Shown here in pieces: positions 1 to 64,000 of a DNA stretch of 64,000 nucleotides. This DNA is from Pleodorina starrii (Eukaryota; Chlorophyta; Chlorophyceae; Chlamydomonadales; Volvocaceae), in the NCBI GenBank assembly GCA_030267565.1, contig BRXU01000035.1, positions 396,001 to 460,000 on the forward strand, read 5' to 3'. Under the pieces are notes generated by a model, which saw only the letters and a program-made list of their open reading frames with translations, was not told the origin of the DNA and searched no databases. Numbering within the stretch: the first letter of the stretch is position 1; each line of letters opens with the position of its first letter. A program made the translations under genes and the position numbers.

Positions 1-1107
1 GGTTACGTTTGGGAGCCGAGCGAGGCAGGTGCTGAGCAAAACGACACAACGTGCCTATGTACGTAGCTGCCGGATGCGGGGAGCTAGTCGGGAAGGCGGC
101 CGCTGCGAGATGGATGGCCGAGTACAACAGGTGATCGTTGGGCTTGGGGCTTGAGAACGCAAGTATTACGAAAGCGCGATGCGTGCGCAGTCCCCACAGC
201 GCGCGCCGGCGGCCGACGTGAAACGTGCGGGCTCGCGTCTGCTGGCTACGGCTCGCTCGCGCCCGGAAACAGAAGACCCGGTCTAAGGCCGTGACCTGGC
301 GTCGGCGAAAACCAATGCAGCTCGATATCATAGCAGAGGACGAGAAATCAGCTACACGAAACAATTTGCGATGGCTTGGTGCCAGGATCCGGCAATTCTA
401 TTCCAGAGAGGGCCCTGCGACCGGCGACAATGCTCCTTACCCGCCTGCCCTTAACCTAATTGGGCATGTTCAAGAATGAAATGAAATTTTGCATTCTACC
501 CAGCACCAACCTGGCGCGCTGAGGCCGTAGAGCTGGTGGGAAGGCTCCGAAAGGTCCAGCCTTGGGCACGCTTCCGAAGAGGATATTGTCTGCCCCTCAA
601 CCTGTGCCCGATGCTGATGAATGCAAGGCGCGATATGAAGGAATTTGTAGCATGACTCTCTACCGACACGGAACACATCGAGAGCGATCAACTTGCATGG
701 GCATGACGGGGGAAGAGTGCAAAGGAGTGCAAAGCGACAAGACCGATGCTGTGCGACCCATGTATAGAGTTCAACCTAAATGGCCAGAGTTCAACCTAAA
801 TGACCTTGGCAGCTTCCTTGGAACGAAGTCATCACCCACATTTGCCATTTTGAACAAGGTTTTCCGCGAACGACGGTTTTCATTGTGCCGTATGTACAAA
901 GGTCGCGCGGTCGCCGCTTTCTTAAAGAAATGTTTTACAAAAATGATCAGCAACAATGAAAGGCTTAGAGCTACCGTTCGCCGCGGGATGTCATTCCTTG
1001 CGGCAACACGGCGACCCACGGGTCGGCCATCTCCGCGCTCGCGCCTGCGAGCATGTCGGTGCACTAACCGGGGTCTTTGCTGCTTCTTTAGAGTGGGCTC
1101 CAGAAGC
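1..1107. other. Non-coding flank, no recognisable gene
   Basis: No open frame here has a recognisable domain or convincing splice structure. The only local structure is a direct repeat of about 19 bp at 768-805 (agttcaacctaaatg twice). Exons of the DPF-motif gene whose 3' part begins at 10,074 could lie here or further upstream, but I cannot identify any. Confidence 0.4.
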
Positions 1108-4100
1108 TGTGTACGTGTGCGTGTGTACGTGTGCGTGTGTACGTGCGCGTGTGTACGTGTGCGTGTGTACGTGTGCGTGTGTACGTGTGCGTGTGTACGT
1201 GTGCGTGTGTACGTGTGCGTGTGTACGTGTGCGTGCGCGTGTGTACGTGTGCGTGTGTACGTGTGCGTGTGTACGTGTGCGTGTGTACGTGTGCGTGTGT
1301 ACGAGTGCGTGTGTGCGTGTGCGTGTGCACGTGTGCGTGTAAGCAGTAAATAAAGGCTTATCCCGCGGATGCTCAGGAGCCAGGCTTACAGTGCGTGTGT
1401 ACGTGTGCGTGTGTACGTGCGCGTGTGTACGTGTGCGTGTGTACGTGTGCGTGTGTACGTGTGCGTGTGTACGTGCGCGTGTGTACGTGTGCGTGTGTAC
1501 GTGTGCGTGTGTACGTGTGCGTGTGTACGTGTGCGTGTGTACGTGTGCGTGTGTACGTGTGCGTGTGTACGTGTGCGTGTGTACGTGTGCGTGTGTACGT
1601 GTGCGTGTGTGTGCGAGTGTGCGTGTGCGTGTGCGTGTGTGCGTGCGCGTGTGTACGTGTGCGTGTGTACGTGTGCGTGTGTACGTGTGCGTGTGTACGA
1701 GTGCGTGTGTGCGTGTGCGTGTGCACGTGTGCGTGTAAGCAGTAAATAAAGGCTTATCCCGCGGATGCTCAGGAGCCAGGCTTACAGTGCGTGTGTACGT
1801 GTGCGTGTGTACGTGTGCGTGTGTACGTGTGCGTTTGAACGTGTGCGTGTGTACGTGTGCGTGTGTACGTGTGCGTGTGTACGTGTGCGTGTGTACGTGT
1901 GCGTGTGTACGTGTGCGTGTGTACGTGTGCGTGTGTGTGCGAGTGTGCGTGTGCGTGTGCGTGTGTGCGTGTGCGTGTGTACGTGTGCGTGTGTACGTGT
2001 GCGTGTGTACGTGCGCGCGTGTACGTGCGCGTGTGTGCGTGTGCGTGTGCACGTGTGCGTGTGAACGTGTGCGTGTGTACGTGTGCGTGTGTACGTGTGC
2101 GTGTGTACGTGTGCGTGTGTACGTGTGCGTGTGTACGTGTGCGTGTGTGTGCGAGTGTGCGTGTGCGTGTGCGTGTGTGCGTGCGCGTGTGTACGTGTGC
2201 GTGTGTACGTGTGCGTGTGTACGTGTGCGTGTGTGCGTGTGCGTGTGCACGTGTGCGTGTAAGCAGTAAATAAAGGCTTATCCCGCGGATGCTCAGGAGC
2301 CAGGCTTACAGTGCGTGTGTACGTGTGCGTGTGTACGTGTGCGTGTGAACGTGTGCGTGTGTACGTGTGCGTGTGTACGTGTGCGTGTGTACGTGTGCGT
2401 GTGTACGTGTGCGTGTGTACGTGTGCGTGTGTGTGCGAGTGTGCGTGTGCGTGTAAATAAAGGCTTACCCCGCGGATGCTCAGGAGCCAGGCTTACAGTG
2501 CGTGTGTACGTGTGCGTGTGAACGTTTGCGTGTGTACGTGTGCGTGTGTACGCGTGCGTGTGTACGTGTGCGTGTGAACGTGTGCGTGTGTACGTGTGCG
2601 TGTGTACGTGTGCGTGTGTACGTGTGCGTGTGTACGTATGCGTGTGTACGTGTGCGTGTGTACGTGTGCGTGTGTACGTGTGCGTGTGTACGTGTGCGTG
2701 TGTACGTGCGCGTGTGTACGTGCGCGTGTGTACGTGTGCGTGTGTACGTGCGCGTGTGTACGTGCGCGTGTGTACGTGTGCGTGTGTACGTGTGCGTGTG
2801 TACGTGTGCGTGTGTACGTGTGCGTGTGTACGTGCGCGTGTGTACGTGCGCGTGTGTGCGTGTGCGTGTGTACGTGTGCGTGTGTACGTGTGCATGTGTA
2901 CGTGTGCGTGTGTACGTGTGCGTGTGTACGTGTGCGTGTGTACGTGTGCGTGTGTACGTGTGCGTGTGTACGTGTGCGTGTGTACGTGTGCGTGTGTGCG
3001 TGTACGTGTTGTGCGTGTGTGCGTGTATGTGTGTACGTGCGCGTGTGTACGTGTGCGTGTGTATGTGTGCGTGTGTACGTGTGCGTGTGTACGTGCGCGT
3101 GTGTACGTGTGCGTGTGTACGTGTGCGTGTGTACGTGCGCGTGTGTACGTGTGCGTGTGTACGTGTGCGTGTGTACGTGTGCGTGTGTACGTGTGCGTGT
3201 GTACGTGTGCGTGTGTACGTGTGCGTGTGTACGTGTGCGTGTGTACGTGTGCGTGTGTACGTGTGCGTGTGTACGTGTGCGTGTGTACGTGTGCGTGTGT
3301 GTGCGAGTGTGCGTGTGCGTGTGCGTGTGTGCGTGTGCGTGTGTACGTGTGCGTGTGTACGTGTGCGTGTGTACGTGCGCGTGTGTACGTGCGCGTGTGT
3401 GCGTGTGCGTGTGCACGTGTGCGTGTGAACGTGTGCGTGTGTACGTGTGCGTGTGTACGTGTGCGTGTGTACGTGTGCGTGTGTACGTGTGCGTGTGTAC
3501 GTGTGCGTGTGTGTGCGAGTGTGCGTGTGCGTGTGCGTGTGTGCGTGCGCGTGTGTACGTGTGCGTGTGTACGTGTGCGTGTGTACGTGTGCGTGTGTGC
3601 GTGTGCGTGTGCACGTGTGCGTGTAAGCAGTAAATAAAGGCTTATCCCGCGGATGCTCAGGAGCCAGGCTTACAGTGCGTGTGTACGTGTGCGTGTGTAC
3701 GTGTGCGTGTGAACGTGTGCGTGTGTACGTGTGCGTGTGTACGTGTGCGTGTGTACGTGTGCGTGTGTACGTGTGCGTGTGTACGTGTGCGTGTGTGTGC
3801 GAGTGTGCGTGTGCGTGTAAATAAAGGCTTATCCCGCGGATGCTCAGGAGCCAGGCTTACAGTGCGTGTGTACGTGTGCGTGTGAACGTTTGCGTGTGTA
3901 CGTGTGCGTGTGTACGCGTGCGTGTGTACGTGTGCGTGTGAACGTGTGCGTGTGTACGTGTGCGTGTGTACGTGTGCGTGTGTACGTGTGCGTGTGTACG
4001 TATGCGTGTGTACGTGTGCGTGTGTACGTGTGCGTGTGTACGTGTGCGTGTGTACGTGTGCGTGTGTACGTGCGCGTGTGTACGTGCGCGTGTGTACGTG

Positions 4101-4390
4101 TGCGTGTGTACGTGCGCGTGTGTACGTGCGCGTGTGTACGTGTGCGTGTGTACGTGTGCGTGTGTACGTGTGCGTGTGTACGTGTGCGTGTGTACGTGCG
4201 CGTGTGTACGTGCGCGTGTGTGCGTGTGCGTGTGTACGTGTGCGTGTGTACGTGTGCATGTGTACGTGTGCGTGTGTACGTGTGCGTGTGTACGTGTGCG
4301 TGTGTACGTGTGCGTGTGTACGTGTGCGTGTGTACGTGTGCGTGTGTACGTGTGCGTGTGTGCGTGTACGTGTTGTGCGTGTGTGCGTGT

Positions 4391-4800
4391 AGAAAGAAAG
4401 TTTACACTGGACCGTAAGCCCGAGCGTGGGTTAAGGGAACAGACTGATGCCTCTTCGGCGGGTACTTTCAGCCCATTACCGCGGTGACCGCCTTTTTGAC
4501 TAAGATGGGTTGCTTCTCCCACCCACTCCGTGTCTGGGCTCCGTCTCACTCGGATCACATCTGGGTACCCGCACGCACTTTTCCCAGATATGCCAGACAC
4601 ATCATTGTTGAACATTCAACCGTGATGAGTTCTACCAGTGCAGGGGACAGGGACATGGCTAAAGAGCCATGCGATCACCTGCTGTTCGTTCCCACACCAG
4701 GGCCCCCATCGGTCACCCAGCCCTCTGCGAAGGCCGGGATCGAACTGGTGACCTCTCGGTCACCAATTTAGTGCCCTAACTCTCAGGCACTCCTAGGGGA
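4391..4800 (-). mobile_element. tRNA-derived SINE inserted in the minisatellite
   Basis: On the minus strand the element starts at about 4,799 with a tRNA-like head: an A-box-like region around cctgagagttagg, then a pairing arm ggtgaccgagaggtcacc, then a B-box-like agttcgatccc. It ends near 4,391 in a T/C-rich tail. The 12-bp gtgtgtgcgtgt stands on both sides (4,379-4,390 and 4,802-4,813). Sister copies of the satellite block near 3,010-3,036 and 6,142-6,172 show the uninterrupted sequence with a single copy. The arm between the boxes suggests a class II (Ser/Leu-type) tRNA ancestor, which is inference. Confidence 0.65.
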
Positions 4801-6609
4801 TGTGTGTGCGTGTATGTGTGTACGTGCGCGTGTGTACGTGTGCGTGTGTATGTGTGCGTGTGTACGTGTGCGTGTGTACGTGCGCGTGTGTACGTGTGCG
4901 TGTGTACGTGTGCGTGTGTACGTGCGCGTGTGTACGTGTGCGTGTGTACGTGTGCGTGTGTACGTGTGCGTGTGTACGTGTGCGTGTGTACGTGTGCGTG
5001 TGTACGTGTGCGTGTGTACGTGTGCGTGTGTACGTGTGCGTGTGTACGTGTGCGTGTGTACGTGTGCGTGTGTACGTGTGCGTGTGTGTGCGAGTGTGCG
5101 TGTGCGTGTGCGTGTGTGCGTGTGCGTGTGTACGTGTGCGTGTGTACGTGTGCGTGTGTACGTGCGCGTGTGTACGTGCGCGTGTGTGCGTGTGCGTGTG
5201 CACGTGTGCGTGTGAACGTGTGCGTGTGTACGTGTGCGTGTGTACGTGTGCGTGTGTACGTGTGCGTGTGTACGTGTGCGTGTGTACGTGTGCGTGTGTG
5301 TGCGAGTGTGCGTGTGCGTGTGCGTGTGTGCGTGCGCGTGTGTACGTGTGCGTGTGTACGTGTGCGTGTGTACGTGTGCGTGTGTGCGTGTGCGTGTGCA
5401 CGTGTGCGTGTAAGCAGTAAATAAAGGCTTATCCCGCGGATGCTCAGGAGCCAGGCTTACAGTGCGTGTGTACGTGTGCGTGTGTACGTGTGCGTGTGTA
5501 CGTGTGCGTGTGAACGTGTGCGTGTGTACGTGTGCGTGTGTACGTGTGCGTGTGTACGTGTGCGTGTGTACGTGTGCGTGTGTACGTGTGCGTGTGTGTG
5601 CGAGTGTGCGTGTGCGTGTAAATAAAGGCTTATCCCGCGGATGCTCAGGAGCCAGGCTTACAGTGCGTGTGTACGTGTGCGTGTGAACGTTTGCGTGTGT
5701 ACGTGTGCGTGTGTACGCGTGCGTGTGTACGTGTGCGTGTGTACGTGTGCGTGTGTACGTGTGCGTGTGTACGTATGCGTGTGTACGTGTGCGTGTGTAC
5801 GTGTGCGTGTGTACGTGTGCGTGTGTACGTGTGCGTGTGTACGTGCGCGTGTGTACGTGCGCGTGTGTACGTGTGCGTGTGTACGTGCGCGTGTGTACGT
5901 GCGCGTGTGTACGTGTGCGTGTGTACGTGTGCGTGTGTACGTGTGCGTGTGTACGTGTGCGTGTGTACGTGCGCGTGTGTACGTGCGCGTGTGTGCGTGT
6001 GCGTGTGTACGTGTGCGTGTGTACGTGTGCATGTGTACGTGTGCGTGTGTACGTGTGCGTGTGTACGTGTGCGTGTGTACGTGTGCGTGTGTACGTGTGC
6101 GTGTGTACGTGTGCGTGTGTACGTGTGCGTGTGTGCGTGTACGTGTTGTGCGTGTGTGCGTGTATGTGTGTACGTGCGCGTGTGTACGTGTGCGTGTGTA
6201 TGTGTGCGTGTGTACGTGTGCGTGTGTACGTGTGCGTGTGTACGTGCGCGTGTGTACGTGTGCGTGTGTACGTGTGCGTGTGTACGTGCGCGTGTGTACG
6301 TGTGCGTGTGTACGTGTGCGTGTGTACGTGTGCGTGTGTACGTGTGCGTGTGTACGTGTGCGTGTGTACGTGTGCGTGTGTACGTGTGCGTGTGTACGTG
6401 TGCGTGTGTACGTGTGCGTGTGTGTGCGAGTGTGCGTGTGCGTGTGCGTGTGTGCGTGCGCGTGTGTACGTGTGCGTGTGTACGTGTGCGTGTGTACGTG
6501 TGCGTGTGTACGAGTGCGTGTGTGCGTGTGCGTGTGCACGTGTGCGTGTAAGCAGTAAATAAAGGCTTATCCCGCGGATGCTCAGGAGCCAGGCTTAGAG
6601 TGCGTGTGT

Positions 6610-7204
6610 CCATGCTTGGTCGAATTGGTAATGGGTAGATGTGGGTTCGAATCCCACCGCTGGCCCCTGGCACTAGCCAGGGTAAAATAACGGTGAGTCC
6701 GGCCCGCTAAACTCCGGATCGTGCAGGGGCGCTCGAGAAAATGTCCCAGATCAATCAGTCCGCCCGTCAGGTCTGATTCACCCTGGTGATCGCGCCGAAC
6801 GGAGAAGAAATTACTCCCTAGGCCCGGTCCCCTTAACATACGCGAGAGTCTGTCTCCGCGTAAAATTAATTAAGTCTGCGCAGCTCAATTGGTAGAGCAC
6901 TCGCTTGTCAATTCGATGGTCATGGGTTCGATCCCATGCTTGGTCGAATTGGTAATGGGTAGATGTGGGTTCGAATCCCACCGCTGGCCCCTGGCAATAG
7001 CCAGGGTAAAATAACGGTGAGTCCGGCCCGCTAAACTCCGGATCGTGCAGGGGCGCTCGAGAAAATGTCCCAGATCAATCAGTCCGCCCGTCAGGTCTGA
7101 TTCACCCTGGTGATCGCGCCGAACGGAGAAGAAATTACTCCCTAGGCCCGGTCCCCTTAACACACGCGAGAGTCTGTCTCCGCGTAAAATTAATTAATTA
7201 ATAC
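6610..7204 (+). mobile_element. Dimeric tRNA-Asp-type SINE in the minisatellite
   Basis: Two head-to-tail copies of one SINE. The first (6,610-6,873) lacks the tRNA head and starts at ccatgcttggtcgaa. The second (6,874-7,204) is complete: gcgcagctcaattggtagag (A box), an anticodon-loop-like ttgtcaa reading GTC (Asp), and gggttcgatccc (B box). Each has the same body (aataacggtgagtccgg...) and ends in a taattaat tail. The acceptor and anticodon stems do not pair properly, so this is not a working tRNA gene. The repeat agtgcgtgtgt flanks the pair (6,599-6,609 and 7,205-7,215). tRNA-Asp-related SINEs are established in Chlamydomonas. Confidence 0.8.
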
Positions 7205-9925
7205 AGTGCGTGTGTACGTGTGCGTGTGTACGTGTGCGTGTGTACGTGTGCGTGTGTACGTGTGCGTTTGAACGTGTGCGTGTGTACGTGTGCGTGTGTG
7301 CGTGTGTACGTGTGCGTGTGTACGTGTGCGTGTGTGTGCGAGTGTGCGTGTGCGTGTGTGCGTGTGCGTGTGTACGTGTGCGTGTGTACGTGCGCGTGTG
7401 TACGTGCGCGTGTGTGCGTGTGCGTGTGCACGTGTGCGTGTGAACGTGTGCGTGTGTACGTGTGCGTGTGTACGTGTGCGTGTGTACGTGTGCGTGTGTA
7501 CGTGTGCGTGTGTACGTGTGCGTGTGTGTGCGAGTGTGCGTGTGCGTGTGCGTGTGTGCGTGCGCGTGTGTACGTGTGCGTGTGTACGTGTGCGTGTGTA
7601 CGTGTGCGTGTGTACGTGTGCGTGTGTGCGTGTGCGTGTGCACGTGTGCGTGTAAGCAGTAAATAAAGGCTTATCCCGCGGATGCTCAGGAGCCAGGCTT
7701 ACAGTGCGTGTGTACGTGTGCGTGTGTACGTGTGCGTGTGTACGTGTGCGTGTGAACGTGTGCGTGTGTACGTGTGCGTGTGTACGTGTGCGTGTGTACG
7801 TGTGCGTGTGTACGTGTGCGTGTGTACGTGTGCGTGTGTACGTGTGCGTGTGTGTGCTAGTGTGCGTGTGCGTGTAAATAAAGGCTTATCCCGCGGATGC
7901 TCAGGAGCCAGGCTTACAGTGCGTGTGTACGTGTGCGTGTGAACGTTTGCGTGTGTACGTGTGCGTGTGTACGTGTGCGTGTGTACGTGTGCGTGTGTAC
8001 GTATGCGTGTGTACGTGTGCGTGTGTACGTGTGCGTGTGTACGTGTGCGTGTGTACGTGTGCGTGTGTACGTGCGCGTGTGTACGTGCGCGTGTGTACGT
8101 GTGCGTGTGTACGTGCGCGTGTGTACGTGCGCGTGTGTACGTGTGCGTGTGTACGTGTGCGTGTGTACGTGTGCGTGTGTACGTGTGCGTGTGTACGTGC
8201 GCGTGTGTACGTGCGCGTGTGTGCGTGTGCGTGTGTACGTGTGCGTGTGTACGTGTGCATGTGTACGTGTGCGTGTGTACGTGTGCGTGTGTACGTGTGC
8301 GTGTGTACGTGTGCGTGTGTACGTGTGCGTGTGTACGTGTGCGTGTGTACGTGTGCGTGTGTACGTGTGCGTGTGTGCGTGTACGTGTTGTGCGTGTGTG
8401 CGTGTATGTGTGTACGTGCGCGTGTGTACGTGTGCGTGTGTATGTGTGCGTGTGTACGTGTGCGTGTGTGCGTGTGCGTGTGTACGTGTGCGTGTGTGCG
8501 TGTGCGTGTGTACGTGTGCGTGTGTACGTGTGCGTGTGTACGTGTGCGTGTGTACGTGTGCGTGTGTACGTGTGCGTGTGTACGTGTGCGTGTGTACGTG
8601 TGCGTGTGTACGTGTGCATGTGTACGTGCGCGTGTATACGTGCGCGTGTGTGCGTGTGCGTGTGTACGTGTGCGTGTGTACGTGTACATGTGTACGTGTG
8701 CGTGTGTACGTGTGCGTGTGTACGTGTGCGTGTGTACGTGTGCGTGTGTACGTGTGCGTGTGTACGTGTGCGTGTGTGCGTGTACGTGTTGTGCGTGTGT
8801 GCGTGTACGTGTGTACGTGCGCGTGTGTACGTGTGCGTGTGTACGTGTGCGTGTGTACGTGTGCGTGTGTGCGTGTGCGTGTGTACGTGTGCGTGTGTGC
8901 GTGTGCGTGTGTACGTGTGCGTGTGTACGTGTGCGTGTGTACGTGTGCGTGTGTGCGTGTGCGTGTGTACGTGTGCGTGTGTACGTATGCGTGTGTACGT
9001 GTGCGTGTGTACGTGTGCGTGTGTACGTGTGCGTATGTACGTGTGCGTGTGTACGTGTGCGTGTGTACGTATGCGTGTGTACGTGCACGTGTGTACGTGC
9101 GCGTGTGTACTTGCGCGTGTGTACGTGTGCGTGTGTACGTGTGCGTGTGTGCGTGCGCGTGTGTGCGTGCGCGTGTGTGCCTGTGCGTGTGTGCGTGTGC
9201 GTGTGTACGTGTGCGTGTGTACGTGTGTACGTGTGCGTGTGTACGTGCGCGTGTGTGCCTGTGCGTGTGTGCGTGTGCGTGTGTGCGTGTGCGTGTGTAC
9301 GTGTGCGTGTGTACGTGTGCGTGTGTACGTGTGCGTGTGTACGTGTGCGTGTGTGCGTGTGCGTGTGTGCCTGTGCGTGTGTACGTGTGTGCGTGCGCGT
9401 GTGTGCGTGTGCGTGTGTACGTGTGCGTGTGTACGTGTGCGTGTGTACGTGTGCGTGTGTACGTGTGCGTGTGTACGTGTGCGTGTGTACGTGTGCGTGT
9501 GTACGTGTGCGTGTGTACGTGTGCGTGTGTACGTGTGCGTGTGTACGTGCGCGTGTGTACGTGCGCGTGTGTGCGTGTGTACGTGTGTACGTGTGTGTGT
9601 GTACGTGTGCATGTGTACGTGTGCGTGTGTACGTGTGCGTGTGTACGTGTGCGTGTGTGCGTGTGTATGTGTGCGTGTGCGTGTGTACGTGTGCGTGTGT
9701 ACGTGTGCGTGTGTGCGTGTACGTGTTGTGCGTGTGTGCGTGTACGTGTTGTGCGTGTGCGTGTGTACGTGTGTACGTGCGCGTGTGTACGTGTGCGTGT
9801 GTACGTGTGCGTGTGTGCGTGTGTATGTGTGCGTGTGTGCCTGTGCGTGTGTGCCTGTGCGTGTGTACGTGTGCATGTGTACGTATGCGTGTGTGCGTGT
9901 GTACGTGTGCGTGTGCGTGTGTACG

Positions 9926-10073
9926 GACTAGGCAGCCGGAATGCAGCGCCCCGAGCCGATTACATTATTCGTTTTACGATATGCACGGAGCTATGGCAGG
10001 TCCGGCTCATCTGACGCTGGTCCCTTTCCTGCTCGCGCATCGGGTGCACCCTTGCTTCTCTCTGACCGTGCAG
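9926..10073. other. Junction between minisatellite and DPF-motif gene
   Basis: Unique sequence between the end of the GT array and the first recognisable splice acceptor (ctctgaccgtgcag, ending 10,073). It probably belongs to an intron of the downstream gene. No start codon in a convincing context is seen in the frame of the next exon. Confidence 0.4.
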
Positions 10074-11941
10074 ACGCCAAGCTTCCCAAGAAGCTGTCGG
10101 ACGTGAAGATCAACCCCGCGGTGGCCGCCACCTTTGCCAACATCAGCATCCCATCGTCCAGCAGCGCCTCCAGCCTGGGTGCGTACCAACGTGCCCGCGC
10201 TGTCCGTACCTGTCTTGTCCTCACCTGCTATCAAGACTTCAAGGCCGTCGCGACGCTAGGATTCCACAAAGCATCCGCCCATGTCATTAGAGCCCAACGG
10301 TTGGCATCCTGTTGCAAGGGGCTACGCGTATCGAACCGTGCCATCCTGCAACCTTCCTTGCAGGCAAGCTGGCACCGCCGCCAGCCCCAGGCGTTCCCGT
10401 CAAGCCAGGTGTCCCGCAGCAGAGCAGCAGCAACTCGCTGGACCTCTTTGGGGAGCCGATTTCCGACACGCAGCCGGCGGCCCAGCCGTCGCAGCAGCAG
10501 GGCGGCGCCGCGGCCGTGGGCCTGGACTGGGACGCCGCCTTCGGGACTGCGGAGCCGAGCGGCGCGTCCACGACTACAACCGCTGTCACTGGAGGACCAA
10601 GCGCCGATCCCTTCGCGGACTTCGCGGGCGCGGCTCCGGCGGCACCGGCGCCGGCGCCGGCCGCTGCACCTTCCGGGGTGAGCTTTGGGGAAGTGTGATC
10701 CCTTACCGGAAGGGTTGTGGTGCCGAAAATGGCCACAAGGCGTTTGCACCAACCCATACTTCGACGGATGGGCTGAAGGTCCCCGACCATGTAGTGGCTA
10801 ATGGCAACGTGAAACGAACTAACTGAAGTTGATGACCTCGCTACGTAACACTACAGGGTTTCGACTCGCTCTTTGGCGCTGGAGGCGGCGGCAGCAGCAG
10901 CAGTGTAACGACTACCGCCACGGGCGCCAGCGGCCGGCCGCCAGTGCGGCCCCCTCTTTCATTAGACGACTTTGCCGAGCTGGGCGACCCATCCCCAGCG
11001 GCGGCCCCCCGGCAACGGGCTTGCCATCTCTCACAGCACCTGCCGCAGATCCCTTCGGAGCACTGGCGTCGTCCTCATCTACAGGCCTAGCAATGTCAAT
11101 GTCTGCAGCGGCGGCAGTACGGCCAGCACCAGCCACAGGCGCGGATCCCTTCGCGGCGCTGTCCGCGCCGCGGGCTGCTGCACCCGCACCGATGGCGCCG
11201 CCACTAGTGAGGCCTGCACCGGGAGCGCCCCTGCCGTTCGATGCTTTTGGGGCGGCCCCGCCGCAGCCGGCGCGGACACCGCAGCCCCCGGCAGCAGCGG
11301 CCGACCCCTTTGCGGTGCTTGCTTCCTCATCCACGCCGGCGCCTGTGCCGATGGCATCCGCGGCGCGGCACGCCCCGCAGCCCGCGGCGGCGGCGCCGTT
11401 TGACCCTTTCATGTCGGCGCCTGCGGCCATGAGGCCGGCCGCGCCGAAGCCTGTGTTCGATGCATTTGGGTCGGCGTCTGCGGCCCCACCGCAGGCGGCG
11501 GCGAGCAGCTTTGACGATTTCTTCGGGGCGAGCTCCTCAGCGCAAGCCGGTGCGTGATTGCCTGGCGTGGCACAGCATGGCGTATTCAACCTGCACTTTA
11601 TTGGCCTCGCCGTGGACGTCTATCCACTGGTCACCAGTGTATCCACTGTCGCTGCAGCCACATTTTCAACATCGCCGCGTCCACATTTATTTAGTACCGC
11701 ACTTACCGAAACGAACTCCCTGTCGTCCTCAACCCCAGGTCCGGCGCCCGCTCAAGTCACGGCGGACCTATTCGCGGGCGCGTCATTCACCGCCGCCTTC
11801 CCGCCGCCTCCGGCGCCCGCCGCTGCTGCAACACCGGCAGCTGCAGCCAACGGAGCCGCCATGGCCATGAACAAGACGGGGGCTGCACATGGTTCCGCCG
11901 GGCACAAGAACACTGACCCATTCGCTGGCCTCGGCTTTTAG
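10074..11941 (+). CDS. DPF-motif-rich adaptor-like protein, 3' exons (5' end missing)
   Basis: Four exons with GT-AG borders and matching phases: 10,074-10,178, 10,364-10,678, 10,857-11,549 and 11,739-11,941 (TAG 11,939-11,941). The product is Ala/Pro/Ser-rich and low-complexity, with many short motifs: DLF, DPFADF, FDSLF, DDFAEL, DPFGAL, DPFAAL, FDAF, DPFAVL, FDPF, FDDFF, DLF and a terminal [11 protein letters not shown] and related FxxF-type motifs are known to bind clathrin-adaptor appendage domains, so a role in coated-vesicle traffic is plausible. No folded domain is visible, and the N-terminal exons would lie beyond the satellite. In exon 3 the frame must shift by 1 nt near the C6 run at 11,005-11,010, which means sequence error or decay. 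Confidence 0.55.
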
Positions 11942-11946
11942 TGCTT

Positions 11947-12002
11947 CAATAACATCCTGAATTTATAGAAGGGGCAATAACATCCTGAATTTATAGAAGG
12001 GG
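11947..12002. repeat. 28-bp tandem duplication in 3' UTR
   Basis: The 28-bp unit caataacatcctgaatttat... (ending agaagggg) occurs twice head to tail, directly after the stop codon of the DPF-motif gene. Confidence 0.85.
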
Positions 12003-14258
12003 CACTGCAGCATCGGGGGACCGTCGTGTCGCCTGACATCCGGTGCCATTAGGGCTTGCGAAACAAAGGGGAGGGAAGGGCATATATGGTCTAGGTCGAC
12101 CATTGTGTGGCGTGTTCAAGTGCTTGCTTGCGACGGCAGGGTCTCTGAACTCGTGTTTGTTAATTGCAGCTTGGGCCTGGTACCTTGTGTTGTGGGGGGA
12201 CACATAACCGTTGCGGGGGACACCAGCCATTTTTGGCTCGTACACATGGAATGCCTCATGCCTCAAATCGAACCCTCTGCCGTCTGGCCTTGTCCCTACA
12301 TGGACGTTTCACATCTCTTATCAGCTCCTGCGCCCCCAAAACTCACGCCTACCTACCCCCTAGCCCCTTCCAACGTAAAATTTGTTATTTTGGGTTCTCC
12401 CTCCCCAAAACGCGGTTTGTGTCGCACGGGGAGGCAAGTCTTATTTCTGCGGAAGACCTTCAACGGGGAGTGATTAGCTCAAGAATCTAGCTGTACGGGT
12501 GGCTTTGTACGACAGTTGTGCAGCGTGCCCGCAGAGCTCCGAGCTGGTGTTTGTTTCCTCGTCTTTCCCGCTGTTTAGCGGTTTAGCTGCAGTCATTGCG
12601 GCCTTATTCGGAGATGCAGCCATTCACCCGCACCGCAAACGCCAAACTCCTAACCTGACAATGAACTCATTTGAGTTCAACACCTGGCAAACCGCGCGGC
12701 TGGCTTGCTGTCGTTCAGTTGTGCGTGCCGGCCTGCGGTGGTTCCCGCCCATGTGTTATACCATTTAACAATGGCACGCGACGACAACGTTGTGCGTGTG
12801 TGTGCGTGTTGTTGCGTCGTCAAATCGCCCTCGCAGTAGTTCATCATCCGTCACACCATCATGCAAGCACGGATTCAAGGAGGATGCGTCTCGCGGCGGC
12901 ATTAAGCGCTACGGGCGGCCCGTCCGCTATCATTAGTGGCGGCCCGGCTTCCAGAAGCAAGGGAGTGCACGGGTAGCTAGACCATCCACCTGCCGGCGGC
13001 CCAGGGCTTGGGTGCGACCCATGGGTCATTGAGGAGAGCTATCCATATGCAGCCCGCCGCCACTTTACGGTAGTTCATTTCGACGACCTTGGTCCGCGTC
13101 AGGGCATCGGAAGGTACCCAAAACGTTGGACAAGCAGCTGTGCTGACTGGGACCGCCTCGTAAGGGAAATGACGCGACGGGAATGATGGCGCTTTTCCAG
13201 CAGCCCGCCAGGGAAGCGCACGAGGTTAGGGGATACCAGCTTCCGATGAGGTCAGGGGGTACCCGGCACCAGAGGCAGCAGAACCCTTAACCGAAGATGA
13301 CTGCACCAACACGCACCTAAATCCAAACACACCAAACGCACTTTGCGACCAGCTCAGCGAGTGGGCGATCAAGCGGTCAAGATAGAAGCGCGGGCACACC
13401 GCAGGACGGTGGTTCACGCTGTGAAAGTGCCTGGCGCGCGCAGAGGTTGCGACTCACGCACAGAAGCACAGAAGCTTTCCGTTGCGTCCTGCTATCAATG
13501 GTTGTGGAGAACGGCGAAAAGCGACGAAGCCAGCCAGCCGATGCGTGATTGGTCATGCATCGCGCGCGCTGCTGGCCTATTTGCAAAACTGCTCCGCGAT
13601 GCAGTGGCATGGCTCGCCCCAGGGGTAGCGTACGGATAGGATGATCCTGACTGTGAGCTTGGTGTTGGCCACAGGAATTGCTCCTTGAGGGGCAAGCCAA
13701 TGTCCAAGGCCAACATACCTCAACCCTACTACGTAACTGCTACTATTGCTCAAGACTTAGGCTTTCGTCCCTTCAGGGGACCTCAACCCTTCTTGAGGGG
13801 ACCTCAACCCTACTACGTAGCTTCTACTATTGCTCAACACTTAGGCTTTCGCCCCTTGAGGGGCGAGCCAACTTGAGGGGCGAGCCATCTTGAGGGGCGA
13901 GCCAATCGTGTCGTACTGAACCCACGTTGCCGCGCGTCCGGACGCCCTCTTGGCCTCGTTGATCACAATAAACTCAGAGCGTAATTGAGGAAACCATTTG
14001 CTGCAATCAAGGCAACTTTGAGGTTCCGGACAAGTGTTCATACGTTCCGACAATTTCCAGCGTCGCCGCGTGGGCAGCCCTGGTAGCTGGCCAAGCAGCC
14101 GCCGCAGCGCAAAACAGCCGCAGCGCCTTGCTGCTTGGATTCAAAAAAGGTTGCAAGAAAACGGGCTTGCAACGTTGCGCGCACGCGCAGTCAGCTTCGG
14201 AGGGCGGCGTGAGCTGCGGCGGCTCGTGGCTTTCGCCTCGCTCTGATCGGACGATCAT
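12003..14258. other. Intergenic region without recognisable gene
   Basis: No frame in this 2.2 kb has a domain or clear splice logic. It should hold the 3' UTR of the upstream gene and the promoter of the coiled-coil gene, but I see no TGTAA signal near the DPF-gene stop and no clear TATA box. Confidence 0.4.
13678..13908. repeat. Cluster of short direct repeats (cttgaggggcgagcca)
   Basis: cttgaggggcgagcca-type units occur near 13,686, 13,855, 13,872 and 13,889. A ~60-bp segment containing cctcaaccctactacgta, gctactattgctcaaga and ttaggctttcg is duplicated near 13,728 and 13,804 with small changes. Many units are bounded by cctcaa / ttgagg complements and could fold into short hairpins. Origin unknown. 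Confidence 0.7.
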
Positions 14259-17200
14259 ATGGAAGCAGCGCAGCCGGTGCCGTGCCGGTCGGATGACCCC
14301 GCCTCGTTTCCCGAGCTGTTCGTGCTGTCGAGCAGCAGTGACGGCAGCAAGGGTGGTGTACTCTGCGGCTCCCAGGCGCTCCGGCTTATGTACCCGACGG
14401 AGGTACAGCACCTGGACGCCAGTGGGGCCAGAAGCACCCCCGTGCAGCTCTTCGGTCTTGTTGGCGGACAAGAGCAGGGCTACGATGTGATCTTACGGTC
14501 GAAGGGAGGAGGCTTCTGTCTGCATGGTGGCAGCATGCAGCAGCTAAAGAATGACCTTGCGGTTGAGGATGGCAAGCAGCTGCATGTCGCCGTCTTGCCC
14601 AGCGGCCACAAGGTCGTTGTGGCTGATGGCGCTGCGTAGTGAGATACTGCTGCAGGGTGCGCCTTAACAAGAACAACATCGGAGATGGCAGCGAGGACCT
14701 AAAAATCCCCGACCTCCAGGTGGAGGGGCTGCTGGGGCCCACCATGAAGCCGCCCTTCAAGGCGCAGCTGCTGGACCCGCGGGCAGTGCCAGAGGCAGCA
14801 ACCGAGGGGAGCTGCGACCTCCGGAATGCCGAGCTGGTCCGCAGACATCAGGCGACCACATGGCACGCCACCAACCTGGGCAAATGGCTGGTGCAGCAGC
14901 GTGCTGAAAAGGGCGACTTCGTTCGGCTTTGGGCGGTGGAGGGGTCAACTGCTGCCGCCCAGCAGCAGCAAGGGAACCAGCAGCAGCCGCTGGTGATAAA
15001 AGTATACGTCCGCCTAGAAGCGGCGGAGGCCACCACGGCCACCGCTGCTGCCGGTGCTGGAGGGGGTGCAGCCGCAGGGGACCCAGCCGCCGGGCAGCCG
15101 CCTCAGCAGCTGCAGCAGCAGCAGCCGCAGCAGGGACAGCAGGGACAGCGGCGACGGCAGCAGGAGGTCATCGATCTCGCTGATGACAGCGACGATGAGG
15201 GAGAGGAGCAGCAGCAGCAGCAGCTGGCCGCTCAGGCAGGCTCATCGCAAGCCGAACGGAGGGCGCGGAAGGAGGCTCGCGGCCAGCTGGATGAGCTGCA
15301 GGTGGGTGAGCGCAACCCACCATGCATGACGTGAAGGTCATAGTTGCGCCTAGGATGCAACCGAGGGGAGGGGGAGGGGGTACGTGTGTTTGGTGCGTAT
15401 GGCCGCTGCTCACAAAGGGGTGCCTCTTAATTTCGCACCTGAGCACCTGCACCTGGTCTGCACGGAACGAATCTGTGTCCTTCAGGCTGAGCTGGAGGCC
15501 GAACGGAGGGCGCGGAAGGAGGTTCGCGGTCAGTTGGATGAGCTGCAGGTGGGTGAGCGCAACCCACCATGCATGACGTGAAGGTCGTAGTTGCGACTAG
15601 GATGCAACCGAGGGGAGGGGTTACGTGTGTTTGGTGCATATGGCCGCTGCTCACAAAGGGGCGCCTCTAAATTTCGCACCTGAGCACCTGCGCCTGGCCT
15701 GCATGGAACGAATCTGTGTCCTTCAGGCTGATCTGGAGGCCGAACGGAGCGCGCGGCACGAGGCTCGCGGCCAGTTGGACGAGCTGCAGGTGGGTGAGCG
15801 CAACCCACCATGCATGACGTGAAGGTCGTAGTTGCGACTACGATGCAACCGAGGGGAGGGGGTACGTGTGTTTGGTGCATATGGCCGCTGCTCACAAAGG
15901 GGCGCCTCTTAATTTCGCACCTGAGCACCTGCACCTGACCTGCATGGAACGAATCTGTGTCCTTCAGGCTGATCTGGAGGCCGAACGGAGGGCGCGGAAG
16001 GAGGTTCGCGGCCAGTTGGACGAGCTGCAGGTGGGTGAGCGCAACCCACCATGCATGACGTGAAGGTCGTAGTTGCGACTAGGATGCAACCGAGGGGAGG
16101 GGTTACGTGTGTTTGGTGCATATGGCCGCTGCTCACAAAGGGGCGCCTCTAAATTTCGCACCTGAGCACCTGCGCCTGGCCTGCATGGAACGAATCTGTG
16201 TCCTTCAGGCTGATCTGGAGGCCGAACGGAGCGCGCGGCACGAGGCTCGCGGCCAGTTGGACGAGCTGCAGGTGGGTGAGCGCAACCCACCATGCATGAC
16301 GTGAAGGTCGTAGTTGCGACTACGATGCAACCGAGGGGAGGGGGTACGTGTGTTTGGTGCATATGGCCGCTGCTCACAAAGGGGCGCCTCTTAATTTCGC
16401 ACCTGAGCACCTGCACCTGACCTGCATGGAACGAATCTGTGTCCTTCAGGCTGATCTGGAGGCCGAACGGAGGGCGCGGAAGGAGGTTCGCGGCCAGTTG
16501 GACGAGCTGCAGGTGGGTGAGCGCAACCCACCATGCATGACGTGAAGGTCGTAGTTGCGACTAGAATGAAACCAAGGGAGCAGGTGCAAGGAAACGTCGG
16601 ACCGGGCATTTTCACAGCGAAGTCCATGGCTTCATGGGAAAAGCTTGTGCACGCTGGTGCACGTGACAAACTTTCAGCTGGCAAGCACCATTTGATGCCT
16701 GCTGATCTGCTTGTCCGCCAGAGGTAGGCGAGAGGAACGACAGAGGCGCAAAGCTTCAGTAACAGTGTCAAAGCACCCCCCGCTGCACTGCACCCGGTCT
16801 CTCCCTCCACACCCGTGCCGCCATAGGACATACGCGCCAAGCTGGAAGCCACGATCAACAGCCTCAAGAGCAGCCAGGAAATCACCGCCCGCGAGCTGGT
16901 CGACAGGCAGGGGCAGCTCCGGGAGCTGGAGAGCAGGGCTGAGAAGCAGCACGAGGAGGCACAACACTACAAGCAGGTACACACACTGCGGTGGCGGCCG
17001 CGGACTGCTCGACTGGCTTCGTTGTACCGCCCATTACAGTTGTGTGCACAGCTGCCCATGAGCTGTGTTTGCACTGATCAACAACGCAACATATCTGGCC
17101 GCAGGAAGCTGAGCGCGCCGCTTGCGAGATGGCCTCCCTGCGCACGGAGCTGGATCAGGCCCACGCTGCCGCCACCGCTGCCGACGCCAAGGTCGCCCAG

Positions 17201-20200
17201 CTCAGCTCCATGGTTGCCAATTACGAGGCCACATGCAAGGAGCTGGACATGACTATGCAGGTGCGTCGGTACTGGCTTCCTAATCATGATGGCTGCGAGG
17301 TGATGTCGCTGGCAGACCATTGGCGGGTCGTGCAAGGGGGCAGGAAACATCAAAGGCCCTGCTGCGGGCAAGCAATGCAGTGCGCCGCCGGGTCGCCCCC
17401 GGGGAGCTGGGATCGGGTCTGTCCATTCCTGCGGGACCCACCGGCAACATCCACTGCACTCTGCACATGTCTTACATTGGAGTTGTCTGCCAAAACATGC
17501 CCAAGCACGAGTGAGTTTTATGCTGGGCCCGTGGGCCGTATGAATCCTTAATAAGGAGGAAGTGAGGGGTGCTACCGTGTGCTGTGTTCGCAAGTACTGT
17601 TGTTTTGGCCCGGGACGTGTTTGGCCTTCCCTAACCGAAGCATGATTCTGGCCCCGAACTGCTGGCGTGTTTCTGCATGCGACTGCGACTTGGCGTTCCA
17701 GGTGGCCTTGGCCAAGGCGCGGGCAACTGGCTTGGAGGAGCAGGTGGCACACTTGCAGGTACGTACCGGTTCATGGAGGTGCTGGGCGCCGGGACGGAAA
17801 CAATCGCCATGCCAGTACTGGTTTTCGACCGCTGTAAAGCCCGTAACGCTGACAATGAGCTACCCTCGCTGCCGACGTTTGTGTTGGCCACCCTGCAGGA
17901 CGAGCTGGCCGTGGCTCAAGGCCTCCAAGAGCAGGTGGGGCGTGTGCCGGGCGCTGAATCTTGCAGTCGCTACCGCATATTCAACGGAGGTTCCCAGGAC
18001 ACCGAGTTATCTTCAACAAAGGAGAGGCACAGCAAAAAGGGATACCCGCCATCAGACACCCACACGATGGACTAGTCCGCACAGATCCCGCTGATATCCT
18101 CGATGCCCTACATACATATTTTTCACGCCAGGCGGCCCCAGCCATTGGGGCCCGCACAGGGAAATTCCTACCAGAAGACGTGCATAGGCAATACCCATGG
18201 GCCGAGGCCTACGCCCCAGACACGTTCACACTTCATGCGTACGACGCGCCTGGTAACCATGCCCTGCTCCCGCATATCGCCGACCCCACCAATTTCGACA
18301 CTTGCATTCAGTTTCTCTCCCGTAACAAGGCGCCTGGGCCTGATGGCATACCCAATGAATTACTCAAAGCTCTCCCTGCCCCCTTAAAATGTGACATACA
18401 TAACCTGCTGATCCTCATGTGGGTCAAAGCAGAAACACCTTTACCCTGGACAACGTCAGACACAGTCCTTATACCTAAGCCGAACGGCGACCCCCTCCTC
18501 ATTAAAAATAAGAGACCCATAGCCCTCGCCAACACGCTCTATAAATTATGGACAAGTCTCATCACGCTGTCCACATCCAAGTTTGCACCTTCTGCTGACC
18601 TCTTCAGTGAAGCCCAAGAAGGCTTCCTTAAACACAGAAACACTGAACGCCAAATCCTCAATCTCCTGCACAGCATAGAAGACGCGGGCCTCACCCGACG
18701 AGACCTATACATCCTATACGTTGACTTCTCGAGTGCTTTTAACACCATCGACCACGATAAGCTATTGCAGATTATGTATGACCTAGGCCTACCACTGGAC
18801 CTGATCGAGGTTGTACGCTATCTCTACAGCCAAGCACGCACATGCATTCGTACCGAGCACGGACGGACACCCGACATCCACATCGAACGAGGAACAGTGC
18901 AGGGCGACACGCTCTCCCCGCTACTCTTCATCATTTTTCTTGAGCCCCTTCTGCGATGGCTACATGTTGGCGGCCGAGGCTACAAGTACGGTTGCTTAAC
19001 GGACAAAGATAACGAAAGATACCATTGTAGCTCCGCTGCTTACGCAGATGATCTAGCAGCAATAACCAACACGCTCTCAGACCTTACGACTCAATGCGAA
19101 AAAATAGGCAAATATGCAAAGTGGGCAGGCCTGGAAGTGAACCACGAGAAATGTGCCGTGTCCGCCATTTTACACAAGACATCGTGGGACGTCAAACTAC
19201 CACATGGCCCGACGTGCGACAGAACACTACAATCTGCCCTGAAAGATAAAATAAGAATAAACGGCAAAACAATACCATACAAACACCCGGGGCAAGCATA
19301 CAAATACCTAGGTGTTCACATAGCCCTGACCCTAAACTGGGCAGCGCAAATGGAGTATGTCAAAGAAAAGATTCGCACGAGGGGACATGACATTGCCACG
19401 TCCCTCGCATCCCCTGACCAACGCCTACGAATGATCCAGACCTGTATCCAGCCCGCAATTGCGTACAGCTTCCCCACAATGGCATACACGAACAATGATA
19501 TCAAAATCCTCGATAGTATGGTCACACGCGTCGCAAAACAGAGCTACGGACTCAAAATGGGCTTCTGCACCCGTGCAATTCTGCTCCCACAGGAACAGTA
19601 CGGCCTGGGACTTGGCTCGTTCTTACCCATTTACGTACGTAAGGCCACCAGGGCCCTGGTGCTCTCTCTTAACGATCAAGGGCGGCTCGGTGTCGTAACC
19701 CGTGCACTACTAGAACTGCAAGCCAAACGCGCAGGCACCCTTGAAGCACATGCGTATCGGGCGGAAAGTCATTTTTACTGTACCCTCAAGCAACTCACTC
19801 TCACGCGAGCTCATGGGCTCACAATCACCACTATGGGTAAAGAATACACTACTACCCTACACAGCCTAGCCGCCCTTGCTGATGCAATGGGTACATACCC
19901 AGGCACTACCGACCCGGTCATCCCGTATCGGTACATTCTCCCCCTGATTGAGATTGGACTTGATCTCCGTAGTCTAGTAGACATGAACAATGACCGGTAT
20001 CTGATCGACACCACAGCCTTAAAAAGTCTTACCAATGGGAGAGCGCGGCACCGACACCTTGTCTCTCTTAACCGCCTGAGCCTTGCACTAAGCGCCACAG
20101 GGGAAAACCCATCCAAATGCAATCACGAACGACCCCTCCCCCATCGCGACAGGAAGCTACCCGATTTCCCCGTTATCAGCAGCCTTGTTCGTAACAACCT

Positions 20201-23200
20201 GTCACCCACCCCCGCCTCACAACGCCTCATCACTGAATTCCTGCGGGCACGCGCCAACACATACCAACCCAACATAAACACCGAACATACACATCACACA
20301 GTTGTACCTGGACGGTGGGTTAAACACGGCCACGATGAATTCTTCGTGCCTGATGCGACGCCACCCACTCAAACCACACACGAAGACCGCCACGTGCCCC
20401 ATAATGCCGACCCCCCCGAACATGGGATCCCAGAAAACACCGACCCTGATGACCCGATGGATGGTACCACGGACAAAACCCAACAAGCAGCCGCAAACCC
20501 TCCTAATCCGCATGGTAACACCCTGACACAACCTCCCAACCAACCCAAACGCCGCATCCAATCTCTACCATCAGCGCCTGATGGCGAGGATGGGGAGCCT
20601 AACAAGAAAGCCCGCCAACTACAAAGGACAAGTCAGCGACGAAAATGCACCCCGGCTGTGAGGCGGCGAAACTGGATAGCCGCGAACACACGCACAAGCA
20701 ACCCCAAAATAAAAGACGACCACGTACGGATGGGAGAAGCTGTTCACGAAGATGAAGAGGCCAACCCTGGTCACACTCGCTTCGCCATGAGTGCCCGATC
20801 CTTCTTTACAAACCTTATGTTAGCTGTCCCTACACTGGGACGAGGCTCTCCGACAAACTCAACCCCTGTCCTAACACGGCAGAGATCGCTCTCCACGAAG
20901 CTACAGAACACAATGCAGCTTCTTGCAACCCAGTCGCACAACAACCCTATCCTAAAGAAACTACAAACACACCCTCTAATCGAGCATGCCAACACCCAGC
21001 CCGACGACAACGCAGAGCCCCCCTCGGAAAACCAACTGCCTACACTGCAACGCAGGACAACCTTGAAGCAGGTAAACTGGCGACTGGCACGAAAGCAATT
21101 GCTTCGTGTAAACCCCCCGCTAACAGATCGCCAGCACCCAGATAGCACTCTGGCTAACCAGCTCGTGTGCAGCCTCTACTCTGATTGTGAGTTTGTTGAA
21201 CGAATCATCTACGGACCATTCCGAAAGCGAGAAACCGTAGAGCCAAAAACACGGTGCAAACGCCCCAATAAGAAACGCCCAACCACCATCGACCTCACCG
21301 AGACAGGGGACCCACAGGACAAAGGCACGACGATGGAAGTTGACGGAGGTATGCGTAAGAACACTACTGGTGCGGGAGCACCCAATCCAACACCAAGAAA
21401 TATAGACGGCCGCCTGGCTGGCGGCCCAAGCAGCACACACGCGGACTACTACAGAGTACAGTGGTGCAACACTATCGTGTGTGCAGGCGCGATCAGTGCC
21501 TACCGGCTGCTTAACTACCATGCCAAAGCGAGCAAGAACACGATAGCCAAGTACGGACGCGGAGCTGGAAGATACTTACACGAAGTCTCTTGGGAAGACT
21601 CAGACATGCCTCTCCGCGACATTCAAGGGCAACACAACTGGCCCACCTTACTCGCCACCCACCAAGTGCGTAATGCAACGCAGACCACCGTCAAACTCCC
21701 ACCAGCCCCACTTGATACTCACCTTTCCAATGCGCAACGACAAGGCAGATGGGACCCCCCGAGCGCTGATACGAGTGCACGCACCAGGCGTACACTAACA
21801 CATGTGACAATCAACACGGTACCCTGCAACCCAGACAGAGATATAAAACCACCTGGGAAATACGTAATCATACCAGGGGAGCCTAGCGACTCCGAACTTC
21901 ACGTGTATGACCCAACTGGCGCCTGGATAGGAAGTCTCCAAATCGACCGGGTGCGCTCCCTTTATGCACGATACCAGCACTCACGGCAAACCAGGCCCGA
22001 TGCCCACAACAAGTTAGCTGCCAGAGGAGGCTTTCATGAGGACGTAGCCAAACTCCTGTTAAGATACAAAATCACACCTCAAAAGAAACACAGGAATGGA
22101 CGACCAGGTGTCGGCACACACCAGAATCAAGCAACAATCAGAACCTGCCCCGAGAACCAAGTCACAATATGTCCTGAGCTTAGCGTTGTACTACAAGACG
22201 CGACACAAACAACTTGTGAGAGGTTTGCATCACCTCTCAACGTCGATAACTCCACGACACAGTACTTCAGCGCGTACGGGGAGGACCAACTCTTCGGAGC
22301 AAACCTCGACGCGTACTCGCAGCTTTTCAACGGACTGTCCATTGCCCACCCGGACCCCACCCCTGAGGCGTCAAACCATGCGCTTGCCTGGGCAATTCTC
22401 TCGGCACAGGAAGCATCGGACAACCCTGAACCGACATTGACTATCCTTATTCTGAAGTACAGCCTGAACGGCCCATATAGCAAGCATATGGGAAACCCCG
22501 CAGTGCGGCGCCTAGGTCGCGTCCCAGCAACCCATGAGCTCGCGAAATTGCAACAGGGTAGAGGAAGCACGACGGCCGCAACGGCTTACAAATCCGGTCT
22601 CGACGTCATAGCAGTCGGCAACATCAGCGGCCTTGCTCTCCTTACGCACACAATCGGTCCTAAGATTGCAATGAACACTGACAACCTGCTGGGACGTGAC
22701 CAACCCCAACGAACACCTGGCCCCTGCCCAACACCAGACCGCACCCGGTGGGCAAAGCGACACCTACATGAACTACGAAAAGGGCAGTCTAACCCGGCCT
22801 TCAGCACTACAGCCTGGGAGATCGAGCGGACAACACCAGGACAGCGGTACCGCCTGTCTGACAGCCAACCAGTGCATACCCGCCTACGATATGCTCCCAA
22901 AATCGGGCTGTACACCGACGGTAGCTGTGTCAAGGACCCAGAACACGACCTGAACATCCTAGGGGCAGCCATCTACGACGCTGCCACCGACCGTTTGCAC
23001 CATGTGGCACCCAACGGCAAGGGGCCCACCAATACCAATCACACGCGCTGAACTTGCTGCCATACATCAAGCGTTGAAGTTATACGCCAACTACGATGAC
23101 TGCCTGTACCTCTTTACAGACTCTGCAGCCTCTCTTCATCTCACCCGGCGTGCCATCGTTGAAAAATCCAAACTCCACATTAGCAAACACAAGGAACTGC

Positions 23201-25224
23201 TACTTAACATCGACGAGTTACTATGGCACAGGGCTTCACAGGGACTCCGAACCGTGCTACTCAAAGTCAAAGCGCACGCTAACGCCTCACTCGGCAATGA
23301 TAAAGCCGACCAAGGGGCAACCGCCGTCGCAAAAGGCGATGCTGAAGCCACACTAACCGAAGAAAGTGACAATAACCCCTTCGATAAAATCTTCTGGTTT
23401 CGTCAAACCACGACCGAGCTGTACGGTAACGACCTCAACCGTGGCATAACAATTCTCCTCAACAAAACCACCCATCATGGCTTTACGCCCTCGGGCGTAT
23501 ATACGGATCTATGGGAAAAAGCCAGCCCTAAACTCTGCGCACGAACTAGCAACTTGACGATCACCCGCGGAGGCGGACACAGCCTTTTTAAGCGAGTATT
23601 CGACTACAGGTGGGGCCAATTATGGCACGCCGGCCTTGCCAAGCGGTATGGCATACCAACAAAACACCTAGAAGTGCACACCAACACCGCGAAGGAGAGC
23701 AAAGCCCCCTGCCCCCTATGCGGCCTACCAGATTCAGGCGGACATATTCTGGGAGGATGCAAAGAAACTGGTCACATAGCCATGTACATAAAACGGCACA
23801 ACGCCGCTGCCCTGCTTATCGCAGATACCATACACAAAGGCAGGTATGGTGGATGCTACACCATCATTGACGCCTGCGCAGAAGACGCCAGCCCGGAATA
23901 CTCATCTGGCACTCGACTGCCGAAATGGCTTTTACCCAATATCCCGGAAAAAAAGAGGAAGAAAATGCGACCAGATCTCCTTCTTATCCCGACCCTACCA
24001 CTATCGACCACAGAGCAAACCACACCGTACAACGGACCACCGGACCGCTCAAAACACACAGTATTTGTGATCGAGATAGGATACACAGGGGACCTCCGAC
24101 ATGATGAAAAGAATGAGCAAAAAGCAAAACAGCACGCGAAGCTAGCCCGCAGGCTCAAGGCCAACGGCTGGAAAGTGCGGTATACACCGAAGGAAGCCAT
24201 CACACTTGGATTCGGTGGGACGATCCGCAATGACCTAAAGCCCCTTATCACCGAGCTCGGCGTGCCACCAGACACTGCCACACAATGCTGCGCGCGCCTT
24301 CATGACCTCGCAATCAAGTACCTGAATAACATAGTCCTACGGCGACGCTCCCTCGAGGGACCCACATGCTACACGTCCAATCGTCAAGGGGTAGGGTAAG
24401 GTTGTTTTTTGTGGAGCTCCCCTGGTGGTGGCGGCGTACAGGCTCCTAGTCGAGCCTCATCGCACCCGCCCCCATAAACCACGCCAGGGTTTTGGCCCGG
24501 CGTAATATTATTATTATTATTCAACGGAGGTTCCCAGCGGTGGCAGTCGTTTTTCCGCTGAGGAGGGGCCTTCTCGCCAGCCTGGAGCCCGTGTGCCTGC
24601 CGTGTTAGCTGTATGTCGCGAGCCATGGCAGCCGCCAAGGGTGTAGCCAACAGACTACCTGCGTTTGGCAATCATAACAGCGTTCCCCTGAGCATAATGC
24701 ACCCACATGAACCAGCATTTTGTGATCAAGTTCTTTCGCCCGGAAAAAACGCGCATGCATGTCGGTCTTACTTTGCATTTATCCTGATTACTCCCAAGTC
24801 CATCAACTTGGCCGTGTTGCTGCTCTGCTCCGGTCAGGTGGAGGTGCTGCGGCGTGAGGTGGCGCTGAGGGATCGCCAAGTGGCGGAGTTGGCGCGTGCG
24901 CTCGTGCGGGAACAGGGGCGGTGGTTTCCACAGTGGAGGGAGAGCCGGGGTTCCCGCTGCCCATGGGCGCCGGGGCTGGTGTGGCCGGAAGCTCCGCACC
25001 GAAGGCCGATGCTCCCACCGCTCAGGCAGGCCCGCGCCACCACAGCTAAAATCATCGCACGTGTACATGGATGTCAGCATCTCGTTTCGCCGGCGGACCC
25101 AGGGCCGGTTCAGGCCCCGGCGGCCGAGGTTGTGTCGAACGTCGATGATGAGGAGGCGCCGCCGGAGGCGCGTGCACACCCACGCAAGGCGGAAGGGGAG
25201 GTTGCAGCGTGCTGGGAGCGATAA
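14259..25224 (+). CDS. Coiled-coil protein with multiplied 21-residue exon; LINE in one intron
   Basis: Start ATG at 14,259. First coding block 14,259-15,301 has a Gln-rich, acidic second half; it stays open only if a 20-nt GT...AG segment (14,636-14,655) is skipped. Then come five near-identical 63-nt exons (15,486-15,548, 15,727-15,789, 15,968-16,030, 16,209-16,271, 16,450-16,512), and exons 16,827-16,976, 17,105-17,260, 17,702-17,758, 17,899-17,934 and 24,838 to the stop near 25,224. All are phase 0 and a multiple of 3. They encode heptad-rich helices (AELEAERRARKEVRGQLDEL and kin), so a long coiled coil is expected. The N-terminal part has a weak B3-like look (W..NLGKWL...KGDFVRLW), which I do not trust. 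The intron 17,935-24,837 holds a LINE. A 1-nt ambiguity near the GGGG at 24,916 leaves the C-terminus uncertain. Function unknown. Confidence 0.6.
15302..16572 (+). repeat. 241-bp tandem repeat carrying one 63-nt exon each (five copies)
   Basis: Exon starts at 15,486, 15,727, 15,968, 16,209 and 16,450 are exactly 241 bp apart. Copies 2 and 4 match each other, and copies 3 and 5 match each other, so the last round was duplication of a 482-bp dimer. Each unit contains a complete acceptor (ccttcag), the 63-nt exon, a donor (gtgggtgagcgc) and a ~178-nt intron. Confidence 0.95.
17998..24399 (+). pseudogene. LINE polyprotein remnant, frameshifted in RNase H
   Basis: The first open frame (to 23,051) has the pre-RT motif NKAPGPDGIPNELLK near 18,327, RT motifs SSAFNTIDHD, GTVQGDTLSPLLF and YADD (19,041-19,052), then a long low-complexity linker and the start of RNase H (YTDGS at 22,911). 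The rest of RNase H (AELAAIHQALKLY, FTDSAASLHL, NDKADQGA) continues in another frame from about 23,030 to TAA 24,399. The shift sits at a GGGG run (near 23,020). Downstream are a Cys/His finger (CPLCG...GHILGGC) and a PD-(D/E)xK-type nuclease (RPDLLLIP near 23,968, then VIEIGYTGD near 24,069). The lost 5' end and the frameshift make autonomous activity unlikely, unless the shift is a base error. Confidence 0.8.
17998..24517 (+). mobile_element. 5'-truncated LINE (RT, RNase H, restriction-like endonuclease)
   Basis: A 6.5 kb non-LTR retrotransposon lies in an intron of the coiled-coil gene, in the same orientation. It is flanked by a ~19-20-bp direct repeat (17,978-17,997 and 24,518-24,537, core attcaacggaggttccca). 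The 5' end lies just before the RT domain, as expected for incomplete reverse transcription, and the 3' end has an (att)n tail (24,506-24,520). A hairpin gccagggttttggcccggc precedes the tail. RNase H plus a C-terminal restriction-like endonuclease fits the Dualen/RandI group known from Chlamydomonas. Full members also carry an N-terminal AP endonuclease, absent here. Confidence 0.85.
24538..24837. other. Remainder of host intron downstream of the LINE
   Basis: Unique sequence joining the LINE target duplication to the acceptor cggtcag (ending 24,837) of the next coiled-coil exon. Nothing else seen. Confidence 0.5.
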
Positions 25225-25372
25225 CGGTGCGGGATGGAGGAGGTGGTGTCGGCCGGGTTGGTAATGAGGGTTCGTTTCGGATCCTGGGCTGGTGACGGCG
25301 GAACCTGGAATGGATTTTGACCCTTACCCCCGACAGCTCTGCATGACGTGGGCGAACACGCGGTTACATTTT

Positions 25373-25377
25373 TGTAA
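25373..25377 (+). terminator. TGTAA polyadenylation signal of the coiled-coil gene
   Basis: TGTAA is the usual polyadenylation signal in volvocine algae. This copy lies about 150 nt after the stop at 25,224, a normal distance, and supports the end of the gene here. Confidence 0.6.
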
Positions 25378-26173
25378 AAAGCACGCATTTGCTCGCTTCT
25401 ACCGTATCTGGCTTTCGTGTAGCTTGCGAATTGTTCGCTCAATGTGTATGTCGTAAGCTCCACTCCGCGATGCAGCACGACGGAGCACGCGCCGCCGCTG
25501 CAACCCCTGGGGGATGGATCGATGCGTGTGAACTGATGGAGCCGGCGCGGTGGGGCACTTGTCCCTTCGGGGAGTTACCGCGGGCGAGCGCATGAGCCAG
25601 CTTGTGGCTCGGCGCCATTACTAAGTGTTCCTGGATAGGGACTTGCCGCAGTCGGTACACTCAGTGCGTGCCTAGCATTGTGTGCATTGGCGGAGTCTTA
25701 TGACTTGGAGTCGTATGGCTTTAGCGGGAGCAGCTTATTATCATAGAGATGCATTAAATCAGAGCCAGACAGCATGTCGGGCCCTGCACGGGCAGGAGAG
25801 AGCTGTAAAGTCTTCTTCCTTGCCATTTGTCTTGTATGATCTCCAACACGTGCCATACCGTGACGGTACCGGCAGCCTCTGTTGTGTTGGGCGGAGCTGC
25901 AATACCGCAGAGGACTGGCGACGTGGCATGTTGTTCAATGATTGATGATTGTTGACCGGTTTTAAACTCGGCGGCGTAACTCCCGAGTTGCCGACCTGTC
26001 TCGTGACAGGTACTGCCCCAGTCAACTGCCGCTGTACCGGCAGCAGCGAACAACCAAGTTGCCCTTAGCTATTGGAGTCGTTACTTCATGCAAGGCGGAG
26101 CACTGCGTGAAGCTTGAAACATGATTTACAGATCTGAGACCCGCTAACAGGCCATTAAGCGAGGACCTGTGAG
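25378..26173. other. Intergenic spacer and CTL-gene promoter region
   Basis: No recognisable gene or repeat. It should include the promoter of the choline-transporter-like gene, but no clear TATA box is seen. Confidence 0.4.
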
Positions 26174-26243
26174 ATGGCGATAGGGTCTTCGCAGGAGGAG
26201 CTTGTCAGACGACGAAGCGGGCCAGACGAGCCGCTGCTGAGCA

Positions 26244-29200
26244 ATGGCACGGGTCTCTGAGGTCGAGCTGAGGAATCGCCCTCGCCGCAACGTGCCATGG
26301 CTGGTCGCCTACAGTCTCATGGTTCTTGCGACGGCTTTGGGAGGTGGCGTCTTCGCTTTTCTGCACAGGTAATTGCATAGGTTTCGGCGTACATGTTTTT
26401 GCAACAAACAGTCAAACGTTGTTGCGATGCTTTGGGGAGCTTCCGTGCTCGTCATCCGTTAACCCGGGGCTTGCTTGTGCGCCGAAAGCTGTCTGGTTGG
26501 CGTTGTTACCGACGTGCGCGCGTTGCGTTGTGCGTGGAAATTAGGTTCAGTGCGGGCTCACGAAGGTTCAGTGCGGGCTCACAGAAGTTGCACGTGCAAC
26601 GTTGGCGTGACAGCGAGCAAGCCCTGATTGCATTTCAGCCTGCTGAGTGGCAGCCTTTGATAGATTGCTATACGGTAGTTAGGGCATATCAGTATTCATG
26701 GCACGTGACCAGTTTTGGGACCTGTTTCCACGCTCTTTGACTGCCATCGAGCCTTGCCGTCGATGTGTCAACTGTCACCCGCTTTCTCTTTGTTGCCTCG
26801 CTGTATTACATGAAGTGTTCACACTCCAGCCCTGCTCTCGCTCGCTTTTTCATCATTTGTCTCCTTGCCCATCGCTCCGCAACCCAACCAGGAACACCCG
26901 CTATGCCGACCTGACCCCACATGGCCTTGGCGACCCGATGCTGTGCCCCATCACCGCGACCACCCACTCGGCCCGGCGGCTTCTGCAGCAGGGCCCTGAC
27001 GCGCCGACACCCGAAGACCTGGACCTCTTCATGCGGGCCGCCGGGGCCTGGGTGGGCGCCAGCGTGGGAGATGTGTGGGCCATGGGCACGGGTTTAAAGA
27101 TTGGGTTGTGGGGAATAGTCGGGTGTTGGGTATCTGGCTTCGCTGGTGGACTGCTAGTTGCATCATGCGACTTGCGTACAGCCGGGGGATGGGAGAAAAT
27201 ATCGGGTTTGGGCTGCAGGACAGGTTGCATTGAGCGTGGAGAGATTAGATGAAGGGTCCACAGGCGGGGAAGCGAAGTTGACTGGCGCTGTTCTGCGTGT
27301 GGGCGGAGCTGCCTGGGCATATGGATGCGGACTAAGGTCGCATAGTGACCTACGTCGTGTTTTGCCTGACAGGCGAGTCAACGCGCCCACACGCAACGGC
27401 TATGGAAGCCCCTGTACTTTGCGCCACTGTCCCCTGGCCATTTTGTTACCCCCCTGCCCTCGGACGGGTCGCTCCGCCCGCCCGCAGACGGAGCCCTGGG
27501 TTAATTAATTAATTAATTTTACGCGGAGACAGACTCTCGCGTGTGTTAAGGGGACCGGGCCTAGGGAGTAATTTCTTCTCCGTTCGGCGCGATCACCAGG
27601 GTGAATCAGACCTGACGGGCGGACTGATTGATCTGGGACATTTTCTCGAGCGCCCCTGCACGATCCGGAGTTTAGCGGGCCGGACTCACCGTTATTTTAC
27701 CCTGGCTAGTGCCAGGGGCCAGCGGTGGGATTCGAACCCACATCTACCCATGACCAATTCGACCAAGCATGGGATCGAACCCATGACCATCGAATTGACA
27801 AGCGAGTGCTCTACCAATTGAGCTACGCAGACGACGGAGCCCTGGGTTCCGGCCTACCTGGCGTTCGCCTTCGTGGCCATGACCTAGAGCCTCTTCCTGG
27901 CCTTCCAGATCAAAATGTTCACCGTCGCGGGAGCAACCGCGCAGTGGTACTTCCAGTCCGCGTCGGCTTCGGCTGCGTCCGGCAGCGGCAGCGGCGGCGG
28001 CAGCACTTGCCGCTACTGCAGCCGCACGCTGACGTCCCTCCGCTTCGCCGTGGGCCCTTCCCTGGGGTCTCTGTGTCTGGGCAGTGCGGTACTGACACTG
28101 GTATCTATGGGCCGTCAGGTGCGTGGGTTACCTACCCGCCGAGGAGGGCGCGGCGGGGGAAGGATGGACTGGCCGGGCGGCGGAGTGGGAAGCAGGGAAA
28201 GAGGAAGGCGAGGGCTCTGGGGCTGGGTCTCAGGAGCGGGTACTGGGCTGTTCGTCTGGGGGATGCTCGCCGTTGTAACGTGTCGGGGAACCCCGGGTGC
28301 AGAGACCCAGTCTTGTTTGGAGCCCTTTCATATCCAGGACGAGTTCTCAGACGCCCTGACCCGCTGCAAGCTGGCGCCATATTACGTTTCCGCACTTCGC
28401 GCGCTCGGCTCTGTTGTCCCACTTCCCGCAATTATTCCCGCTCTGCCCGCGCCCTTGCTCCCTAATCCTGCTTCAGGCCATGGAGAAGGCCCGGCGGGAG
28501 CGCGGCCAGAACCTGATTGCCGCCTGCGCCACCGTGTGCCTGTCCCTGCTGCTGGCGCTGGTGGAGTTTGTGACTCGGTTCGCCACCGTGCGTGCGGCCA
28601 TCACGGGGGAGGCCTTCATGGATGCGGGTCGGAACGTGGTGGCGCTGCTCACCAGGAACGCAATGGACGCGTTCGGCGTGTGGTGAGTACGGGGCACCGG
28701 GTGTCGAGGAGGAGAGCGAGGGCGGGGCATAAGGGCCCGGAGTGCATGGGCAGGGGATGTGGCACGGGCTTTGGGGGCTGACCGAGGTGGGACCGGGGGC
28801 TGTGACGGGCCGGGGAGGAACGGTGGACGAAGGGCACGGATGGCTGACTACGTTGCCACGCATCTGCAAGGGCCGCTACTCTTTCACAGACGGCGCAGGC
28901 GACTTCCGTTCCACTCTGTCGAATCCCAACCCGAACTCTTTGCCTCCCCTCCTCGGATTCGCAAGTATGGCCCCCCTTAGTCCCTCTCCCCGCCCCGGCC
29001 CCCCGTTGCTTCTTGAAACCCGCCCGTCTGTCTTCCGCAGGTGGCTGCCCCCTATGATCCTTCAGTCCTGCTCCTTCCTTCTGGCGCTGTCCTGGGCGGT
29101 GACTGCTCCTTCCTGTCCAGTTACGCAACCACGTGGAGCCACCAGGCAGCCGCATCGGCCCAGCAGGCCACCGCCTCCGCCGCTATCACCGCTGTAGTGG

Positions 29201-32200
29201 GCTTCCTGGCTGCCTGGGCGGTCCTGGGATTCCTGGCGTCGCTGCTGCTCAACATCATCGACTCGCTGTTCGTCTGCTTCGCAATGGACAGGGACATCGG
29301 ACAGGTGGGCGGCCGGGAACGGGGGAGGGCGGGCACCAGGCAGGGGCAGGGCGCGGCTGGGCGCGGCGTGGCGAGGCAGGGATCGAGGGTTTGGTGAGGG
29401 GATTGTGCAGTCGACAGTGCGATGAATGCAATGCATGTTGGGTAATTGGGGAACTGGGTCTGGTGCTGTGGAAGGATGAGCCATGTGGCCGCGCACAGCA
29501 GCGGTAGCGGCGCCGGCAGCGGCTTAGAGTGGCGGCTTTGTGACACGCTGTAGTGCAGTGCAGCAGCCCCCTCCAGGGTGACAGCGGCAGCACAGGCAGC
29601 CGCGTTCGTGGTGTTCCGAGATGCCTCACGCTCAACACACCCAGCAGCGCTGTTACGGCTCCAGCGCCCCTTTCCCGCCAACCTCACAAACGGTGTTGCG
29701 TTCCCTGTGTTCCCCAGTTTCGTCTGTTTGCCTGTTAGCTTGCCTAGTTTTGGACTAACCTCCCTCCCGTATACCTTTCTCCCCTTCGCGCGCCCCGCAG
29801 GTTTCCTCCCTAGATGTTCACACCGTCATGTCCAAGCTGCCCACCGTGGGGGCGGTGGTGCAGCAGCCCGACGGAGGACTGGTCTATGATGGTGCTGCTG
29901 TTTATGATGTGGAGGCCGCAGGTGGGCAAATGGGGAGGACACGTGGCCCCGGGGGCAGGGATGGGGGACGAGTACTGAGGGCGGGGTGGGTCGCTTACAG
30001 GGGCATGGCGCTTTGAATCAAGCACGCGTGCTGTTATCGGCAGGGGCCCTCTTGAAACCCTGCCTTGCTCCACATTCCCACGTGCCTGCACCTATTATAT
30101 CCCAGGCCGCTTTGTCGTGCACCGTTGGTGTCGGTACATTTCCGGGACAAATGCCCGGTGAGGGCGCGGAGAGACGCTAGGAAGGACCCTCGAGCGTATC
30201 TGGACGTATCTCCATCTTATGGGAGATATTACGGTCGTACTGCTCGTCCAAACGAGCTCCTACCTAGGCGCGAGCGCTTCCTGCTGGAAGCGCTTCGCTT
30301 GGTCATTACGATGCCGAAGGATATATGATATTGTAACACACAATCAGATCCCCAGCAGCGACTCTCGCTGTGGCGTTAGCCCAAGCCGCCACAATGGTGT
30401 CTCACATGCACTAGCGTGGCGCCGGCCGGGCCTGATCAACCTGGCTGGCTGCCTTATCGCTTGTGCATTATAGTAGTCAGCTCAGCAGCACTGTTGCTCG
30501 CGCGCACGTAGGCGCCGAGCTCGGACCTCACGCTAGGAAGAAGGAGCGCGGCCTCGCCCCAGCGGTCAGGCCTCGGGGCCAGTACTGGATGCAGTGAGCC
30601 CGGCTGCAGTCCAGCTGCTGTCGCGCACGCCCCGCGCGAGCCCACACCAAGCGAAGCCAAGCCATTGCGGACGTCCGCGAGCGGCTTTCGGGCTTCGGCA
30701 CCTAGCTGAGGTCTGCAGACCACGGTTAGGTGTTAATTTCCAACGGCACGCACGCCGTTTGGAGGGTAGCCGCGAGCGCTGCCACATCGCTGCCACGGAG
30801 CAGCTCAGGACCTAGGCCAGGTCCTCGCGCCACGAGGCGCCCAACACGCTGGAGGCTTTAGAGGACGCAATGTCAGCCTTCCAGCTCGCCGACGACTTTG
30901 ACGTGGGCGACGAGTATGACGCCCCGCGCGAGACGGGGCTCCTACCTCGCGTGCCTGCGTCGCCAGCCGACCGGCGACATCTTAGCGCGCTTAACAGGGT
31001 CGGGCCACAAGACGCCCGGGCCACACAGGCCCGCCTGGCGGGCGGCCTCAGCCCTCGCGAGTCGCCGGCCTCTCTAGTGACGGCCAACCCGAGCTCGTCA
31101 CTCAGCCTCCGCCACCTGCCTGAACCAACCAACGGCGGCACCCCCATTCGTCAGCAGTCGCCTCCTTCTGGCGCCGGCTCCCGCCTCTTTCTCCACAGCC
31201 TCCGGAGCATCCACGGCGCCCAACCACCTCGCCCACGTTCTCCCCCGTCACCCCTGCCCTTCCCGGGGCCTCTGGAGGGCGGCTGGCCGCTCATGGCGGC
31301 CGCTGCCGCTCTTAACCCCTATGGTGGCGGCTTTGAGGCTCTGACGGCCTTGGAGGTGCCCGCCGCCGCCGCCGAGGCGGCAGGCGGGCGCCCCCGGGCA
31401 GTGGGAGCTGCGGAGCCGGAGATAGCAGCGGAGACGGGGGAGCGCGACGCTGCAACCATGCGAGCCGCGGCGGCGGTGGCAGCGGCGATGGACGCCGCGG
31501 CCACCGACGCGGCGGCGCGCGCGGCTGCGGAACGGACCGCGGCGGATACGGCCACCGCACGCGTGCCGGGCGTCACCGCCTTGGCGGACGGGCTTGCTAT
31601 GGGCGCCGCGGCGGCGCTGGGCGCTCCAGCAGCGCCGGGCGCCGCGGCGGTACCGGCCGCCCACGCTGGCGTCCCCGGTTGTGATCCGGACCGGCTGCCC
31701 GCCCGCCGCCACGCCCTCGCTGGAGGGGCCCGTCGCGTGCTGGTGCCGGACCACACGCTCGAGGACACGCCGACCACCGCGGTGCCGCCCTACACGCCCC
31801 TGTCCGTCTACCACACGGCGGATGAAGATGGTCGCACAGGGTGGAGGTTTGAGGGCTCGAGCCCCTTGGGGACCGAGCCCGGGCTGCGGGGGAACGGCGG
31901 TGTAGGACGGGGGAACCTCCTGCAAGGGGACAGCCCGGGGTTTGTTTTTGACGCCCCGCGCGTGCAGTTGCCTGCGGGGGGCCCGGCGGAGGGCATAGTT
32001 AGGACTGTGCTGGGTTACCGAGAGGTGGCGCAGGGGGGCGCGCGCCTGCATGCGAGCGTGCAGGAGGATCAGGATCAGGAGGGGGCAGATCGGGATTATG
32101 TAGAGAGGCTCATGGCCCGACTGCACCCTGGTGGCGCGATTGGCACCAGGCCGGCGACGCGCGGAACGGGTCCTCCGGTGGGCCCGCCTGCGCGGGATGC

Positions 32201-35200
32201 CGATGAGCTGCAGGCCGTGCTGCACGCCCTGCGGTCCATTGGGTACATTCCCCACGCAACCCAGCGCCCCCGCGACGGCGCGGGAGGGGGGCAAGAGCGC
32301 CGGGAGTCGCACGGCGACAACACTGCCACCGCCCGTGATAGGGCAGGCTCCAACGGGGTTGGGGGCCGGCCGTGGTGGCAAGATTTACAAATGGAGGCCG
32401 CCAGCTTCGGACCCGGCCCTGAGACGCCCCCCGACCTGCTCTGGACTGTTGGGCAGGTGGACACCATCCTCTCTTACCACCAGCAGCGGGGCGCAAGGGG
32501 GGGCCGTGTCGCGCAGCTGTATGCCCTGGCGAGCCTGCGCACTCTGCCCGACACGCCCACAGCCAATCACCTAGTCGGGCTCCCGCTGCCCACACAGGCG
32601 GATCCGGCTATCTGGACAATTTCCCTAATGTTGTCCTACGTCCCCCATGCCTCCTCCCAGCAGGGTTGCACGGAGGCCGAGCTCTACTGGGTGGAGCTCC
32701 GTCATTACCTGAACAGGACCTACCCGCCGGTACCCCGCCGCGCCACGCTGCCCGCGGGTGCGGCGGGGCTGGGGCCCCCACTTGCGGCACCGCCACCGCA
32801 AGCGGCCAATGCCACCTCGCCACCAGGGGCCCCCTCAACCGGCGGTGCGCCGCCGACGCCGCCCACGCCGCCGCCTGGCCCCAATCCCCCACCACCTCCC
32901 TCGCCTTTGCCGTCCCCCTCTGGCGCCTCGCCGTCGGTGACACCAGCCGTGACGACGACGCCGTCGGACACGTCGGCCGGCGTGCAACGCCGGCCGGGCG
33001 AGATTGTCGCTCTCCCCCAGGACGACTGGGAGCCCGCCAAACCCGTCCAGGGCCAGGGCTACGAGTTCGACGGGAAGCCCCAAAACTATACAGCCTTCAA
33101 GAGCAAGGTGGAGAACTACCTGGTGACGGCGCTGGGGCCACGGTCTAGTGCCCGCTACAAGCACGCTGATTACAAGCACGTCGTCACCGTGCTGGTCAGC
33201 ATGTTCCTAAAAGCGGACAGCCCGCCCCGGCGGACGTACACGCAGCAGCGAATCGGCGAGCTGCTCGATGATCATTTCGCCGAGTACACGGCCGCTGGCG
33301 GGGACGCGGCGCTCTACCGCGGTCAGGCAGCGCCGCGGGAGGGCGCGCGCAACTTCGTCGACTTCTGGCTCGCCAACGTGCTACAGATCACGGCTGGCAA
33401 CGGCGCCGTTATCGAGCAGGAGTACGACGCGTACGTGTACCCGGTCGGAGTGGACCCAAACACCGCCGTCACCGAGTTCACCAGCCGGTTTTCGCTGCTG
33501 CCCGCTGAGACGTACGCCGAGCCAAGGAAGGCGCAATGGTTCCTGCGTGCCGCCATCCGCGCTCTCGCCGGCTACAAGCAGCTGAAGGAAGCGGTCCTGC
33601 GCCTCCGGACCGAAGACAAGTTCCACCTGCTCACGCTCCGGCAGGCGGCCAATATCATCGGCGCCATGGTGGGGGGATCGGGGCTTTCCGGCCTGCAGCA
33701 GCGGCCTCCACACACGCTAAAGGAAGAGGACGACGGCGTCGGCGGCGGCAGCGGCGGGGGCACAGGTGGCGGCGGCAGTGCCACAGTCGGCGGTGGCTCT
33801 GGCAACAACAGTAGCGGCGGCGGCGGCGGCGGCAATGGGACAGGCGGCGGAGGCGGCCGCAAGAACCACACGGTCAATGCGTTGGCGCCGTCCGGCAACA
33901 GATCCAAGGGCAACGCCCCCCGCGCCGAGCACGACCAGGTCACAATGGCGGCGGCCGCGGCGGCAGACCGGATCTGCCCCGAAGGACGCTGGGTAGCCCA
34001 CCAGGACAAGACCTGCCGCCTGCACCCCTTCCTGGGCAGCAACCACAAGCAGCGGCACTGCAGGGGGTCCAAGCAGCGCATAGCGACGGATCCGGCGGGG
34101 CTGCTGGCGGAGATGCAGGCGAAGGTTCACGAGGCGCGGCAAGGGCGGGGGCTGCCGGCGGATTTGACGGACAAGTCTGTGCCAGCGTTGGCTTTGGCGC
34201 CTAGCGCTTCGCAACGCCAGGTCGACCGCATGGACGCGCAGCTTCAGCAGCTCCATCAGCTGCTGGCGGCGCAGCGCATCCCGTCGTCAGCTGTATCGGA
34301 GGCAGCGGCCCCGCTGCCGGTACAGATGCTCGCATGGCGGCAGCAAGCAGCGCAGGCGCCACCGCCCCCACCACAGTCGGTGGCCCCCTCGGCAGTATCC
34401 TACCACCGGCACCCGGCAACGCCCCAGCTGCAGCACCCGCCTGCGTCGTACGCGGCCCCCTCCACGCCACCGCCACCGCCACCCTGGCCGGCAGCGGTGG
34501 CGATGCCCGCCGCCATGCCGGGCCCATACGATGCAGCGCCCCACTCATCCATAGCGCTGCCCTTCGGAACCTACGCCGTCTGCCCGGTCGGCGCGACGGT
34601 GGCAGAGCGCATGCCGCCGGGCTTCCAGCAGCATAACAGCCATGCACCTGCCAAGGCTCCGGAGAAAGGCCCGGCAGCCGCGCCCGGCTCTTACGACCAC
34701 ACCGCCGTCGCCGTGTTGCCTGGCCCGCTGACCCAGGCCATACAGCTACTGGACAATGCACGAAATTGCCTCGTCCAAATGCAGTCGTCGGCCCTGGCCG
34801 CGGTAAAGCCAGCGCCGCCGCCACTGGCGGCAGCGCAGGCAGCACCGCCGGCCGCCGCGCTGGCGTCGCCTGCAGCCGCCCTGCCGCCGTCGCCATCGGC
34901 GTCGGCGCTGGTGGCGCTCGCGACGCCGGCAGCCGCACTGGCGATGACGGACGCCTCGCTCCACCCAGCCAATATGGCCCTGTCGGACCACGACGACCTG
35001 GCGCGGCCGCTGCCGTACCTGCAGCAAACCTGGCCGGCAGAGAGCCTGCTGGTGGGCGGCGAGCTGGTGCGCGACGTGCTGGTCGACACCGGCAGCGCCA
35101 TCATCATAGTCGCGCAGCGCTTGGCGGATCGGCTGCAGCTGCGGTGCCAGCCACGGCCCGAGTACACCGTCACCACCGCGGCAGGCCGCTCAACGCTGCT

Positions 35201-38200
35201 TGGCGAGGTGTGCGGGGGCCTGACGCTCACGTTCGGTGCCGGTGCTGGTCAGGGCCACACCATCTGGCTGCCGGCCATGCTGGCAGCGGACTCCGGCGCC
35301 GAGGCCTATGAGTTGTTGCTGGGCATGCGCGCACTGCAGCCGCTTCAGTCCCGACTCGACCTGCGTGAGGGCCGGGAGAAACTTGAGATGTGGCCGCCGG
35401 GACACGGGTACCTTGGCATTCCCATCATCATCCGCTGGCCGTCCCTGGGCGGCGGTGTCGCACCACTAGCCGCGAGCACAGCGGCGCCCACACTTCCACA
35501 GCCGCCCCCTCTCGCGGGGGGCGGCGGCTCCTTATGAGCGCCGCCGAAGCGGCGGGGATGCGGGACCCCGCCGCCTGGATGCCGGGGCTGTTGGACAGCG
35601 ACAGCGACAGCGAGTATGACGACGGGCTGCTACAGCCGGCAGACTTCACGCCGGAGGGGAAGCGCATGCTCCCACCCGAGGCGAAATACGAGGTCACGCC
35701 AGGCAAGTGGCTGCTGTGCCAGCGCAGCGAGATGACTCCGGAGCTGAAGCGGCGGTTCCTGGACCTGGTGGGTCGCAACGACGACATCTTCGCGCGCAGC
35801 ATGCGGGATCTGGGCGAGTACCGCGGCGACGTAGGGCCTGCCCGCATCGAGCTGGCGCATCAGCGGCCGATCTATCAGCGCCCGCGCTCCCACAGCGCGG
35901 AGGAGTACGCCGCCATGGACGCAGCCTGCCAGGAGCTGCTGGAAGCCGGGATCATCGAGGAGAGCCGCTCAAGCTCCTTCGCCATGAACTCCACCCTGCC
36001 GCCCAAGCGAGCGGCGGACGGCACCTGGACGCAGCGGCGGTTTTGCCAGGACGCGCGCGAGCTCAACGCCGCCACGCTGCCTGACCTGCACCTATCGCCG
36101 CTGCCAGAGCAGCTTTTCCAGCAAGTGGGCGATGCTACGTGGCTGACCAAGATGGACTGCCGGGCCGCCTTCCTGCAGATCCCGCTGGCGCCCGAGCACC
36201 GGGAGCGCACTAGCTTCTGGTGGCGCCGGCGGCTGATGCAGTACAAGCGCCTGGTGTACGGCCTGCGGAATGCCACCGCCCACTTTCAGCGCGTCATGGA
36301 CCACGCCATCCGCAAGCACGGCCTGGAGGAGTTCGTCGTCTGCTATGTGGACGACTTGCTTATCTACAGCCAAACGGCGGAGCAGCACCTTGAGCACCTG
36401 GCTCGGGTGTTCGCCATGCTGCGGGAGATTGGCATCCGGCTCCACCCGGAGAAGACGCTGGTGGGCGGTGACGCGGTGGAGTTCCTGGGCTTCATGGTGT
36501 CGGCGCAGGGCCTGTCGCCGACACGCGCCAAGGTGGAGGCGCTGCTGGCGCTGGAGCCGCCGAACTCGTCGGCGGCTGTACGGCGGCTGCTGGGCATGTT
36601 CTCGTATTACCGGGGGCTTGTTCCGCACTTCGCTGACATCACCGCGCCACTCAACCCGTTGACTAGCACCAAGTACGTGTGGCAGCCCAGCTCGTGGGGG
36701 CCGGAGCAACAGGCAGCGCTGGACGAACTCAAGCGGATCTACACCCAGATGGACGGGCCGGTGTTGCGGCGGGTCCAGCCGGACCGGCCGCTTATCCTGC
36801 ATACGGACTTCTCGGGCGTGGGCATCAGCGGCATCCTCGGGCAGTTGGACGACAGTGGGCAGGAGTACCTGTGCGCGGCAGTCTCAAGATCGCTCAACGT
36901 GCACGAACGTAGGTACGACAGCTACAAGGGCGAGCTGCTGGCGGTGGTGTGGGCGTGCAAGATGTTCTACCCTTACCTAGCGGCCCGCCACTTCACCGTC
37001 GTCACGGACCACGCGCCGCTGCTGTGGCTCATGTCGCAGCAAGACGGCCTGCCGGCGCAGTATGCCCGGTGGGCCTTGCAGCTGCAGGCGTTTGCCTTCG
37101 ACGTGGCGCACCGGCCCGGCAAGCTGCACCAAAACGCCGACGCCCTCAGCCGCCACCCGCTCACGTCTGCACACGACGGCACAGGCGCACGCGTCGACGA
37201 GGAGGGCGACCCGCTGCGCCCGCCACCCGTGCTCGTTCAGTACCCGGGCGCGAGCTGGCCGCTGTACGCATACTCGCGTGCGCCGGAAGGCGCGCAGGCG
37301 CCGGCAGCGGTCGTCACGCACTTGGCAGCCGTAGCCAGGTGCTCAGCGGCCCTAGCCCGGCGTTTCTCAGTGCAGCATGACCTGGAGGACCCGGCCACCA
37401 GCCTGGCCGCCGCCCCCGAGGCAGTCGGGCCGCTCGCTGGTCTGACACACCTCGCTGGCCCAGTGCCCGCTGCACGCGCCGCATATCTTTGCGTGCACGC
37501 GGTGTGTGCTGTGGTCAGTGTGGGGCTGCCGGTCATGGCGGCATCGGAGCTGGAGATCGACGACGAGCTGGAGGCCTTGGCGGCGGGACAGCCCGCCGCC
37601 GGGGATACGGAGGCCTTGGCGGCGGGGCAACCTGCCGCTGGGGAGCTGGAGGCCTTGGCGGCGGGGCAACCTGCCGCCGGGGTGTCGGCGCCTGGCAGCC
37701 CCTCTAGGCCGCCGGTCGCCGGCGATACTACATTGCACATTGCCGTTGCGCTCGTTCGCGACGAAGCCGCTGCACTACGGCGGCTGCGCGCGGTTTCGGC
37801 GCTTGCGCTGCGCCTCCGCGCTGGAACAGGGGAGATTCTCGGAGTCAACACAGCACTTGTTCAACACGTCCTCTTTCCGGCAGCAGTAGGGGGCACTGGG
37901 GTTACGATTCTGGAGCTGCCGGGCGGCCTCGCTTCTGGCCTGCTCGCGTGCCTGGGTTTGGGTTTTCAGATACAGCGCTACGTGCACCTCTCATGCGACG
38001 CCCGCGAGCGGCGTGCGGTGGCACAACTTGTGCCTGTTTGGGGGATGCATTACGATGGGCAGCTTTCAGCAGGGGCTTGGGATTCGGGGCTAGTACCGGA
38101 GTTTAGCACACCCACGGAGCTTCTTCACTGGGGAGCGTCAGCAGCAGCCGTCGAGGCAATGGGCTTGGGGGACACGTCTGTGTGTTTAGTAGTAGGCAGC

Positions 38201-41200
38201 TGGGGGGGATCCACGTCCTGGGACACGCAGCACGTAGTTAGTTTCTTGGGGGGATTGCAGCAATATCGCAGAGAGCGGCGTCTACCGCCGCCGGCCTTCC
38301 TTCTTGAGGGCCCTCACATCAGCATCGACGCGGCGCCGGAGGCGGGTTGGCCCCTGGGCTTGCCATCGCCTCTCGACGCCGCCGTCACTGGCGCGGCAGT
38401 TCACCGCTTGAGCTGCCTTTACACTAACCTCGCCAACGCGGTGCACTTGCAGCACTGCCTCGCTCAGCTGCGGCCACCAGAGGGCCGCAGCCTGGCCGCG
38501 CTGCTGCCGCCTGGGCATAGCCCGGCGGCGGCGTGCACGGTCATGGCCCCGCCTTACGCGGCGCTCGACATTCCGGGCCGGCCATGGGTGGCGTTACCGC
38601 CGCCCTCGGTCTCGGACGCGCCGCTACGGGCGGGGCCCAACCGCACTCCCAGCCGGGTCACTGCGGCCGCCTACTCGGCGGCGGCTGGCTTTTGGCTGCG
38701 GACGTCGCGGCACACAAAGCTGGAGCTGGAGCTGGAGCTGCTGGAGACGTCATCCCCGCCGCCGGTCTTCCAGTTCGCTCTCTCCTTCTGCATGGCGCTG
38801 CATCGCGCGTTCGTCACGCCGCACGACATGCAGTATCCTGCGGCACGGCACCTCGTGACCTCACCGCAGGGGGGGGGAAGCGAGCTGGCGCCGCCGATTT
38901 CTACTGGGGCCGCGGCAGCGGTCTCGGGGTCGGTGGCAGGATTGGCGGGAGGGGCAGCGCCGCCGCTGCCGGCCTTAGCGGTTTCCGCTGTGGCGGTCCG
39001 CTGGTCGGCGGCGGCGGCCTGGGATGAGGAGCTGACGCCGCTGGCCTGCGCCTTGCTGACACAGCGGGCGCCTGGGCTGGCGGTGGTCATGGCCACGGCT
39101 GGGCTTGCCTCGGCTGTGGATGCGCAGGAGAGCGCATTGGCGGAAGGGACCGACCCTGACGTGTGGCTTGACGCGTCAACGTTGGCGCACCTCCAGGGCG
39201 CGCCGGCGGGGGTCGGGACCGACGGGCGGCCGGAACGGCGCGTGCTCCGACGGGCCGCGCTGTACCGGTGGACGGGGGATCAATTGCTTAGGGCCTGCAG
39301 CGACGGCTCGACGCGGGTCTGCCCACCGCCCGACGCTCGGGAGGCCATCGTGCGGCAAGTGCACGCGGTGGCCCACCTGGGCATACGTCGGACCTTGGCG
39401 CTGGTGCAGCTGGGTCACTGGTGGCACGGGATGCGAAAAACCGTCCAGCGGGTCGTGCGCAGCTGCAAGCTGTGCGACATGACCAACAGCGGCGGCGTCG
39501 CGCGCCCGATCCAGCTGCAGCCGTTGGCCATACGGGGCATGTTCTACCGCTGGGGCGTTGACCTGGCGGGACCTCTGCCCCCGACTGCGCCGTTCGGCTA
39601 CACTTATGTCATGGTATGCATTGAACATTTCACCAAGCATGCGGAGTTTGTGGCCCTGCGGAGCAAGCAGCCTGACGAGACGTCCCGCGGCCTGCTGGAG
39701 CTGGTGGCCCGGTTCTCGGCCCCAGCCGAAGTGGTGACCGACCGCGGCGGTGAGTTCCAAGGGGCTTTCGCGGCGCTGCTTCGGCAATGCTTCGTCGACC
39801 ATCGGCTGACCTCGGCGGGCCATCCCCAAGCAGACGGGGCCGCCGAGCGGCTGGTTCAGGTCGTCAAGGCGGCGCTGCGTAAGCACTGCAAGGACACGGG
39901 AAGGACGGACGATTGGGATCTGCAACTGCCTTGGCTGGCGCTCGCCTACCGCTGCTCGCCTCAGGCGTCGACCCGGTACTCGCCATACGAACTCATGTTC
40001 GGCGTGCCGCCGGTCGTACCGCCTGCTGTGCGGGAGCGCATGGCGGAGCCGCTGGGGCTGGCCGGCCCGGTGGGAGCTTACGCGGCGGCGCTCCAAGAGC
40101 GCGCCGCACTTCTGCAGCGGCATGCTCCCATCGCTGCGGCAAATCTGCTCATCGCCCAGCACCGAGACACGCGCCGGTACGCGCACGTGCGCTCAGGCAA
40201 GTACCGGCCGCCGGCTATGGAGTTCGCCCCAGGCGACTACGTGTATGTGCGCCGGTCAGCGGTGCACAACACTCTGCAGATGCCGGTGTACGACGAGGTG
40301 CTGCGCGTAGAACGGGTCGGGGCCATGGGAGTAGCAGTGTTGTTAGGGCGTGATGGGGGACGAATTAGACGTAGGATAGAGCAGCTGGTGCCGTGCCACC
40401 TGCCCGATCTTGATCCGATCGTCGATGTACGGCTGCAACGGCCAACCACCGACCTCGCCTGCGAGGTCTGTGAGTCGCCCGAAGATGAGGCGCGCATGCT
40501 GCTGTGCGATGCGTGCGGGACAGGCTGGCACCTGCAGTGCCTGTCCCCGCCGCTGAGCGCGGTGCCGCCGGGACAGTGGGTCTGCCCTGAGTGTGTCAAG
40601 CTCAGGCGCGAGGCCCCGGTGGGGCCAGAGATGGCCTTGCCCAAGGCGGCGCCGGTCCTGTTCCCCAACGCCGCCACGCGGCGGCGGGACGAGCAAGCGG
40701 CAGCACTCGACGGTGTCCGGGTCAAGCGTGTCGTGTACACGGGGCAAGGAAGGCAGCGGGCGAGGTCAGTGGTTTGGGGTACGGTGCGGTATCGCGGAGC
40801 ATTGGCTAGGCCCCACTACTTTCTCGTCGAGTGGGACGAGGGGTCAGCTGAGCCGATGGGCATCACCGCGGTCAACCGCCTGTTGGTGACTGGATGATTG
40901 GGGGGCTTAGTGCAGTGGTTTACTGGGTTGCCTCACGGCCGGGTACTCAGCGGAGGTTGGAAGACCGCTTGTGCGCGGCAACGGACCTTTGACCTGGTGG
41001 TGATCCGCGAAGGGTCGCTTGGGCCTGAACAGGCCGTCAGACTGCGCGCGCGCGCGACTAGAGGAACTGAACCTTCCGGGGCTGCGCCGCGTGGCGCGTT
41101 GTGTGACTGTTTCGCCCCGGCAGATCGCCGCCTTGCGGCTGGGGGGGGAGACAGGGCTCCGGGCTTAGACCCGGCGGGAAGGCGGCTAACCGCCTTGCCT

Positions 41201-42845
41201 AACGCAGGTTGCAGGGGTGTTCCTTCGGGGGGGCTCTCGCGTGAGTGTCCTCGACGTTGGGACGTAGACGCCCACGGTGGCGCAGTTTGGCCGCAATGGC
41301 CGCGCTTGGAAAAGGCGCACTCGAGTGTTTCTTCGGTGCTATTGCCTTGGGGAGAGTGAAGTATAGCGCGCACGTGCTCGGGCTGGGCGCCACTGGCGCA
41401 GGACGGCACGACGTTGTGCGAACGCAGACCTCGGATTCCAGAGCAGCAGACTCCGGGCAACCCGCGTAATCGGATTTGGATCTTGGCGACCTCCGCGAGA
41501 CGGGCGCGAAGCTCTTATTGCCGGACGATAGCGCGCCTTGACTTGTGCATGCTAGGCCGCGAGCGCCTCGCTAGATAGACGAATAGCCGTTTAGCGGCGC
41601 CGTACACCCTCGTTTATGTGGTGGGCGGAAACCCGTAGTAGTTGCATTGCGACCGGCGTCAGGCTTCCGTGCCGGCCGGATAGTCGCAGGACAGTTGCAG
41701 GTCTAGCCTCGCTGTCCTTCAGGATCGGTAGCTGTTTACTCGCGCCGCGCGTCATAGCCAGCACCTCCCTCGCTTAGCTTCGCTGCTACGTTCGGGGGGG
41801 GGAGTCCGCGTACCCAGTGTCGCGGGCACATGCCTTCCAGCGTTGGGGCATGACAGCTGTCGTGCACCGTTGGTGTCGGTACATTTCCGGGACAAATGCC
41901 CGGTGAGGGCGCGGAGAGACGCTAGGAAGGACCCTCGAGCGTATCTGGACGTATCTCCATCTTATGGGAGATATTACGGTCGTACTGCTCGTCCGCGTAC
42001 CCAGTGTCGCGGGCACATGCCTTCCAGCGTTGGGGCATGACAGCTTCTTCCAGATTGCTTCTCCCAATTCCTAAACCCGGCCTCTTCCCCTCCCCCTCTT
42101 CCCCAAACCCCTAGATTGAGCTGGTGACCCGGCTTGTGGGCCTGGCTGGCCGTGGCCTGTCCGCCAACCCCGGCCTTGTGCCCCTGGCCCTAGGCCTGCA
42201 GCTGGGTCTGGTGGGACCATGCCACCTGACGGGACCAACAGCGATTTTCGCCCGGCGCCGGCATGGCAGCAGCTGGCTGCAGGGCAGGCGCCGTCGCAGC
42301 CGCCATGGGGTCACCCGGCTGCGGCTATGCAGGCGGCGGTAGTGAGGGCGCAGGAAGGCGCAGAGGGCAAGGCGGTGGAATGGGAGCTTGACGAGGACTG
42401 GGGCGAGGAGGGGGTTCTTGGGGAGAGCCCGGAGGGCTATGGAGGGTATGTGCGTGGGGTCTCAGGTCCGAGTCGCCCGCAGGTCGGTCAAGCCGGCGAC
42501 GACGCCAGCACCAACCCTGGCGCTGACACCGAAGCTGACGCCGGTGCCGACGATGTCGACGTTTGTGGCCTCAGTGAAGGAGGCCTGAGCGTTGCCGCTC
42601 AGCAGCCGCTGGGCTCTCCCGCATGGCTAGACGCCCCGCCGGACTCCACGAAGCGGCCATTGCCATCGCAGCTACCTCTGCCGCCACAACCGCGGGCGCA
42701 GCCTGACTCGAGCGTTCAGGGCTTACCGGAGCGGCTCGGCGGCACCCGAGCATATGCGCGCACGTCGTGGGTGGCAGACTTCATTGACGAGGCGGACTTG
42801 AGGCTTTCAAGCCTCGGCCCGGATGACGGGTGCGAGGACGCGTGA
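26244..42845 (+). CDS. Choline-transporter-like (CTL/SLC44) gene, split by SINE and retroelement
   Basis: Multi-pass membrane protein gene. Exons I can support: 26,244-26,368 (first TM, VAYSLMVLATALGGGVFAFL), 26,892 to about 27,050, 27,834-28,118 (start also duplicated at 27,488), 28,477-28,682, 29,041-29,304, 29,801-29,921 and 42,202 onward. CTL hallmarks are FTVAGATAQWYF (from 27,918), IIDSLFVCFAMDRDIGQ (from 29,255) and the following SSLDVHTVMSKL. Exon 29,921 ends in phase 1 and 42,202 starts in the matching phase, so the gene resumes after the 11.9 kb retroelement. The tail is hydrophilic and ends at TGA 42,843-42,845, or at 42,588 if a small intron is spliced at 42,446-42,482. Defects: TAG at 27,885-27,887 where the family usually has Trp, a 1-nt shift in exon 29,041-29,304 near 29,105, and an upstream ATG (26,174) whose frame carries a DEPLL motif but runs into a stop. 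It may be a pseudogene or contain base errors. Family members move choline or related solutes; substrate unproven here. Confidence 0.65.
26543..26584. repeat. 20-bp tandem duplication in a CTL intron
   Basis: ggttcagtgcgggctcac occurs twice, about 20 bp apart, within the first CTL intron. No function suggested. Confidence 0.8.
27503..27832 (-). mobile_element. Full-length tRNA-Asp-type SINE at a CTL splice acceptor
   Basis: Same family as the pair at 6,610-7,204, here on the minus strand: head gtctgcgtagctcaattgg (from 27,832 downward), B box gggttcgatccc, the same body, and the taattaatta tail at 27,503-27,520. It is flanked by a 16-bp target duplication, gacggagccctgggtt, at 27,487-27,502 and 27,833-27,848. 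The left copy begins at the G of the original acceptor (cccgcag), so the element landed at the very start of a CTL exon. Confidence 0.9.
30113..30249 (+). repeat. Left terminal repeat L1 (137 bp)
   Basis: Identical over 137 bp to 41,858-41,994. It begins with TG. It is not followed by the B segment that follows L at the right end, so it is not a conventional full LTR copy. Confidence 0.9.
30242..30294 (+). promoter_or_regulatory. Two adjacent hairpins at the L1/leader junction
   Basis: gctcgt (30,242-30,247) pairs with acgagc (30,252-30,257). agcgcttcc (30,273-30,281) pairs perfectly with ggaagcgct (30,286-30,294). No TGG-starting tRNA primer-binding site follows the repeat, so self-priming is conceivable, but this is speculation. 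Confidence 0.4.
30295..30869 (+). other. Untranslated leader of the retroelement
   Basis: About 575 nt between the hairpins and the first ATG of ORF1, with no open frame of interest. I could not identify a primer-binding site or a packaging signal. Confidence 0.4.
30870..35537 (+). CDS. Retroelement ORF1: gag-like protein with aspartic protease
   Basis: 1,555 residues. Residues 1-720 are Ala/Pro/Gly-rich and mostly disordered, including an Ala-rich stretch near residues 190-250. Residues ~728-941 (from GYEFDGKPQNYTAFKSKVEN) look like a helical capsid-type region. Then come a Gly-rich linker, a Cys/His cluster (near 33,970-34,070) that is not a classical CCHC knuckle, and a second Pro/Ala-rich linker. 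Near the C-terminus, VLVDTGSA (Asp at residue 1,406, codon 35,085) is the active site of a retropepsin-like protease that would cleave the polyprotein. The TGA at 35,535-35,537 overlaps the ATG of ORF2. The start at 30,870 is the first ATG of the frame. Confidence 0.8.
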   Translation: MSAFQLADDFDVGDEYDAPRETGLLPRVPASPADRRHLSALNRVGPQDARATQARLAGGLSPRESPASLVTANPSSSLSLRHLPEPTNGGTPIRQQSPPSGAGSRLFLHSLRSIHGAQPPRPRSPPSPLPFPGPLEGGWPLMAAAAALNPYGGGFEALTALEVPAAAAEAAGGRPRAVGAAEPEIAAETGERDAATMRAAAAVAAAMDAAATDAAARAAAERTAADTATARVPGVTALADGLAMGAAAALGAPAAPGAAAVPAAHAGVPGCDPDRLPARRHALAGGARRVLVPDHTLEDTPTTAVPPYTPLSVYHTADEDGRTGWRFEGSSPLGTEPGLRGNGGVGRGNLLQGDSPGFVFDAPRVQLPAGGPAEGIVRTVLGYREVAQGGARLHASVQEDQDQEGADRDYVERLMARLHPGGAIGTRPATRGTGPPVGPPARDADELQAVLHALRSIGYIPHATQRPRDGAGGGQERRESHGDNTATARDRAGSNGVGGRPWWQDLQMEAASFGPGPETPPDLLWTVGQVDTILSYHQQRGARGGRVAQLYALASLRTLPDTPTANHLVGLPLPTQADPAIWTISLMLSYVPHASSQQGCTEAELYWVELRHYLNRTYPPVPRRATLPAGAAGLGPPLAAPPPQAANATSPPGAPSTGGAPPTPPTPPPGPNPPPPPSPLPSPSGASPSVTPAVTTTPSDTSAGVQRRPGEIVALPQDDWEPAKPVQGQGYEFDGKPQNYTAFKSKVENYLVTALGPRSSARYKHADYKHVVTVLVSMFLKADSPPRRTYTQQRIGELLDDHFAEYTAAGGDAALYRGQAAPREGARNFVDFWLANVLQITAGNGAVIEQEYDAYVYPVGVDPNTAVTEFTSRFSLLPAETYAEPRKAQWFLRAAIRALAGYKQLKEAVLRLRTEDKFHLLTLRQAANIIGAMVGGSGLSGLQQRPPHTLKEEDDGVGGGSGGGTGGGGSATVGGGSGNNSSGGGGGGNGTGGGGGRKNHTVNALAPSGNRSKGNAPRAEHDQVTMAAAAAADRICPEGRWVAHQDKTCRLHPFLGSNHKQRHCRGSKQRIATDPAGLLAEMQAKVHEARQGRGLPADLTDKSVPALALAPSASQRQVDRMDAQLQQLHQLLAAQRIPSSAVSEAAAPLPVQMLAWRQQAAQAPPPPPQSVAPSAVSYHRHPATPQLQHPPASYAAPSTPPPPPPWPAAVAMPAAMPGPYDAAPHSSIALPFGTYAVCPVGATVAERMPPGFQQHNSHAPAKAPEKGPAAAPGSYDHTAVAVLPGPLTQAIQLLDNARNCLVQMQSSALAAVKPAPPPLAAAQAAPPAAALASPAAALPPSPSASALVALATPAAALAMTDASLHPANMALSDHDDLARPLPYLQQTWPAESLLVGGELVRDVLVDTGSAIIIVAQRLADRLQLRCQPRPEYTVTTAAGRSTLLGEVCGGLTLTFGAGAGQGHTIWLPAMLAADSGAEAYELLLGMRALQPLQSRLDLREGREKLEMWPPGHGYLGIPIIIRWPSLGGGVAPLAASTAAPTLPQPPPLAGGGGSL
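35516..35537 (+). promoter_or_regulatory. Putative -1 frameshift site and ATGA stop-start overlap
   Basis: In the ORF1 frame the sequence reads gcG GGG GGC, matching the X XXY YYZ slippery pattern (35,516-35,522). A -1 slip there enters the ORF2 frame, which is open from upstream (35,390). Fifteen nucleotides later ORF1 ends and an ORF2 ATG begins in the tetranucleotide ATGA (35,534-35,537), so termination-reinitiation is an alternative. The sequence alone does not decide. Confidence 0.5.
35534..40897 (+). CDS. Retroelement ORF2: RT, RNase H, DNMT3-like insert, integrase, PHD finger
   Basis: 1,787 residues from ATG 35,534. RT of Ty3/gypsy type, residues ~110-350, with YVDD at 271-274. RNase H with D425, E467 and D492 (HTDFSG, KGELLAV, TDHAP) and HRPGKLHQNADALSR. 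Residues ~550-1,240 are an unusual insert: three copies of an EALAAGQPAAG unit (~680-717), then a region resembling a cytosine-5 methyltransferase (ILELPGGLASGLL from 792; LVVGSWGGSTSW from 885; FLLEGPHIS from 922). Integrase: H1277, H1281, C1311, C1314, then D1343, D1403, E1438, with GHPQADGAAERL. PHD finger 1643-1687 (CEVC, CDAC, WH, C, CPEC). The last ~50 residues (VVWGTVRYRG...YFLVEWDEG) resemble a chromo or tudor fold. All catalytic residues of RT, RNase H and integrase are present; those of the methyltransferase are not. Confidence 0.85.
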   Translation: MSAAEAAGMRDPAAWMPGLLDSDSDSEYDDGLLQPADFTPEGKRMLPPEAKYEVTPGKWLLCQRSEMTPELKRRFLDLVGRNDDIFARSMRDLGEYRGDVGPARIELAHQRPIYQRPRSHSAEEYAAMDAACQELLEAGIIEESRSSSFAMNSTLPPKRAADGTWTQRRFCQDARELNAATLPDLHLSPLPEQLFQQVGDATWLTKMDCRAAFLQIPLAPEHRERTSFWWRRRLMQYKRLVYGLRNATAHFQRVMDHAIRKHGLEEFVVCYVDDLLIYSQTAEQHLEHLARVFAMLREIGIRLHPEKTLVGGDAVEFLGFMVSAQGLSPTRAKVEALLALEPPNSSAAVRRLLGMFSYYRGLVPHFADITAPLNPLTSTKYVWQPSSWGPEQQAALDELKRIYTQMDGPVLRRVQPDRPLILHTDFSGVGISGILGQLDDSGQEYLCAAVSRSLNVHERRYDSYKGELLAVVWACKMFYPYLAARHFTVVTDHAPLLWLMSQQDGLPAQYARWALQLQAFAFDVAHRPGKLHQNADALSRHPLTSAHDGTGARVDEEGDPLRPPPVLVQYPGASWPLYAYSRAPEGAQAPAAVVTHLAAVARCSAALARRFSVQHDLEDPATSLAAAPEAVGPLAGLTHLAGPVPAARAAYLCVHAVCAVVSVGLPVMAASELEIDDELEALAAGQPAAGDTEALAAGQPAAGELEALAAGQPAAGVSAPGSPSRPPVAGDTTLHIAVALVRDEAAALRRLRAVSALALRLRAGTGEILGVNTALVQHVLFPAAVGGTGVTILELPGGLASGLLACLGLGFQIQRYVHLSCDARERRAVAQLVPVWGMHYDGQLSAGAWDSGLVPEFSTPTELLHWGASAAAVEAMGLGDTSVCLVVGSWGGSTSWDTQHVVSFLGGLQQYRRERRLPPPAFLLEGPHISIDAAPEAGWPLGLPSPLDAAVTGAAVHRLSCLYTNLANAVHLQHCLAQLRPPEGRSLAALLPPGHSPAAACTVMAPPYAALDIPGRPWVALPPPSVSDAPLRAGPNRTPSRVTAAAYSAAAGFWLRTSRHTKLELELELLETSSPPPVFQFALSFCMALHRAFVTPHDMQYPAARHLVTSPQGGGSELAPPISTGAAAAVSGSVAGLAGGAAPPLPALAVSAVAVRWSAAAAWDEELTPLACALLTQRAPGLAVVMATAGLASAVDAQESALAEGTDPDVWLDASTLAHLQGAPAGVGTDGRPERRVLRRAALYRWTGDQLLRACSDGSTRVCPPPDAREAIVRQVHAVAHLGIRRTLALVQLGHWWHGMRKTVQRVVRSCKLCDMTNSGGVARPIQLQPLAIRGMFYRWGVDLAGPLPPTAPFGYTYVMVCIEHFTKHAEFVALRSKQPDETSRGLLELVARFSAPAEVVTDRGGEFQGAFAALLRQCFVDHRLTSAGHPQADGAAERLVQVVKAALRKHCKDTGRTDDWDLQLPWLALAYRCSPQASTRYSPYELMFGVPPVVPPAVRERMAEPLGLAGPVGAYAAALQERAALLQRHAPIAAANLLIAQHRDTRRYAHVRSGKYRPPAMEFAPGDYVYVRRSAVHNTLQMPVYDEVLRVERVGAMGVAVLLGRDGGRIRRRIEQLVPCHLPDLDPIVDVRLQRPTTDLACEVCESPEDEARMLLCDACGTGWHLQCLSPPLSAVPPGQWVCPECVKLRREAPVGPEMALPKAAPVLFPNAATRRRDEQAAALDGVRVKRVVYTGQGRQRARSVVWGTVRYRGALARPHYFLVEWDEGSAEPMGITAVNRLLVTG
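37895..38680 (+). other. Degenerate DNMT3-like methyltransferase domain within ORF2
   Basis: Within ORF2, residues ~788-1,050. The order of recognisable blocks follows DNMT3-type enzymes. A SAM-binding motif I (ILELPGGLASGLLACLGLGF, then QRYVHLSCD) comes first. An LHWG block follows, then a motif-IV position reading LVVGSWGGSTSW where Pro-Cys is expected. Next is a motif-VI position, AFLLEGPHIS, where Glu-Asn-Val is expected. Then come AAVHRLSCLYTNLANA at the motif-VIII position and an LQHCL block. Glu of motif VI is kept; the catalytic Cys is lost. I infer a non-catalytic, DNMT3L-like role or a decaying domain. A profile search is needed; chance resemblance cannot be excluded. Confidence 0.55.
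40898..41803 (+). other. 3' non-coding part of the retroelement, ending in a G-rich purine run
   Basis: No supported gene. It ends in a run of nine G and an A (41,794-41,803), a good polypurine-tract candidate for plus-strand priming because the repeat block B-L-B begins immediately after it. Confidence 0.55.
41804..41857 (+). repeat. Repeat B1 of the split terminal repeats
   Basis: gtccgcgtacccagtgtcgc... identical to 41,991-42,044. The B1-L2 joint reads gacagctgtc, a 10-bp palindrome that equals the element's right end (GACA) and left end (TGTC) joined through two bases (GC). Confidence 0.85.
41858..41994 (+). repeat. Right repeat L2 (137 bp)
   Basis: Identical to L1 at 30,113-30,249. Confidence 0.9.
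41991..42042 (+). repeat. Repeat B2, right end of the retroelement
   Basis: Second copy of B. It ends ...GCATGACA, followed by the gctt target duplication. L and B share the four bases gtcc at their junction. Confidence 0.85.
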
Positions 42846-44200
42846 GGAGCGGCTCGTGTGCGGCTGCGGACGGTGAATACGTGTGTGTGCGTGTGCGTGT
42901 TTGTTGTATCCACAATTCAGCAAAGGTCCGACCGGAAGATGCCCAGTCAGTTGACACCTCGGATACTTCCCAGGATACCGTACTACATTGTGCGGGTGGC
43001 GGGTTGCAAGGCTCTTGTAGACGACAGGTGTCCAGCAGAGGGTATTTGCGGGGTCCTGGGGTACCGGTACCTGCTGACGTACAGCTCAGGGGACGATCGC
43101 CCGTAGGATCTAGGATGTACGTGCCATGTATGCGTGTCGAGCACATGCATCGGGTCTCTTGCATGGGGTTACGCATGCCACGTGCCAGGCTTTCCAGTTA
43201 CCCAGCCATTCCTTTAGATACGTACGCCCTGTGAATGAAATAAATGCAGACAAAATACGGAGTATGCGGGTACGATGCGGCGGCACCACGTATTGTTGGT
43301 CAAAGAGATGTATGGACGGACTGCGCACGGCGGGTGGCTGGGTGGTGGGGCGTGCGGAGGAGGGTCACAAGTACCGTCTGACGTGATGTGAATGATATAC
43401 GGTACTGCTGGCTGGCAATGGTTAGTTTCGTTCATTTGTAGGTGTTGCCACTTGCCAGGCGCGCGTGTGATGCATTTGCAGGGGCTGGGCCCACGGTAGC
43501 TGCGGCAGTATCTGTCGCCCCCACGTGGTACCAAGTGGCAATGGTTTCTTATAGTGGCTCGTAAGCTTGGCGTTCCATAGCTGGCCGCACAGCTGTTTGA
43601 AGCATCGTTTGTGCTTGTGCCGGCCCGCCTTGTGCTGTAGAGTTCGAGTGCCCGCCTTGTGCTGTAGAGTTCGAGTGCTGGCAAACACGCACCCTGCAGC
43701 CTGCACGATGTACATTGACATGTCGAGGTCGTGCGACCGGGCAGGGTGTTGGCGACGTATCTGTTTCGTTTGTGAAACCCAAGTGTGTCTTCTGACGGAC
43801 CAGAAGGGATTTGATACCACGCTGCAGGTCGTTGGCACAGCATTTTTTCTTAGGCCCAGTCAATTTCCCGCAGGCATAGTACTATAGGGTTTAAACTCTA
43901 TAAACCCTAAAAACCCTATAATCCTGCATAGGCCAACTTAGGCTAAGACGGCCACAACCTTAGCCAGACTCAAACCGGTGCTCGTTTGGTAGGGAGTACT
44001 GACTTAGCCGGATAATTGTAGGAGGGTTCGGTTGCGCTCAGCACATCTGGGTGAAGCTTGGAGCATCCTCGTGCGGTCCGTGCGGCTGCTCAGTCATCCA
44101 CCTTCGTCCACATTTTTTGTACGGTAACCCACTGTAAGGTTTCACTTGATGCAAAAGATTTCTTCAGATAGCAATAATCGCTCGTAGTGTATCGTAGCAA
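42846..44200. other. Region downstream of the CTL gene, no supported gene
   Basis: Contains a 27-bp tandem duplication (gcccgccttgtgctgtagag..., 43,624-43,680) and a short telomere-like patch near 43,905 (aaaccctaaaaaccc). A TGTAA lies near 44,131 but is too far from the CTL stop to assign. No domain recognised in any frame. Confidence 0.4.
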
Positions 44201-44204
44201 GTTA

Positions 44205-44425
44205 TTTATAGAACCCCACCCACCCACCCCCTCATAAACCCCACCCACCCCCCCATAAATAAATATGAAAATAAATATAAAATAAGTTAAAAATGAATCA
44301 AAAATAATAAAAATAATAATACATTAATTATTATTTATAACTTATGTATTATTTAATTTCATATATATTTATGGGGGGGTGGGGGGGTGGGGGGGTGGGT
44401 TTAGGGTTTTAGGGTTTTATATGGG
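44205..44425. repeat. AT-rich palindrome with C/G-run ends and telomere-like repeats
   Basis: The left arm (about 44,239-44,289: C-runs, cataaataaatatgaaa, aataagtt) is the reverse complement of the right arm (about 44,339-44,390: aacttatg, ttcatatatatttatg, G-runs), with a ~50-bp AT loop. The right end continues ggggtgggggggtgggtt into tttagggttttagggtttt (two TTTTAGGG units, the Chlamydomonas-type telomere repeat). Four or more G-runs could form a quadruplex. Possibly a foldback or MITE-like element. Confidence 0.7.
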
Positions 44426-44469
44426 TCTGGTCTGGATATGGTCTGGATATGGTCTGGTCTGGTCTGGAT

Positions 44470-44560
44470 ATGACACTACCGGCTTATCGGTTAAGGTCCC
44501 GGGATCGATTCCTGGGGAGACTCCCGACATTGTCGGGAGCGGCGAGATTATGGCTAGCTG
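44470..44560 (+). mobile_element. tRNA-like promoter fragment, possible SINE head
   Basis: ccggcttatcggttaagg resembles an A box and gggatcgattcct a B box, spaced as in a tRNA. A stable hairpin ctcccgacattgtcgggag follows at 44,521-44,539. No target duplication was recognised and the 3' limit is unclear. Confidence 0.4.
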
Positions 44561-44616
44561 CTGAGATGAGGAGTTGGGCACCAGTTGATTGGGCAGATCA
44601 CTCGGGGAACGGCCCA

Positions 44617-44876
44617 GTCATGAACCGGGTCATACACTGTGTTTTTGGTCATGAACCCAGTCATGCAGCCATTTGCACGACATGACCAGTCATAACCTTA
44701 GTCATGTGGGCCCCTCCAGTCATGCCGGGCAGGGCCCTAGTCATATCGGGACGCCATGCCCCCAGTCATGTTATGCCCAGTCATTTTGGGCTAGTCATGT
44801 GAAACGAAGCCGGTCATGGAAGCCTACGTCCAGTCATCTGGTGCTGGGCATAAGCTTTGTAGTCATTTCTTACAAT
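44617..44876 (+). repeat. Cluster of ~14 AGTCAT/GGTCAT hexamers
   Basis: AGTCAT, usually as CCAGTCATG, or GGTCAT recurs about 14 times within ~255 bp, always on the plus strand and at irregular spacing, in otherwise unrelated sequence. AGTCA is the complement of TGACT. This could be a degenerate short tandem repeat or a regulator-binding cluster; I cannot tell which. Confidence 0.6.
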
Positions 44877-45162
44877 CAGTGCTGTGAATATTTACACTCT
44901 CCAGTCGGCTATTATAATGTTAGTGCAAAAGGCGCACGAAAGCTTTTTATGGGACTGCATTTACTGTTATGCAGCCGGAGCTGGATTCATTTCAGGAATG
45001 TTTACTTTTTTCACCTCAGACCTTTTCTGCCTCAAATATTAACTATACGGACAGCCACATGCGGACAGCTATATATATGGAGTCACATGACATAGCATCA
45101 AGGGACTTAACTAACCACACAGCGGACAACCACGGGTTGGAGTGAGGGAGCAGGCGGTGAAG

Positions 45163-45271
45163 GTGCTTAAGCTTCAATGCTCGTCGCTCCGTACCGGACT
45201 AACATAGTTTGGTGTCCTGCGACCCGCCGTGGTTCTCGCCCCAAATGTTTTCTGGAGCTAGTTTACCACCC
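45163..45271 (+). repeat. Split repeat A1
   Basis: 109 bp starting gtgcttaagcttcaatgctc, matching A2 at 47,963-48,071. Confidence 0.9.
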
Positions 45272-46142
45272 TTTCTTTTCTGGGAGGGTGGGAGGGTCCA
45301 CAGCTGGCGCGCAAGCTCAGAGCCTTGGATTCGGAGCAACGGTGCGTAATAACCTTGACTTTGTTCACTCGGAGTCCATGTGACCCGGTGTTTGGTGAAG
45401 CCTGGCGGCCTGGGTGGGCGCCTGATGTAACGCATGTCATGTCATGGGCCGACTCCCTTTGCTTGCATCGGATCGCGCGCGTCTCTGCTATTGCGTTCCG
45501 TGCCTCTGCCGACTTTGCTAGTTTCTCTTTCTCACGCATCCGGTCGGCCGGCCGGGTGGTGGTCGCCTGTCGGTCCCGCAGGTTTTCCCGTTTGTCGGCG
45601 TTCCCGCCTCGGCGGGAGCTTTCTGCTTCCCGCCTCTGTCTCCGCTACAGGTACGCCTTTAGGTGCTCGGGCACCACTCTACCCCGGGGCTGCCAATGAC
45701 CTTCGGCGCTAATGTGTCGCTGCAGGCGCCGTTCTCCGCCAGCGGCTGGCCCGGGATCGCTGTCGGGGCGTCGCCGCTCCTGTCGCCGGTGCGTTAGCCC
45801 ACGCTGGTGCCGGGTCGGTATCCTGTCCATCTGGACCGACCCTACTTCGCGCTCGGCTGCAGGCTCTCGGTGCCAACTTCGGGCCTCTTGCGCCCCCGAG
45901 CTCGGCCCCGCTCGCCGGCCTCTCCCCGGGTTTGGCTGGCTTCATCTCTGCCCCGGGGCCTCTCCTTCCGGTGAGCGCTCTTGGCCACTCCGCCACCTCG
46001 CGTCCCGAGGTCCCGGTTCTTGTCTGCCGTTCGATGAGCTGTCCGCGGGGCCAGCGTTCCCTGTCTTGCTCGGCGCTAACCGTTCCGCGCTCTTGTCCTG
46101 TTCGTCAGGGGCTTCTTCCCGCCGTGCCGCCGGTTCAACCGA

Positions 46143-47560
46143 TTGGCGCCTCCGCCTTTTCCCCGCCCAATCCGGGCTTCTCCGCCGGTCTTCCGCCTCT
46201 GGGCCCCGCTGGGCAGGTGCGAAGCGGGTTTTGGTGGAACGGGGTATCGTGAGGCGGCGTGTCTCCCGTACACCGTCGCCTCGGGTCCTCATCTCGCCCC
46301 TCTTCGCATCTTTAACCTCTCGTCACCGGCCCGCAACGCTGTGCAGGGGGTGCCGCCCTTGGGTGTGGCGAGCGGCCGCTTGGCTCGGATCTCCGGGCGG
46401 CTCCAGGCACCCCCTCCCGCTCCCCGCGCCGAGCAGGACACGGTTTACCAGCAGGGGCTGGCGGCCGTCAACCAGGTGCTTCTGGGTGCCTTGTCGGGCA
46501 AAACTGTGGATCGGCAGGACGCCTCGACCGCCGAGTTCCTGGACTGGCTCGCCCGCTGCGGGCGCGGCCGGTCGTGGGCGGACTGTACGCCCGACGACGT
46601 ACTGGTGATCTGGTGTACATGGTGACCTGGTGGCTGCCTCATCACCGCGGTCGGGATGGCGGCGAGGTGGGCCCCTCCGCCGTCAAGGGCTGCCTGTCGG
46701 CTCTCAGCGGCTTCTTCGCCCGGGCCGGGCGCACCGGCCCTTACAACGCGCACACTGGGCAGGGTAACCCGTGCGACTGTGTATGGGTAGAGGACTTTCG
46801 AGCCGCCTACCAACGCACCCGGGTGCTCGCGGGGGTATCCGAGGTGTCAGCCGTGCCCATGACGTACGCCAAGTACCGGGCGCTGGTGGCCTACCTGTGG
46901 GGTGCGGTGGCCCAGGCACCGTGCTCCCTGGAGCGGATTGTGCTGCTGCGGGACCTCTTGTGCGTCTTGCTGCTGTGGCAGACCGCGTTCCGGGGTCACG
47001 ACATCGGCAAGTTGGGCCTGGGTGACTTTGTCGACCCGGCGCAGCCGGATCGGCCCTACACCGGTTTTCCGCTGCCTCCGCCCTGGCTGTGGGGCTCGGA
47101 GGCCGCTCCCACGCTGGGCTTCCGTCAGCGTGGCACTAAGACCTATAAGCTGGCCCGAGCCCCGCTGGTGCTGCTGGAGCCCAACTCGGCGGAGCCCGCC
47201 CTCTGCATCCCGCGCACTCTGGCCCACTACGTATGGTGCTGCAGTCAGCCGGATGCCCCGGCGGGCAGCGCCGTCGTGGACCTGCTGTTCCGTCCTCTGG
47301 CGGCCGATAAGCGGAGCTTTAAGGACACCGCGCTGACCAGCGCGAGCCTGGCCGCCCGGGTCCGCCTACACCTGGAGGCGGCGGGTTTGCACGACCAGGA
47401 GACTGTGCACAGCTTCCGGCGTGGGGCCCTGCAGGCTGCGGAGGCCGCCGGCGGGGAGGTTCCCACCTTGCTGGGTTTGGGGCAGCTGCGGAGTCTCGCC
47501 ACGCTGTCTCGCTACCTGGACCGCCACCGCCACGAGCGCGACGTGCGGCCGCGATCGTGA
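46143..47560 (+). pseudogene. Tyrosine recombinase of the DIRS-like element, frameshifted
   Basis: The N-terminal part reads in the frame ending at 46,625 (...TVYQQGLAAVNQVLLG...FLDWLARCG). The rest reads from about 46,600 in another frame to TGA 47,560. The two join if one of two tandem 8-bp copies (ctggtgat / ctggtgta, 46,602-46,617) is ignored. The catalytic set is visible: Arg in LLWQTAFRGHD (near 46,990), HSFRR (His 47,408, Arg 47,417) and Tyr in SRYLDRH (47,513). The position usually Trp/His before the Tyr reads LGQLRS. In the family this enzyme joins a circular DNA copy to the target without duplication. Confidence 0.75.
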
Positions 47561-47795
47561 TGACTCCGGTCGGATTGTGCGCATGTCGCTTACCGCGGGC
47601 TAGTTCCGTGCGTCCCACAAGGTCATAATGGCGCGTCGGCTTGTTTGGGGCCTGTGTCGTGAGTTCTGAAGCCTGTTTGTCTAGCAGTCGGTGAGCAGGC
47701 GGGCGGCGCCTTTCTCTGGCTTCTCTAGGAAGTGGTTGTGGGCGGGTTCACTTCCTGACTCCCCCCCTCCCAAACTACACGAGGGAGTGGTGGGT

Positions 47796-47962
47796 GGGGT
47801 GAAGTTTGGGGCGCCGTCTCGAGGCCTACAGAACGATTCCTACAGGTGAACGCAAATTGCTAGATGTATCGGGGTGCAGTCTGCATGCGGTCACGGCTCA
47901 CTTGCGGGAGAGAGCCTCCCATTGTCGTACGGCCGTTGTCCCGAGCACTTAAGTCCCTGTAA
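47796..47962 (+). repeat. Split repeat B1
   Basis: 167 bp starting ggggtgaagtttggggcgcc and ending cctgtaa, matching B2 at 53,080-53,246. Confidence 0.9.
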
Positions 47963-48071
47963 GTGCTTAAGCTTCAATGCTCGTCGCTCCGTACCGGACT
48001 AACATAGTTTGGTGTCCTGCGACCCGCCGTGGTTCTCGCCCCAAATGTTTTCTGGAGCTAGTTTACCACCC
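47963..48071 (+). repeat. Split repeat A2
   Basis: Abuts B1 directly. The B1-A2 joint (cctgtaa / gtgcttaagc) is what a closed circle of the element would look like. Confidence 0.9.
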
Positions 48072-48254
48072 AACGACACCGCTCGGCGGAAACACGGTCA
48101 TGCCCCCGTGCCCAGTGCAGGCTTCAGCACGTGGCCCTAAGCCTGGTGTGGGCCTAGCCTTGCCTTACCGTACTGTCTCCACGCCGCGACTGCCAGTTTC
48201 CCTCTCTAGCTCCAGCCCACGAGCCCCGAGGGGACCTGCTACCGCTCCTGCCTC

Positions 48255-49860
48255 TTATCGGCCGTCCGGTGTGCCGGTATGCGGAGCCCGCCTCCAGCAA
48301 CTTGGGCTTCCGTAACCCGTGCCATTGCGCCCTCTAGGACCCCCGCCATCTTCGCCCACCGCTTCTGCTTCCGGGTGATGCCGGCTCTCTGCCTGCTCTC
48401 CACGCCGCCGGGGGGTGCCGCCGCCCCTCGCCCGGGCCCCTGCCTCCTGACCGCTGGCATTCCTCCCCGGCCCTTGCCCCGACTCCTGGCTCCCGCTTTC
48501 ACCGCAAGATGTGCAACGCCTCCACTGCGTGCTTGGGGCCATGGGCCCACGGGGCTTCGCATTGGACCTACGGCTCTGGCCGGAACCCCTCCGGCTATAT
48601 CGGCCTCCTCTCCCTGACTGGCAGGCGGGCCAGCAGGGTTCACCACCAGCGTGGCCACACCGGCGCGATGTGCACCGTCCAGCCGGTCGTCCTCTCTCTT
48701 GCCCACCACCCGTCCCATCACCGCGAGCCGGCAGGTTGAGGTACAGGATGGCCCGCGGCCCCAGTCCCCAATGCTGCACGAAAGCGTCCGTAGCCAGGCG
48801 TGCGGGCTCCCCGAACGGCGAAGGACCTGCCGGGCAGCTCGGTGAAGCACTCGTCTGCAGACATCCGGCAGCCCGGCCTCGTCCCGCCAGGCAGCCCTTG
48901 CTCCGCAGGCCGCGGTAGACCCCGTCGTCTAGGCACCACTGGGAGCCATCCTCTTGCTGAGGCCAGGTGTTGGCCAGCTGCTGCAGCTCCGGGTCCAGGC
49001 CCGCGCACAGCTGATACTGCTCGTCCACCCACACCAGGTGCATGCCCTTGCCCTTTTTGCCCCGTACACCGGACATCGCCCGCGTCCGAAGGGTATTGCA
49101 GCAGCCTCCCCTCCAGCAGGTGAGGTCAGTGTGCCCGCAGCCACTCCCCGCCAACGCCACCGTCCGCAGCTCCCGCTTCGAGCTGGACATCTCGCCACAC
49201 TGCACACGTGCCGTTTTTCCTCCGGGGTGATGGTCACCGCCGTCCGGCTCGCCTCGCCCGGGCCCAGCTCGGCCTTGGGCAGCAGCGCCGTGTATGCCCT
49301 GTCCGCCGCGTTCTCTGACACACATCAGGTCAGCGCCGGCCTGCATTGCCATTCTTGCGGTGCAACAGCTCGACGAAAAGGCGCGCCCGCGCCGGAAACG
49401 TGTCGGAATCCCCAACTGCCGTGTCTCAGTCTCGACCCCCACCAGCGCTTGTCCCACCACCCTCACATGCAAAAGGGGGGGGCCCATGGACACGGCCAGG
49501 CTCAGGGCCGTGATGCGGGCTGTCAGGCTCGCTACTCCACGGGCGGTGACCGCCGCTCGGCCTGCCGCTTCTAAGCGCACGACTATCTCCTCCAGCTGCC
49601 GTACCTTGTCGTGTGGCACGACAAACACCACCCGCTCGGTGGCCATGCACGAGGCGGCCCGGTAAGCGGACGCTCTGTGTTGGGCGCAGCTGGCACTTCT
49701 CCAGGCTCAGGGTGAAGCCTGGGCGATGTGTAGCCTCACAACTGCGCCACACAGGTGTTGCACTGCGGCCAGCGTCCGTGCGGCGACACTGCAGACGTCG
49801 GTCAGATAGAACCAGTCCACACCCCGCTGCCGTAGCGCCCCCAGCGGATGTGGAGCGCGT
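48255..49860 (-). pseudogene. RT/RNase H remnant of the DIRS-like element
   Basis: Reading on the minus strand from about 49,860: GVDWFYLTDVCSVAA at the RT motif C position, where DIRS enzymes have YLDD or YVDD, so one catalytic Asp is Thr. Then SLEKCQLRPTQ and, in another frame, VVPHDKVRQLEEIVVRLE and ASLTARITALSLAVSMGPP, the connection region typical of DIRS RTs. Further on, ATDAFVQHWG resembles an RNase H core. At least one frameshift (near 49,640) and several stops interrupt it. Sequence upstream of motif C is not recognisable as RT, so most of the palm is missing. Confidence 0.6.
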
Positions 49861-51780
49861 GTGAATTACGGCGCGGTCGTAATTTCAACTTGCGCTGCGG
49901 CTATGCGGAGCGTGGGTGCATGCGGGGAGCGTTGGTGGATTGCAGGCGTGGTGCCCACACATGCATGAGCACACGCGTTGCGTTGCTTAGCGTAGTGTAG
50001 CGTTGCGTGCAAGGAGGCGCGCGCGCGACGTTAGTCGTGCATGCTAAAATGGCGACCCAAATGCTATGGTGTACGCGCGTGACTTAGGGCGTTGCGTTGC
50101 ATAGGGGGACGTAAAGGAGCGGAGCGTTGAATTGCGTGCAAGGAGGCGTGCTTAGCGGAGCGGAGCGTTGCAGTGCGCGCAACGAGGCGCGCGCGCGGCT
50201 TGAATCGTGCACGTTGGATTGTAATTGCGATTTGCGACGAAAAAGCGATCATGCACACGCGCGATTTAGGGCGCCCTCAAGCTTGACCTGCCACTCAAAG
50301 CGGCGTAGCGGTGCATGCACATGCTGCATTGCGGAGGAAACCGGGTAGGTCGTGCCGTGGCTCGGCGGGATCTCCATGAAAAGGCTGGGGTACATGGAGT
50401 TCATGCAGAGGTGCAGCTTTTTGGCGTCCACGACCTGCAGGCCGTTTAGCTACCGTCGGGCTTTCCCACCTCGCCAGCCGGATTGCTACCGTTTGTATGC
50501 AATTTGGATCTCTGCCGTGACGAAGTCGGTGTGCGTGTGGGTGCTGCACGGGGTGCGGGGTCTGGCACGACAGGGAGGCCTCTAGGTCCTCCCACGGCCG
50601 ACTGGGCATCTAAGCGCTCTCTTCTGCTTCTTTCGGCGCATAGGTGGTAGCGGTACGTCGGGCCCGGGTGCCCCGCCCCACTTAAGACGCACGTTTTCCG
50701 TTATCCCCTCTAGTAGCATGCGCTGCTGACGGGTCAGGCGTCGCCGCTGCATGCCCGGGGCGGGCCCGGCTGGAAGTCCGCTGGGTTGTACGCTGCAGCC
50801 TGTGACTGTCACGCAACTCCTCTTGCGGTGCTGGTCGGGCTGCGGCGACGGCTACCTGCGGGTCGGGCTGCAGCGCTTGCCATGCGGCGCCCAGAGCGAC
50901 CGCCATGCTTGCTAGGTCGACGTGCGGTGGGTGCAGGAGGCTCGGCGAGAAATAAGCTGGCGCAGCAGCAACAGCTACAGTCGCGGGGCGTTGCGGCAGC
51001 AGTGCGGCCTCCGCCCAAGTTGCCCACGCGTCCTCTCACGCATCTCCGTCCACGAACCCCGCGCCTGTCCCCAGCGCTTTGGGGGCTCATCCAGGCCGGG
51101 GCCCCGCCGGCTACCCGAGCCACCCTTGGCATCCATCGCGTCTGCGCCCGCTGCCAGGTCATCGCCACACATCCGCGGGGCACGCAACAAACGGCACTAC
51201 GGAGTTGGATTCGCGCCTGGCCCCTGGGCCCCAAAGGGCAGTTGCCCCGCGCTGAAGGCCTCGGCACCAGCTGCAGGGTAGGCACCGCGAGGGTAGGCGC
51301 CACCTCCGCCGCGCACGCGGGGTGCCATAGACTCGGCCGGCCTCGGCCTCCGCGAGGGCAGTGCACATCGCCACCAAGTCTGTCCGCCGAGCCGCGTTGG
51401 CCGCCCGCCGATCGGTGTGGGCGGACTCTGCCCCGGCCGCGCCTGTGTCCGGCGGGTTCCGCCGAGGGGCTGGCCCTTGTGCCCGGGCTCCCGGTGCGCT
51501 CGCTCCTGGTGGCTGTGCTTGCATGGTCAGTGTCGACGCGCCCTCCGTGTGGGCGTACACGGGGCAGGCATGGTTGAGTGCTCTGCTGGTGGGACGAGGT
51601 GCGCGCGGGCGATCCGCCGGCGAAGAGGTAAGGCAGCCGGCCCGGCTCGCGTGCGCTAGGGAATGGAGCGTGCAGCGTGTCGCCCGCGGTCGCTGCCTAG
51701 GCGGCTCAAACGGATCATTACCCCGACCGAGCCTGAGCCGCACACCTCGCCGTGCGGCCCCTGTCTGCTCGGATTCCGAC
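49861..51780 (-). other. Internal DIRS region, possible gag remnant
   Basis: Minus-strand frames at 51,743-51,159 and 51,366-50,809 are Pro/Ala/Arg-rich and overlap; no domain is recognised. In a DIRS layout this is where the gag-like ORF is expected. Around 49,980-50,230 a motif of the type gcgtgcaaggaggcg followed by alternating CG recurs three times. Confidence 0.3.
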
Positions 51781-51792
51781 CCTCAGTGCCGG

Positions 51793-52245
51793 CCCGGGGT
51801 TCTGCCCCCAAATAGCTCCGCTCGGGGTACTGCCCCCAAATAGCTCCGCTCGGGGTACTGCCCCCAAATAGCTCCGCCGGGGGTGCTGCCCCCAAATAGC
51901 TCCGCCGGGGGTGCTGCCCCCAAATAGCTCCGCTCGGGGTACTGCCCCCAAATAGCTCCGCTCGGGGTACTGCCCCAAATAGCTCCGCTCGGGGTACTGC
52001 CCCAAATAGCTCCGCTCGGGGTACTGCCCCCAAATAGCTCCGCCGGGGGTTCTGCCCCCAAATAGCTCCGCTCGGGGTACTGCCCCCAAATAGCTCCGCT
52101 CGGGGTACTGCCCCAAATAGCTCCGCTCGGGGTACTGCCCCAAATAGCTCCGCTCGGGGTACTGCCCCCAAATAGCTCCGCCGGGGGTACTGCCCCCAAA
52201 TAGCTCCGCCGGGGGTGCTGCCCCCAAATAGCGCCGCCCGGGGTA
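51793..52245. repeat. 28-bp minisatellite inside the DIRS-like element (~16 copies)
   Basis: Unit ctgcccccaaatagctccgc plus tcggggta, about 16 copies of 27-28 bp, with two main variants (gctcggggtac and gccgggggtgc). It keeps minus-strand frames open with repeats such as GAVPRAELF. There are no unique spacers, so it is not CRISPR-like. Confidence 0.9.
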
Positions 52246-53079
52246 ACTGCCCCAGGCGTGCCGGCCCGGGGTACTGCCCCCAGATTTCGCTTGCCGAGCG
52301 GCTCCGTCTCCTCATGTGCGCCAGGGCGCCGTCTCGATTCGAGTAGCCCATTACGGCGAAACGGGCAACTGCGCCGGCGCGCTGCCCCTCACCGCCGGTT
52401 CTGCCCAGTCGACTCGGCTGGCTCGCCTCTCGTGAGGGCTGCTGCGCGCGGGTGCCAGGAAAGGGTTCTGCGGGTTGACGCACGCCTTGTGACGCCTGGT
52501 GGGCTCACCGTTGTGTCGCTCGGCGGCCATACTCCTCCGGTACCGCCAACGGGGTATTCCGCGCGAAGGCCTTCGTCGATCTACACAGGCACCCGAACTG
52601 GTCAGAGAACGGTGGTGGGTTGCAACAACGCGTCCATCTGGCGGCTGAAGCAGGTTTTCTCGGTTGTCTTCCCGGGTATCCGACACACGGCACATCATGC
52701 TAGAATTGGGGGGACGGGTCAGTTCTATCCCGACGGGCGCCCCTTAGCTGGCGCCGGCTACGACCGCGAAGATGGCGCGCAAACGAGGTCGTCGTCTGTT
52801 GCCGGCTGCGACCGCCCGTCGGCCTTCTGGCCCCACGTGAAAACAAGGCCAGCGGGAAAACTGTCCTGCGTCGCGTGCTTTAGGGGCCAGGTTCGCGGCT
52901 CCTCAGCTCGGGGCCCGGGTTCGGGTCAAAGGTGGACCGCCCTTACCCCAATCACACCGCCCGCGACGAGCGGCGGAGGAATTACAAAACAAATTACAGA
53001 AACGGAATACACTTACCTTGGTATCCATCGTCGAGGCGCTCCTCTCGCAGTCCACTTGAAATCGTAATGGTAGGATTCC
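52246..53079. other. Internal DIRS region before B2
   Basis: Open frames on both strands but no recognisable domain. Nothing further supported. Confidence 0.35.
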
Positions 53080-53246
53080 GGGGTGAAGTTTGGGGCGCCG
53101 TCTCGAGGCCTACAGAACGATTCCTACAGGTGAACGCAAATTGCTAGATGTATCGGGGTGCAGTCTGCATGCGGTCACGGCTCACTTGCGGGAGAGAGCC
53201 TCCCATTGTCGTACGGCCGTTGTCCCGAGCACTTAAGTCCCTGTAA
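53080..53246 (+). repeat. Split repeat B2, right end of the DIRS-like element
   Basis: Copy of B1. The host sequence resumes at 53,247 (ctgcttaatgtc). Confidence 0.9.
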
Positions 53247-53395
53247 CTGCTTAATGTCATAACCGTCACCGACGGTGACACTTGTACGGCAAAGTAGTTT
53301 CAGCATACAGTACTTTGGGTGAAACGAACTCATCTTGAACGCTTAGTGTTACATAATTTATATAAGGATTAGCTCATGTAGAGGCATTACGAAGG
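53247..53395 (+). promoter_or_regulatory. Probable promoter of the MASYIGDD gene, cut by the DIRS-like element
   Basis: Conserved with 62,463-62,610, upstream of the paralogous ATG. It contains an inverted repeat (accgtcaccgacggtgac here, gtcaccaatggtgac in the paralogue) and a TATA-like tttatata about 40 nt before the ATG. The other half of the shared upstream block now lies at 45,097-45,162, 8.1 kb away. Confidence 0.5.
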
Positions 53396-53467
53396 ATGGC
53401 GTCGTATATCGGGGACGATGTTAGGGAGCATTTAACACCTGTGGTGGCACAGAACTTATATGAATAA
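53396..53467 (+). pseudogene. First exon of an unknown gene (MASYIGDDVREHLTPVVAQ)
   Basis: ATG 53,396 opens MASYIGDDVREHLTPVVAQN and stops at TAA 53,465-53,467. The paralogue at 62,611 continues past this point, because this copy has lost about a dozen bases around the stop. Downstream, a different frame (HELDNKTASFFIGYKLWFSQ from about 53,487) looks coding and may have been the continuation. Function unknown. The exon-like units of the tandem array may belong to the same gene, which would then end at TAG 59,413-59,415; this is inference. Confidence 0.4.
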
Positions 53468-53639
53468 ATCAAAGAACAGCAGACACGAGCTTGACAATAA
53501 GACGGCGTCCTTCTTTATCGGCTACAAGCTGTGGTTTAGCCAGTCGGGCACTACAATTGCCGTCAGCGTCGCCGCCTGGCGTCAACAGCCTCGTGCCACA
53601 GTGCGTGCAGCTCACTCTGGCCATCGAGAAGGTACGTAG

Positions 53640-56600
53640 TCAGTGTCAGTAGCCCAGCCGACCGGCGCGACGGAGCAAGCGCATACCAGGTGGGAGGGGA
53701 CGGTGCGGGGGTGGAGAGGTACGTGAGCACAGCAGCCGAATGTCTGGGGCAATGCAGCTCAATCGGCGGAACCCGGGGACACACCGAGCCCCTGACCTGC
53801 TGTGCTTTCGATGCCCGGCTTTCCCTGCCGTACCCAACCCAGCCGGCCACCAGTCGGCAACCCCGTCGTTGACCTTTGCTGCCTTGCACGCTCGCCGGCT
53901 CGCCCTTGCTTTTTGTGCAGGGTGGAACGGATTGACACGGCGGCAGCTAGCCCGGCCGACCGGAACGACCGAGCAAGCGCATACCAGGTGGGAGTGGACG
54001 GTGCGGGGGGCGGAGAGGTACGTGAGCACAGCGGGGCAATGCAGCTCAATTGGAGGAACCCGGGGACACACCGTTCCCCTGGCCTGCAGTGCCTTCGATG
54101 CCCGGCTTTCCCTGCCGTACCCAACCCAGCTGGCCACCAGTCGGCAACCCCGTCGTTGACCTTTGCTGCCTTGCGTGTTCACCGGCTCGCCCTTGCTTCT
54201 TGTGCAGGGTGGAACGGATTGACATGGCCGCAGCTAGCCCGGCCGACCGGAACGACCGAGCAAGCACATACCAGGTGGGAGGGGACGGTGCGGGGGGCGG
54301 AGAGGTACGTGAGAACAGCAGCCGACTGTCTGGGGCAATGCAGCTCAATCGGCGGAACCCGGGGACACACCGAGCCCCTGACCTGCTGTGCTTTCGATGC
54401 CCGGCTTTCCCTGCCGTACCCAACCCAGCCGGCCACCAGTCGGCAACCCCGTCGTTGACCTTTGCTGCCTTGCACGCTCGCCGGCTCGCCCTTGCTTCTT
54501 GTGCAGGGTGGAACGGATTTACATGGCCGCAGCTAGCCCGGCCGACCGGAACGACCGAGCAAGCACATACCAGGTGGGAGGGGACGGTGCGGGGGGCGGA
54601 GAGGTACGTGAGAACAGCAGCCGACTGTCTGGGGCAATGCAGCTCAATCGGCGGAACCCGGGGACACACCGAGCCCCTGACCTGCTGTGCTTTCGATGCC
54701 CGGCTTTCCCTGCCGTACCCAACCCAGCCGGCCACCAGTCGGCAACCCCGTCGTTGACCTTTGCTGCCTTGCACGCTCGCCGGCTCGCCCTTGCTTCTTG
54801 TGCAGGGTGGAACGGATGGACACTGCGGCAGCTAGCCCGGCCGACCGGCACGACCGAGCAAGCGCATACCAGGTGGGAGGGGACGGTGCGGGGGGCGGAG
54901 AGGTACGTGAGAACAGCGGGGCAATGCAGCCCACTTGGAGGAACCCGGGGACACACCGTTCCCCTGGCCTGCAGTGCCTTCGATGCCCGGCTTTCCCTGC
55001 CGTACCCAACCCAGCCCGCCACCAGTCGGCAACCCCGTCGTTGACCTTTGCTGCCTTGCGTGTTCACCGGCTCGCCCTTGCTTCTTGTGCAGGGTGGAAC
55101 GGATGGACACGGCGGCAGCTAGCCCGGCCGACCGGAACGACCGAGCAAGCGCATACCAGGTGGGAGGGGACGGTGCGGGGGGCGGAGAGGTACGTGAGAA
55201 CAGCGGGGCAATGCAGCCCACTTGGAGGAACCCGGGGACACACCGTTCCCCTGGCCTGCAGTGCCTTCGATGCCCGGCTTTCCCTGCCGTACCCAACCCA
55301 GCCCGCCACCAGTCGGCAACCCCGTCGTTGACCTTTGCTGCCTTGCGTGTTCACCGGCTCGCCCTTGCTTCTTGTGCAGGGTGGAACGGATGGACACGGC
55401 GGCAGCTAGCCCGGCCGACCGGCACGACCGAGCAAGCGCATACCAGGTGGGAGGGGACTGTGCGGGGGGCGGAGAGGTACGTGAGCACAGCGGGGCAATG
55501 CAGCCCACTTGGAGGAACCCGGGGACACACCGTTCCCCTGGCCTGCAGTGCCTTCGATGCCCGGCTTTCCCTGCCGTACCCAACCCAGCCGGCCACCAGT
55601 CGGCAACCCCGTCGTTGACCTTTGCTGCCTTGCACGCTCGCCGGCTCGCCCTTGCTTCTTGTGCAGGGTGGAACGGATTGACATGGCCGCAGCTAGCCCG
55701 GCCGACCGGAACGACCGAGCAAGCACATACCAGGTGGGAGGGGACGGTGCGGGGGGCGGAGAGGTACGTGAGAACAGCAGCCGACTGTCTGGGGCAATGC
55801 AGCTCAATCGGCGGAACCCGGGGACACACCGAGCCCCTGACCTGCTGTGCTTTCGATGCCCGGCTTTCCCTGCCGTACCCAACCCAGCCGGCCACCAGTC
55901 GGCAACCCCGTCGTTGACCTTTGCTGCCTTGCACGCTCGCCGGCTCGCCCTTGCTTCTTGTGCAGGGTGGAACGGATTGACATGGCCGCAGCTAGCCCGG
56001 CCGACCGGAACGACCGAGCAAGCACATACCAGGTGGGAGGGGACGGTGCGGGGGGCGGAGAGGTACGTGAGAACAGCAGCCGACTGTCTGGGGCAATGCA
56101 GCTCAATCGGCGGAACCCGGGGACACACCGAGCCCCTGATCTGCTGTGCTTTCGATGCCCGGCTTTCCCTGCCGTACCCAACCCAGCCGGCCACCAGTCG
56201 GCAACCCCGTCGTTGACCTTTGCTGCCTTGCACGCTCGCCGGCTCGCCCTTGCTTCTTGTGCAGGGTGGAACGGATGGACACTGCGGCAGCTAGCCCGGC
56301 CGACCGGCACGACCGAGCAAGCGCATACCAGGTGGGAGGGGACGGTGCGGGGGGCGGAGAGGTACGTGAGAACAGCGGGGCAATGCAGCCCACTTGGAGG
56401 AACCCGGGGACACACCGTTCCCCTGGCCTGCAGTGCCTTCGATGCCCGGCTTTCCCTGCCGTACCCAACCCAGCCCGCCACCAGTCGGCAACCCCGTCGT
56501 TGACCTTTGCTGCCTTGCGTGTTCACCGGCTCGCCCTAGCTTCTTGTGCAGGGTGGAACGGATGGACACGGCGGCAGCTAGCCCGGCCGACCGGCACGAC

Positions 56601-59415
56601 CGAGCAAGCACATACCAGGTGGGAGGGGACGGTGCGGGGGGCGGAGAGGTACGTGAGCACAGCGGGGCAATGCAGCCCACTTGGAGGAACCCGGGGACAC
56701 ACCGTTCCCCTGGCCTGCAGTGCCTTCGATGCCCGGCTTTCCCTGCCGTACCCAACCCAGCCGGCCACCAGTCGGCAACCCCGTCGTTCACCTTTGCTGC
56801 CTTGCACGCTCGCCGGCTCGCCCTTGCTTCTTGTGCAGGGTGGAACGGATTGACATGGCCGCAGCTAGCCCGGCCGACCGGAACGACCGAGCAAGCACAT
56901 ACCAGGTGGGAGGGGACGGTGCGGGGGGGCGGAGAGGTACGTGAGAACAGCAGCCGAATGTCTGGGGCAATGCAGCTCAATCGGCGGAACCCGGGGACAC
57001 ACCGTTCCCCTGGCCTGCTGTGCTTTCGATGCCCGGCTTTCCCTGCCGTACCCAACCCAGCCGGCCACCAGTCGGCAACCCCGTCGTTGACCTTTGCTGC
57101 CTTGCACGCTCGCCGGCTCGCCCTTGCTTCTTGTGCAGGGTGGAACGGATTGACATGGCCGCAGCTAGCCCGGCCGACCGGAACGACCGAGCAAGCACAT
57201 ACCAGGTGGGAGGGGACGGTGCGGGGGGCGGGGAGGTACGTGAGAACAGCAGCCGACTGTCTGGGGCAATGCAGCTCAATCGGCGGAACCCGGGGACACA
57301 CCGTTCCCCTGGCCTGCTGTGCTTTCGATGCCCGGCTTTCCCTGCCGTACCCAACCCAGCCGGCCACCAGTCGGCAACCCCGTCGTTGACCTTTGCTGCC
57401 TTGCACGCTCGCCGGCTCGCCCTAGCTTCTTGTGCAGGGTGGAACGGATGGACACTGCGGCAGCTAGCCCGGCCGACCGGCACGACCGAGCAAGCGCATA
57501 CCAGGTGGGAGGGGACGGTGCGGGGGGCGGAGAGGTACGTGAGAACAGCGGGGCAATGCAGCCCACTTGGAGGAACCCGGGGACACACCGTTCCCCTGGC
57601 CTGCAGTGCCTTCGATGCCCGGCTTTCCCTGCCGTACCCAACCCAGCCCGCCACCAGTCGGCAACCCCGTCGTTGACCTTTGCTGCCTTGCGTGTTCACC
57701 GGCTCGCCCTTGCTTCTTGTGCAGGGTGGAACGGATGGACACGGCGGCAGCTAGCCCGGCCGACCGGAACGACCGAGCAAGCGCATACCAGGTGGGAGGG
57801 GACGGTGCGGGGGGCGGAGAGGTACGTGAGCACAGCGGGGCAATGCAGCCCACTTGGAGGAACCCGGGGACACACCGTTCCCCTGGCCTGCAGTGCCTTC
57901 GATGCCCGGCTTTCCCTGCCGTACCCAACCCAGCCGGCCACCAGTCGGCAACCCCGTCGTTGACCTTTGCTGCCTTGCACGCTCGCCGGCTCGCCCTTGC
58001 TTCTTGTGCAGGGTGGAACGGATTGACATGGCCGCAGCTAGCCCGGCCGACCGGAACGACCGAGCAAGCGCATACCAGGTGGGAGGGGACGGTGCGGGGG
58101 GCGGAGAGGTACGTGAGAACAGCAGCCGACTGTCTGGGGCAATGCAGCTCAATCGGCGGAACCCGGGGACACACCGTTCCCCTGGTCTGCTGTGCTTTCG
58201 ATGCCCGGCTTTCCCTGCCGTACCCAACCCAGCCGGCCACCAGTCGGCAACCCCGTCGTTGACCTTTGCTGCCTTGCACGCTCGCCGGCTCGCCCTTGCT
58301 TCTTGTGCAGGGTGGAACGGATTGACATGGCCGCAGCTAGCCCGGCCGACCGGAACGACCGAGCAAGCACATACCAGGTGGGAGGGGACGGTGCGGGGGG
58401 CGGAGAGGTACGTGAGCACAGCGGGGCAATGCAGCTCAATTGGAGAACCCGGGGACACGCCGTTCCCCTGACCTGCAGTGCCTTCGATGCCCGGCTTTCC
58501 CTGCCGTACCCAACCCAGCCGGCCACCAGTCGGCAACCCCGTCGTTGACCTTTGCTGCCTTGCGTGTTCACCGGCTCGCCCTTGCTTCTTGTGCAGGGTG
58601 GAACGGATGGACACGGCGGCAGCTAGCCCGGCCGACCGGCACGACCGAGCAAGCGCATACCAGGTGGGAGGGGACGGTGCGGGGGGCGGAGAGGTACGTG
58701 AGCACAGCGGGGCAATGCAGCTCAATTGGAGAACCCGGGGACACGCCGTTCCCCTGACCTGCAGTGCCTTCGATGCCCGGCTTTCCCTGCCGTACCCAAC
58801 CCAGCCCGCCACCAGTCGGCAACCCCGTCGTTGACCTTTGCTGCCTTGCGTGTTCACCGGCTCGCCCTTGCTTCTTGTGCAGGGTGGAACGGATGGACAC
58901 GGCGGCAGCTAGCCCGGCCGACTGGCGTGTTTGCCGGCTCCCGTACACGAGCACAGCAGCGGAATGCCACGGACGGTTCGAGCACCACTGCCATGGACCA
59001 TGCTGATCGGCGGGGGTTGGGGGCCGTTTCGGGATGCTCCCCTCAATGCTGCGGTACACAGGACAGCTCTAATCCGCAGGTTGGGCCGGGTACCACTGCA
59101 ACCACGGCCGACAATGAGGGCGGGGCCGGCATATGGGAGAACAGCACCGCAGTGTCAAGGGGCAACGAAGTCCGTTCAGAGGGACCCAGGGCTGCGCGGG
59201 CTGGGATGTGCGACCCTGACCTGCTATGCATCATGACTTGCTGTCTCCTTTACACCCTTCCGTCGTCTGACCCTCCCCTGACATGCCACAACCAACCTTG
59301 CCCTCCACCAATCGGCACGTCCCTACTTCGGCCCCGTTCGGTTGCCAGCTTGCCTTTGCTTTTGGCGCAGATGGACGTGGTGACAGTGAGCCCGACCGGC
59401 CGCTGGATGAACTAG
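53640..59415 (+). repeat. Tandem array of 287/299-bp units (~18 copies plus divergent ends)
   Basis: ggtggaacgga marks unit starts near 53,921, 54,209, 54,509, 54,808, 55,094, 55,381, 55,668, 55,967, 56,266, 56,553, 56,840, 57,140, 57,439, 57,726, 58,013, 58,312, 58,599 and 58,886. Spacing is ~287 or ~299; the longer units carry the extra agccgactgtctgg. Each unit has a clear acceptor (cttcttgtgcag), a 67-nt exon-like piece and a donor (cataccag/gtggga), with a second donor (gagag/gtacgtgag). A 67-nt exon would shift frame each time, so inclusion of all copies is unlikely. The final divergent unit has cag/atggacgtggtgac and a TAG at 59,413. Confidence 0.9.
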
Positions 59416-61160
59416 GATGGCGAGCAGGGGTGTCATGCTGGCAAAGGCGGCGGCTCGCAGGGTCGGGTTGAGGCCGACGAGAGCATGGCAGCGGGTAGGG
59501 GGGCAGCGACAGGGAGGAGTATGGCAACGGTGAGAGTGACGGGGAAGGGGCCAGCAGGTTGAGAGTGATGGGGAGTTCGGAAGAGAGGAGGGGGCATGGC
59601 AGAGCACGGGGGAGAGGGACAGGGAGGAGGATGCGGGCAGTGAGCTGTAATTCACAGCTGTGTTTGGCATGTATCAGGCGGCAACAGAGGCTACGGTTCT
59701 GAGGCAAAACGGGTTGTTGTCCAGGGTTGTAATTATTTGCCTGCACGACCTTGAAAGCAAATCAGTGACGCACAACTCGCAATTCAACTCACACGACGGG
59801 TGCACGACTTTGAAAGAAAATCACCGAATTTCGGACTGCGTGACAATCAGCCATGGGTACGGTCGGTTCGGGGTGGCTGAACCCTTGCCCAAGGGGCCCC
59901 ACGGCAGTGCAAAGCCGGATGGCCCAGCGGCTCTACCCCTCCGAGGGGGCTTTTTTTCTGCGAGCGACGTTACAAGGACGGGGAAGCCGAAAGAGCCCGA
60001 CCGGCAAGCCACACCACCTGGCGAGAAACCCAAAACCACAGCAGGGAGCCAAAGAGAGAGGAGCCAAGCAACTCCCAAACTCGCAGCGAGGACAGGGACA
60101 GGGGCAGCAAAAGGAGAGGAACCTCCGCTGCACGGGCGGCACACACGGCCACCCCTACCTCCAAGACATCAGGGCCCCAACAGCAACCACAACCCACACA
60201 AGCTCAACAGACAGGGGCGAAACCCACAACCCGCGAACGCAACAGCAACCACAAGCAACCCTGGCAAGCAGCCACAACACGCAAAACCAAACGGCCCACA
60301 AACCCGCCACGGAGCGTCACGGGAACAAGGGGTTGGTGTCGGCTTCCTTGAAGCCAGGAAAAAGGCGGGGCCCCGTTCAATCCGTGCGGGTTAAGTTCAG
60401 TGGTAGGGCGGCGAGGGCGTGAAGTGTGAGAGTGTCGACATTCCTGCTGATAGACAGCCAGAGCTTTGTTCCCGAAATGCCTGCTAGCCGAGTCGTTAGC
60501 AAGGCCTGCCGGCGCCGCGTGGAGCGCGTCATCCCGCCGGGTGCATGAGTGCATCGACCGAAATACGGCATCATTTCCAAAGCAAGCGGCGAGGACGTCA
60601 AGTGTGAGAGTGTCGACATTCCTGCTGATAGACAGCCAAAGCTTAACATCTGAAATGCCTGCGGCTTCAGCAATCTGCCCCATGAACGAAACGACCGCCG
60701 TGCAGTGTGCAACACGCCGGTTCCGATGGGCCATAGTTCTACACCAGGGGCCGGCTGTCGGATCGCCACCGGGCTTCCATGCAAGATGCACAGCTGACGG
60801 CAGCCGGCGCGTGGGTTACGAGCCGTACACTGTGCAACAACAAGCGCACGGGACACACAACCCGCTGCCCCCTGCACGCCAGCTGCTATGGGCCGCAGGG
60901 CTATTCCGAGGCATGGTGTGCGGCGCCCACAGGTGCCGTACAGAAGTGCAACCCTCACCTTCGGGATGGCTGAGGCCTCCCCGCCGTGTTTTGGCGGCTC
61001 TGTCCACATCCCTGTGGCTGCTCGCTGCTGCGGCACATGCTGTCGTCATGCGTAAGGCACCGCAGCGGGGAAGAGGACGGGGTTACGTGTGCATGAACAG
61101 CCCACGTCACAAGGGGCCCTTGTCCCAGCCGTGGGGAGGGGTTAGGTGGCGGACGCGGGG
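59416..61160. other. Region with scattered repeats, no supported gene
   Basis: A segment of ~80 bp containing gtgtgagagtgtcgacattc is duplicated at about 60,413-60,495 and 60,585-60,665. A partial copy of the downstream 223-bp unit lies at about 60,690-60,780. Long frames on both strands have no recognisable domain. Confidence 0.45.
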
Positions 61161-61164
61161 CGGC

Positions 61165-61745
61165 GGAAGGGTTGTGGGGCGAGGGAAGTGGGGATTCCCC
61201 GGAAAGGGGCCTGGCGAACCGATACACCCCCAACTGTACGACAGCCTTCCCATCTGCAACCCCATTCGCGCGGATACACAACCGAAACGACCGCCGTGCA
61301 GCGTGCAACACGCCGGTTCCGATGGGCCAGAGTTCTACACCAGGGGCCGGCTGTCGGATCGCCACCGGGCTGCCGTAGAACGGCCACGGAAGGGGTGTGG
61401 GGCGAGGGAAGTGGGGATTCCCCGGAAAGGGGCCTGGCGAACCGATACACCCCCAACTGTACGACAGCCTTCCCATCCGCAACCCCATTCGCACGGATAC
61501 ACAACCGAAACGACCGCCGTGCAGCATACAACACGCCCATTCCGATGGGCTATACTTCTACACAAGGGGCCGGCTGTCGGATCGCCACCGGGCTGCCGTA
61601 GAACGGCCACGGAAGGGGTGTGGGGCGAGGGAAGTGGGGATTCCCCGGAAAGGGGCCTGGCGAACCGAAACGCCCCCAACTTAAACGACAGCACTCCCAG
61701 CCGCAACCCCATTCGCGCGGACACACAACCGAAACCCTGTTGTAA
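61165..61745. repeat. 223-bp tandem repeat (~2.6 copies)
   Basis: gaagtggggattccccggaa recurs at 61,185, 61,408 and 61,631, a constant 223-bp period, with the rest of the unit nearly identical. The last copy is partial and diverged. Confidence 0.9.
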
Positions 61746-61779
61746 ACCCTGTTGTAGAACTGACTGCAGTGCTGCTTTG

Positions 61780-61935
61780 CTGCCCAGTTTGGCCTCCTGA
61801 ACGAAGTAAGGTGACATCTGGGTTGCCTGCGACCTGCTGTTGGTAGCAGAGCAGCCTGGAGGTTCGTGCCCGCCCAAGCCCATTGACGTTTACGGTCAGG
61901 AGCTTGAAGGTGGGCGCGCTCCCGTGGGCACTCAT
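61780..61935 (-). pseudogene. LINE AP-endonuclease N-terminal fragment
   Basis: Minus-strand frame from ATG 61,935 reads MSAHGSAPTFKLLTVNVNGL, then LLCYQQQVAGNPDVTLL. This is the N-terminal motif of the APE-type endonuclease of LINE elements (N in VNVNGL, then NPDVxLLQ). The match breaks off after about 45 residues at the 223-bp repeat region. Only this fragment is visible. Confidence 0.6.
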
Positions 61936-62397
61936 GGCTCCGCACCACAGGCCGCCCGTCGATAGGGGCGGTCAGTGTGGCAGGCGGCTTGGGCTCGGGC
62001 CTGCTGCAGCTAGCCCAGGGCAGCATCGATGAAGGAACGTGCGTGCCCGGGGGTAGGGCGCAGGCCACGTAGGAAAGGGTCCAGGGAGCACAGATGGTCA
62101 TGGTAGACCTTCAAATAAGCACCGATGGAGCCGCAATTGCCGGTCCCAGCTTTGATGGAGGGCTCCAGGGCTGATTGGGCCGCGGCCTTCATGTCGGGCA
62201 GCACAGGCGGGCACCGTGGGGACAGCCAGCTGTGGTTCTGTGACAGAAGGAGGGTGTCCAGCTGGTGCAGTGCCCGATGGCAGAAAGCTGCAACGACCGG
62301 GCGGGGTGTGTTTCAGTGGGCTGGAGCCCACTGAAACAACCACCAGGTAAACGAAAACTGGCGGTGGCGACAGGCAGCACCTAGAACGCCAAATACG

Positions 62398-62610
62398 TCC
62401 ATCAAGGGACTTAACCACACAGCGGACAACCAGGGGTTGGAGTAAGGGAGCAGGCGGTGAAGCTGCTTAATGTCGTACACTGTCACCAATGGTGACGGTA
62501 CGGCAAAGTAGTTCAGCATAAAACTAGCTTTGGGTAAAACGAACTCTTCTTGAACGCTTAGTATTACATTATTTACATAATGTTTAGCTCATGTAGAGGC
62601 ATTACGAAGG
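62398..62610 (+). promoter_or_regulatory. Uninterrupted paralogue of the DIRS insertion site; promoter region
   Basis: Matches 45,097-45,162 plus 53,247-53,395 with the junction at 62,462/62,463 and no 8.1 kb element between. It includes the inverted repeat gtcaccaatggtgac and the conserved tagctcatgtagaggcatta leader before the ATG at 62,611. Confidence 0.75.
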
Positions 62611-62949
62611 ATGACGTCATATATCGGGGACGATGTTAGGGAGCATTTATCACCTGTGATGGCACAGTACTTATGGGCAATTATAAACCCTAAGCAAAGA
62701 ACAGCAGAACTGCATGTAACAAGAGGTGGACATTTGTACCAGTTTACATTTGGCGACAATTTTTGGCGACAATTTAGCCATGCGACATACTTCTCGTCCG
62801 CACTGGAAATCAAGCACACAAAACCTATAAACACCTCCCTGTGTTATGTCACTTGCAGGCTACCGTGCGCTTGGCCCACAGCGCCCAACAGCCCAACAGC
62901 ACATTGGATCCACATGGATCCAAAAGTCCCAAAAGCGACTGAGTGGTAA
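62611..62949 (+). CDS. Unknown gene, first exon(s): MTSYIGDDVREHLSPVMAQY
   Basis: ATG 62,611 opens a frame to TAG 62,949. The first ~45 residues, including HVTRGGHLYQFTFGDNFW, look protein-like; the last part (SPTAHWIHMDPKVPK) may be intron read-through. A donor could lie near the first third of the frame. It is paralogous to the exon at 53,396. Later exon-like pieces occur at about 63,487-63,564 (acceptor atgtgcag; LQAYIDKIKTGQ before a gtgaat donor) and near 63,640 (YFDKVEVHGTTPAPAL), so the gene probably continues to the window edge. Family unknown. Confidence 0.4.
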   Translation: MTSYIGDDVREHLSPVMAQYLWAIINPKQRTAELHVTRGGHLYQFTFGDNFWRQFSHATYFSSALEIKHTKPINTSLCYVTCRLPCAWPTAPNSPTAHWIHMDPKVPKATEW

Positions 62950-64000
62950 CTGTGTCAGCTTCCTTGCATTCCTTTCATCAAAGCCTTACAAGACATATAT
63001 GTTTATTAGCTTATAAACGGCGCTGTAGTTCTGCGTGCCCTAACAGTTATCTCCGGTCGTCGGGCAACAATTTGCAATGGACGCACCATAGGTGGGCTCC
63101 GTAGACAGAACATAAATTGACAAATTGAGGTCGTCCTTACACTGGTTCTCGTCTGCACCATGCTTTGGGCGGCCAGAGGCGTACTTCGACCAGTGGAGAC
63201 TGCAAAATGTACAGTGTGTTGCGGGCCGTGGCTGCTTGCTGGAAGGCCGAACTCAACCTTATCGACGTCTACGAGGAGACAATGCTGCCGGAGATAGATA
63301 GCTAGGTTCGTGGACAAAGTCAATGTGCCCGAAGCGTCTTTGACTTTCCTCGTAGACATTGCAAGAGCCGCACTGAGACTCAAGTGATGCCGACTTCATG
63401 CAAGCTTTAAGATGTTAATAATCCTTCAGTGGAGCTTATATCAGGGAACACTGTTGACATTGTTGTTATTGCTGTTCATGTGCAGGTGATGCCGCGGGCT
63501 GGAAAGCTCTGCAGGCACAGTCAACAACCTGCAGGCCTACATCGACAAGATCAAGACCGGCCAGGTGAATCCCGCAAACGTTCCGCTGTTCTGTAAGCTG
63601 TCAGAGCCTCCGACCACGAAACCGAACGTAAAGGGCCCGATGTGGCTACTTCGACAAGGTGGAAGTCCATGGCACCACGCCTGCACCCGCCCTCACCATG
63701 TAAGTAACCCTTAGATTCAAATTAGGGTGCATTCGAGCATTTCACAGCACAACCCCTTGTCTTAAGCCAGCTGCATTCATGGCTGGCACGTCCCTATGGA
63801 CACGCGGCCCAGCGGCCAGCCTGCATGTGGCAAGCAGCCGCACCCGCCACGCTGCCAGGTTTGTATTAGGAAATTCCAATTCAGCAGGAGCTGTACGAGT
63901 TTGACGCACGGATTGCAGGGTGCCTGCTCGATCGCCGATGCCTCTCCCAGGTTCCAACACCCACGTCACACTGTTGCCCATCTTTTTGATTGCCTCGTAG
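62950..64000. other. Probable introns and exons of the preceding gene, unresolved
   Basis: Apart from the exon-like pieces at 63,487-63,564 and about 63,640-63,700, which are not in one simple frame, I see no supported feature. A minus-strand frame at 63,006-63,383 has no recognisable domain. Confidence 0.3.

Follow-up and report, generated by a model that had tools for sequence, protein, structure and literature searches.

What does a domain resembling a DNA methyltransferase, but lacking the catalytic Cys, do in the Pol protein of a gypsy-type retrotransposon? The question is raised by a locus of the volvocine alga Pleodorina starrii (GCA_030267565.1, contig BRXU01000035.1). The window analyzed here is a stretch of 64,000 nt, positions 396,001-460,000 of the forward strand, and the coordinates below are those of the window. 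Computation shows that the element in the window lies within a Ty3/gypsy-type clade carrying a DNMT3-like domain, and that the stretch between its RNase H and integrase can be modelled as a complete DNMT3 fold without the Cys, one motif-VIII Arg and key residues of the SAM pocket.

Structure of the element

The element is bounded by two copies of a 4-bp target site duplication, GCTT (30109-30112 and 42043-42046); all other features lie on the plus strand. The left arm of its repeats, A1 (30113-30646; 534 nt, a length taken from the long A2 in copy C15), starts with TG. ORF1 (30870-35537), an open reading frame in the gag-like position, has a C-terminal retropepsin-like match (residues 1402-1443, E 5.8e-5), and ORF2 (35390-40897) is the 1835-aa pol. 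Pfam places RT and RNase H at 36047-37093 (residues 220-568; RT 220-369, RNase H 436-568), the integrase H2C2 zinc finger and DDE core at 39323-39826 (residues 1312-1479; H2C2 1312-1367, rve 1386-1479) and a PHD finger at 40460-40594 (residues 1691-1735). The putative DNMT3-type pseudo-methyltransferase domain occupies 37814-38830 (residues 809-1147). The Pfam domains of ORF1 and ORF2 bear out the preliminary description of a gypsy-type pol; the order protease, RT-RNase H, DDE integrase is that of Ty3/gypsy elements, with a protease match below the Pfam curated cut-off.

The repeats of the window element are split direct repeats in the order A1...B1-A2-B2. B1 (41804-41855) ends in CA and is followed by GC, then A2 (41858-41994); B2 (41991-42042), the right end of the element, also ends in CA and has GTCC in common with the end of A2. 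The terminal repeats had been described as identical, and they are so across 137 nt (30113-30249 and 41858-41994), but they do not form a plain LTR pair. A2 is 137 nt long in the window copy, whereas copies C15 and C42 have one of about 534 nt. A plain LTR element is ruled out by the split repeats, which in families A and B stand in place of the LTR pair of Ty3/gypsy elements (Metaviridae). Split repeats were read in these two of the five families; repeats are present in families C and E as well, and an exact search of at least 10 nt found no B arm in family D. Split direct repeats are a trait of DIRS/PAT-type YR retrotransposons, but the other traits of that class, a tyrosine recombinase and the lack of a target duplication, are absent, with an rve integrase and 4-bp duplications found instead. 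Such a duplication flanks all five elements in which both ends were read (the window element, C15, C42, C17 and one of family B) and, together with the TG...CA ends, is within the expectation for Ty3/gypsy elements (4-6 bp). The proposed recent mobility of the element is borne out by this duplication, by open-frame copies (nine matches to the domain query sit in uninterrupted 1836-aa frames) and by identical loci, two further ones being 100% identical across the 433-aa query.

The domain between RNase H and integrase

All the motifs quoted in the preliminary description are present in ORF2 between RNase H and integrase: ILELPGGLASGLL, LVVGSWGGSTSW, FLLEGPHIS and LQHCL, at domain positions 32-44, 125-136, 162-170 and 212-216, respectively. 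The span given there, 37895-38680, is rightly located but somewhat narrow, since the structural match extends over about 37889-38806. Motifs I-IV-VI-VIII-X occur in non-rearranged order. Within the SAM pocket, the Phe of motif I is replaced by Pro in the counterpart VTILELPGGLASGLLACL (37901-37954), and the acid of motif II by Ser. At the motif IV counterpart, LVVGSWGGSTSW (38186-38221), the alignment has Gly-Gly in place of Pro-Cys, with Gly at the catalytic position (38207-38209), and the catalytic Cys is absent as claimed. The motif VI counterpart, FLLEGPHIS (38297-38323), retains the Glu and has Gly for Asn. Around VHRLSCLYTN (38393-38431), the motif VIII counterpart, the Arg-x-Arg of DNMT3 has become Arg-Leu-Ser, the second Arg being the one replaced. 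The motif X helix region (38759-38812) corresponds to helix 316-333 of the model. LQHCL, though present, does not occupy the expected place: in the profile alignment the LQECLEHGR of DNMT3A aligns to SLAALLPPG. No Pfam match to PWWP or ADD was found in ORF2 up to E 10, and the sole PHD lies after the integrase. The net charge of the domain is -4, and unspecific DNA binding is thus not suggested. In the motif blocks, four A-clade rows have 35 invariant columns out of 78, against 71 of 241 elsewhere, an excess within the reach of chance (matched or exceeded by 23 of 318 circular shifts).

The domain by itself has no match in Pfam or NCBIfam and nothing meaningful among PDB sequences (the best row is an aquaporin, E 0.19), so that kinship with DNMT3 is not visible from the single sequence; nor did Pfam return DNA_methylase for any of five family representatives. 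Up to E 10, a profile of six sequences from the five families of this genome matched 26 distinct PDB sequences, all of them DNMT3 (16 DNMT3A, 9 DNMT3B and 1 DNMT3C; best whole-sequence E 9e-5). The match consists of three collinear pieces, each weak (14.3, 2.5 and 4.2 bits). When 12 aligned rows were used for modelling, with P0011 left out of the alignment, the result was a compact and complete DNMT3 fold, for which the structural search ranked the class-I C5-MTase fold at the top, DNMT3 being closest. With family A alone the signal was not significant: the profile of five rows reached DNMT3A at E 0.28 (16 of 16 matches were DNMT3A), and the control model from five rows was poor (pLDDT 46.7), its best Foldseek E being 0.02, with none at 0.001 and DNMT3 entries in the first four rows. 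By itself family A thus offers weak evidence, and confidence in the fold comes from its relatives. With that proviso, the DNMT3-like fold proposed earlier is upheld by the model and its structural match, and in sequence the window domain is probably closer kin to DNMT3 than to other families.

Other sources of the resemblance were rejected. A chance Rossmann-like likeness is countered by the top-ranked structural match and by profiles that were built without any DNMT and return DNMT3 only. For a viral methyltransferase, the viral library rows were weaker (best E 7.8e-6), the top ones being mostly cytosine methylases. A rearranged enzyme of DRM type does not have the motif order found here, which is that of DNMT3.

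Retention of the domain in Pol

The domain is common to the five families of this genome, to proteins of Volvox africanus and Astrephomene, and to Cys-bearing elements outside this group. The reading that we consider probable is that a DNMT-derived domain lost its chemistry in the volvocine families and kept its fold as a non-catalytic Pol module of a gypsy-type clade. An ancestor of the clade would have captured a DNMT, from which the window domain would descend. Methylation may persist in less eroded members, whose Cys has a W-E-C-Q context and whose Glu-Asn and Arg-x-Arg are also kept; the volvocine families would have lost the catalytic chemistry and retained the fold because it serves within Pol as a non-catalytic module. 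The window domain is predicted not to methylate. It adjoins RNase H on one side and integrase-PHD on the other, and its most likely task would be holding on to nucleic acid or partner proteins within the cDNA or integration complex.

It is unlikely that the domain is instead a passive remnant, once useful and now a mere spacer in slow decay. Divergence is fast, the window element and family C sharing 57% identity in RT and about 26% in the domain. In the comparison with L028, moreover, dN/dS is higher for the domain (0.32) than for RT-RNase H (0.18), the integrase (0.14) or the linker before the integrase (0.22), and by these values the constraint on the domain may be partly general to Pol. 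Against decay, dN/dS of the domain, a check suggested in the preliminary description, was well below 1 in four comparisons (0.32-0.36), part of which may reflect Pol generally; near-identical copies, with very few changes each, gave 0.46 (L007) and 0.18 (L008). The uninterrupted frames, the retention in all five families and the compact, complete fold predicted by the 12-row model also argue against decay. So do the RT matches: 58 of the 59 close ones have a domain match nearby, although several RT rows may belong to one element. The 119 RT matches comprise 59, 59 and the short row C30:229570, which was left out; the distant group came from the 117 of 344 first-look candidates that were scored, and its count is hence to be read as "at least".

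The DNMT3 fold without methylation chemistry is found in DNMT3L and in DNMT3B3, a catalytically inactive isoform; both are host regulators of active DNMT3. That the dead domain is a comparable regulator or decoy, binding a host methyltransferase or nucleosome and recruiting, blocking or misdirecting methylation of the element, seems quite unlikely to us. The likeness in fold and the PHD finger in the same ORF2 protein speak for it, but the window domain belongs to a retroelement polyprotein, and neither Cys-bearing domain query found a host DNMT3 in this genome, although an exon-by-exon search could miss one. A single host C5-methylase gene was found, a PF00145 locus with two exon matches under the family cut-off and canonical PPCQ and ENV; it reads as DNMT1 type, as far as these motifs indicate. 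In the accessible text of a review (PMC9861306), DNMT1/MET1 is reported from C. reinhardtii and V. carteri, and DNMT3/DRM among the compared Archaeplastida algae only from Cyanidioschyzon and Klebsormidium, which also argues against a DNMT3 partner.

Relatives and origin

Homologues were sought by scoring the best 8000 candidates per search, ranked by shared words. The RT tree (14 of 15 rows, with family D left out and P0003 and L028 partial) and the domain tree, in which families D and B stand beside L021 and P0006, concur in their well-supported groups. The anticipated survey for copies with Pro-Cys did yield Cys-bearing relatives, but their Cys is set in W-E-C-Q or W-S-C-E; Glu-Asn and Arg-x-Arg are intact. 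In family E a Cys aligns at the catalytic position; in family B it aligns one residue before, and this family was therefore not counted as Cys-bearing. Judged from these alignments, the relatives of the window domain appear to form a graded loss of the residues needed for methylation, from Cys-bearing to Cys-less.

The preliminary description had the domain captured independently by a green-algal element. Independent capture by a gypsy element of the volvocine algae, with a host DNMT3 as donor, we regard as improbable: volvocine families and outside relatives have the domain in common, their tree groups match, and the exon-by-exon search found no host donor. Two of the outside elements, P0012 and P0013, carry it upstream of RT rather than in the interval from RNase H to integrase, so that repeated capture can be imagined; yet W-E-C and ENT motifs are common to P0009, P0011, P0012 and P0013, which argues for one source of their domains. 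(The C-terminus of P0009 matched no methylase in PDB.) It is very improbable that the window domain retains enzymatic activity, whether as a methyltransferase or as some other enzyme that uses SAM or a nucleotide, with a changed chemistry, nucleophile or substrate. Although the Cys-bearing relatives have Glu-Asn and Arg-x-Arg intact and family A retains the Glu of motif VI and one Arg of motif VIII, the window domain has Gly for Cys, Pro for Phe and Ser for both the acid and the second Arg, with motif-block conservation that circular shifts can match.

A broader version of the module reading is offered tentatively. A widespread split-repeat gypsy clade would have carried the DNMT3-derived domain since before the volvocine families split, with a new motif IV, Trp-Glu-Cys-Gln without Pro, in its catalytic members; here it would be a conserved pseudoenzyme for cDNA handling or, with the PHD finger, chromatin-targeted integration, and the transposons would hold the sole DNMT3 relics of this genome.

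The nearest known system is KnitGypsy-Dnmt3 of Klebsormidium nitens (de Mendoza et al. 2018, PMC5890265), whose gypsy Pol likewise includes a DNMT3 domain in non-rearranged order, the kinship being judged by description. Its repeats are assigned a DIRS retrotransposon structure (PMC5890265), and the layout of the window element is equal. Its key functional amino acids are conserved, whereas the window domain lacks the Cys, one Arg and SAM-pocket residues; its Ka/Ks is below 0.2 (PMC5890265). The terms Chlamydomonas, Volvox, chlorophyte and green alga are absent from the main text of that paper. Captured C5 methyltransferases also occur in SymbioDIRS-Dnmt3 and SymbioLINE-Dnmt of dinoflagellates, but these are a DIRS-type element and a LINE, whereas the window element is gypsy; the SymbioDIRS domain methylates CG, and the tested SymbioLINE one gave no DNA methylation in yeast (PMC5890265). 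Orchid Ty3/gypsy elements have also acquired a nucleic-acid-modification domain, in their case an m6A demethylase that the title of PMC9289625 calls functional, as far as the accessible part of that source describes it. Among the matches listed in the accessible part of the open-access literature, none concerned elements of this type in volvocine algae or other chlorophytes.

Active captured DNMTs in retrotransposons are reported from two lineages, with the use of the domain left open (PMC5890265). A clade whose members range from Cys-bearing to Cys-less, apparently under selection, lets the contribution of the fold be distinguished from that of methylation: whatever the dead version still does would be the element's requirement apart from methyl transfer. 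The strictness of the Pro-Cys motif is also called into question by the W-E-C-Q relatives.

Active-site residues of the DNMT3-like domain

The domain carried by ORF2, the pol frame of the window element (about 37889-38806 by structure), was scored residue by residue in a 17-row domain alignment. At the position of the catalytic Cys it has Gly, where Cys is found in the related proteins P0003 and P0009-P0013 and in family E, one of five domain-bearing element families (A-E; the window element belongs to A) of this genome. The second Arg of motif VIII and the acid of motif II are replaced by Ser and the Phe of motif I by Pro; the motif VI Glu and the first Arg of motif VIII are retained. The preliminary description, made by sequence alone, correctly read DNMT3-type motifs without the catalytic Cys, and the domain is almost certainly DNMT3-derived and catalytically incompetent. 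Pro precedes the Cys in none of the Cys-bearing rows, the preceding residue being Glu (P0009, P0011, P0012, P0013), Ser (P0010), Ala (P0003) or Arg (family E).

The full set of Cys, Glu-Asn, Arg-x-Arg and Phe occurs only in P0009-P0013. In these proteins W-E-C-Q (W-S-C-E in P0010) replaces Pro-Cys in motif IV, with Glu-Asn and Arg-x-Arg intact; judged from sequence, this may be a novel variant of the C5-methyltransferase active site. P0012 and P0013 match Pfam DNA_methylase above the cut-off of 22 bits (26.0 and 29.9), P0009 falls below it (14.5 bits) and P0011 has no match to this profile. A second, C-terminal methyltransferase-like region in the P0009 polyprotein (residues 2046-2084) carries DPFAGSGT and SSPPF; it matches Pfam MethyltransfD12 below the cut-off of 22 (E 0.003, 17.7 bits), and a PDB sequence search with it found no methylase.

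Distribution and origin of the domain

A reverse transcriptase (RT) search of the genome gave at least 119 match rows (117 of 344 candidates scored), of which 59 + 59 were checked, one short row being omitted. A domain match started within 7 kb of 58 of the 59 rows with at least 43% identity, against 0 of the 59 rows with at most 36% identity among the matches listed. Trees of RT (14 rows) and of the domain (15 rows), both midpoint-rooted and without resolution in the deeper branches, contain the same well-supported groups: A, A', Astrephomene P0005 and P0003, with C as sister, and B with P0007 and P0008. On a plain reading, the domain is older than the split of these families. Independent capture by a volvocine element, as first proposed, finds no support in this tie to one RT clade or in the agreement of the trees; very probably the domain is an old clade character of non-independent origin. 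Family B is 99% identical to Pleodorina starrii protein P0006 over the whole 471-aa query, which makes this volvocine alga or a very close relative the probable host.

The domain lies between RNase H and integrase in the window element, P0009 and P0011, and other long relatives read likewise. The outside elements P0012 and P0013 have it upstream of RT, downstream of the protease; it has therefore been relocated or captured twice. On contig C5 of the same genome (2034196-2097171), matches to the N-terminal portion of the family E piece recur every few kb, in the manner of a tandem array; they are numerous, short and in part broken.

Mobility, selection and role

The element is recently mobile, as had been supposed: of the 97 rows matching the domain in the genome search, nine fall within 1836-aa open frames, and at two loci besides the window the match is 100% identical over 433 residues. 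By the crude pairwise Nei-Gojobori method, domain dN/dS was 0.32, 0.32, 0.33 and 0.36 against copies L031, L028, L032 and L033, and, on few changes, 0.46 and 0.18 against the near-identical L007 and L008. Values for RT-RNase H, linker and integrase in the L028 comparison were 0.18, 0.22 and 0.14; integrase gave 0.42 against L033. Partial degradation of the comparison copies raises the values.

DNMT3L-like interference with host methylation, suggested earlier, is not supported. PF00145 matched a single locus of the genome (two exon matches below cut-off, with PPCQ and ENV), which from its sequence is read as DNMT1 type. Queries with Cys-bearing domains hit transposon families; no host DNMT3 was clearly recognizable in this exon-wise search, which could miss one. 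In the portion of the review PMC9861306 drawn on here, C. reinhardtii and V. carteri are reported to have DNMT1/MET1; of the Archaeplastida algae compared, only Klebsormidium and a red alga are given DNMT3/DRM, and a diatom DNMT3 is also named. The best functional reading, which we modestly favor, is a putative retained binding or structural role of the domain in Pol.

Element structure and split repeats

The window lies on contig C35; the genome measures 136 Mb. The element (30113-42042) is flanked at both ends by GCTT. ORF1 (30870-35537) ends in a retropepsin-like match below the Pfam cut-off. ORF2 (35390-40897) has RT, RNase H, integrase and a PHD finger by Pfam; about 740 residues between RNase H and integrase have no Pfam match up to E 10. 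The repeats are split direct repeats with arms in the order A1...B1-A2-B2: a 137-nt stretch at 30113 is found again at 41858, and one of 55 nt at 41804 again at 41991. Copies on contigs C15 and C42 have a 534-nt right A arm, extending to about window base 30646, with most of the B arm repeated behind it. Compared with the C15 copy, A2 of the window copy (41858-41994) lacks 397 nt, and GTCC is common to both arms at its A2-B2 junction; in one family B element the A and B arms are 697 and 52 nt. The ends are TG...CA, the B1-A2 junction is CA-GC-TG in families A, B and D, and all five elements with both ends read have a 4-bp target duplication. The layout is thus that of DIRS/PAT repeats, but the insertion pattern is that of a DDE integrase. 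For KnitGypsy-Dnmt3 of Klebsormidium nitens, the portion of De Mendoza et al. 2018 (PMC5890265) drawn on here describes a gypsy domain set, DIRS-like repeats and conserved key residues.

The 151-nt ORF1/ORF2 overlap contains, shortly 5' of the ORF1 stop, G_GGG_GGC (35516-35522), which is in phase with ORF1 and may be a -1 slippery heptamer. Beyond the PHD finger, ORF2 has a tail (40712-40894, GTVRYRGALARPHYFLVEW...) with no Pfam match; Astrephomene P0005 has a similar one, and our impression is of a small SH3- or Tudor-type fold. Window positions 2001-10000 show marked strand asymmetry (GC skew 0.32 to 0.46, AT skew -0.38 to -0.66).
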